From positions 1 through 38,020 of the forward strand of contig JAEUVR010000297.1 of the NCBI GenBank assembly GCA_016786785.1: a DNA stretch of 38,020 nucleotides. Direction: 5' to 3'. The notes below the pieces were generated by a model. It did no database searches, was not told the DNA's origin, and saw only the letters and a list, made by a program, of their open reading frames with translations. This stretch comes from Chitinophagaceae bacterium. GTDB lineage: Bacteria > Bacteroidota > Bacteroidia > Chitinophagales > Chitinophagaceae. The translations under genes were made by a program, and so were the position numbers. Of the stretch, positions 1 through 38,020 are shown piece after piece (the first letter of the stretch is position 1; each line of letters opens with the position of its first letter).

Positions 1-176
1 TGCTGTATAAAAACCGTATCCGCATCCTTTCTGAGATGCACATGCGCATCAATCTTTTTTAATCCCTCAAAATCCTCCAGCGCATAATATTCAGATTCAG
101 GTTGGGCGCAAGCAGAAAAAAGCAGGAGAAGGCTAAACAAACGGAAACATTCAACAGGTCTTAAAAAATTCATCAT
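1..176 (-). CDS. Amidohydrolase-like lipoprotein, 5' part only
   Basis: This is the first 58 codons of a minus-strand gene that runs off the left edge of the window. The peptide begins with a hydrophobic signal segment ending in a lipobox (LLLFSAC), so it should be a lipoprotein anchored through that cysteine. Shortly after come the residues KKIDAHVHLRKDAD. The D-A-H-x-H element is the usual first metal-binding strand of TIM-barrel metal-dependent hydrolases of the amidohydrolase superfamily. Two ATG codons lie side by side at 176 and 173 and I cannot choose between them. The substrate cannot be read from this fragment. Confidence 0.75.
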   Translation of the reverse strand, partial: MMNFLRPVECFRLFSLLLLFSACAQPESEYYALEDFEGLKKIDAHVHLRKDADTVFIQ

Positions 177-365
177 CTAGTTTTTTTATATAACGATCAG
201 TAAATAAGCAAAACAGCCGGATCCTTATAACCCGACCAATAAATACGCCGGTTCCAGGTTAGAAGGACAATCTATAATAAGACTTTGATGTCATGCAAAA
301 TAAATGAAATAAGCGAACAGAAACGCATCTTTTCCAATCGCGCCCGCGGGGCTCGGAAAATGCGC

Positions 366-848
366 TTAGTCATGTTTTAGCTTTATCGGTATCCAAATTT
401 CCTCTTCCGATGCCGGATCATTGTTTTTGTATTTATCGCCCAACACTTCAAAGTGCGGCCGGCTATCCAAAATATAGCCTGAATCCGGCAGCCATTTTTC
501 CAGGATATGCCGGAAGATAGAATTGTCAGTATTTAATCCTTTGTAGTTAAAAACGGCGTATAATCCGCCTGGCAAGACAAATGTTTCCATTTCTTCGGGA
601 ACCCTGTCAAAATTCGCCACTTCAACTGCCGCCCATCTTTCAAATTCGCCAGTAGGCCTGAAGTCTGTAAAATGTCCCGGCTTATAAATAGCCGCGGAAA
701 TCAAATCATTCGTCAGGTTGTTGGCTATTTCCTTTCTTCTTGGCATAAAACTTCTCCAGAGTTCGCCTATTTTGTAATCAGCAAAACTCATCGTTAGCCG
801 TTTACCAACCAGTTTCTTTTCGTTTGCAATTTCAATTCTCGGTTCCAT
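366..848 (-). CDS. GyrI-like / AraC effector-binding domain protein
   Basis: This 160-residue protein has no signal peptide and looks cytoplasmic. Its whole length resembles the stand-alone GyrI-like (SOUL/AraC effector-binding) fold, which binds small hydrophobic ligands or DNA gyrase. Visible features are an N-terminal beta strand around the residues KKLVGKRLTMSF, a middle segment PGGLYAVFNYKG and the C-terminal pattern DSRPHFEVLGDKY followed by EEEIWIPIK, which is typical of the end of this fold. There is no helix-turn-helix, so it is not a complete AraC regulator. The gene stands alone between the amidohydrolase and the malonate genes. The ligand is unknown. Confidence 0.8.
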   Translation of the reverse strand: MEPRIEIANEKKLVGKRLTMSFADYKIGELWRSFMPRRKEIANNLTNDLISAAIYKPGHFTDFRPTGEFERWAAVEVANFDRVPEEMETFVLPGGLYAVFNYKGLNTDNSIFRHILEKWLPDSGYILDSRPHFEVLGDKYKNNDPASEEEIWIPIKLKHD

Positions 849-1010
849 CTTTTATTTCCAGCTTCAATATTATTCATTATGCTAATCTACGATGTTGATT
901 TCGGAACTTCCCCGTTCAATCGGCTGAAATTGTCTTTCTCGCGTTAAGAGATCCTGTACGGATGAATCTATTCGTTATTTGTTTCTGTCCTTAACTAAAA
1001 ATCATTTCGT

Positions 1011-1473
1011 TCATTTCATTAAAAATGCCGTGACCAGATAAAATACCGACGGGCATAACAGGCAGCCGAGGCCGGTATAAAAAGTCGCAGTAAAAGCTCC
1101 GTATGGAACCAGTTTAACATCGGTAGCCGCCAATCCCGCAGCCGCGCCGCTACTGATTCCAATCAATCCGCCGAATACCATCGCCGAATGCGGGTTGTTC
1201 AACCCGATCTTTTTTGCGGCAAAAGGAATGATGATCGTAGTGACAATAGATTTGATAACGCCAATAGCAATGCTGATGGTAATGACCTCAGGGTCGGCTC
1301 CGATGGCTGGGGGACCTCTTTTTCATCCACTCCTTTACGATCAGCAACAGGAGCATGGCAAACCCAACGCCGACCACATTACCTCCGATGCCGACTGCGT
1401 TGCCAAGTATCTCTCAAAGGAATTGACCGACCAGGTAACAACCGGCTAAAATAGCTACGCCGTATATTTTCAT
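1011..1473 (-). pseudogene. Malonate transporter remnant, MadL start fused to MadM end
   Basis: Read on the minus strand from the ATG at 1473, the frame gives MKIYGVAILAGCYLVGQFL, a TGA stop, then EILGNAVGIGGNVVGVGFAM and LLLLIVKEWMKK. This is the N-terminal half of MadL, the small subunit of the sodium-malonate symporter. At about 1320 the frame changes and the sequence becomes GPPAIGADPEVITISIAIG through IGLNNPHSAMVFGGLIG to the stop at 1011, which is the C-terminal third of the large subunit MadM. The rest of MadL and most of MadM are missing. There is thus one premature stop plus one large internal deletion with a frame change. It lies just downstream of the malonyl-CoA synthetase gene, which supports a former malonate uptake role. 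The family call rests on remembered MadL and MadM sequence patterns. Confidence 0.8.
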
Positions 1474-1528
1474 CCGCGTATATTTACTGGCAAAAGCATT
1501 TGTAAAGACGCAAACCGCTTGATAAAAC

Positions 1529-3022
1529 TTATTTCTCCTCTAATACGAATAGTTCCTTAACTGATTTCTTGGTCACCTTTCCCATAGCGTTGCGCGGGAG
1601 TTCCTTCAACGCCAAATATTTCCTCGGAATTTTATAATTAGCCAACCGGGTCAGGAGCCATTCTTTCAAAGAGGCAAGGTCTATATCCGAACCGTTCAAT
1701 ACCAGGGCTGCAGCGACCAATTCGCCCCATTCCTCATCCTCAATGCCAACCACCGCGCAATCGCTTATATGTTCGTGATCTCTCAGGACTTCCTCGATCT
1801 CCAGCGCAGAAATTTTATACCCTCCGGATTTTATAATATCTACCGAATTTCGGCCAATAATACGGTAATAATCGCTTTCCATCACGGCAATATCGCCTGT
1901 TTTGAACCAACCGTCCGGCGTAAAAGCAAGCGCTGTGGATTCCTGGCGATTCCAATATTGACGAAACACATTCTTACCCTTTACCAGGATCTCTCCTGGT
2001 TCGCCGGGCGGCGTATCGTTATATTGCTCATCTACGAGCCGAACCTGTACGCCCGGTAAGGGCAGGCCTATATATCCAGGTCGTCTTTTGCCATTATACG
2101 GATTACTTATGGCCATGCCGATTTCGGTCATCCCATAACGTTCGAGCAAGGTATGGCCGCTGATCTCCTGCCATCTGGCCATTGTCCTTACCGGAAGGGC
2201 CGCAGACCCGGAAACCATCAGGCGAAACTGTTTCATGCGCTGCGTCAGTTCGACCTGTTCTTCTGCCGGCAGCGTTTCCCAATATGCTATCAGCTTATAA
2301 TAGATGGTAGGAACGGCCATAAAAACATTTATCCGCCCTTTACGGAACTGTTCAAACACATCCTTTTCCGAAAACTTCGGAAGAAATTCGCAAACCGCCC
2401 CGCTGCACAGGGCGCAGCTTACAACATTAATGATCCCGTGTATATGATGCAAGGGAAGTACGCAGAGTATATGATCCTGCGAACGCCAGGCCCAGGCCGA
2501 GCATAAAGTGGACGCCTGCGCCTCTATATTTTCGTGCGTGCTCAGGACTCCCTTGGGCATATTTGTAGTTCCGCTGGTATACAAGATCATGGCATTCCTG
2601 TCGGAAGAAAGCTCGGGCAACGGAGCAATAGCGGCATCTGTCTCCTCTCCGGCCGTTATCAGCCGGATGCCATATTCGTCGGATAGACCTGCTAATTGTC
2701 GGGCATATTGCGGAGAGGCAACAACTATTTTAGCTCCTGCATCTTCTATTATGTACTTCAATGAGGCTGTAGGATAAGATATACAGAGCGGCGTTGCAAT
2801 ACCGCCGGCAAGCCAGATTCCCCACTGTGTTTTTACATAGTCAAACCCGGGGTCGACCATGAACGCCACCCGCTCTTCCTGCAGATCGGATCTGCCATTC
2901 AATAAAAAAGAAGCCATTTTTACCGAACAATCAAATAATTCCGAGATGCGATAAGAACGCCCGCCCGAGATGATTCCGATGGCGCCGGGGAACCGCATGG
3001 CCAGGTTGACTAATGGGATCAT
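1529..3022 (-). CDS. matB: Malonyl-CoA synthetase-like acyl-CoA ligase
   Basis: This 497-residue cytoplasmic enzyme belongs to the ANL (AMP-binding) superfamily and has the normal MatB length. The adenylation motif is YTSGTTNMPKG (about residues 148-158), the A5 motif is YGMTE (296-300), the hinge region GWFKTGDIA lies at 371-379 and the catalytic lysine is K482 in NAMGKVTKK. The segment LPLHHIHGIINVV (189-201) and the stretch NPYNGKRRPGYIGLPLPGV are characteristic of malonyl-CoA synthetases such as MatB and ACSF3. It would join malonate to CoA using ATP. The malonate transporter remnant immediately downstream agrees with this. No malonyl-CoA decarboxylase is visible, so the fate of the product is unclear. 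Another short-chain or dicarboxylate acyl-CoA ligase activity is the alternative. Confidence 0.85.
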   Translation of the reverse strand: MIPLVNLAMRFPGAIGIISGGRSYRISELFDCSVKMASFLLNGRSDLQEERVAFMVDPGFDYVKTQWGIWLAGGIATPLCISYPTASLKYIIEDAGAKIVVASPQYARQLAGLSDEYGIRLITAGEETDAAIAPLPELSSDRNAMILYTSGTTNMPKGVLSTHENIEAQASTLCSAWAWRSQDHILCVLPLHHIHGIINVVSCALCSGAVCEFLPKFSEKDVFEQFRKGRINVFMAVPTIYYKLIAYWETLPAEEQVELTQRMKQFRLMVSGSAALPVRTMARWQEISGHTLLERYGMTEIGMAISNPYNGKRRPGYIGLPLPGVQVRLVDEQYNDTPPGEPGEILVKGKNVFRQYWNRQESTALAFTPDGWFKTGDIAVMESDYYRIIGRNSVDIIKSGGYKISALEIEEVLRDHEHISDCAVVGIEDEEWGELVAAALVLNGSDIDLASLKEWLLTRLANYKIPRKYLALKELPRNAMGKVTKKSVKELFVLEEK

Positions 3023-3065
3023 TGCCTGTTGTTTGAGTTAAGAATATCTTCTAAGATAGAGAGAA

Positions 3066-3587
3066 TCACGTTATGGCAGCCGGCGTTCCATCCTTTATAC
3101 CGCCGCCATGAGCGCCGGGAACATAGTAGATATAACGTTGTGTCACAGGATCGAGATCCATAGAAGTAACATAATCTTGTGAAGCTACCATTCCCCGGCC
3201 AACTGTTTTAATTCTCTCATTCCTGACGTCAAAAGTCCACTACGCTGGCGGGAATGGTATGCTTTGGCTTCGGCAGGAGCGCAGCGATTTTCATTCTACC
3301 GGTTTCAGGATTGACGCGGTAAATATTGTCGTCCTTATTGCCGCGGGCGTCCTGGCTATCTCAACGCCTTCTTCCAATTGAACATTTGCAGGTTTAATTA
3401 AAAACGCCGGCGACATATCAGTGGCAACCTCTTTCCCGTTGGCGAGCCTGGGAGGCCATGCGAGAGAAGCCAACTCCTTTTCGCGCGATGTATCCTCTTT
3501 GATACTGGGAACTATTGCCTGCGTCTTTTTAAAAATTTCCGGCCGGGCTGAAACGGATACCGCGATAAATAAAAATACCGCCAGCAT
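3066..3587 (-). pseudogene. Secreted protein remnant, frameshifted and internally deleted
   Basis: A good signal peptide (MLAVFLFIAVSVSA) starts a frame that runs to the residues LEEGVEIART and then loses sense, ending at 3291. A second frame continues with DDNIYRVNPETGRMKIAA to about 3236. A third frame then gives FDVRNERIKTVGRG, YVTSMDLDPVTQRYIYYVPG and AHGGGIKDGTP before a stop at 3066. The last piece looks like the closing blades of a secreted beta-propeller-type protein. Three consecutive coding pieces in three frames, far shorter than a full propeller, indicate a gene that has suffered deletions and frameshifts. The exact family is uncertain. An assembly error could explain a frameshift but not the missing body. 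Confidence 0.65.
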
Positions 3588-3767
3588 TTTAATTTTTGAA
3601 ACTGGCGTGATCCTGCATCTATAGCTCAATGGTTCATGGGTTTTAATGATCCGAAATTAACCAGATGCGCCCCAGCCATATCGTACTTTAATACATTTTA
3701 TCTATACTATTTTTCAGAAATCCATTGATCGGTTCATGCAAAGCCTATTTTAAGTATCATCGCTCTA

Positions 3768-6700
3768 CTATTCCAATACCAGCGGCAATTCTGTTTGCTT
3801 GCCGCTGATGGTTTCCCTGACAACGATCTTCCATTTTCCTTTGGGATCATTCAACGCGGTATTAAAACGATAACTTCCCTTATTGTTTATGATCATCGCA
3901 TTATCGCTGTACACGTCTACTTTTTCGCCGGCAGGGTTATATACATAAATATTGGCGACAGATTTCAACCGCAAGGACTCCCCTCCTTCCACGCTGAACC
4001 GGATATCCACGGCGCCGCCTCTTTTTATAGCAGGCGCAGCTTTCGCGCTCATGCCCTTTATGACATCAGGCAGCAACGCATAAATGCCGGGAACCAGCGG
4101 CTCAACGCTTACCTGGAATTTTTCGCCCCGGCCGATATACCGGCTATTCCGGATATCATATAAATGCCCGGCGCTTTTGAAATGAATGTTTATCTCCTGC
4201 GCTGCCGCCTGTTTATCGGGCAATACGCCCAGAATAATAGCGCTGGAAGCGCCATTAGCATTACCGTTCCCTCCAACCGGACGATCAGCATGGATATCCT
4301 TCTTATCGGTACGACCGGCATTTGCATCCTCAGAAAAAGCATATTTCGAAATGCCCGAAACCGGCTTGCCGTTCTGCCCGGTGAAATAGATCCCCGGAAC
4401 GATGCCTGCTTTTTCAAATACCTTTTTTATTTTGGCCAGCGAGGCTTCCTGCGTATGGGTCCGTTTTTCCTCGGGATAATGATCAAGAAAATAATTAAGC
4501 ATAAAGGCTTTTCCCTTTCCATAGCTATGATAGATCAACTGGGGAGCGCCCTGCTTTTCTGATAACGCCGTTGCCCCTTTCAATGTTAATTCGCTATCGT
4601 TGCGAGGCGTTACCAGATCATTCCGGGAATGCGATTGCGCCGCTATGCCCCATACATCCGCCAACGCCTGTTCGGTACGGAAGCGCGCATGGCCATCCAT
4701 AACGCCTGCGAGCGCATCGGTAATTACAATCCCGCCATGCTCAACAAACGCCCTTATCTGCGCTGCTTCCTTATCGCTCAGGGCCATGCTCATCGGGAGT
4801 ATCAATGTTTTAATACCCTTACTGATCAGGTCGCCGTTCTCAATACCGCTATAAGCGATAAAATCAAAACCTAACCCCGCATCTTTCAATATCTTCACCC
4901 ATCCGTCAAGGTTTTTTCTTAGCTGGCCAAGCGTCTCGCTGGAATTGCCATAATTGCGGCCGGCTTTGATAACGCCGTCAACGATCCAGGCGGCATGGAT
5001 GCTCGGATAAGAATAATGAATGGCGATCTTATGCTCGTTTTCAGGTTGAAAGGAGGCAAATAATTTTCCAATCCCCTTTTCGCGCATCTCATAAAAGCCG
5101 TTCTTCATGTCCAGCCCGCTCGCGCAATAGGAGAGATCGGGATTCAAAGAAGACTGCTGCCAGAAGATATAGGCGCCGCCGGTTTCATTCAGGAATATAT
5201 GCTCATAAAAATCATGCAATACTTTTTTGCCCGAAGCGCCATACCCCGCCTGTCCCGAGACCTTCAGGTCGGGATTAAAATCATGATGGTATTCCAGTTG
5301 ATTGCCTATATCATAAGGGTTCATCTGCCCTACATGTTTATCCAACTGGCTGTAATCATATCCATTGTGCGCGCCGGAAGCCTGCGTGCCGGAAAGTTGC
5401 ACCAGCCCCCCGGGATCTATCTCATGCAATACATCCTGCACATAACGGAACTGATCCGACCAGGTTTTCTCCATAAAAGACCGATGGTCGGCCCAGGAAG
5501 AGTAATTGCCTCTTTCCTGCGCTTCCCGGTAATCGTCGGGAACGACCTGCTCCCAGGAAGCAAACCCGGTTCCCCATTGCCTGTTCAGGTCCTGCAACGA
5601 GGGATAAATCCCGCGCAGCCATTCGCGCATAGCCTTCAATGTTATCTCTGAAAAATCGAGGTCAAGCGCATCGTCATATCTTGTTACCGAAGGTTCCTCA
5701 TAAATATAATAGGCAGAAGGCGAAAACTTACGCCAGGCGGGGATCATCTTATACATCTCCTCACGGACAGCGCGCAGGTAAACAGAATCGTTGAGACCAT
5801 ATTTTCGCGCCAATACCCTTTTGTCGCCTGTTTCCAGGTATTTTGCTTTTATGGAATCGTAATATTCCAGGTCGGGTCCGTTATCAGGCGATTCCACGCC
5901 GCTGATCCTGGTCTCCGCCTGCACCTTATAGTTGGCATGTTTGCTTTGCTCCATGGTATAGGCGGCCAAAGTAGTAACATGCATATTTTTCAACTGGGCG
6001 TCGATGGCGCTCCATGTGCCGGGAACCGGGTTGGGGCCAAAATGATACATGGTGACATCATAGTCGTCCCATTTTCTTGGCTGATGAAAAAAGATCTCTT
6101 TCTTTTTACGGTCCTGCTGCCTGTTATTCGCCGAAAGGATAAATTCCACCCTGCCCAGATGCGACAGGATATTTTTAGAGTCCAGTATAAATTCGTATTT
6201 CCGGTCGCCTGAAAAATTAACAGGTTTAGACTGCGTGGATACCAGCCGGTCATAATTATCATAGAGAAAGGCGGAGAGCGTTCCGGCAAAAGGCTTTTCT
6301 GCGTTTACGAATACGCTTGTCTTGATGGCTTTTCCGGCCGGTATCTCGTCAAGTTCGCTGTCAACGGCCCTGATCTTCGCCTGTTGGGCTCTTGAGAATT
6401 TTAATGCATACCAGTCCAGCACGCCTTTGGCGTTTGTTAATTGCAGGGCGGCAAAATGTTCTCCGCCATGCACGGTCGCGGCCAAGGGAATTTTCACCGA
6501 TCCATTTTTACTGCTATTAAGCGGCATCGTATAAGATGTTTCCACTACCCCGAAATCATCCTGGATATTTATACGCAGCGAATCATTGTTGCCAATATTA
6601 TCAAAAAAAACTTCCAGCGCATTGGCGCTCGCCTCCGCCCGCGCAATATGAGAAGAGGGTTCCTTTTGAGCGGCCCAGACTACCGAGCGCGCCACCAGCG

Positions 6701-8048
6701 ACCACATGTGTTCCCAGAAGGGGTATGAAAGTCCTGTTTCCCAGGGATTTTTTAATTTGGGGATAAACCCGTTTTCCGGATAAGCCATCGCCACGATCCG
6801 GCCCTTGCCATAGGTTTTTACGGATACTACCGGGTTTCCATCAGCCGTACGGATCAGCGCCTGCCCGTTATCTGCGCAGGGAACAACGCCCATCTGCCCC
6901 ATCGGAAGAGCTCCCAGCTCGACGCCGCGGGTGATATAATGATCGCCGGTTTTTACCCAGGCCGAAGTATCCATCAACGGCCATATATTGGCTTTTGAGT
7001 GATAAAGTTTCATAATGCTGTCGATGTTTACAGAAGGTTTTACCGCCAGCGGCGAAAAGGCTGTAAAATCATTCTCTCCGCCGGGTTTACTGGCAGGATA
7101 CAGCAACACCAATCCTGTTCCTTTTTTTACCCGCTCCAATAATGCCTGGCGTAATGCCCGGGGATAGTCTTCCCAGGGATGGAGCCCCGGCCAGATGATC
7201 ACATCATATTCGGGGTTGAACATAATATCATCCGCAATATAATTGAAGGCAAGGTTATAAGGATAGCTTCCATCGTGCGACATTGGATTCCGGCGATCAT
7301 AGAAATCGCCAAATCCCCAGCGGTTGATACCGGCAGAACGCCCGATCGTGGTAGTCGTAAAATCCAGCGCCAGCCGCTCGGATAATTCAATAATACCTCG
7401 GCCGTCAAATATTGGCGATATGCTGTACGCTTTTATTTTACCATTTGCAAAATTGGTTGCCCAGGGAAAATGCGGCGTTATGATCGCATCCGTATAATCC
7501 ACATCCCATCTCCCCTTGGCATCAAACACTTTCTGGTATTGGTCAAGCGCAATATAATCCAGGTACAGGGAAGCGCTATCCGCTGTTTTTAACAGGAGCG
7601 AGCTGACCTTTGCCATATCAAATCCCTTAAACGCTGCAAAGGCAACCTGCAGGTGATTGGCTCCCTGCCTGAGCGAAAATTGTTTTGCCGACTGGTTTCC
7701 CGCGGAATCTTCAACGACCAGCGATACCTGCGCCGGCCGCTCGCTCCATACAAACAACAACAACGCGTCGGCGCCGGATTTTTTTACGGCCGGATCTTCA
7801 TTCCAGTTAGATACATTCAACTCTACCAGCCTGAGCTCTCCTCCATTTGCAGGAAATATGCATTGAAGCGAATGTCTGTTTAACGCAGGAAAATCTGTTG
7901 ATTGCCGGGCCTGCACGCCCTTGCCCGCCTGCACGCTTTTCAACTCTTTATCCGTTTCAAAAGAATTGATAAGTTTTTGCGCAGCGGCATCCGCGTGAAA
8001 CAGGGCGAGCAATATGCCGCTAAATAAATAAGAAGATAAATGTTTCAT
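3768..8048 (-). CDS. Large secreted glycoside hydrolase-like protein (GH42-like)
   Basis: The protein is 1426 residues when started at MKHLSSYLFSGILLALF, which gives a clean signal peptide; an upstream in-frame ATG at 8138 would add 30 unlikely residues. In order there are a jelly-roll-like N-terminal domain (roughly 30-190), an alpha/beta domain like the class I glutamine-amidotransferase or ThuA fold (roughly 215-450, with the segment YDVIIWPGLHPWEDY), beta-sandwich linkers, a TIM barrel (about 650-1000) and a second alpha/beta domain like the beta-galactosidase trimerisation domain, with ITDALAGVMDG. Candidate acidic residues are in YYIYEEPSVT and in LNETGGAYIFW; I did not prove their roles. 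Beta-rich segments end the protein. It follows the GMC and small-subunit genes on the same strand with a 134-bp gap, so cotranscription is plausible. The substrate is unknown. Confidence 0.75.
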   Translation of the reverse strand: MKHLSSYLFSGILLALFHADAAAQKLINSFETDKELKSVQAGKGVQARQSTDFPALNRHSLQCIFPANGGELRLVELNVSNWNEDPAVKKSGADALLLFVWSERPAQVSLVVEDSAGNQSAKQFSLRQGANHLQVAFAAFKGFDMAKVSSLLLKTADSASLYLDYIALDQYQKVFDAKGRWDVDYTDAIITPHFPWATNFANGKIKAYSISPIFDGRGIIELSERLALDFTTTTIGRSAGINRWGFGDFYDRRNPMSHDGSYPYNLAFNYIADDIMFNPEYDVIIWPGLHPWEDYPRALRQALLERVKKGTGLVLLYPASKPGGENDFTAFSPLAVKPSVNIDSIMKLYHSKANIWPLMDTSAWVKTGDHYITRGVELGALPMGQMGVVPCADNGQALIRTADGNPVVSVKTYGKGRIVAMAYPENGFIPKLKNPWETGLSYPFWEHMWSLVARSVVWAAQKEPSSHIARAEASANALEVFFDNIGNNDSLRINIQDDFGVVETSYTMPLNSSKNGSVKIPLAATVHGGEHFAALQLTNAKGVLDWYALKFSRAQQAKIRAVDSELDEIPAGKAIKTSVFVNAEKPFAGTLSAFLYDNYDRLVSTQSKPVNFSGDRKYEFILDSKNILSHLGRVEFILSANNRQQDRKKKEIFFHQPRKWDDYDVTMYHFGPNPVPGTWSAIDAQLKNMHVTTLAAYTMEQSKHANYKVQAETRISGVESPDNGPDLEYYDSIKAKYLETGDKRVLARKYGLNDSVYLRAVREEMYKMIPAWRKFSPSAYYIYEEPSVTRYDDALDLDFSEITLKAMREWLRGIYPSLQDLNRQWGTGFASWEQVVPDDYREAQERGNYSSWADHRSFMEKTWSDQFRYVQDVLHEIDPGGLVQLSGTQASGAHNGYDYSQLDKHVGQMNPYDIGNQLEYHHDFNPDLKVSGQAGYGASGKKVLHDFYEHIFLNETGGAYIFWQQSSLNPDLSYCASGLDMKNGFYEMREKGIGKLFASFQPENEHKIAIHYSYPSIHAAWIVDGVIKAGRNYGNSSETLGQLRKNLDGWVKILKDAGLGFDFIAYSGIENGDLISKGIKTLILPMSMALSDKEAAQIRAFVEHGGIVITDALAGVMDGHARFRTEQALADVWGIAAQSHSRNDLVTPRNDSELTLKGATALSEKQGAPQLIYHSYGKGKAFMLNYFLDHYPEEKRTHTQEASLAKIKKVFEKAGIVPGIYFTGQNGKPVSGISKYAFSEDANAGRTDKKDIHADRPVGGNGNANGASSAIILGVLPDKQAAAQEINIHFKSAGHLYDIRNSRYIGRGEKFQVSVEPLVPGIYALLPDVIKGMSAKAAPAIKRGGAVDIRFSVEGGESLRLKSVANIYVYNPAGEKVDVYSDNAMIINNKGSYRFNTALNDPKGKWKIVVRETISGKQTELPLVLE

Positions 8049-8182
8049 GGCATCATTATTCAACCGGTTTATAGCCGGAAAAGATCTTTGTGTGTTCCTA
8101 TTAACAACCAGTAGGATGGTCAGAGGGATATGAAACAATAATTAATTATTGTGCAAGGCCCGATTAATGCTTGCTTCGGTCG

Positions 8183-8815
8183 CTAAAATGTTATGTCTTC
8201 CAATCCGTACGCTTTAATAATATCCGGCGGCACGCCCTCCCACCTGTTGGGCTTATTACCCGCATAGCCCAGGTCTTCAATACCCATCTTGCTGGTAAAA
8301 AAGCCGGTCGCCGTCAGGTTTCTCATCCGGTTAAAAAAAGCTACGCCCTGCTGCATTTCGGGTTTTGCCCTGGCAGGATAAGCAATTTCATTGACGATCT
8401 CCAATTGCTGCGTTGCAGTGCAATCTTTAAATGGCTGATCATACCTGTTCAGGCATTTCAGGTCTAACCAGCGCAGTCCTCCCCTCATCGGCAACTGGTG
8501 TTCGGGCATATCCTTCACAATAAATTCTATGAACTCGGGAACCTTCGCGGCGGAAGCGCTTCCCGAGCGCTCGTCTTTCGGAATGATAATATCCGCCAAG
8601 ATCGTTATGGTAGCCATCTCATGGGGCGTGAAAAAGGTTTCCGCCAGCAGTTTTTTATCCCTTTCTATCTCCTGCGCCTGCCTGTCGGAATAATCGCCTT
8701 CGGCTACATTAGTTACAGCAGTCTTTTCTCCCGGCTCAGGCTTGCAACTCTTGAGTAAGGCGCCGGCTGACAAGGCGCCAATGCCCAATGCTTTAATGGA
8801 ATCTCGTCTTTTCAT
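8183..8815 (-). CDS. Gluconate 2-dehydrogenase subunit 3-like Tat lipoprotein
   Basis: This 210-residue protein is the small partner of the GMC dehydrogenase just upstream. The N-terminus KRRDSIKALGIGALSAG is a twin-arginine type signal, followed by a lipobox (ALLKSC, cysteine 24), so it should be exported folded and lipid-anchored. The body matches the gluconate 2-dehydrogenase subunit 3 family: FFTPHEMATITILADIIIPKDE, then SASAAKVPEFIEFIV, then MRGGLRWLD. In characterised three-subunit dehydrogenases this subunit carries the export signal for the flavoprotein, which has none. The gene starts 59 bp after the GMC stop codon, consistent with an operon. Confidence 0.88.
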   Translation of the reverse strand: MKRRDSIKALGIGALSAGALLKSCKPEPGEKTAVTNVAEGDYSDRQAQEIERDKKLLAETFFTPHEMATITILADIIIPKDERSGSASAAKVPEFIEFIVKDMPEHQLPMRGGLRWLDLKCLNRYDQPFKDCTATQQLEIVNEIAYPARAKPEMQQGVAFFNRMRNLTATGFFTSKMGIEDLGYAGNKPNRWEGVPPDIIKAYGLEDITF

Positions 8816-8874
8816 ATATAATATTTTACCTGTGCGCTTTTATTTTTTATTGATAATAGTAATGCATACGCGCA

Positions 8875-10611
8875 TTAAATATTTTGCTTTTGCCTTTGTT
8901 CCAGGATATACTCTGCCGTTCGCATCGATAAGGCAAGGATCGTCCAGGTGGCATTTTTATCTGATTGCTGCACTGTCGGCGCGCCGTCCACCACGAAAAG
9001 ATTATTGCAGTCATGCGCCTGGCACCATTTATTCAATACGGACAATTTGGGATCATTCCCCATCCTGGTCGTGCCCACTTCATGGATGATCCTTCCGGGC
9101 GCTTCGAGTCCCCACATATCTTCCGGTCCATGCTTAGACAGAGATATTCCTCCCAGTTCATGGATGATCTTATCAAAGGTCTGCTGCATGTGTTTTGCCT
9201 GGTTGATCTCGTCATTATTCCATTTGTAATGAAAGCGCAGCACAGGAATGCCGTATCTGTCCACCACATTCGGATCGATCTCGCAATAATTATCGATCCT
9301 CGCCATGCCTACCCCGCGCCCGGCCATGCCGATCTGCGCGCCATAAAAACGGCGATAATCATCTTTCAGAGAGGCGCCGAATCCGCCCGCCTCCTTCATC
9401 TTTCCATCGCGGCCCGGTATCATGCCGTTTAAACGCGGAACCTCGCCGCCGAAGCCATAACCGGGCATACGCATGCCTCCGCCAAACTCAATGTGGTAAC
9501 CCCTGGGAAAATCAAGTTTTTTATTGTCTTCCATCCAGGGGCCGTAAACATTTAAACTTCCCGTGGCATCCTCATTGAACCGCTTGCGATCCAATAGCTG
9601 CGGAAGCACGGCAGATTGAGAGGCGCCGGTTGAATCCTGAAGGTATTTCCCGACCAGCCCGCTGCTGTTGGCCAATCCATTAGGATGAACGGTCGATTTT
9701 GAATTAAGCATGATCCGCGCCGACTCACAGGCGCTTGCCGCCAATATCACCATCTTACCCATCGCCTGGTATTCCAGCATATCGTCCTTGCTGACATAAG
9801 ATACGCCCACGGCCTGACCGTTTTTATCTGTCAATACTTCCCTGGCCATCGCATTGGAGATCAGTTCGAGGTTGCCCGTTTTTAATGCCGGGATCACCAG
9901 GCAGGAAGAGGAGGAAAAGTCGGCATACGCTTTACAAGCGCGGTTACATTGCCCGCAATAAAAACAAGCACCCCTGTCCTTATTTCCGGGCAAGGCCTGC
10001 GTTAATACGGAGCCTCTGCCGGGAATGACTTTTACGCCTGCCTTTTTTGCGCCCTTGATAATAAACAATTCCGGTAGCCGCGGTTTAGGCGGCGGCAGGA
10101 AAATACCGTCCGGATCATTTTCCAGGCCTTCCACGGTGCCATAGATGCCCAGTAAACGATCGATCTTATCATAAAAGGGTTTTACCTCATCGTAAGTAAT
10201 AGGCCATCTTTCACTAATGCCGTCGTCCGGCTGAAAATCCTTAGGCCCCAGCCTTAGCGAGATCCGGCCCCAGTGATTGGTTCTTCCTCCAAGCATGCGC
10301 GACCGGAACCAGTCAAATTCCGTATTGTCTTTTTTGGTATATGGTTCTCCTTCCAGCTCCCAGCCTCCGAATGCCGCGTCGAAATCGCCGAAAGACCTGG
10401 CTTTGGTATTGGCGCCCCTGCGGGGAGATTCATAAGAAAACTTTAGTTGCGAGGAATGTTTTGCAGGATCATAAAACGGGCCGGCTTCCAGCATCAATAC
10501 TTTCAAACCGGCATGCGCCAGCACATAAGCAGCCATTCCTCCTCCCGCGCCGGAACCCACAATAACCGCGTCATATTGTTTTGGCGATTTCTTGATTTGT
10601 AACTCTCCCAT
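8875..10611 (-). CDS. GMC-family FAD sugar/alcohol dehydrogenase, large subunit
   Basis: This 578-residue flavoprotein has the FAD-binding Rossmann motif GSGAGGG at residues 19-25, an acidic strand end (VLMLEAG) and the C-terminal GMC signature with HEVGTTRMG and NLFVVDGA. The cysteines C216, C219, C222 and C226 form the spacing CX5CX3C plus one extra cysteine. This resembles the 3Fe-4S ligand pattern of bacterial FAD glucose dehydrogenase large subunits, so electrons probably pass to a cytochrome or quinone rather than to oxygen. There is no signal peptide; export would depend on the Tat-type small subunit at 8183-8815. Likely substrates are sugars, glycosides or sugar acids (including possible C3 oxidation), but the sequence does not say which. 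Confidence 0.88.
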   Translation of the reverse strand: MGELQIKKSPKQYDAVIVGSGAGGGMAAYVLAHAGLKVLMLEAGPFYDPAKHSSQLKFSYESPRRGANTKARSFGDFDAAFGGWELEGEPYTKKDNTEFDWFRSRMLGGRTNHWGRISLRLGPKDFQPDDGISERWPITYDEVKPFYDKIDRLLGIYGTVEGLENDPDGIFLPPPKPRLPELFIIKGAKKAGVKVIPGRGSVLTQALPGNKDRGACFYCGQCNRACKAYADFSSSSCLVIPALKTGNLELISNAMAREVLTDKNGQAVGVSYVSKDDMLEYQAMGKMVILAASACESARIMLNSKSTVHPNGLANSSGLVGKYLQDSTGASQSAVLPQLLDRKRFNEDATGSLNVYGPWMEDNKKLDFPRGYHIEFGGGMRMPGYGFGGEVPRLNGMIPGRDGKMKEAGGFGASLKDDYRRFYGAQIGMAGRGVGMARIDNYCEIDPNVVDRYGIPVLRFHYKWNNDEINQAKHMQQTFDKIIHELGGISLSKHGPEDMWGLEAPGRIIHEVGTTRMGNDPKLSVLNKWCQAHDCNNLFVVDGAPTVQQSDKNATWTILALSMRTAEYILEQRQKQNI

Positions 10612-10612
10612 A

Positions 10613-10688
10613 AATCAATCGATAATTTATTGAATAATACATGACAGGTTTTCCTTATCCCGGTATGCGAGCCTGAATCAATCGATAA
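10613..10688. repeat. 13-bp direct repeat pair in a divergent control region
   Basis: The 13 bases AATCAATCGATAA occur twice, at 10613-10625 and 10676-10688, with start points 63 bp apart. The first copy begins one base upstream of the GMC start codon and the second lies about 65 bp further upstream. Both include the palindrome ATCGAT. They sit in the 276-bp region between the minus-strand GMC gene and the plus-strand cytochrome-containing gene, so a pair of regulator-binding sites is a reasonable guess. No regulator gene is nearby to support it. Confidence 0.45.
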
Positions 10689-10887
10689 GTATAGATTAAT
10701 GCCCGGCATCCCCGGATTATTTACAAATATTATGGATTTCAATCAGGATATCCATTGAATTATTTATTTTTTAATAAAAACGCCGGCTTTCATTTTCTTT
10801 AAGCGGCGGCAATATTGAAAGCGCAAACCGCTAACTTTATAGAAATGATCATATCGTTCACTGCCCCTAAATACTGGAATAATACCA

Positions 10888-13800
10888 ATGATTGCTTCTA
10901 TGAGAAAAACAGTTAGCGCGTTGCTGGCCCTGTTTTCATTAACAGCTACGCTTTTTATCGGCTGCCAGCCCGCTCAAAACAACGCGTTGCCGGTACAAAA
11001 AGGATCCCGCATCTTTTTAATTGGCAATAACCTTGGGTCCAGGATGATGAACTATGGGCATTTCGAGACAGAAATGCAGCTGCGTTATCCGGACAGCATG
11101 CTGTATATACGCAATATGTGCGACGGCGGAAATACGCCGGGATTCAGGCCGCATGCAGCCAGGAACACGCCCTGGGCCTTTCCCGGAGCAGAGCAGTTCC
11201 AGACCGAACTGGCGACCCCTTCGCAAAGCGAAGGAAATTTTGAGTCGCCGGACGAATGGCTATCGCGGCACAAGGCGGATATCATTATTGCTTTCTTTGG
11301 CTTCAACGAGTCTTTCCAGGGAAAGGAAGGACTGGACAACTACAAGGCCGAACTGGAGGCTTTTATCGACCATACCTTGAACCAGCGGTATAACGGGATC
11401 GCGCCCCCGCAGCTGGCCATCGTATCGCCTATTGCCTTTGAAGACCTGTCAGGCCGCTACGATCTGCCGAATGGAAAAAAAGAAAATGCCAACCTGCTGA
11501 TGTATGCCGAGGCAATGCAGGAGATCGCGCATAAACATAAACTCGTTTTTGCCGATGCCTATCATCCTTCCCTGCAATGGTTTACCGGCGCCAAAGAACC
11601 GCTCACCATCGACGGCTCGCAACTGAATGAAGAAGGATATAAAAAACTTGCGGTTTTGCTGGCAGATGAACTATTCGGAAAGAAAGCCCCCAAAGCAGAA
11701 GCCAACAGGGAGCTCGTGTTGCAAGCAGTGAAAGAAAAAAACTGGGCCTGGCACAATGATTTTAAGATCCCCAATGGCGTGCATGTTTACGGACGCCGTT
11801 ACAAACCTTTCGGGCCCGACAATTACCCGGCCGAAATTGAAAAGATACGCCAGATGACCGCCATCAGGGACACCGCTATCTGGCTGGCGGTAAAAGGCAA
11901 AAAAATGGACCTTAACGAAGCAGACAAACATACCCGGCCCCTGCCCGAAATAAAAACGAATTTTAATCCAAAGGAAAACGGCAGCCTGAAATATTTATCC
12001 GGACAGGAAGCGCTGCGCCAATTCAAACTTGCGCCCGGTTACAAGATCGAGCTTTTTGCATCCGAACAGGAATTCCCCGACCTGGCCAAACCCATGCAGA
12101 TGTCTTTCGACAATAAGGGGCGGCTTTGGGTGGCCGCTATGCCCAGCTACCCCCACTATAGGCCCGGCGACCCCAAACCCAACGACAAGATCCTGATCCT
12201 GGAAGATACCGACGGCGATGGAAAGGCAGACAAACAAACCATATTCGCAGACAGCCTGCACCTGCCCCTGGGTTTTGAGATCGCTCCTGAAGGCGTATAT
12301 GTATCGCAGGGAACCAATTTTAAACTATATGTCGATACCGATGGAGATGATAAGGCGGATAAAAATGAGATTTTACTGAGCGGGTTTGACGATCATGATA
12401 CGCACCATAATATTCATGCTTTTACGGTAGATCCTTCCGGCGCGATTTATATGGGCGAGGGCGTGTTCCTGCACACCAATGTAGAAACTTCTTACGGGCC
12501 GGTGCGCGCCACCAATGGCGGCTTTTACCGGTATGCGCCGCAACAGCGGCGGCTTGAACGCACCGCCCAGCTTTCCATCCCTAATCCCTGGGGTATTGCC
12601 TTTGACGACTGGGGACAGCCTTTCTTTGCCGAAACTTCCAGTCCGGATGTTCGCTGGATGCTGCCCGGCACGGTATTGCCCAGGTATGGAGAAGCCACGC
12701 ATAAATCATTCGACCTAGTCGAAAAAGCCCATCGGGTCAGGCCTACATCCGGGCTGGAATTTGTTTCGAGCCGGCATTTCCCCGACGAGGCGCAGGGCGA
12801 TTTCCTGATCAACAATACCATCGGTTTTCTGGGCACAAAAGAACATACGCTAACAGATAGCGGAACAGGGTACGGCAGCAAACACCGGTTAGACCTCGTC
12901 GTTAGCGCCGACCGTAATTTCAGGCCGGTAGATATGGAGTTTGCTCCCGACGGCTCTCTTTACGTGATCGACTGGCACAATATCCTGATAGGGCATATGC
13001 AACACAATGCCAGGGATCCGCTGCGCGATCATTCGCATGGCAGGGTCTATCGCATCACTTATCCTTCCCGACCATTGGTGAAACCGGCCAGGATAGACGG
13101 CGCCAGTATCGAGGAATTATTAGATAACCTTAAGCTTCCCGAATACCGTACGCGTTACCGTACGCGCCGGGAACTAAGGGGAAGAGAAGCCTCGCAGGTC
13201 CTGCCTAAAATGAAAACATGGGTAGATAACCTCGATAAAAATGATAGCCGGTATGAACACCATTTGCTGGAAGCGCTTTGGGTGAGCTGGGGGCTGAACA
13301 AAATAGATCAATCCCTGCTGCGCCGGGTATTGCAATCGAAAGATTACCGGGCAAGGGCAGCTGCAGTACAGGTAGTTCGCTATGGCGGCGCCCAACTCCC
13401 CGACCAGGAGGCATTGCTAATGAAAGCCGCCGCAGACGATCATGGAAGAGTGCGCCTGGCGGCGATCGTGGCCGCCTCCTGGCTAGGAAAGGAAAAAGGA
13501 GCGCCTATTTTAGCGGAAGCCGCCAGGAAACCCCTCGACGAATGGATGATCCACGCGTATGAAGCGTCAGTAGCGCACCTGAACGGTCTGCCGGTCAAGG
13601 CGGAAAAAGAGGATAAGCCCTTAACTTCCTTAAAAGGAAACGACCTGGCGCTTTTTATACAGGGAAAACAGATCTATGAGAAGGAAGGATATTGTATTAC
13701 CTGCCACCAGCCAGACGGAATGGGTCTTGCCGCTTCAGGATTTCCGCCGCTTGCCGGCACAAAATGGGCCATAGGAAATGAAGAACGCCTGATCAAGATC

Positions 13801-14055
13801 GTATTGAACGGATTGCTTGGCCCGATTGAAATAAACGACGTAAAATATCCCGGACAGGCGCCGATGACGCCGTTCAAAGGATTGCTGACAGACCAGGAAG
13901 TAGCCGCCGTACTGACGTATATCAGAAATGCTTTTGGAAACCAGGCCTCTCCCGTGCTTCCCGATAAAGTGAAACAGGTAAGAGCCGCTACAAAAAACAA
14001 AACAGATTTTTATTTGCCTGCTGAATTGCTGAAAGAGCATCCCCTGGAGAAATAG
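10888..14055 (+). CDS. Multidomain SGNH / propeller dehydrogenase / cytochrome c lipoprotein
   Basis: This 1055-residue exported protein fuses four parts. A lipoprotein signal ends in LFIGC (cysteine 26 from the first ATG, cysteine 22 if the second ATG at 10900 is used, which gives the better signal). A SGNH/GDSL-like hydrolase domain follows (about 40-265; GNNLGSR, FFGFNESF and DGSQLNEEGY). Next is a membrane-bound dehydrogenase-type beta-propeller (about 370-720) containing DTDGDGKADK and DTDGDDKADK, which resemble calcium-binding loops. HEAT-like repeats (about 740-910) lead to a monohaem cytochrome c domain with CITCH at 936-940 and a probable methionine ligand at M993. This architecture is known mainly from Planctomycetes and Verrucomicrobia and also occurs in Bacteroidota. 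Its position opposite the GMC genes makes a role in electron acceptance possible. Confidence 0.85.
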   Translation: MIASMRKTVSALLALFSLTATLFIGCQPAQNNALPVQKGSRIFLIGNNLGSRMMNYGHFETEMQLRYPDSMLYIRNMCDGGNTPGFRPHAARNTPWAFPGAEQFQTELATPSQSEGNFESPDEWLSRHKADIIIAFFGFNESFQGKEGLDNYKAELEAFIDHTLNQRYNGIAPPQLAIVSPIAFEDLSGRYDLPNGKKENANLLMYAEAMQEIAHKHKLVFADAYHPSLQWFTGAKEPLTIDGSQLNEEGYKKLAVLLADELFGKKAPKAEANRELVLQAVKEKNWAWHNDFKIPNGVHVYGRRYKPFGPDNYPAEIEKIRQMTAIRDTAIWLAVKGKKMDLNEADKHTRPLPEIKTNFNPKENGSLKYLSGQEALRQFKLAPGYKIELFASEQEFPDLAKPMQMSFDNKGRLWVAAMPSYPHYRPGDPKPNDKILILEDTDGDGKADKQTIFADSLHLPLGFEIAPEGVYVSQGTNFKLYVDTDGDDKADKNEILLSGFDDHDTHHNIHAFTVDPSGAIYMGEGVFLHTNVETSYGPVRATNGGFYRYAPQQRRLERTAQLSIPNPWGIAFDDWGQPFFAETSSPDVRWMLPGTVLPRYGEATHKSFDLVEKAHRVRPTSGLEFVSSRHFPDEAQGDFLINNTIGFLGTKEHTLTDSGTGYGSKHRLDLVVSADRNFRPVDMEFAPDGSLYVIDWHNILIGHMQHNARDPLRDHSHGRVYRITYPSRPLVKPARIDGASIEELLDNLKLPEYRTRYRTRRELRGREASQVLPKMKTWVDNLDKNDSRYEHHLLEALWVSWGLNKIDQSLLRRVLQSKDYRARAAAVQVVRYGGAQLPDQEALLMKAAADDHGRVRLAAIVAASWLGKEKGAPILAEAARKPLDEWMIHAYEASVAHLNGLPVKAEKEDKPLTSLKGNDLALFIQGKQIYEKEGYCITCHQPDGMGLAASGFPPLAGTKWAIGNEERLIKIVLNGLLGPIEINDVKYPGQAPMTPFKGLLTDQEVAAVLTYIRNAFGNQASPVLPDKVKQVRAATKNKTDFYLPAELLKEHPLEK

Positions 14056-14093
14056 AGTCCCCCCGAAATATCCCACGCAAAGGCTTTTTGCTG

Positions 14094-15110
14094 TTATTTC
14101 AACTTAAAATCCGAAGGGTAAACGCCTTTTTTTGACTGGCCAAAACCAAACATCGTCGGGTTATACGGGGAGATAAATCCAACATCGGCTCTTTCGGGTA
14201 TTTGCGCTTCCAGGTTAACCGCCCACAAGCAGGCGTTGACAAGCAGTCTGCGCAAATCCTCGTTCAACAGATCAATGGATGCGCCCATAGTGGTGGCAAA
14301 TACCCTTGCTTTTTTACCGGCTTCATTGGCATATGTCCTGGTCCAGGCTACCGGTATGATTGATTTGTCGAGGTTTACTGCAGATTGAGGATCGAGGGCG
14401 CGGGTCGATTGACCATATACCAGCGTTTCAGCGTCTGCCGGCAATTTTCTTATCGTGTACACATCTGAATAACACCATATGTCTTTTACGCCTTTTAAAA
14501 TAGGATTGCCTGCATTTTGCGCGATGCCGTCTATCAATCCACGCGTACCTTCAACGCCGTGTTTTCCATGATGATCTACCCAGGTCTCGCCTAAGACCCG
14601 TTTTCCGAAACCGCCCTCCCATCCTTTTACGGAGCTAACGAAATCATATTTCGCATAGGGGCTGTTTTTGTTTCTTTTGTAATTAAATGCATGCGTAGAA
14701 GTACGCAAAGCGACTACCGGCTTCCCGGAAGCGAGGTACTGATCAATGTATTTCATCTGCTCATCGGGCAGCTCCCTGAAGCGCGTAAAAATGACCATCA
14801 GGTCTGCCGACGCAAGGCTTTTCAGGCCGGGAATATTGGTTTGGCAGTCTCCATCGATGGCGCCGGTTTTCGGGTCAATGGCAAACAGTACCGTGCAGTC
14901 GAACCCATATCTGGCAGACAGTATCTGCGCAAGCATCGGCAAGGCCTCTTCCGACCGGTATTCTTCGTCGCCGCTGATCCATACAATATGTTTCCCCTTC
15001 CCCGGGCCCTTTCCGCCTTTATAAAACGCCCATTGGTCTTGCGCAAATGCTACTGGAGCCAGCAATACCGAGACCCACAAAAAAAGGAATGACAAGAAAT
15101 GTTTTCTCAT
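14094..15110 (-). CDS. ThuA-like secreted protein
   Basis: The 338-residue protein starts best at MRKHFLSFLFLWVSVLL, giving a clear signal peptide; an in-frame ATG at 15143 adds 11 residues before it. After the signal comes a ThuA (trehalose-utilisation) domain of the glutamine-amidotransferase-like fold: HIVWISGDEEYRSEEALPML, then LASADLMVIFTRFRELPDEQ and the region VVALRTSTHAFNY. ThuA proteins act on 3-keto sugars or related sugar derivatives in the best-studied systems, but many secreted homologues are uncharacterised. It lies 72 bp downstream of the PfkB kinase gene on the same strand and so may be in an operon with it. Its stop is 38 bp from the end of the convergent cytochrome-containing gene. 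Confidence 0.82.
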   Translation of the reverse strand: MRKHFLSFLFLWVSVLLAPVAFAQDQWAFYKGGKGPGKGKHIVWISGDEEYRSEEALPMLAQILSARYGFDCTVLFAIDPKTGAIDGDCQTNIPGLKSLASADLMVIFTRFRELPDEQMKYIDQYLASGKPVVALRTSTHAFNYKRNKNSPYAKYDFVSSVKGWEGGFGKRVLGETWVDHHGKHGVEGTRGLIDGIAQNAGNPILKGVKDIWCYSDVYTIRKLPADAETLVYGQSTRALDPQSAVNLDKSIIPVAWTRTYANEAGKKARVFATTMGASIDLLNEDLRRLLVNACLWAVNLEAQIPERADVGFISPYNPTMFGFGQSKKGVYPSDFKLK

Positions 15111-15182
15111 GGCAGCTACGTTATTTTTAATGAAGCGGCTCATAAACAGACCCAGGCACGAAGCGCGCTTGTACCAGGGAAG

Positions 15183-16094
15183 TTAATGAATTGTTTTAAC
15201 CTGCGCTTTTTTGTTCAGCGCCTGAACGTCCGACAACCTGAGCATACCCAGTTCCTCATAGATACAATTCGCAGCGCCGCAGGCTACCGCCAGCCTGGCC
15301 ATTTCTTCTATTGAATATTGCTGTGAAATAGCTACGGCCAAACCGGCGGTCAGGCAATCCCCGCTGCCAACAGTACTGATCACATGGTCTACCCGCACAG
15401 CGGCATGAATAAGCTGATCGCGGTGGGCGAGGTATAAGCCGTCGGCGCCATTGGTCACCGCGGCATAAGCGCAATGTTCTTTTAACTTAACGGCTATCTG
15501 CGCAGGATCGTCAATATCAAAAAGGGCTTTCCCCTCATGAATATTGATGTGCACGCAATAGGGGTTGCGTTGCAACGCTTTTTCCAAGGCTATTCCCGAG
15601 CAGTCTATGATGGTTTTTTTATTCTTAGAAAAGCCGAGCAGGCGAAAATACGTGTCGGAAGAAAAGCCCGGAGGAACGGAACCGCTCATGCATACTACTT
15701 CGTAACGGTCAATCGAAGCGCTGTATTCTTCTACGAACGCCTGGTATTCCCGCTCGCTGGTATGCGGCCCCGCGCCGGTTATCTCTGTTTCATTAATATG
15801 CGGATCTTCCGACTTAAACGTATAACAGCTACGGGTCCATCCACTAACCGTAGGTCCATAACAGGCCACGTTACGGGTTTTGCATTCTTCTTTAATCCAT
15901 GCGCCTGAAGGACCGCCCCAGACGCCTAAAAGATCGGCCTGACCGGCGATTTCCGCAACCGCCATGGCCACATGCACTCCTTTTCCTCCCGGATAATGAA
16001 GTTCTTTTTTGAACCGGTTGACCGATTTCAAACGAAAATGATCAATCTCAGCCAGAATATCTATCGACGGATTAGGACAAACTGCAAGTATCAT
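15183..16094 (-). CDS. PfkB-family hexose kinase (1-phosphofructokinase-like)
   Basis: This 303-residue cytoplasmic kinase belongs to the ribokinase/PfkB family, in the 1-phosphofructokinase and tagatose-6-phosphate kinase branch. Visible signatures are the start VCPNPSIDI, the substrate-binding glycines in HYPGGKGVHVAMA and the catalytic loop STVGSGDCLTAG with the base D246. The second position of the usual GAGD loop is serine here, which occurs in some members. It would phosphorylate a sugar or sugar phosphate using ATP. It precedes the ThuA gene with a 72-bp gap and follows a terminator at 16216-16252, so a transcription unit probably starts here. The exact sugar cannot be decided from sequence. 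Confidence 0.83.
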   Translation of the reverse strand: MILAVCPNPSIDILAEIDHFRLKSVNRFKKELHYPGGKGVHVAMAVAEIAGQADLLGVWGGPSGAWIKEECKTRNVACYGPTVSGWTRSCYTFKSEDPHINETEITGAGPHTSEREYQAFVEEYSASIDRYEVVCMSGSVPPGFSSDTYFRLLGFSKNKKTIIDCSGIALEKALQRNPYCVHINIHEGKALFDIDDPAQIAVKLKEHCAYAAVTNGADGLYLAHRDQLIHAAVRVDHVISTVGSGDCLTAGLAVAISQQYSIEEMARLAVACGAANCIYEELGMLRLSDVQALNKKAQVKTIH

Positions 16095-16130
16095 GAATAT
16101 GGTAGGCTTTGTTTATATTTTCTTACAAAA

Positions 16131-16138
16131 CAAAATTA
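16131..16138 (-). promoter_or_regulatory. Possible Bacteroidota -7 element for the PfkB gene
   Basis: On the minus strand this reads TAATTTTG, an exact match to the Bacteroidota -7 consensus TAnnTTTG, 37 bp before the PfkB start codon. No convincing TTTG -33 element stands 19-21 bp upstream, so the call is weak. Confidence 0.3.
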
Positions 16139-16215
16139 AATCTTTCAAAAGGTTTTGCCATTCGAATAGATGAATTTTTTGTTTTGTGATAGATAGTCTC
16201 GAATGCATAAACAGC

Positions 16216-16252
16216 AAGGCGGCTACCGGAATATGATTCCGGCGCCGCCTTT
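16216..16252 (-). terminator. Hairpin after the DUF4091 gene
   Basis: The arms AAGGCGGC and GCCGCCTT pair perfectly, and the inner part pairs CCGGAAT with ATTCCGG. The hairpin lies 19 bp past the stop of the DUF4091 gene and before the PfkB gene, so it should end the upstream transcript. There is only a short T run on the minus strand. Confidence 0.6.
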
Positions 16253-16270
16253 ATCATAATAATCGTTCAA

Positions 16271-18601
16271 CTATATTTTAGATAGTTCAATGATCTTATC
16301 TGCTATCAAAAACCTCCACCTGTCTAATTTCTCCGGCGATTTCGTATCCGCCCAGAAATCATTCACCGTATCCACTCCCCCTTCTGTTTTGGTGTTCGTG
16401 GCCTGGCTGAAAATATCATCAAGGAATATCCTGATCTCTTCTTCTTTGCCTTTGTCTTTAGCAATTTTTCTCAGTGTTTCTATATAACGCCTGTCGTCCC
16501 ATGCTTCTCTTAATCCCTCATACGAAAGCGTAGGGATCGTGCTGAATGGCGTGTCCCAACAGATCATCCAGTTATTTCCCTGGGTGGTATTGAAACGACC
16601 GCCCCAGTTATAAGCCCATAAGAGAGAACCGCGCGAATCATAGGCGCCAAAATAAAATCCGAATGCATACCGCATCTTGGTGGGCTCGCTTCCGCCGCCG
16701 CCGCCAATGCCGGTATATTGCCAGAAATATTTACCCTCTCCTCCGGCGCGGACCTTATTGCCCAACTCAGGATCATCAAAAATAGCATTCGTGCAGAACA
16801 CATTTATTTTAGGCAGAAACTCAATGCCCGAAGGATGATGGATGGAACCATAGATACGCGTCCCGGGAGCGGCGTATTTCCTGATCAGATCGCAGCCATC
16901 CTCAAAATGCGTTTTAATCCAGGGGCCTGTTCCTATTACCGTGCTGTCGTTCTCATTCCCTTCCTTTCTGTAGGGTTGCTGCCGGTGTTTTGCCGGTTCG
17001 TCAAAAGGCGTCAGGATAACTTCCGGCCAGCCGTTTTGCTGCGCATGTTCGGTGAACTGCTTTACCCATTCTCCGTAAGCCTCGCGGATCTCTTTGATAA
17101 TATATCCCCTGTTTGCCGGATCGGCGGCAAGCTTTAAATATTTAGCGCTTCTTTCTTCCGGGGTTCCTTCGTCGTGCATCGTCATGAACAGCTCCTGCTC
17201 TATTCTCATTGTCTTTGGGAAGCCGTACGGGTTGCCTCCTAAGAAATAAACGATATTCTGCATACCCAGCTGTTTTGCCTTTTTCATCCATTCATCTATC
17301 AAGGTAAAATCCAGTTTCAGCTTGCCATCTGTCTTGCTCATATTCGGTCGGGTAGAACTATACCAAAGGTTAATGGCGTTGACATTGTTTTCAACCGCGT
17401 ACGTAATATCATGGAAGGGGATGAACCCGGTTACGCATCCTCCCATCGACAAACCCGCTTCATCCATCGTCAACAGGGATATGGGCATCACTTCAATTTC
17501 CAGCGGGATTTTTTCCGCTGGTTTTCCATGAATCAAAACGCTGATCTCTCCCTTGTACAGGCCCGGCTTTGCCGTTTGTTGTTTTGTTTTGAAGCTAAGC
17601 CAGAAAGCCTGCGACCTGCCCGCTTTTACCGGCGTTTCATACAAGGGCCATATCCGTTGCGCGTCTACCTGGGGAGGGCGGTTTCCTCTCGCTTTGATCA
17701 ACGCATATTCCACCGTATACAGGCTGGTCTCGGCGTTTAACGCCTCGCCGGCCTCGTTTTTAAGGGCAGAAACATTAATCGATACGTTTTCCAGGTCTTT
17801 CCCATTAGCGTACACGCCTAACTGTTTGCTCTCTATCTCGTTGAGGGACATGCGCAGTTTCATGGTCGCCCCCGCTTCGCCTTCCCTTGGCGCGGCCCAG
17901 GGAAGGATCGGGCTCAGGTAATCGCGGAGATAGGGAACGCAGGACTTCGTATTCCATGTATCGGGCAGCGCAGCCGTAGAGGAGCTATCTTTAAACTCAT
18001 ATTTTTCCTGGCTTTTTTTGATCCATGCCCGGGTTTCCGCATTATAACGGCTTTCATCTCCGGTCGCCGCCTTTCTTATCCTGATTTCCGAAACAGGCAA
18101 CTCTTTTGCTTCATCTCCGAGTTTGATGCCAAAAGCCTGGTTACCCACCCCGCTGGGAGCGCCGGCTCCGGCGAAAAGATAGTCCCAGGACACCGGAACA
18201 TAGGCCGTTTTCCAGCCGGCGGTATTTTCGCCGGCGATACGATGAAGCTCGCTCATCTGGTTGCGGCTATTTGCTGAATTGCCGAATGAATAAACAATAA
18301 AAGGCGCTGAAAACGCATCCTGGTAGTCTATTTCCAGCACGAATATTTCCCCGTCGCCGGGCCTGGCGCTATTTCCCCACCAGGCGGGAACAATAAACGA
18401 AGCAGTATCGCGGCCCGTAACGACCCTCGCCTTTCTGCCGTCAATTTCTTTTACTGCGGACCACTGATGGTCATCCAGGCCCTGCATGTTTTCAGCGGAG
18501 ATCGTCAACAACGACTCATGCCTGGAAGAAGCGCCCGTTCCGCACCCCGTTAAAATCAATAATCCAATCGCTGTAATGGCAAACAAATTGATAATTTTCA
18601 T
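16271..18601 (-). CDS. DUF4091 glycoside hydrolase-like lipoprotein
   Basis: The 776-residue product has a lipoprotein signal with LLILTGC and the lipidated cysteine at residue 20. An N-terminal carbohydrate-binding-like beta sandwich (about 30-175) is followed by a long insertion-rich beta region and a TIM-barrel-like central part with the segment VILTPFDEPAKH. The C-terminus shows the DUF4091 pattern LLWAYNWGG, then the segment DTPFSTIPTLSYEGLREA and DDRRYIETLRK, which is shared by uncharacterised glycoside-hydrolase-like proteins. Acidic residues in the DEPA element are good catalytic candidates by analogy. It would sit on the outside of the inner membrane or on the cell surface. Its own terminator at 16216 suggests a single-gene unit. 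The substrate is not known. Confidence 0.82.
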   Translation of the reverse strand: MKIINLFAITAIGLLILTGCGTGASSRHESLLTISAENMQGLDDHQWSAVKEIDGRKARVVTGRDTASFIVPAWWGNSARPGDGEIFVLEIDYQDAFSAPFIVYSFGNSANSRNQMSELHRIAGENTAGWKTAYVPVSWDYLFAGAGAPSGVGNQAFGIKLGDEAKELPVSEIRIRKAATGDESRYNAETRAWIKKSQEKYEFKDSSSTAALPDTWNTKSCVPYLRDYLSPILPWAAPREGEAGATMKLRMSLNEIESKQLGVYANGKDLENVSINVSALKNEAGEALNAETSLYTVEYALIKARGNRPPQVDAQRIWPLYETPVKAGRSQAFWLSFKTKQQTAKPGLYKGEISVLIHGKPAEKIPLEIEVMPISLLTMDEAGLSMGGCVTGFIPFHDITYAVENNVNAINLWYSSTRPNMSKTDGKLKLDFTLIDEWMKKAKQLGMQNIVYFLGGNPYGFPKTMRIEQELFMTMHDEGTPEERSAKYLKLAADPANRGYIIKEIREAYGEWVKQFTEHAQQNGWPEVILTPFDEPAKHRQQPYRKEGNENDSTVIGTGPWIKTHFEDGCDLIRKYAAPGTRIYGSIHHPSGIEFLPKINVFCTNAIFDDPELGNKVRAGGEGKYFWQYTGIGGGGGSEPTKMRYAFGFYFGAYDSRGSLLWAYNWGGRFNTTQGNNWMICWDTPFSTIPTLSYEGLREAWDDRRYIETLRKIAKDKGKEEEIRIFLDDIFSQATNTKTEGGVDTVNDFWADTKSPEKLDRWRFLIADKIIELSKI

Positions 18602-18971
18602 ACTGTATACAATTTAAAATCGTTTTACGGTAAACTGATGCGCCCGATATGCAGGACGCCGCTGCCATAGGATTATCCAATCCACTTGGGAAAAACCAGG
18701 CGCTTCCGGCAGACTCGTTTTCCACTCTGGCATAGCAGGTATTGATCTTCCCTGGAAAAATCGAACGCTTGCGGCAAACTCCACTTTCCATTCAGGCATA
18801 GCCGGTTATTGATCTCTTAGTTAACTACTGCAAATCTATGGCCGGTATATTGTATTTTATTGCTTAAGGGACGACAATATAAACAAAACATCATTATCTT
18901 TCCGCAGAAAGATCAGCGCATGCGTCTACCGCGGATACAACTGATCATCAGATTACTTTTAAAATAAAAAA
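18602..18971. other. Non-coding interval with a tandem repeat
   Basis: This 370-bp gap between divergent genes holds the imperfect tandem repeat described separately and AT-rich DNA just before the hydrolase gene. A short minus-strand open frame over the repeat (18614-18799) seems to be only a by-product of the duplication. No RNA gene or clear promoter was recognised. Confidence 0.6.
18685..18816. repeat. Imperfect tandem repeat, two units of about 66 bp
   Basis: Unit 1 runs from 18685 to 18749 and unit 2 from 18750 to 18816. They share blocks such as GGAAAAA, CGCTT(C/G)CGGCA, TTTCCA and GGCATAGC, and both finish with ATTGATCT. Small indels make the units 65 and 67 bp. In one minus-strand frame each unit encodes a variant beginning with MPEWK. 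The sequence before 18685 may hold a third, more decayed unit. It could be an intergenic repeat family or a degenerated duplication. Confidence 0.65.
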
Positions 18972-20009
18972 ATGCATAAAAGAACATTTTTAAAAGCCCT
19001 GGGGATAGGCGGACTGTATATCAGTTTTCCGGGATTACTGACAGCAACCCCCGCCGTCAGGGATGCGGCGCTCCCTCCTCTTTTAGTAGATGCAAAAGGA
19101 AGGCCGATCACCTCATTGTCGAAATGGAAAAAGCAAAGAAAGGTTATAAGGGAGAGGTGGTTAAATTACCTCGGAGCGCTCAAACCTAATCCTTCTGTTC
19201 CCAGGTTGACCGTATTGTCCGAGACCAGGACAGAAGGACTGATACGCCAGTATGTGGAATATGAAGGAGAGCCGGGGATAATGGAAAGAGGCTACCTGCT
19301 GAAGCCGGAACAGATCAATGGAAAATTGCCCGGCGTAGTCGCCATGCATTCTACCAGCGATTTCGAGATGTTATATATATCGGGCGCCAAAGAAGGGAAA
19401 ATCGTTCCTTTCGGATACAGGCTGGCGAAAATGGGGTTCATCGTTTTTTGCCCCCAGTGCTTTTTATGGAGAGATAAGGGCGACCGGACTTACCCCGAGC
19501 AAGTGAAAAGATTTACGGACCGCCACCCCCAATCAAAGGGAATGGCGAAAATGTTATTTGACGCGCAGCGGGCGGTGGATGTGCTGGTTAGCTTAAAAGA
19601 GGTAGACGCCAACCGGATCGGATCAATGGGACATTCCCTTGGCGCCAAGGAAGTCCTGTACCTTTCAGCTTTTGATGATCGAGTGAAGGTAACCGTTAGT
19701 AACGAGGGCGGAGTAGGGATCAATTTCTCCAACTGGGACGATGTCTGGTACCTGGGTAAAGATATTCACCAGTTTGGGCATGAGCAGCACGAGGTATTGG
19801 CCTTATCCGCTCCCAAACCATTCCTGCTCATTGGCGGCGGCGACGCCGACGGCGAAAAAAGCCGCCCCTATATAGAAGCAGTATGGCCCATTTATGACCT
19901 TTATGGAAACAAAAGAGAGAACCTCCAGTTATATAGCCATGATGAAGGCCATATGGTAAACGCCGAGGGAGAAAGGCGCACTTACGAATGGATCGTAAAA
20001 CATTTATAG
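18972..20009 (+). CDS. Exported alpha/beta hydrolase (dienelactone hydrolase/acetyl esterase-like)
   Basis: This 345-residue protein starts with a signal-like segment MHKRTFLKALGIGGLYIS, similar to a Tat signal but with KR instead of RR. The catalytic domain shows the nucleophile elbow GHSLG with S222, the acid in GGGDADG (D291 or D293) and the histidine H327 in HDEGHMV, a complete triad of the alpha/beta-hydrolase fold. This resembles exported dienelactone-hydrolase-like and acetylxylan-esterase-like enzymes of Bacteroidota, which remove acyl groups from carbohydrates or hydrolyse small esters. It is the only plus-strand gene in its neighbourhood and ends at a strong hairpin (20038-20086). 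The substrate is undetermined. Confidence 0.82.
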   Translation: MHKRTFLKALGIGGLYISFPGLLTATPAVRDAALPPLLVDAKGRPITSLSKWKKQRKVIRERWLNYLGALKPNPSVPRLTVLSETRTEGLIRQYVEYEGEPGIMERGYLLKPEQINGKLPGVVAMHSTSDFEMLYISGAKEGKIVPFGYRLAKMGFIVFCPQCFLWRDKGDRTYPEQVKRFTDRHPQSKGMAKMLFDAQRAVDVLVSLKEVDANRIGSMGHSLGAKEVLYLSAFDDRVKVTVSNEGGVGINFSNWDDVWYLGKDIHQFGHEQHEVLALSAPKPFLLIGGGDADGEKSRPYIEAVWPIYDLYGNKRENLQLYSHDEGHMVNAEGERRTYEWIVKHL

Positions 20010-20037
20010 ACCTTCTCTTCCTGAAGATATCTGCAGA

Positions 20038-20086
20038 CCAGGTTCTCGCCGCCGCCTAAGCAGGCAGGCCGAGAACCTGGTTTTCT
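20038..20086. terminator. Bidirectional terminator overlapping a gene end
   Basis: An 11-bp perfect stem pairs CCAGGTTCTCG (20038-20048) with CGAGAACCTGG (20070-20080), followed on the plus strand by TTTTCT. It closes the hydrolase transcript. It also covers the last codons of the convergent aminotransferase gene, whose 3' end supplies one arm of the stem. Confidence 0.75.
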
Positions 20087-20892
20087 AACCTCACAAACGC
20101 ATCGCTCAGCTTTCGGGTCATTGGCCCGGCTTTGCCATCGCCAATAACGATATCATCTATATGACTGATGGCTAGGATCCTTTTTGTAGTGCTGGTCATA
20201 AAGACCTCAGCCGCTTCTTTGATCTCTTCAATCCCTATATTCCGCTCCTCCATCTCAAAATCTTTTGACATCCATTCGAGCAGTTTCTTCCGCGTTATCC
20301 CCCGCAATACATTCTCCGACGGCGTAACGACCTTATTGTCGCGCGTTACCATAAAAACATTGGCGCGCGGAAATTCAGAAACGATCCCATTTTTATAGTA
20401 CAACACATCTTCCGCCTTACGCGCGCTTATTTCTTCCTGCAACCAGATGCCCATTAAATAATTGATCGATTTTACCGTAGGAAGATCCCGCTGGTACTCC
20501 TTCGTGATCACTTTAATGCCGGTATCGAATTTTTCCGCTGAAGGCAGGTTTAACAGGTGCTGGGTGATGATCAGATTGGGTTTTACCGGTTGATAACTAT
20601 CGGGGGAATAGCCGCCCGTGAATATCAATCGCATGCCGGATGTTTCCGCATTATTTTGCGCTATTAAAGCGTAAATGATCTCTTTCAGGTCCTCCCTGCT
20701 CTGCGTTGGTTGCAAATGCATCGTGGCTACTGAGTTAAAAAAACGGGAAAGATAGTCATCCAGAAAAAGCGGCCTATTGTTCCGTATACGGAAAAAATCA
20801 AAAGCCGCATAGCCGCGTTGCACGGACAGGTCGCCTATTCCAATGGAAGCCTGGTCGTCGGGTAAAAAATCTCCATTTACAAAAGCTATCAT
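20056..20892 (-). CDS. PLP-dependent class IV aminotransferase (D-amino acid/branched-chain type)
   Basis: The 278-residue protein is a fold-type IV PLP enzyme of typical length. The N-terminal pattern FVNGDFLP and the segment IGIGDLSVQRGYAAFDFFRI are characteristic, and the PLP-binding lysine is K141 in TVKSINYL. The phosphate-binding region is in SEFPRANVFMV and the C-terminal segment is VFMTSTTKRILAI. Candidate activities are branched-chain amino acid transamination, D-amino acid transamination or aminodeoxychorismate lyase; the single sequence does not decide. It is cytoplasmic. The helicase gene lies just upstream with a 26-bp gap, so the two may share a transcript without a functional link. 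Confidence 0.85.
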   Translation of the reverse strand: MIAFVNGDFLPDDQASIGIGDLSVQRGYAAFDFFRIRNNRPLFLDDYLSRFFNSVATMHLQPTQSREDLKEIIYALIAQNNAETSGMRLIFTGGYSPDSYQPVKPNLIITQHLLNLPSAEKFDTGIKVITKEYQRDLPTVKSINYLMGIWLQEEISARKAEDVLYYKNGIVSEFPRANVFMVTRDNKVVTPSENVLRGITRKKLLEWMSKDFEMEERNIGIEEIKEAAEVFMTSTTKRILAISHIDDIVIGDGKAGPMTRKLSDAFVRLENQVLGLPA

Positions 20893-20918
20893 AATTGATA
20901 TTTTATTGTTTATATATT

Positions 20919-22892
20919 TTAGTCATTCACAAATTCCCAGGCGCTCTGGTAAGCTTTGCAATGTTCGGCATAGTCGACAAAATCGCGGTAAAAAGGAAAC
21001 TGACATAAGGTGGCGCTATCGCCTATAACCACCAGCTTTTTACGGGCGCGGGTCATCGCGACGTTCATACGGCGAATATCGGCGAGAAAACCGATCTCTC
21101 CTGCCGTATTGCTTCTGGTCATGCTGATATACACAATATCGCGCTCCTGCCCCTGGAAACTATCGATTGTATTAACCGATATCTTATCGCTGTAAACCAT
21201 CAGGTCGGGGGATTGCAACAGTTGCTCTTTCAACAACACAAGCTGTTGTTTGTATGGCGAGATAACGGCGACGCTGGGAAAAGCTTTATCGGAATAATGC
21301 ATTTTTAGTTCGGCAACCAGTCCCCTCAAATGCTTAAAAACAAACTCCGCTTCTTCGGGGTTGGTAACGCTTGTGCCGTCGGGTTTTTCATCAAATCCGC
21401 ATCCGGCCGTATCCACGAACGATAGCGGCGTATCGCCCGGAAACAATAACCGCCCGGCGACCGAGGCATGCGCCTTTAATTTATCTTCATAAAACACTTT
21501 CGATGAATATCCCATGATCGTTTCATGCATGCGGTATTGCTCTTCCAGCAGGCTAACCGAAGCAGGATGCAGCGCGACACATTTTTCAAGCAGGGTAAGC
21601 CCCAACCCTTTTTTCTCTGCTTCTTTCGATTTTATGGTGGGCGGCAACTGGAAATGATCGCCGGCCATCGCCAGCTTTTCGGCTTTCAGAATAGGTATCC
21701 AGCAGGCCGGCTCTAAAGCCTGGCCGGCTTCGTCGATCACGGCCGTATGGAATCTTAATTTTCGCACCGTATGGTGTTGGCAACCCACCAGCGTTGCCGC
21801 GATCACCTGCGCTTTGCCGATCAGGTCGTCCATTACATATTGTTCCGTGTTGTTTACCTCCTGCATTATTTTCCTCGCCTCATCAAAAAGCGCCTTACGT
21901 TGCTCCCGCTCGGCTTTGCCGAAATTCCGCTTGTACTTGTGCGCCATATTCCTGAACTCGTTGGCTTTTTTTCTGAGGTTCCTGGCTTCCTTCATGGCCT
22001 TATGGTCGGCCATTTTCGCATCCAGGGTCAACGACATTAATCGTTCCGACACTCTCGCGGGATTGCCTACCCGCAGAACGCTCAGTCCCTCGTCCGCTAA
22101 TTTCTCCGCCAGCAGGTCCACTGCGGTATTGCTGGGCGCGACCACCAGGATTTGTTTACCGTCCTGTTTGATCATGGCTTTGACAGCCCTTATCACTGTG
22201 GTCGTTTTTCCTGTTCCGGGCGGGCCGTGAACAATAGCCAGCGCCTTTGCGTTTACAATCTTATTGACTGCCGCGGCCTGCGAAGGATTCAGATCGCGCG
22301 TGTCCTCGTTATTTAATGCATTGAAATCATTAGCGATCCCGCGATCCGAAATATTCCATTCATTAGCTGGGGGCCCTGAAACCGGATCCTGCGCCGTCAG
22401 CGCTTCTCTTCCGGTCAGTATTCTTATCAATTTTCCCTCCGGGCCTTTTTCCGCCAACAGGGCTGCTGACCGGAGCGCATCGGTCATTTCTTCATAGCTG
22501 TTCTCATCAAAAAGCAGGTCGACCCCAAGCTTTCCATCGCCGGACCAATCGGGTAGATCGTCGGTATACAACAATAATTTAAGGCTATTGCCGCTCTGAT
22601 GCGTAATGATTCCTTCTATGCGATTATTTTTTGCATCGTGATTGGAAAACAATGCGGCAGGCATTCCGAAACGAAGTTGGTGGGCGGTATCAAGATGCGT
22701 GGTTCGCTCCAGTTCCACCGTCAGGTAATCTCCCTTGCTCATTTCAGTCCCGCGTATAGCAACCGGATACCAGGCAAGCCCCTCCGCCCTGCGATCCGCG
22801 ACAGAGGACATTTCTATTATTTTCTGGTAGAGCAGCCGGTCTGCCTGCCGTTCAAGCTTTACAGCCTCCTGCAGGTCTTTGAAATAATCCAT
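20919..22892 (-). CDS. Superfamily 1 DNA/RNA helicase (IGHMBP2-like)
   Basis: This 657-residue helicase belongs to the SF1B Upf1-like group. The Q-motif-like element NPSQAAAV is followed by Walker A GPPGTGKT at 223-230, Walker B VIDEAG with D387 and E388, the motif QLPPTI, the element LEEQYRMHETIMGYSS, motif V with DSFQGQERDIV and motif VI with MNVAMTRARKKLVVIGD. The segment between motifs I and II contains a charged helical region (about 290-350) like the stalk of IGHMBP2. Bacterial homologues are widespread and poorly characterised; unwinding of nucleic acid with ATP hydrolysis is the safe prediction. It diverges from the amidase gene across 91 bp. Confidence 0.92.
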   Translation of the reverse strand: MDYFKDLQEAVKLERQADRLLYQKIIEMSSVADRRAEGLAWYPVAIRGTEMSKGDYLTVELERTTHLDTAHQLRFGMPAALFSNHDAKNNRIEGIITHQSGNSLKLLLYTDDLPDWSGDGKLGVDLLFDENSYEEMTDALRSAALLAEKGPEGKLIRILTGREALTAQDPVSGPPANEWNISDRGIANDFNALNNEDTRDLNPSQAAAVNKIVNAKALAIVHGPPGTGKTTTVIRAVKAMIKQDGKQILVVAPSNTAVDLLAEKLADEGLSVLRVGNPARVSERLMSLTLDAKMADHKAMKEARNLRKKANEFRNMAHKYKRNFGKAEREQRKALFDEARKIMQEVNNTEQYVMDDLIGKAQVIAATLVGCQHHTVRKLRFHTAVIDEAGQALEPACWIPILKAEKLAMAGDHFQLPPTIKSKEAEKKGLGLTLLEKCVALHPASVSLLEEQYRMHETIMGYSSKVFYEDKLKAHASVAGRLLFPGDTPLSFVDTAGCGFDEKPDGTSVTNPEEAEFVFKHLRGLVAELKMHYSDKAFPSVAVISPYKQQLVLLKEQLLQSPDLMVYSDKISVNTIDSFQGQERDIVYISMTRSNTAGEIGFLADIRRMNVAMTRARKKLVVIGDSATLCQFPFYRDFVDYAEHCKAYQSAWEFVND

Positions 22893-22947
22893 GTTACAAA
22901 AATAAGGGCTAACCGGCGCTGTTCATACATTCGCCTGGCCAGTTAAA

Positions 22948-22968
22948 GTATAAAAGCTATTTTTATAC
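22948..22968. promoter_or_regulatory. Inverted repeat between helicase and amidase genes
   Basis: The arms GTATAAAA (22948-22955) and TTTTATAC (22961-22968) are a perfect inverted repeat with a 5-bp spacer, ending 15 bp before the amidase start codon. Its place in a short divergent region suggests an operator or a hairpin in the 5' leader. AT richness makes chance occurrence quite possible. Confidence 0.35.
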
Positions 22969-22983
22969 CCAATTATACATCGT

Positions 22984-24606
22984 ATGGAATCTGCAAAATC
23001 AACAAAACCGGGTCAGGCAAGGATAATACTGCTATTGTTTATTGTTATTGCCGCCGGCGCTTATTTGTTTTTTTCCCAGAAAAAAGGGGAGCCTGCGCCC
23101 GCTTCTCCTGAAGCAGGACTATATGAGAAACCTCAAAAAGAAATACCCGTAGAGGGAAAGTATATTTTTAAGTCGGCGGCGGAATTAGGAGCTATGCTTC
23201 GGAATAAGGAAGCCAGCGTCGTAGATATAACAAAAGCATTCATCGCCCATATCAAAAACAACAATTACAAGTACAATGCGATTGTGTGGTTAAGAGAGAA
23301 AGAAGCTTTGGAAGACGCTCAAAAAGCGGATGAAGCAATAGCCCGCGGGGAATGGCTCTCCCCCCTGCATGGCATTCCGGTTACGGTAAAGGAAGAGTAT
23401 TGGGTGAAGGGTTCGCCCGTAACCCTGAATGCAAACCTGTACCGTGATTTTGTTGCGCCGGAAGACGGGGAGCTGGTAAAGCAATTAAAAAGGTCGGGCG
23501 CGATCATTCTCGGGAAATCCAATGTTCCCACCCTGCTTATGGATTATCAAACGCAGGGCGAAATATATCCTACAGCAAGCAATCCTTACGATACTACCCG
23601 TTCGCCGGGAGGCAGCACCGGCGGCGGCGCGGCGGCATTGGCGGCGGGGTTTACGACCCTGGCCCTGGGCAGCGACCTGGGCGGCAGCATCCGGGTGCCT
23701 GCGTCTTATTGCGGGCTATATAGTTTAAAAACCTCATTCGGTTCCTTGAACACAACAGAAGGCGACGGCCCGGATACCACTTCGAAAAAGAAAAGGCGCG
23801 CCCTGAATGTGGCGGGTCCGCTGGCAAGAACTCCGGAAGACCTGGAGGCTGCGTGGCTGATCCTTCGCGACGCGAAAAAAGACCTTCGCGTACAGCAGCC
23901 TATAGCGTGGAAGCAAGCTTCGGACAGGCCTATCAGCGAGTACCGCATCGCCTGGATAGACGATTGGAAAAATGGCGATAACGTTGTCACGGTAGGTAAA
24001 GACGTCAAAGAAAAACTTGGCATGTTGATCGATTCCATCAAGCACCATGGCGCGTTGGTAAAAAATACCGCTCCGGATACCTATGGCGAAATGATGCGTT
24101 CCTACCTGGAATGCCTGGCATTATTATCGGGAGAGGGCCAGCCTGAGTCTGTCAGGAATAATATCAAGACCGGTATGAAACAGTGGGAAGATGGGACCGG
24201 GCGACTAGCGCCGTTTTACAACACGATGGACAATCCTGACGATGTCCACTGGCGGCAATGGCAGGAAAATAACGAAAAGTTAAAAGCCAAATGGGTAAAC
24301 TTCTTAGGACAATATGATTTTTTCATCTGCCCCATTACTTATGGACCGGCGATCAAAAAATGTCCTAAGGGAACGCCGATAACCATCGATGGAGAAACCG
24401 TTTCTTATTTCCGATATTCGACCTATACCACTATTTTTAACCCGATCGAAGTCCCGAGTATTACCATTCCCCTTGGTTTAAACAAAGAGGGGTTGCCCAT
24501 CGTCGTTCAAATCGTAGGGCCCATGTATTCAGAACCCGAACTACTGCATTTTGCCAAATTACTGAAGCCGTTCACGCCAGGGTTTATCCGGCCCCGGGGA
24601 CTGTAA
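22984..24606 (+). CDS. Amidase-signature family hydrolase, membrane-anchored
   Basis: The 540-residue protein has the Ser-cisSer-Lys triad of the amidase signature family: K136 in VTVKEEYW, S211 in GGSTGGG and S235 in SDLGGSIRVPASYCG. An N-terminal segment RIILLLFIVIAAGAYLFF at about 12-29 is a single membrane anchor or uncleaved signal, so the catalytic domain is probably periplasmic. The family includes GatA, fatty-acid amide hydrolases and peptide or aryl amidases. There is no GatB or GatC nearby, so a tRNA amidotransferase role is unlikely. Residues 85-260 form the conserved core. The substrate is not predictable. Confidence 0.88.
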   Translation: MESAKSTKPGQARIILLLFIVIAAGAYLFFSQKKGEPAPASPEAGLYEKPQKEIPVEGKYIFKSAAELGAMLRNKEASVVDITKAFIAHIKNNNYKYNAIVWLREKEALEDAQKADEAIARGEWLSPLHGIPVTVKEEYWVKGSPVTLNANLYRDFVAPEDGELVKQLKRSGAIILGKSNVPTLLMDYQTQGEIYPTASNPYDTTRSPGGSTGGGAAALAAGFTTLALGSDLGGSIRVPASYCGLYSLKTSFGSLNTTEGDGPDTTSKKKRRALNVAGPLARTPEDLEAAWLILRDAKKDLRVQQPIAWKQASDRPISEYRIAWIDDWKNGDNVVTVGKDVKEKLGMLIDSIKHHGALVKNTAPDTYGEMMRSYLECLALLSGEGQPESVRNNIKTGMKQWEDGTGRLAPFYNTMDNPDDVHWRQWQENNEKLKAKWVNFLGQYDFFICPITYGPAIKKCPKGTPITIDGETVSYFRYSTYTTIFNPIEVPSITIPLGLNKEGLPIVVQIVGPMYSEPELLHFAKLLKPFTPGFIRPRGL

Positions 24607-24915
24607 GTAATAAGGGAGGGGCGTTCCCATTTGCAAACAATACGGAGATCCCCGAAACCATAGCAGGCAAGCTGTTCAGGACTTTATTCTCTTGTTTTAT
24701 TGGCGCAGCTTTACTGATCCTTGCAGGTTATTAAATGGCGCGGCAGGTTGTTAACGGCATTGCACCTTCTGCGATCTATTCGTGATGTTGCGAGCCCTTG
24801 ACGATCCTGGCATACCCCGCTTTGCTGAAAAGCCCGGGCATGACAAAACAGAAAGCAAAAAAGATTGCCTTCTGTTAATTTTATGTTTGTTACAATAGTT
24901 AAAAGGTTCCTGTTA
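24607..24915. other. Gap with no recognised gene
   Basis: The 309 bp after the amidase gene hold no convincing coding region. A short plus-strand open stretch from about 24609 to 24734 ends in a hydrophobic segment (LFSCFIGAALLILAGY), but it has no start codon in context and no recognisable family. It might be the tail of a lost membrane-protein gene. Confidence 0.5.
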
Positions 24916-25176
24916 TCAGGGTTTCGCTATTTCCGCCATACCTTCTTCAATAGCTTCTCCCAATGCCTGCTCGGCATCGGCGATCCATAAAGGAAGTTTT
25001 TGGCCGGTAACGTGCCACACATCGTGGGCATCCTTATACAATGAAAACTGGAGTCTCTCTCCTTTTTCATTCGTAACATCTCCATGAAAATTAAAATGGT
25101 CTCCAGGAAGTCTACGGAAGTTAAATTCCCATAATCTTGCAGAGAGTCGGATGATTTTAGTGAAAGCGATATTCAT
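24916..25176 (-). CDS. Small conserved-looking hypothetical protein
   Basis: I do not recognise this 86-residue protein. It is mostly soluble, with three or four predicted strands (LWEFNFRRLPGDHFNF, RLQFSLYKDAHDVWHVTG) and an acidic C-terminal helix DAEQALGEAIEEGMAEIAKP. The balanced composition and the absence of an overlapping alternative frame support a real gene. No signal peptide is present. The repeat-rich interval 25177-25434 lies upstream of it. Confidence 0.6.
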   Translation of the reverse strand: MNIAFTKIIRLSARLWEFNFRRLPGDHFNFHGDVTNEKGERLQFSLYKDAHDVWHVTGQKLPLWIADAEQALGEAIEEGMAEIAKP

Positions 25177-25328
25177 AAATGTGATGCGCGAAGGTAAGGC
25201 ATCTGGCTATATTTTTGAAGATTAAATAACCGTACTCGTCTTAAAAATATCATGATTTTTGTTGCGGTGCGCCCAATACGAACCCGTGGAAGCCAGTCCG
25301 CCTTTATTTTTCAACCACAGGCGCCTTA

Positions 25329-25428
25329 CCGCCTTCGCTCTTCGAGCTTCGGCGGTTAAAAAGCGTAGGCGGTTAAGCTACGGCAGTTTATCACCCAGCC
25401 CGCCTTCGCTCCTACGGAGCTTCGGCGG
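25329..25428. repeat. Pair of structured palindromic repeats with a middle hairpin
   Basis: Two similar palindromic elements lie at 25329-25355 and 25400-25428. Each has outer arms CCGCC/GGCGG, a TTC facing TTC on the two sides, and an inner stem: GCTC/GAGC with loop TTC in the first copy, GCTCC/GGAGC with loop TAC in the second. The inner stem is one base pair longer in the second copy while the pairing is kept. Between them CGTAG (25364-25368) pairs with CTACG (25378-25382). They sit between the TIM-barrel isomerase stop and the small gene at 24916. They look like a REP-type mobile or structural repeat. Confidence 0.7.
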
Positions 25429-25434
25429 TCGAGG

Positions 25435-26364
25435 TCAGCTATATCTTTTTCTTAACAGGCGCATCATATGCGTATTAATGGCCCATTGGTCGGACAAAGG
25501 CTGCCGGGTATAGGGCAGGGCAGGCATATAATCAGGAGGACCGAACTCCGTTAGGATCGTTAGTTGTTCTCCTTTTTCTTTTTTTCTTTGTACAATCTTA
25601 TCCCACCAATCAAAATGCGCTTTCACTGCGGCGGCCCATTCGGGCGCCCTGGGATCATTCACCTGGGGGCCCTCGGGATGACCTATACGCGCATGGATAT
25701 GCTCGGACCGGGACAATGCCATGTTTACTGTTTCCTGCTGATCCTCCAGTAAGGACTCATGTACATTACACCAATGAGAGATGTCAAGGGTAAGTTTGAG
25801 AGAAGGATTTTTTTCTATAAAACGGCGGGTGATATGCGCGGCAAACATGATCCTTGACCGATGCGTTTCATGGCAAACCAATATGCCTGTTTTCTCCGCC
25901 AGCTGTTTGGTATGGTCTATGAACGCCTGGCTCTGCTCTTCTGTAAAATGATCCCTTCCGGAATGGCAGTTGATATAAAGAGGGCGCTGACTGGTATTGT
26001 TTGCGGCGAAATCGGTCATTTTTTTAAAATAGTCTAAGTGCTGGGCGTAGTCAGCCTGGCCGCCGCCGCATAAAAAACCCACTTGTAACTGATGTTTCTT
26101 AAGGGCGGCAAACAGCTCTTTCTGTTTGCCGGCATCCATTGGCCACCAGTATTCTATTCCGTCATACCCTTCTTTTTTAGCGGCTGCGCAAAATTCGTCG
26201 ATCGTTCCGGGAAAACCCCAGGACGTTGCAAGGATGATCAGTTTATAATTATTATTCATACCTGTTTTCGGCTTATTCAGTAAAGAAAACCCATCCAACG
26301 TTGAAAGGAATAAACCAGTTGAAGCGCTGGCGCTTACGCCAAGGAAATTTCGTCTATTCAACAT
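25435..26364 (-). CDS. Tat-exported sugar phosphate isomerase/epimerase-like protein
   Basis: The 309-residue product begins MLNRRNFLGVSASASTG, a good twin-arginine signal, then shows the xylose-isomerase-like TIM barrel. Metal-ligand candidates are in VCHETHRSR, LTLDISHWCN, HIHARIGHPEGP and ILTEFGPPDY, the pattern of one divalent metal bound by Glu, Asp, His and Glu. Such enzymes isomerise or epimerise sugars, and some family members act as lyases on 3-keto glycosides. A folded, exported location is unusual for isomerases of sugar phosphates, so a keto-sugar role outside the cytoplasm is worth considering, but this is inference. The structured repeats begin just past its stop codon. Confidence 0.82.
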   Translation of the reverse strand: MLNRRNFLGVSASASTGLFLSTLDGFSLLNKPKTGMNNNYKLIILATSWGFPGTIDEFCAAAKKEGYDGIEYWWPMDAGKQKELFAALKKHQLQVGFLCGGGQADYAQHLDYFKKMTDFAANNTSQRPLYINCHSGRDHFTEEQSQAFIDHTKQLAEKTGILVCHETHRSRIMFAAHITRRFIEKNPSLKLTLDISHWCNVHESLLEDQQETVNMALSRSEHIHARIGHPEGPQVNDPRAPEWAAAVKAHFDWWDKIVQRKKEKGEQLTILTEFGPPDYMPALPYTRQPLSDQWAINTHMMRLLRKRYS

Positions 26365-26503
26365 GTGAATTGAGATGGTTGGTTTAGCGGATCAAATGTA
26401 GGATAAACCGCCAAAAAGACAATAGTTGTTTTAGATCGAAGAAAGGACGATAATCAGGCGCGGTCCGAAGCCTGCAAGTAACGGATATCATCTAAGATAT
26501 CCT

Positions 26504-27463
26504 TCAGTCGACCTTTAAAGGGTTGACCAGGGGCGTCCCGAAATAATCGGCTTCGATCGAAAATATATCCCCATCCCTGGTGCGGATATTGTCTAAACAA
26601 CTAAGGGCCGAAGCGCCCAAAAAATGGACATGCGCATCGCCCGGCTGGCGGAAAAGCGCATATTTAAAATGATGATGCGCCAGGTTGGCTAAGTTATGGC
26701 TCATATTATCTTCCCCTGTAAGAAATTCCTTTTGCCATAATGTTTTACCCTCCCGTATGATCCTGCTGGTTCCGCTAATATTGCCGGGCATAGGCCCCGT
26801 TATCAGCTCGGGACCATAAGAACAGGGCCTTAGTTTGGAATGCGCGAGGTACAGGTAATTGATCTTTTCCATATCATGATCGGAGAACTCGTTGCCCAGG
26901 CAATAACCGATGTTTACCGGCCGGCCTTTCTTATCGACGATATAAAGCCCGGCGATTTCAGGCTCTTCTCCCCCATCTAAAGCGAAGGAAGGAGATTCCA
27001 ATGGCTGCCCCGGAGAAACCGCTATCAACCCATTGCCTTTATAGAACCATTCAGGTTGTGCGCCCGGGCGATCTCCCTCCATCTTGCCGTTCTCCAATCC
27101 CATCCGGAACATCTTCATGGAATCGGTTAGTTTTTCATCGTCTTCGGCGCTTTTTTTATGCATGGCATTTCTTGAGGCCGCGCTTCCGAGATGGGTAAGT
27201 CCGGTGCCGGTTATCCATAACCGATAGGGATCGGGATGATCCAGCGGAACCAGGAACCGGTTTCTTTTTTCGAGGTCGCCTCTATCAAGGGTTTTACCGG
27301 ACGCCAGCTTTTCCGCCGCCTGTTCAAGCGAGATGCCCTCGTCTTCCGACCGCCTGAATAATTCATAGGTCGTCTTTACTTTATCAAGAACGTATACTGT
27401 ATCGTTTTCAATGATTCCCACGGCCCGTCCGTGCGGTTCATTTAGAAATTGCGCTATCCTCAT
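26504..27463 (-). CDS. GguC/AraD1-type fumarylacetoacetase-fold protein
   Basis: This 319-residue cytoplasmic protein resembles GguC/AraD1 family proteins. Visible landmarks are YRLWITGTGLTHLGSAASRN, GEEPEIAGLYIV, NEFSDHDMEKINYLYLAHSK and the C-terminal part SIEADYFGTPLVNPL. GguC-like proteins sit with aldonate and arabinose catabolism genes and are thought to act on 2-keto-3-deoxy sugar acids, as the fumarylacetoacetase fold suggests. Acidic metal-ligand residues (E-x-E type) are seen in GGEEPEIAG. A dehydratase or hydrolase of a sugar-acid intermediate is the likely class. The gene is followed at 26483-26502 by a small GATATCC hairpin. Confidence 0.82.
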   Translation of the reverse strand: MRIAQFLNEPHGRAVGIIENDTVYVLDKVKTTYELFRRSEDEGISLEQAAEKLASGKTLDRGDLEKRNRFLVPLDHPDPYRLWITGTGLTHLGSAASRNAMHKKSAEDDEKLTDSMKMFRMGLENGKMEGDRPGAQPEWFYKGNGLIAVSPGQPLESPSFALDGGEEPEIAGLYIVDKKGRPVNIGYCLGNEFSDHDMEKINYLYLAHSKLRPCSYGPELITGPMPGNISGTSRIIREGKTLWQKEFLTGEDNMSHNLANLAHHHFKYALFRQPGDAHVHFLGASALSCLDNIRTRDGDIFSIEADYFGTPLVNPLKVD

Positions 27464-27712
27464 GATTTTGGTTTTAAGGAAAATTCAAAAATAATTCTTT
27501 CAGCCGCAGACGATAAAATAAATAAAACAATACATTTATGCATTATGCCTAACTTTCGGTCATGACGGGGCTTTATCAATCGTCCTGGCGAACAGGCTAA
27601 GATATAAAACCGGCAATGGCAATTACTACGCAAACGATTGTGAAAATAATACTTAACGATGCGCTATATATTAGCCGAACAGCATTAGTAAAATCATTCA
27701 ATAAAAGGAAAT

Positions 27713-28717
27713 ATGGATTTAACGAAAATTGATATTCAGCAAATGCCCGTCGGCGTGGTCGGTTTAGGATTGATGGGATGCAGCATTACCACCTGTCTGT
27801 TGATATCGGGGCATCCCGTAACAGGCATTGCGCCGCTTGCCGCCGATATGGGGCATGCTGAAGAAAGAGTAAGGGCTCATTTAACAAAAGCCATCGAAGA
27901 AGGTCTTGCAGACAAAAACATAGACGATTACATTCGACGCCTGACGATAACAGACGATTATTCCAGGCTGGCCGATTGCAAAATAACGATAGAAAGTACG
28001 CTGGAAGATATAGACATTAAAAAAGCGGTATTTGAAAAAATAGAGGCGGCAGTTTCTCCAACGGCTATTATCGGCAGCAACACCTCCGCTATTCCTATTT
28101 CCATCCTGCAACAGCATGTCAGGCGCCCTGAACGCTTTTTCGGGTTGCATTGGACAGAACCTGCTTATACCACCCGTTTCCTCGAGATCATCTGCGGCGA
28201 CCTGAGCGACAAGGAAACCGCTAAATATTTATATGAGCTTGCCCATTATTGGGATAAGGAACCCACCCTGGCGCTAAAGGATATCCGCGGATTTATTACC
28301 AACCGCCTGATGTACGCGATGTATCGGGAAGCGTTTAACCTGGTAGAAGGAGGCTATGCCTCCGTGGAAGATGTAGACAGGGCCTGCAGGAACAACGCAG
28401 GCTACTGGATGACGCTGGTGGGCGTGTTCAGGTGGATGGATCTCACCGGCCTGCCCGCCTACCATGCGGTAATGAAGGACCTGCTGCCTACCCTTTCCAA
28501 TAAAACAGAGATCCCCAAGCTTATTGACGACTTGGTAAAGGATGGGGCCAAAGGGGTCGCTAATGCCAAAGGGTTTTATGATTACACGCCGGAAGAGGCA
28601 AAGCTCTGGCAGGAGACTTACAGGGAATTCAGTTATGACATCATGCGGATTGCAAAGAAATACCCGGCGGACGTGGTGAAGAAAAAGCTGGCGGCCTTAT
28701 CAACTTCCAAAGGCTGA
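27713..28717 (+). CDS. 3-hydroxyacyl-CoA dehydrogenase-family NAD-dependent dehydrogenase
   Basis: This 334-residue cytoplasmic protein has the NAD-binding motif GLGLMG at residues 17-22 and the two-domain layout of 3-hydroxyacyl-CoA dehydrogenases. IGSNTSAIPIS, then FFGLHWTEPA, is the catalytic region; the usual H-x-x-N-P element is HWTEP here, so the second half differs from classical fatty-acid enzymes. The C-terminal helical part includes RGFITNRLMYAMYREAFNLV. Related proteins oxidise other hydroxy acids such as L-gulonate or carnitine, so a sugar-acid substrate is a fair alternative. A good AAAGGAAAT lies just before the start codon. The dipeptidase gene follows 74 bp downstream, so they may share a transcript. 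Confidence 0.82.
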   Translation: MDLTKIDIQQMPVGVVGLGLMGCSITTCLLISGHPVTGIAPLAADMGHAEERVRAHLTKAIEEGLADKNIDDYIRRLTITDDYSRLADCKITIESTLEDIDIKKAVFEKIEAAVSPTAIIGSNTSAIPISILQQHVRRPERFFGLHWTEPAYTTRFLEIICGDLSDKETAKYLYELAHYWDKEPTLALKDIRGFITNRLMYAMYREAFNLVEGGYASVEDVDRACRNNAGYWMTLVGVFRWMDLTGLPAYHAVMKDLLPTLSNKTEIPKLIDDLVKDGAKGVANAKGFYDYTPEEAKLWQETYREFSYDIMRIAKKYPADVVKKKLAALSTSKG

Positions 28718-28791
28718 TCGGGAATATAATCTGCACAGTCGTGCACAAGCGCAAAAAAACGCTTAATTGAACAAAAATAATCTTCTGAACT

Positions 28792-29865
28792 ATGTTTATT
28801 ATAGACGCTCATCTCGATTTGTCCATGAATGCGCTGGAATGGAACAGGGATCTCAGGATGCCGGTTAGCCATATCCGCGAACGGGAAAAGGGAATGACCG
28901 ATAAACCTGATCGCGCTAAAAATACGGTATCCCTTCCCGATCTGCGCAGGGGAAAGATCGGCTTGGTGGTAGCTACGCAGATAGCCCGTTACGTAGAATG
29001 GGGAAGCGAACTGCCCGGCTGGAATTCTCCTCATCAGGCATGGGCGCAGACCCAGGGTCAGCTGGCCTGGTACAAGGCGATGGAAGCGGCGGGGGAAATG
29101 ATACAGATCACTGGTCTTCCCGAACTGGAAGCCCATGTGCGTTTGTGGATGGACAAGGGCCAGCCCGACGAGAAAAAGCCCGTAGGGTTTATTCTCAGCC
29201 TGGAGGGGGCCGATTCACTGGTGGAATTATCCTACCTGGAAAAAGCCTATGCCGGCGGACTTAGGGCGTTGGGTCCCGCGCATTACGGGCCAGGACGCTA
29301 TTCGCCCGGAACGGGCATGTCCGGCCCCCTCACTGCAAAAGGCGTGGAGTTGGTAAAGGAAATGGATCGCCTGAACATGATCCTCGACGTCACGCATCTT
29401 ACCGATGAAGCGTTCGACCAGGCATTGGATCTCTTCAAAGGCCCTGTTTGGGCAAGCCATCACAATTGCCGCGCCCTGGTGCCGCACCAACGGCAGCTCA
29501 CCGATGCGCAAATTAAGCGGCTGATCGAACGCGGATCCGTGATCGGCGGCGTATTGGACGCCTGGATGATGGTTCCGGGATATATTTCCCGTAAGTCAGA
29601 TCCTTTTGAAATGAAGGCCAATCTCGCCGTCCTGACCGACCACTACGATCATATCTGCCAGATCGCCGGAAATACCAACCATATTGCTATCGGAAGCGAT
29701 CTCGACGGCATGTTCGGCACAGAGCAATCTCCCTACGATATAGATACTATTGCCGACCTGCAAAACCTCCGGGGCCTTTTACAGAAAAAGGGATATGGGG
29801 AAAAGGATATAGAGAACATATTCCATGGCAACTGGCTAAGCTTTCTGCGAAGAGCATGGAAATAA
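28792..29865 (+). CDS. M19-family membrane dipeptidase-like metallohydrolase
   Basis: The 357-residue protein carries the binuclear-zinc pattern of renal dipeptidases: H7 and D9 in DAHLDLS, the bridging glutamate in LSLEGADSL (about residue 126), then histidines in DVTHLTDEAF and ASHHNCRAL and an aspartate in GSDLDGMFG. The C-terminus IENIFHGNWLSFLRRAW is typical. M19 enzymes hydrolyse dipeptides, including D-amino acid dipeptides, and some act on lactam-like or aryl substrates. There is no signal peptide, so it is likely cytoplasmic. Its gene follows the dehydrogenase gene on the same strand. Confidence 0.88.
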   Translation: MFIIDAHLDLSMNALEWNRDLRMPVSHIREREKGMTDKPDRAKNTVSLPDLRRGKIGLVVATQIARYVEWGSELPGWNSPHQAWAQTQGQLAWYKAMEAAGEMIQITGLPELEAHVRLWMDKGQPDEKKPVGFILSLEGADSLVELSYLEKAYAGGLRALGPAHYGPGRYSPGTGMSGPLTAKGVELVKEMDRLNMILDVTHLTDEAFDQALDLFKGPVWASHHNCRALVPHQRQLTDAQIKRLIERGSVIGGVLDAWMMVPGYISRKSDPFEMKANLAVLTDHYDHICQIAGNTNHIAIGSDLDGMFGTEQSPYDIDTIADLQNLRGLLQKKGYGEKDIENIFHGNWLSFLRRAWK

Positions 29866-30193
29866 TAATACTGCGACGCAGGGTATAAAGAGGCTGGCGC
29901 CGGATAAGCTGAATCGGCTCCTGGTGCAATCCCGGATTTTCCCGAAAGCCCAACTTATGGAATAGTAATACAAAAGGGCAACAAAAAAAACCCCGGAGGC
30001 ATCCGGGGCTTTCTCTCTCTATGAAACCAGTTAGTTTTGGAAAATCGGAGCTTTCGCTCGTCTAATTATAGAAGGCAATTATTCATTGCATTTCGCTGCA
30101 TAGTTTTTTAAAAATTTTATACTTTTTTTTTATTTCTGTAAAAAAACAGGATTTGAAGCCTGTTAAAGCATAAATAGTTGATTCTTATCAATT
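29866..30193. other. Intergenic interval with a terminator
   Basis: The 328 bp between convergent genes hold no recognised gene. They contain the rho-independent hairpin at 29983-30010 and an AT-rich stretch beyond it toward the GMC stop codon. No RNA gene or repeat was seen. Confidence 0.6.
29983..30010 (-). terminator. Rho-independent terminator of the second GMC operon
   Basis: The stem CCCCGGA/TCCGGGG with a GGCA loop (29991-30008) is followed on the minus strand by eight T residues. It lies about 185 bp past the GMC stop codon. A short T/C-rich tail on the plus strand may also help stop the dipeptidase transcript. Confidence 0.85.
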
Positions 30194-31891
30194 TTATATA
30201 TTACCTTTCTTCATTTCATCAATGGCATAATTGGCGGCGCGGGCGGTCATGGCCATATAGGTTAGCGACGGATTCTGGGTTGAGGTAGAAGTCATGCAGG
30301 CCCCATCGGTCACAAATACATTCTTACAAGCATGCATCTGGCTCCATTTGTTCAGTACGGATGTCTTCGGGTCCTTACCCATCCTGACGCCGCCCATTTC
30401 ATGAATATCCAGGCCGGGAGCCGATTTGTTATCGCTGGTTTTAATGTTTTTAAACCCTATCCTATCATACATTTCGGATACCTGCTCATAAAAATCCTGG
30501 ATCATTTTTTCGTCATTATCGTCATATTGGATATTTATAGAGAGCTGAGGTATTCCCCATTGGTCTTTTTTATTCTTATCTAAGGAAACGGTATTCGTCT
30601 CTTTAGGGATGGTCTCTCCCATAAAATTATTCCCTACCGACCAAATACCCAGTTCTTTAGAGGCAAGATTGGTCTTTAACTGCTCTCCAAAAGTATTCGT
30701 GTCGTGGTCTACCCCCCTGCCTGAACCAAATACCGAAGCATATCCCCTCAGAAAATCCGTTTGTTGTTTATACACGTTACGGAAACGGGGCATGTAGGCG
30801 GCAGTGGGGCTTCTACCGATGCTATGTGAATCGAGGAAACCTTCAAAAGTGGCGGACACACGCGCGCGATAATTATGAAACGCGACATATTTACCTAATA
30901 CGCCGCTATCATTGCCCAGCCCATTGGGAAAACGATGGGAAGTGGAATTCAGCAAAACGAGGTTAGAGTTTAACGAACCGGCGTTTAGGAATATCACTTT
31001 TGCATAGTACTCGATCATTTCCTTGGTGTTCGTATCGACCACCCTTACTCCTATAGCCCTGCCTTTATTTTCGTCATAAATGATGGAGTGCGCCACAGAA
31101 AACGGGCGCAAAGTAGCGTTGCCGGTTTTCAAAGCCCAGGGGATGGTAGAAGAAACGCTGGAGTAATATCCGCCAAACGGGCAGCCTCTCTGGCAAAGCG
31201 TTCTGCCCTGGCATTTTGCCCTGCCCTGCGCTAAATGAATAGGTTGGGGCTCGGTAAGATGCGCGCATCTCGCATAGACGACATGCCGGTCGTTATAATT
31301 TTTAGTAATGAAATCCTTGAAATGCGTTTCCACGCAATCCAGTTCGAGGGGGGGCAGGAACTCGCCGTCGGGAAGGGTATCTACGCCATCCTTATTACCT
31401 GAGACGCCTATAAACTTCTCTACATGGCTGTACCAGGGCGCTATATCCTTATAACGGATAGGCCAGTCAACCGCAAAACCGTCGCGGGCCGGACCTTCAA
31501 AATCAAAATCGCTCCAACGCTGCGTCTGGCGCGCCCATAACAAAGACCTTCCGCCCACCTGGTATGCCCTGATCCAGTCGAATGGTTTTTCCTGCACATA
31601 AGGATGGTCGGTATCCCTTGCAAAAAAATGCATGGCGTCTTCCTTAAAAGCATAACAACGGCTGACTATAGGGTTCGCCTCCTTGATTTCCTGGGGGATC
31701 TGTCCACGGTGCTCAAATTCCCATGGGTACATATTCATCGTAGGATAATCCTTGAGGTGTTTCACATCGCGGCCTCTTTCGAGGATCAGCGTTTTAAAGC
31801 CTTTTTCAGCAAACTCTTTAGCGGCCCATCCTCCGCTCATCCCGGAGCCAATGACGATTGCGTCAAAATTGCGGTTATTATTATCGCCCAT
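30194..31891 (-). CDS. GMC-family FAD dehydrogenase, large subunit (second copy)
   Basis: This 565-residue flavoprotein has the FAD-binding motif GSGMSGGWAAKEFAE near residue 16, and GRSLLWARQTQRWS and the C-terminal GMC signature IHEMGGVRMG with FVTDGACM and SLTYMAMTARAA. The cysteines C227, C233 and C237 in KCQGRTLCQRGCPFG form exactly CX5CX3C, the 3Fe-4S ligand spacing of bacterial FAD glucose dehydrogenase large subunits. It lacks a signal peptide and would be exported with its Tat-type partner, whose gene ends 12 bp before its start. Sequence divergence from the copy at 8875 is considerable, so the substrates need not be the same. Confidence 0.88.
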   Translation of the reverse strand: MGDNNNRNFDAIVIGSGMSGGWAAKEFAEKGFKTLILERGRDVKHLKDYPTMNMYPWEFEHRGQIPQEIKEANPIVSRCYAFKEDAMHFFARDTDHPYVQEKPFDWIRAYQVGGRSLLWARQTQRWSDFDFEGPARDGFAVDWPIRYKDIAPWYSHVEKFIGVSGNKDGVDTLPDGEFLPPLELDCVETHFKDFITKNYNDRHVVYARCAHLTEPQPIHLAQGRAKCQGRTLCQRGCPFGGYYSSVSSTIPWALKTGNATLRPFSVAHSIIYDENKGRAIGVRVVDTNTKEMIEYYAKVIFLNAGSLNSNLVLLNSTSHRFPNGLGNDSGVLGKYVAFHNYRARVSATFEGFLDSHSIGRSPTAAYMPRFRNVYKQQTDFLRGYASVFGSGRGVDHDTNTFGEQLKTNLASKELGIWSVGNNFMGETIPKETNTVSLDKNKKDQWGIPQLSINIQYDDNDEKMIQDFYEQVSEMYDRIGFKNIKTSDNKSAPGLDIHEMGGVRMGKDPKTSVLNKWSQMHACKNVFVTDGACMTSTSTQNPSLTYMAMTARAANYAIDEMKKGNI

Positions 31892-31903
31892 AATATTGAA
31901 TAA

Positions 31904-32446
31904 TTAAGAAACCTGTTTAGTAACCGGAACGCACCCCTTATAAGGAACCGGTATCATTTCATAAACCGACACTTTGGTAAGATAGAACTCGGAAGTGGTA
32001 TATGCCTGTATGGTCAGTCTTTTGGTAGTTTTATAAAAATAGCTGAGATCGTCTTTTTTGTCCTTCTGGGCCTCAATCTCGGTCAATACCGCAGCCCGCT
32101 CCTTCGCGGCGCTGTTGACGAAAGATTTTCCCGTCTTGTTTTTAGCTTCCTTCTCAAACTGTTCAAGCCCTTTCATAAATTTCTGCTGATCCTCCTTTGC
32201 ATAACAATCATCCATCATCTTCAACACAAATAGATGCGCGGAAATATCCTTGGCGCCCGGGGTATCTGTTGCCGGTATGATGGTTTCCGCAAGTTCCGCC
32301 AGCAATTGTTCCTGGTTGCCGCTGACCTGCAGATTTTTAAGAATTATGGAAGCCTTGCTTTTATCCTGCATACAGGAAGGAATCAGGGAAACCCCGGCAG
32401 TGATAATCGCCAACTGTTTTAAGGCTTGCCGCCTATTCAAATGCAT
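31904..32446 (-). CDS. Gluconate 2-dehydrogenase subunit 3-like Tat lipoprotein (second copy)
   Basis: This 180-residue protein starts MHLNRRQALKQLAIITAG, a twin-arginine signal, followed by the lipobox LIPSC with the lipidated cysteine at residue 25. The body LLAELAETIIPATDTPGAKD matches the subunit 3 family, and lysine-rich helices fill its middle. It should escort the adjacent GMC subunit across the membrane. Here the small-subunit gene precedes the GMC gene, while in the other module it follows it. The gap to the GMC gene is 12 bp, strong support for cotranscription. Confidence 0.85.
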   Translation of the reverse strand: MHLNRRQALKQLAIITAGVSLIPSCMQDKSKASIILKNLQVSGNQEQLLAELAETIIPATDTPGAKDISAHLFVLKMMDDCYAKEDQQKFMKGLEQFEKEAKNKTGKSFVNSAAKERAAVLTEIEAQKDKKDDLSYFYKTTKRLTIQAYTTSEFYLTKVSVYEMIPVPYKGCVPVTKQVS

Positions 32447-32474
32447 ATGCCAAGTTATAAATAAATAAATGATC

Positions 32475-32490
32475 TTACCGGCGCCGGTAA
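32475..32490. promoter_or_regulatory. Perfect 16-bp palindrome in an intergenic gap
   Basis: TTACCGGCGCCGGTAA is a perfect palindrome, midway between the dioxygenase stop (32522) and the start of the small-subunit gene (32446). It could be an operator or an RNA hairpin processing the transcript. Without a T-tract it is not a normal terminator. Confidence 0.4.
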
Positions 32491-32521
32491 AAATAATTAA
32501 CGCTAACCATTAATCTACTCG

Positions 32522-33415
32522 TCAGTTATGCTGGCGGGGATCGTATAAAAGCGGAAAGAACTGGCCTTCCATTTTCTGGTCCTTTTTAATAACAGGAACG
32601 CCAACCAGCAATTCTTCATCCGTATTAGAATTCGTTCCTTCCTTAAATACATTTAATACAAAAGCCCTTCTGGAACGAGTGGAGCGATTTTCGTACGAAC
32701 CGTGCACCATCAGGGGATGATGAAAGGTGGCATATCCCGCTTTTAATTCGATAGGAACGGGCTTAAAAGCCTTTTTCTGTTCCTCGTTTAAAAAATCCAT
32801 CAATCCATCCATAGCCCCGGCCAGTTCGGGTCGGTCCAGTAATTCCCATTTATGGCTTCCTGGAATATACATGAGGCAGCCATTTTCGGTAGTGGCGTCA
32901 TCCAGGGCTACCCAGCAGGTCAGGTGTTGCATTGGGCCTGTGCAGGTCCAGTAAGAATAATCCTGGTGCCAGGCTACAACGCCGCCATGATGCGCAGGTT
33001 TACAGAAAAGCTGATCATGCCAGAAGCGGATAGGCTGGTTGTCCAGCAATTGGCTTGCAGCCGCTACAAATGCCGGATTCCACACCACGTCGTGAAAACC
33101 CGGCTTGATCCTCCAGGCGCCCAGGGCATGAAACAATACGGCATCCGGATCGGTCGATTCGTTAGAATGAAATTCGTAAAACAGGGAATGCGCCGGATGA
33201 GCAGGATCGGCTATTTCAGCCAGTTCCTTATTGAGTTGCTCCACCTGCCAGTCTTCCAGCAACTTTATATTACTGATATAACCATACTCGTGAAAAAATT
33301 CCAACTGCTCTTTAGAAAGCTTGTATTTCTCCCACTCTGCCGCAGAGGACGGCCATTTGAAAAAATCAGAAACCAACTTATGAACCTTTGATAAATCTTG
33401 CACCGAAGCATTCAT
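32522..33415 (-). CDS. Phytanoyl-CoA dioxygenase-family Fe(II)/2-oxoglutarate oxygenase
   Basis: The 297-residue version starting at MNASVQDLSKVHKL is preferred; an upstream in-frame ATG at 33478 adds 21 residues of low-complexity type. The 2-His-1-carboxylate facial triad is H150 and D152 in WHQDYSYW with H238 in PLMVHGSYENRS, followed by the arginine region RSRRAFVLNVF that binds 2-oxoglutarate. PhyH-family enzymes hydroxylate many small molecules, and CoA esters need not be the substrate here. It is cytoplasmic. The 75-bp gap to the small-subunit gene on the same strand suggests a three-gene operon with the second GMC module. Confidence 0.85.
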   Translation of the reverse strand: MNASVQDLSKVHKLVSDFFKWPSSAAEWEKYKLSKEQLEFFHEYGYISNIKLLEDWQVEQLNKELAEIADPAHPAHSLFYEFHSNESTDPDAVLFHALGAWRIKPGFHDVVWNPAFVAAASQLLDNQPIRFWHDQLFCKPAHHGGVVAWHQDYSYWTCTGPMQHLTCWVALDDATTENGCLMYIPGSHKWELLDRPELAGAMDGLMDFLNEEQKKAFKPVPIELKAGYATFHHPLMVHGSYENRSTRSRRAFVLNVFKEGTNSNTDEELLVGVPVIKKDQKMEGQFFPLLYDPRQHN

Positions 33416-33515
33416 ATGATTTGCTTTTGCTTGTAAGTAAATGAATTTATGAATATAAACATTTTTTAGCCCCGACATTTCACAAACTTTTTTTCAAAAG
33501 CTTTCTTAAATGTCT

Positions 33516-33548
33516 TTTGCTTGATTCTCTAAATTTATAATATCTTTC
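33516..33548 (+). promoter_or_regulatory. Possible Bacteroidota promoter for the S9 peptidase
   Basis: A TTTG (33516-33519) and a TATCTTTC (33541-33548) resemble the -33 TTTG and -7 TAnnTTTG elements, with one mismatch and a 21-bp spacer. This would start transcription near 33555, before either candidate start codon of the peptidase. Confidence 0.3.
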
Positions 33549-33607
33549 GTTTATATTCGAAAAAAAATATAAACCATTAATTTCATTGCGAAATAATCGT
33601 TTTCCGC

Positions 33608-35605
33608 ATGAGCCTTAAAAAGGAAAATAAGGAAGAGACAAGTAGAAAAATGGAACAAAAGAGCCCTTTCGCTTTTAATGACCTGCGCCTCGTCAAAAAC
33701 ATCGGTTCGCCGGCATTTTCACCTGATGGAAGCAAGATCGTTGCTGTAGTTACCGAAACAGATGTTTCTGCCAATGACTACACTGATCAAATCGTTTTGA
33801 TCGATGCCGCAACGGGAAAGATGGATGCGTTAACTGAGGGAAGCAGCCCCTCCTGGTCGCCCGACGGCAAATGCATTGCCTATGAACGCGGAGAGCGCGA
33901 CTATTCGGCCATCTATATATTAGATATGGAAACGCGGGAGCAAAGGTTCCTGGCGCCCGTTTATGCGTCCGAATACTTTATGGGGCACCTGACAGAAAAG
34001 AATTTTGCCTGGTCGCCCGACGGAAAATACATTGCCTACTGCGGCGCTTTGCCAGAGGGGAACGAAAATAAACAGCGCGGCAACGTTCAGGTTATTTCCC
34101 GCCTTGCCTACAAAACAAAGGGGGGACGCGGGCGCGAATTCTTTGCCGATGCGTGCCTGACGCATATATGGCTAGCGCCGGCAAGCGGCGGCGACCCCTT
34201 GCTGATCACCAGCGGCCATTACAATGAGCATTCCCTGAGCTGGTCGCCGGACGGCAGCCATATCGCCTTTATCAGCAACCGCACAAAAGATCCCGACGAT
34301 AATAACAACAGCGAATTATGGTCGGTTAACGTGCAGACAAAAGAAGTAAAACAACTTACCCGCGCTATCGGCGCAAGGAATTGTCCGCGCTGGTCGCCTG
34401 ATGGCAGCCATATCGCCTACCTGGGAACCAACAGCGCCATCACTACCACCGACAGCGTGGCCGACGACACGCATGCTTATATTGTAGATCCCGACGGGAA
34501 GAACATCAAATGTTTGTCGGGCGCATTGGACCGCAGGGTGGAAAATATTCAATGGGGCCCTGATGGCAGCCGCCTGTTTTTTACGGCAGGCGATGCAGGA
34601 TGCACCCAGCTCTACAGCGCATCTGCAGCAGGAGATATCCAGACGGAAATCGCCGGAAAATGGACCATTCGCGAATATGCTCTGGCCAATAGCGGAAAAG
34701 AAATTGCGCTGGTTAAGACCAGCATTACCGCGCCTCCCGAACTTTATCTATGCCCGTTGGGCCGGGGCGCTCAACCGCGGCGGCTTACCGATCTCCATGC
34801 ATTTGTAAGAGAGGGGCGTTTGGTCGCCGATGCGGAAACATTCTGGTTTACCAGCTTCGACGAGGTAAAAGTACAGGGCTGGCTGATGAAACCCATCGGA
34901 TATAAAGAAGGCTCCAGGTTTCCCCTGGCCCTGGTGATCCATGGAGGCCCTCATAACATGTTCGGATATGATTTCGAAGAAAGAATGCAACTGCTGGCCA
35001 GCCATGGCTTCGGCGTGGTATTCATCAACCCCCGGGGAAGTCACGGTTACGGACAAGTGTTTTCGAGAGGCTGCGTGTTGAACTGGGGAGGAGGAGATTA
35101 CAAAGACCTGATGGCGGGAATAGACTATGTTGTGTCGCAGCATAGCTGGGTGGACGCTGACAAGCTGGTGGTTACCGGCCAGAGCTACGGCGGGTTCATG
35201 AGCAACTGGATCATTACGCAGACCGATCGCTTTAAAGCGGCTGTCGTAGACGGGGGACTTAGCAACCTGGTCAGCTTTGCGGGCACATCTTTGTATTATT
35301 CGCTGATCGAAGCGGAGTTTAATGGAAAGCCCTGGGAAAACTACCCGCTTTTATGGCAATGGTCGCCGCTCAGAAATGTCCAAAACGTCACGACCCCCAC
35401 CTTATTCCTTCATGGCGACAAAGACAATGAAGTGCCGGTTTCCCAGGCGGAGGAAATGTTCTATGCCGTAAAAAGCAAGGGCGTGGATACTATGTTTGTC
35501 CGCTATTTCGGAGAAGGGCACGGCTGGCGTCCAAACCTGCTACCCGAAAACAGGCATGATCTGCTGGAAAGAATGATCAAATGGTTCGAAACGCATTTAC
35601 CATAA
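33608..35605 (+). CDS. S9-family prolyl oligopeptidase-like serine peptidase
   Basis: The 665-residue protein joins an N-terminal WD40/PD40 beta-propeller to a C-terminal alpha/beta-hydrolase domain. Propeller repeats are visible as WSPDGKCIAY, WSPDGKYIAY, WSPDGSHIAF, WSPDGSHIAY and WGPDGSRLFF. The catalytic triad is S526 in GQSYGGFMS, D606 in HGDKDNEVP and H638 in GEGHGW. The element HGGPHNMFGYDFEERMQLLAS is the usual oxyanion-side segment. It resembles acylaminoacyl-peptidases and dipeptidyl-peptidase-like S9C enzymes. There is no signal peptide, so it is likely cytoplasmic and cleaves short peptides. A second in-frame ATG at 33650 (MEQKSPFAFNDL) is an alternative start. The EamA gene follows after 46 bp. 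Confidence 0.9.
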   Translation: MSLKKENKEETSRKMEQKSPFAFNDLRLVKNIGSPAFSPDGSKIVAVVTETDVSANDYTDQIVLIDAATGKMDALTEGSSPSWSPDGKCIAYERGERDYSAIYILDMETREQRFLAPVYASEYFMGHLTEKNFAWSPDGKYIAYCGALPEGNENKQRGNVQVISRLAYKTKGGRGREFFADACLTHIWLAPASGGDPLLITSGHYNEHSLSWSPDGSHIAFISNRTKDPDDNNNSELWSVNVQTKEVKQLTRAIGARNCPRWSPDGSHIAYLGTNSAITTTDSVADDTHAYIVDPDGKNIKCLSGALDRRVENIQWGPDGSRLFFTAGDAGCTQLYSASAAGDIQTEIAGKWTIREYALANSGKEIALVKTSITAPPELYLCPLGRGAQPRRLTDLHAFVREGRLVADAETFWFTSFDEVKVQGWLMKPIGYKEGSRFPLALVIHGGPHNMFGYDFEERMQLLASHGFGVVFINPRGSHGYGQVFSRGCVLNWGGGDYKDLMAGIDYVVSQHSWVDADKLVVTGQSYGGFMSNWIITQTDRFKAAVVDGGLSNLVSFAGTSLYYSLIEAEFNGKPWENYPLLWQWSPLRNVQNVTTPTLFLHGDKDNEVPVSQAEEMFYAVKSKGVDTMFVRYFGEGHGWRPNLLPENRHDLLERMIKWFETHLP

Positions 35606-35651
35606 TTTTACCCGAATATTTAAAAACATCTGTTTCACAGAACACGCAAGT

Positions 35652-36566
35652 ATGAAAAATAAACAACCCTGGCTGTTTTCTGCCATTATGAATGTAGTCC
35701 TGATGGGCATTTGGGGCGCTTTTATCGAAATACCCGAAAAGAATGGCTTCCCCGCCACCCTTGGATATGTAGTGTGGGCCATCACTATGATACCCGCGGC
35801 AATATTTGCCCTGAAACTACAGAACTGGAAAATCCAGTTTGATCGCAGGTCGATATTGTTCGGCATGTCCGTGGGCCTGTTGGGATCCATCGGGCAGTTG
35901 GCGCTTTTCTTCGTACTGCGGATCATCCCGGCATACCTGGTATTCCCAGTGATCGCCCTGACCCCGCTGGTTACCATCTTACTCGCCATCTTATTCTTAA
36001 AAGAAAACACGAGGCCAATAGGCTGGATGGGCATTGCGCTGGCGATCATCGCCATCATCCTGTTGTCTTATCAGCCTCCCGGCAATGAATCGGTTACCGG
36101 TTATCTCTGGCTTGTGCTTAGCGCCATTCCTCTGCTGACCTGGGGGATACAGGGATTTATCATGAGATGGGCAAATGAAACCAGCACGGCGGAAAGTATT
36201 TTTTTCTGGATGATGGTCTCCGCAGTAGCCCTTAGTCCTATCGCTATCTACATGACCGATTTTTCCCAACCGATCAACTGGGGATTTGACGGCCCCTACC
36301 TCGCAGCGATCATACAAATACTGAATTCGATCGGCGCCTTATTCCTCGTATATGCTTTCCGCTATGGCAAGGCGATCGTGGTTTCGCCGCTGACAACCGC
36401 ATTGGCGCCGGTGTTAACCGTGGTTATTTCTCTTATATTTTATAGAGTAATCCCGCATCCGATCATCATTACCGGTATTGCGCTCGCTATTTTTTCCGCT
36501 CTTTTTATGGCCATGGGCGACACGCAGCCCGTGGAGAAACCCAAGGAAAAAACAGACGAGGCCTGA
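35652..36566 (+). CDS. EamA/DMT-family transporter
   Basis: The 304-residue integral membrane protein has about ten transmembrane segments, in two halves that repeat the EamA pattern. The first half ends with TPLVTILLAILFLKENTRPIG and the second with PVLTVVISLIFYRVIPHP, the typical helices of drug/metabolite exporters. EamA proteins export metabolites or amino acids or take up small solutes; direction and cargo are unknown. The C-terminus is charged and cytoplasmic. It follows the S9 peptidase by 46 bp, so it may be cotranscribed and could export a peptide breakdown product, though this is only a guess from position. Confidence 0.85.
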   Translation: MKNKQPWLFSAIMNVVLMGIWGAFIEIPEKNGFPATLGYVVWAITMIPAAIFALKLQNWKIQFDRRSILFGMSVGLLGSIGQLALFFVLRIIPAYLVFPVIALTPLVTILLAILFLKENTRPIGWMGIALAIIAIILLSYQPPGNESVTGYLWLVLSAIPLLTWGIQGFIMRWANETSTAESIFFWMMVSAVALSPIAIYMTDFSQPINWGFDGPYLAAIIQILNSIGALFLVYAFRYGKAIVVSPLTTALAPVLTVVISLIFYRVIPHPIIITGIALAIFSALFMAMGDTQPVEKPKEKTDEA

Positions 36567-36666
36567 GATAGCACAGCGCCTTTATACCATGGCTATTTTT
36601 CTGATGGAAACCCCGGAAGAAGGATATTGCCGGCATGAATGAACAAATTGCCTAAAATACCTCATC

Positions 36667-37104
36667 ATGAAAGAACAGCGCTACGACAATCATATACGGT
36701 ATTATCTGCCGCATCACTTTATTTTCTATCCTGCGGCGCTGATCCTGTTAGGAACCAGCATATACATGCTGACCAGGGAGCCGGATTATGCCTGGCTATG
36801 GATATCCCAGATCCTGCTATGGGTAATGCTGATATGGCTTTCCTTTATGATGAGGCAACATTATTCGCTGACGCTGCAGAACAGGATCGTAAGGCTTGAA
36901 CTAAGATTCCGGTATTTTACGCTCACCCAACAACGATTTGAACCATTAGAACAACAACTCTCCTTCCGGCAGCTCGCAGCATTACGCTTTGCCGCTGACG
37001 AAGAATTTCCCGCGCTCATCGAGAGAACGCTAAGAGAAAATCTTTCGCCAGAACAAATTAAAAAATCTATTAAAAACTGGAATCCGGATGATATGAGGGT
37101 TTAA
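36667..37104 (+). CDS. DUF6526-like small membrane protein
   Basis: The 145-residue protein opens with a soluble segment and two transmembrane helices (HHFIFYPAALILLGTSIYML and the region LWISQILLWVMLIWLSFMM). A soluble C-terminal part follows, with RNRIV-type basic residues, FEPLEQQLSFRQLAALRFA and EQIKKSIKNWNPDDMRV. This layout matches the uncharacterised DUF6526 family that is common in Bacteroidota. Its function is unknown. It starts 100 bp after the EamA gene. A competing frame with an earlier start (36639) has no family features and was discarded. Confidence 0.8.
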   Translation: MKEQRYDNHIRYYLPHHFIFYPAALILLGTSIYMLTREPDYAWLWISQILLWVMLIWLSFMMRQHYSLTLQNRIVRLELRFRYFTLTQQRFEPLEQQLSFRQLAALRFAADEEFPALIERTLRENLSPEQIKKSIKNWNPDDMRV

Positions 37105-37186
37105 GGCCGCGCCGAGATTAACATCATCGGCATGGCGCCCTGCGAGGCTGAATGCTACATAGTATACAGCCTCTGATCCCTCTTGC

Positions 37187-37387
37187 TTACTCTACCCTGA
37201 AGGATATCTTACAGATCACTCCGAAGCTGGTAATCTTTCCATCTTTTACATGCGCTTTGATATCTTTCACAAAAACGGAATCGATATTACGAATGGTCTT
37301 CGACACTTCAGCGACAGCGCTGCGAATAGCGTCGTCTACGCCTTTTTCAGATGAGGCAATTACTTCTACAACTTTAACGATAGCCAT
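37187..37387 (-). CDS. Dodecin-family flavin-binding protein
   Basis: The 66-residue protein is the normal dodecin length and pattern: MAIVKVVEVIASSEKGVDDA, AVAEVSKTIRNIDSVFV and ICKISFRVE at the end. Dodecins form hollow dodecamers that bind and buffer flavins such as riboflavin or FAD in the cytoplasm. The usual aromatic stacking residue of the archaeal and bacterial proteins (a tryptophan in RNIRWF-type segments) is replaced by aspartate-serine here, so ligand binding could differ. It is convergent with the DUF6526 gene. Confidence 0.9.
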   Translation of the reverse strand: MAIVKVVEVIASSEKGVDDAIRSAVAEVSKTIRNIDSVFVKDIKAHVKDGKITSFGVICKISFRVE

Positions 37388-37761
37388 ATTCGTTTTAATT
37401 TAAAAGTGATGAAAAACGCCGCCGGTAAAACAACTGCGGAGGCGCGGAACTTTAACATAAAATATTGCGCCAGCATAGTTTTGAAGCCATAGAAAACCGG
37501 GAGCAATATCAATATACGTATTTTATCGACAAGCCAGTGTTTATACATCAATAAATCCGCCGGCGCCTTTAAGAATATCTTTTTCTCGTTTATCATTTTT
37601 GGCATAATTCTTATTAGTATAAGGATACCCCCTCTTCTCAACAATCATAGATAACTATTGCTACTTGCCATATGCCTTGCGTTAAGGAAATGTTCTCTTA
37701 ATGCAGCGGAACTGGTTGTCCTATGAAGAATACTATTTTAATACTTTTAAAATTTACCATT
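37388..37761. other. Gap without a confident gene
   Basis: This 374-bp region between the divergent dodecin and small exported peptide genes has one minus-strand open frame (37366-37644) that overlaps the dodecin start by 22 bp and shows a basic hydrophobic composition without a family. I do not accept it as a gene. Nothing else was recognised. Confidence 0.5.
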
Positions 37762-37965
37762 ATGAAGAGGATTATTTTAGCCGCCGGTCTTGGCATGGGC
37801 ATCTTTAGTTTTGTACTGGCAAGTACTTCGGGTTATCACGGAACAGCAAATAATAACGAAACAAATTATTACGACACTGTTCCTAAAAAGGATACTACGG
37901 CGCCGGAACCCGAACCAGCTCCGGCCCCTGCGCCGGATACAACAACCATTGTATCTCATTTTTAA
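37762..37965 (+). CDS. Small exported Pro/Glu/Ala-rich protein
   Basis: The start at MKRIILAAGLGMGIFSFVLA gives a good signal peptide; an upstream in-frame ATG at 37723 adds 13 residues. The mature part is only about 45 residues, with asparagine-rich, then DTVPKKDTTAPEPEPAPAPA and a short C-terminus. Such proline-rich tails are unstructured and may span the cell wall or periplasm. No known family is recognised. A terminator follows at 37987. Confidence 0.55.
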   Translation: MKRIILAAGLGMGIFSFVLASTSGYHGTANNNETNYYDTVPKKDTTAPEPEPAPAPAPDTTTIVSHF

Positions 37966-37986
37966 CGTCTAATCACAAGGCCATCA

Positions 37987-38018
37987 TAAAAAGCCGGATA
38001 TATTTTCCGGCTTTTTTT
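37987..38018 (+). terminator. Rho-independent terminator at the window end
   Basis: The stem AGCCGGA/TCCGGCT (37992-37998 and 38006-38012) is followed by a run of seven Ts. It ends the small exported protein gene, 22 bp after its stop codon. Confidence 0.8.
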
Positions 38019-38020
38019 AT

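Follow-up and report, generated by a model that had tools for sequence, protein, structure and literature searches.

In the lactose/glucoside 3-dehydrogenase LacABC of Caulobacter and its relatives, LacA belongs to the GMC family and LacC to the Gluconate_2-dh3 family. Two further types of enzyme are relevant here: the FAD-dependent glucose and fructose dehydrogenases, represented by 6a2u and 7w2j, and the AA12 and soluble PQQ sugar dehydrogenases. Fungal AA12 enzymes also join a propeller to a haem domain. DUF1080 (PF06439) proteins figure in the LacABC description in the available portion of PMC9007349 and are sometimes present in the loci of relatives of the GMC pair studied here. Finally, the verrucomicrobial protein Lac161_ORF7, composed of TIGR02604, HEAT_2 and cytochrome c domains, is reported in the accessible part of PMC5342196 to be a beta-galactosidase with a Km for lactose of 1.8 mM. 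That report gave the only functional claim for a TIGR02604/DUF7133 protein in our literature search, which lay largely outside the subscription journals.

In the window, meaning the whole stretch of DNA analyzed (38,020 nucleotides of contig JAEUVR010000297.1 from a Chitinophagaceae bacterium), an initial annotation had marked positions 3768-16094 as a possible periplasmic sugar or keto-glycoside oxidation island that, with an exported TIM barrel farther along at 25435, would form a full path from oxidation to cleavage. All of the genes named there were confirmed at their places by domain or family matches (by family alignment plus fold for the ThuA-like protein), the exported TIM barrel included, and exported sugar oxidation is supported as the likely theme (Table 1). 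A second GMC plus Gluconate_2-dh3 pair was missing from that gene list. The full path in one island was not supported, the named gene set not being conserved around the GMC pair outside the sister species G003 (tblastn, 1e-6).

Table 1 Features of the window (nucleotide positions, or residues of the 10888-14055 protein where so stated)
Feature	Position	Strand	Remarks
GH42-like exported protein (GH42L)	3768..8138	-	1456 aa from TTG; likely start Met31
Gluconate_2-dh3 small subunit, LacC-like	8183..8815	-	210 aa; RR signal then lipobox-like Cys
GMC-family FAD dehydrogenase, LacA-like catalytic subunit	8875..10611	-	578 aa
SGNH-like/DUF7133/HEAT_2/cytochrome c protein, lipoprotein-like	10888..14055	+	1055 aa
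Degenerate SGNH domain of 10888-14055 protein	residues about 36-260		limits set by eye
DUF7133 propeller of 10888-14055 protein	residues 373-725
HEAT_2 of 10888-14055 protein	residues 810-890
Cytochrome c domain of 10888-14055 protein			single CxxCH at 936
ThuA-like protein, exported, divergent	14094..15143	-	349 aa; family alignment + fold model
PfkB-type hexose kinase	15183..16094	-	TIGR03168 209.4 bits, cut-off 216.4
GH123-like lipoprotein (GH123L)	16271..18601	-	776 aa
AP_endonuc_2 TIM barrel, exported (RR signal)	25435..26364	-	AP_endonuc_2 match 9.4e-12
Second GMC (30194-31891) + Gluconate_2-dh3 (31904-32446)	30194..32446	-	other GMC clade

The GMC protein matched PF05199 and PF00732 in a domain scan. 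Its His/Asn pair is H510/N553, and both residues are present in all 28 aligned GMC proteins that reach that region; the corresponding catalytic pair of PsG3Ox is H440/N484 according to the available portion of PMC10646112. The best PDB sequence matches (3.9e-34) were to 6a2u and 7w2j, the solved complexes of which include a cytochrome subunit. The window protein carries a C-x2-C-x2-C-x3-C motif in the place where these dehydrogenases hold cysteines, although the spacing in 6a2u is CC-x4-C-x3-C. No signal peptide was seen on the GMC protein itself, and the RR motif of the small subunit was read by eye. The GMC gene adjoins a Gluconate_2-dh3 small subunit gene in 23 of the 24 loci of relatives, the 24th being cut by a contig end. 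Judged from sequence, the GMC protein and its Tat small subunit are a conserved pair of putative LacA/LacC type. The likeness to LacABC is that of the same adjacent GMC and Tat-exported Gluconate_2-dh3 pair, the LacA sequence lying outside the comparison. The window differs in having neither DUF1080 nor a gene for a separate cytochrome c subunit; the only haem c near the pair is the fused domain of the 10888-14055 protein, encoded divergently on the opposite strand across a 276-bp gap. The oxidized sugar position (C3, C1 or other) and the GMC substrate are beyond what sequence can tell. A scan of viral_contigs with the GMC query gave no relative, and a literature search for glucoside 3-dehydrogenase with GMC found nothing.

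The neighbors of the GMC pair were largely retained in the sister species G003 alone; in the 23 other GMC-pair loci (6.7-20 kb each), tblastn at 1e-6 detected none of GH42L, ThuA, PfkB, GH123L or the TIM barrel. Even G003 lacks GH42L: a spacer of some 490 bp containing an NTF2-like ORF of 157 aa takes its place. Nor did a search at 1e-10 yield any match in the other 394 Bacteroidota genomes sampled. The four relatives that GH42L does have share 50-67% identity with it in their best segment, and Met31 is the first residue in common; no GMC gene occurs in the 6.5-22.7 kb examined around each. Given the G003 spacer, the absence from the 394 genomes and relatives without GMC, the reading of GH42L as an old member of the dehydrogenase operon is not supported. 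Its position downstream of the GMC pair is probably a recent species-specific gain; GH42L may also be missing from G003 through loss.

PfkB, on which no export signal was seen, stays beside the ThuA gene in G003. It was not found at 1e-8 at any of the 32 ThuA loci examined (of 41 ThuA places outside the window, two G225 loci being counted apart). Of the loci examined, G003 alone has kept GH123L. Searches of the PDB with phmmer gave no match for GH123L (E up to 1) or the TIM barrel (E up to 0.01). We considered the TIM barrel as the cleavage step of the path. All eight of its relatives examined (the best 8 of 22 matches outside the window) lie in one identical four-gene cluster that differs from the window neighborhood and includes, in the representative scanned, a PSCyt1-DUF1549-DUF1553 protein. 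As these relatives have other partners rather than 3-keto genes, the TIM barrel is not a supported member of the path. Neither PfkB nor GH123L nor the distant TIM barrel is thus a conserved partner.

The 10888-14055 protein exceeded the cut-off of TIGR02604, the PVC-type haem-binding family (235.9 bits versus 122.2), and this genome contains 16 DUF7133 matches, 14 of which are above the curated cut-off. The model of the DUF7133 propeller was of middling quality (pLDDT 71, pTM 0.80). Its closest folds were fungal AA12 PQQ enzymes (6h7t, Z 23.8, rmsd 3.3, 298 aligned; 6jt5, Z 23.7), with sugar dehydrogenases next (3a9g, Z 22.5; 1qbi, Z 21.7, rmsd 3.7, 302 aligned). Lactonases and non-enzymes (HHIP) also reach Z 18-21, and the propeller fold alone shows no function. 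In sequence it resembles GSDH domains only weakly (35% by hhalign, 19 columns), and ligands were compared by eye only; an invariant DTH preceding a conserved AF..D..G.IY.GEG stretch resembles the GSDH H-x-GG by eye and was unaligned by hhalign. Relative to AA12 and soluble PQQ sugar dehydrogenases, the DUF7133 protein adds SGNH and HEAT domains, and the carrier may be copper. Eight of the 19 relatives compared lack CxxCH and have a cupredoxin-like C-terminal domain instead: PF00127 was found in all three scanned, and C-x4-H-x3-M with an upstream PHN in all eight. An argument against redox function from a dispensable haem is reversed by the copper domain of these same proteins, and the haem c/copper swap, as read from sequence, is what one would expect of a dehydrogenase whose fused electron carrier can be exchanged. 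The SGNH domain varies with the carrier. In all 11 haem-type proteins having the domain, that of the window included, the catalytic Ser is replaced by Asn and the His by Gln or Ser, whereas the copper-type domains kept the His in 8/8 and the Ser in 6/8. That the haem subtype has lost these residues suggests that the domain may have taken on another role when the carrier changed.

The ThuA-like gene lies tail to tail with the DUF7133/haem c gene. By itself the ThuA-like protein did not match PF06283 even at E values up to 5 and gave no PDB match with phmmer (E up to 1), and the family profile found nothing meaningful among PDB sequences (best E 0.64, an arsenate reductase). PF06283 was matched at E<=0.1 by 25 of the 29 sequences in the family alignment (best 1.2e-16), and the top PDB folds for the model (pLDDT 93.9) were ThuA-like proteins (4e5v, Z 18.6, rmsd 3.5, 231 aligned; 1t0b, Z 17.9, rmsd 2.8, 202 aligned). 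Family alignment and predicted fold thus assign the protein to the ThuA family. The ThuA-like protein is present in 40 of the 395 genomes and the SGNH/DUF7133 architecture in 38 (sorted by E-value and match range; G344 has it only in pieces, and G344 and G382 are fragments), and 36 have both (Fisher p about 4e-44, kinship ignored). The genes lie within 1 kb of one another in at least 16 places that span five families, involving 8 of 29 haem-type and 8 of 34 other copies listed; copy numbers are lower bounds, as scoring covered two candidates in each genome. Counting the window there are 42 ThuA places, a number that omits matches weaker than 1e-31 and the second piece of any split match, and 18 of the 29 haem-type copies have no listed ThuA gene inside 10 kb. 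The same genome also encodes a 1136-aa ThuA-GSDH-PKD-cytochrome c fusion (G000:C40; another is in G031) that unites ThuA, a quinoprotein-type propeller and haem c in a single polypeptide; the fusion has clear PF06283 and PF07995 (GSDH) domains, whereas the window pair consists of two genes with divergent domains. The ThuA-like and DUF7133/haem c proteins are a second conserved pair, found across Bacteroidota, and this pair, not a full 3-keto-sugar pathway, is the conserved heart of the neighborhood. The co-occurrence expected from the initial annotation is seen for GMC with its small subunit and for ThuA with the haem c protein, and not for the gene set as a whole.

The degree to which the grouping exceeds chance differs by gene pair. 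Within the genus, four of the five clade-A GMC pairs have DUF7133 inside 5 kb, against an expectation of 0.11 (expected proximity values ignore contig ends). Outside the genus this was so in 0 of 10 clade-A loci and, for the other GMC clade, in 2 of 32, with DUF7133 matches weaker than about 1e-24 excluded. Clade labels were assigned by hand, the GMC clade count omits a 60% identical fragment in G051, and G011 and G012, which have both clades in a single neighborhood, are counted under each. PF13618 rows numbered 51, with three of G036 and G044 omitted and two split pieces in G003 counted once. DUF7133/haem c genes are near GMC genes at three separate places in this genome (C53, C80 and C398); G001 and G002 also have them close to clade-A pairs, but arranged differently. 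What is seen in G000 (this genome) and G003 is a single ancestral arrangement, not two.

Our best explanation, which we hold to be about evenly balanced between right and wrong, is that two independent exported sugar-oxidation modules lie side by side, a LacA/LacC-type dehydrogenase and a DUF7133/haem c quinoprotein-like enzyme with ThuA. In the scheme we infer, including its cofactors, substrates and direction of electron flow, the small subunit of the first module (8183-10611) would carry the FAD enzyme out through the Tat system, the flavin would take hydride from the sugar ring, and a haem c acceptor would receive the electrons by way of the Fe-S-type cysteine motif. In the second module (10888-15143) the DUF7133 propeller would be a quinoprotein-like carbohydrate dehydrogenase within the fused enzyme. 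The haem c at the C-terminus of the same protein would accept its electrons, and the product or substrate would be acted on by the ThuA-like protein, likewise exported. The modules would meet in this genus, where the GMC pair possibly also donates its electrons to the DUF7133/haem c protein, and GH42L, PfkB, GH123L and the TIM barrel would be bystanders or local additions. Against this explanation stand the lactose hydrolysis reported for Lac161_ORF7, the weak sequence link to GSDH, the middling propeller model and the non-specific fold, the scarcity of DUF7133 near GMC pairs outside the genus or of the other clade, and the many haem-type copies that lie away from a listed ThuA gene.

A single periplasmic 3-keto-glycoside route, with C3 oxidation by GMC, cleavage by ThuA plus the GH or TIM proteins and salvage by PfkB, seems to us unlikely. 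The 3-keto link has the LacA/LacC-type subunits in its favor, together with the cooperation of LacABC and DUF1080 in lactose use (available portion of PMC9007349) and the enrichment of relatives' loci in 3-keto-type genes. Among the matches listed (plus four G000 entries from a separate genome scan), 3keto-disac_hyd (PF06439) was within 10 kb in at least 4 of 15 clade-A loci, versus about 0.5 expected, and in at least 11 of 32 loci of the other GMC clade, to which the second window pair belongs. The 119 ORFs neighboring clade-A pairs (3 of 122, over 1000 aa, were dropped, as were control ORFs of that size) included GFO_IDH_MocA 6 times, AP_endonuc_2 4 times and 3keto-disac_hyd 3 times; none of these was in the top 25 families of 113 control ORFs, where families lower down may hold one or two (three random control positions were moved by hand, two for overlap with a GMC locus). 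However, the window has no 3keto-disac_hyd, none of the 19 matches in the genome is on this contig, and no GFO/IDH protein was found among the window ORFs scanned; the 3-keto locus of the genome is likely on another contig. Moreover, GH42L, PfkB, GH123L and the TIM barrel are unconserved with the GMC pair and the TIM family has other partners, and we rejected the reading of these genes as one pathway after the comparison of GMC-pair neighborhoods.

It is also quite improbable that the DUF7133/haem c protein is a lactose-cleaving glycoside hydrolase like Lac161_ORF7, with the haem or copper domains serving in docking or regulation and ThuA as an accessory hydrolase. The three domains are shared with that enzyme, from which the protein in the window differs in its fused SGNH-like domain and its ThuA partner, and the structural relatives of ThuA include GH42 domains and GATase-fold proteins. 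Against this reading, the fold is that of quinoprotein dehydrogenases, and a simple hydrolase would have little reason to exchange haem c for type 1 copper. The hydrolase reading also depends on a single report, as given in the accessible part of PMC5342196. We likewise give little credence to a chance neighborhood of unrelated sugar genes in which the ThuA/haem c pair is the only functional unit. Genes of these kinds are common in this genome, as the 3keto-disac_hyd and DUF7133 matches indicate, and just one of the relatives examined is collinear with the contig; the recurrence of DUF7133/haem c genes close to GMC genes, at the three places in this genome and beside the clade-A pairs of G001 and G002, argues against chance.

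Returning to the two-module explanation, a broader and more tentative proposal, which we think possible but less than evenly likely, is that DUF7133 propellers form a family of exported, quinoprotein-like dehydrogenases of carbohydrates, each fitted with an interchangeable carrier (haem c or type 1 copper), that act with exported ThuA proteins in a GMC- and GFO/IDH-independent oxidative opening of glycans in Bacteroidota. The ThuA partner, the PQQ-dehydrogenase fold and the haem/copper swap together give a concrete, testable function for DUF7133 and for exported ThuA-like proteins. If true, this would be a second enzymatic entry to oxidative glycan breakdown in Bacteroidota, besides the LacA-type flavoenzymes.

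The island genes named in the initial annotation were all present between 3768 and 18601 of the window, which is the entire contig C53 of a 4.5 Mb genome in 464 contigs. As calculated from the coordinates, 44 bp separate the GH42-like gene from that of the small subunit and 59 bp separate the latter from the GMC gene, which is divergent from the SGNH-like/DUF7133 gene across 276 bp. The DUF7133 and ThuA-like genes converge across 38 bp, and the ThuA/PfkB and PfkB/GH123-like gaps are 39 bp and 176 bp. Outside these seven genes, fragments that include a 112-aa ORF match an exported propeller-like ORF of 496 aa; the sister species G003 has it intact (L039:6473-7960), and it is apparently decaying here.

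Features of the window discussed in the text
Feature	Coordinates	Strand	Order	Remarks
Propeller-like ORF fragments	3077-3600	-		
112-aa ORF	3291-3629			piece of propeller-like ORF
GH42-like protein	3768-8138	-	first	
Gluconate_2-dh3 small subunit	8183-8815	-	second	RR motif at start, then lipobox-like cysteine
GMC dehydrogenase	8875-10611	-	third	
SGNH-like/DUF7133/HEAT_2/cytochrome c protein	10888-14055	+	fourth	lipoprotein-like leader at start
ThuA-like protein	14094-15143	-	fifth	
PfkB kinase	15183-16094	-	sixth	
GH123-like protein	16271-18601	-	seventh	
AP_endonuc_2 TIM barrel	25435-26364	-		
Second GMC pair	30194-32446			second clade
PhyH protein	32522-33478			
EamA transporter	35652-36566			

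The initial annotation read most of these genes as a possible periplasmic sugar or keto-glycoside oxidation island that, with the TIM barrel at 25435, would make up a full path from oxidation to cleavage. Exported sugar oxidation is probably the theme of the neighbourhood, but a single complete path through the whole island was unsupported, since the set is not conserved around the GMC pair outside G003. Orthologues of the pair (at least 62% identity over most of the length) were found in 22 relatives upon searching 59 genomes, its own included, and 24 loci of 6.7 to 20 kb were fetched, two genomes contributing two apiece. The small subunit adjoins GMC in 23 loci, and in the 24th the contig end falls inside the GMC gene. 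Apart from the GH42-like gene, almost the entire window is collinear in G003; the encoded proteins are 73-97% identical gene by gene, the remnant ORF at 3291 being lower at 57%. The other 23 loci gave no GH42-like, ThuA, PfkB, GH123-like or TIM barrel match (tblastn, 1e-6); two (G001 and G002, same genus) encode a DUF7133 protein of 25-27% identity and two (G011 and G012) a second-clade GMC.

Among 119 ORFs around the pair in 23 loci, Pfam assigned six to GFO_IDH_MocA, four to AP_endonuc_2, three to 3keto-disac_hyd and two to DUF7133, all four families being outside the top 25 for a control set of 113 ORFs drawn from 20 further regions of these genomes, a list that may hide families with one or two members. 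A gene of the 3keto-disac_hyd family (PF06439, DUF1080) occurs at 10 kb or less from 4 of 15 pairs of the first clade, that of the window GMC (0.47 expected from genome-wide places, p ~0.0008), and of 11 of 32 second-clade pairs (1.07 expected). This agrees with the link between LacABC and DUF1080 made in PMC9007349. Given this enrichment of 3-keto-type families, the GMC pair is plausibly a glycoside dehydrogenase in the general sense. Elsewhere in the genome, contig C241 (L051) ends in a 3keto-disac_hyd fragment and compactly encodes two AP_endonuc_2 proteins, GFO/IDH, GMC and Gluconate_2-dh3; C241, bearing the expected full set, rather than the window is likely to hold the 3-keto route.

In each of the 28 GMCs whose aligned sequence extends far enough, including four from the second clade, the catalytic histidine and asparagine are present. 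A C-x2-C-x2-C-x3-C motif is found in 25/25 first-clade sequences and C-x5-C-x3-C in 4/4 of the second clade, at the position where FAD-GDH and FDH carry the cysteines that bind their Fe-S cluster. This placement suggests a dehydrogenase that passes electrons to an outside acceptor. Within the genus, a DUF7133 gene lies within 5 kb of 4 of 5 first-clade pairs (0.11 expected) in three different arrangements, one shared by the window genome and G003; the proteins near the pairs of the window, G001 and G002 carry haem c. Two more GMC genes of this genome, on C80 and C398, adjoin a DUF7133/haem c gene. In contrast, such proximity was seen for 0/10 first-clade pairs outside the genus and 2/32 of the other clade. 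Hence, it is a reasonable proposal at genus level, rather than a general rule, that GMC would hand electrons to the DUF7133/haem c protein.

What the DUF7133 protein itself does could be read in two ways. It could be a lactose-type hydrolase such as Lac161_ORF7, which has TIGR02604, HEAT_2 and cytochrome c domains and for which PMC5342196 reports lactose hydrolysis. However, a single CxxCH occurs in 11 of the 19 proteins of the SGNH/DUF7133 cluster and is missing from the other eight, all of which end instead in a cupredoxin-like domain, as judged by PF00127 in 3/3 scanned and by Cys-x4-His-x3-Met with PHN upstream of it in 8/8. The SGNH catalytic serine and histidine are replaced in 11/11 haem-type proteins bearing the domain, that of the window included, whereas the copper type kept histidine in 8/8 and serine in 6/8. 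A structural model of the propeller (pLDDT 71, pTM 0.80) aligned best with PQQ-dependent pyranose and glucose dehydrogenases. Moreover, a ThuA-GSDH-PKD-cytochrome c fusion is encoded in the same genome (C40; L213:2027-5437) and a similar one in G031 (L045:14095-17568), where one gene stands between it and a GMC pair on the same strand. Taken together, the carrier swap, SGNH residue loss, model and fusions lead us to lean towards a redox enzyme, a hydrolase of the Lac161_ORF7 type being a plausible alternative on sequence grounds.

The preferred reading of the GH42-like gene is a recent gain, the alternative being loss from G003. In G003 its position is taken by some 490 bp of spacer containing an NTF2-like ORF of 157 aa, and no match at 1e-10 was found in the other genomes of the 395-genome phylum sample. 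Bacteroidota MAGs yielded four relatives, whose best segments are 50-67% identical, none with GMC in the 6.5-22.7 kb of DNA covered for each; by eye, neighbours in L086 and L088 look GFO/IDH-like. In L086, a 61% relative of the window EamA transporter (L086:4206-5123) is encoded one gene upstream of the GH42-like relative, although a long distance separates the corresponding genes of the window. An invariant YEEPS segment lies close to the customary GH42 acid/base position in the window protein and in the three relatives aligned with it; the nucleophile glutamate was not located by eye in this alignment. To judge from its sequence, the protein may be a non-canonical GH42 member.

Nor was the proposed role of the TIM barrel as the 3-keto cleavage step borne out. 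Its eight best relatives (the window's own apart; L163-L170) all sit in a different, fixed four-gene cluster with the same three partners: a PSCyt1-DUF1549-DUF1553 protein (Pfam, one representative) and two that look DUF1501- and DUF2231-like by eye. Homologues of these partners were not recognised beside the window gene, which adjoins an AraD1/GguC protein (NF040903).

The ThuA-like protein of the window is divergent yet a genuine ThuA. Of 395 Bacteroidota genomes in the sample, 40 encode it, and all 40 are among the 43 having SGNH/DUF7133 homologues (E up to 1e-40). Judged by match range, 38 genomes have the SGNH/DUF7133 architecture and 36 of these have ThuA (in one of them, G344, the architecture is split into pieces). 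The other four ThuA genomes (family f71) lack it and encode DUF7133 proteins of different make-up about 4-5 kb off. A distance of 1 kb or less separates the two genes for 8/29 haem-type and 8/34 other listed copies, in five families. The neighbours seen repeatedly around ThuA in the 32 loci fetched were AP_endonuc_2 proteins (clusters C2, C4 and C8, in 10, 6 and 4 of the labels), sulfatase-like proteins (C3, 6; by eye) and MFS permeases (C7, 4); for C2, C4, C7 and C8, the Pfam check covered a single representative per cluster. No homologue of the window GMC or small subunit was found in these loci (1e-8). Relatives (64-66%) of the window PhyH protein lie near ThuA-like genes in three genomes (L175, L176, L182). 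A literature search, with most subscription journals outside its scope, returned nothing on a ThuA and DUF7133 pair with interchangeable carriers. It is this pair, with its interchangeable electron carriers, that is the part worth following.
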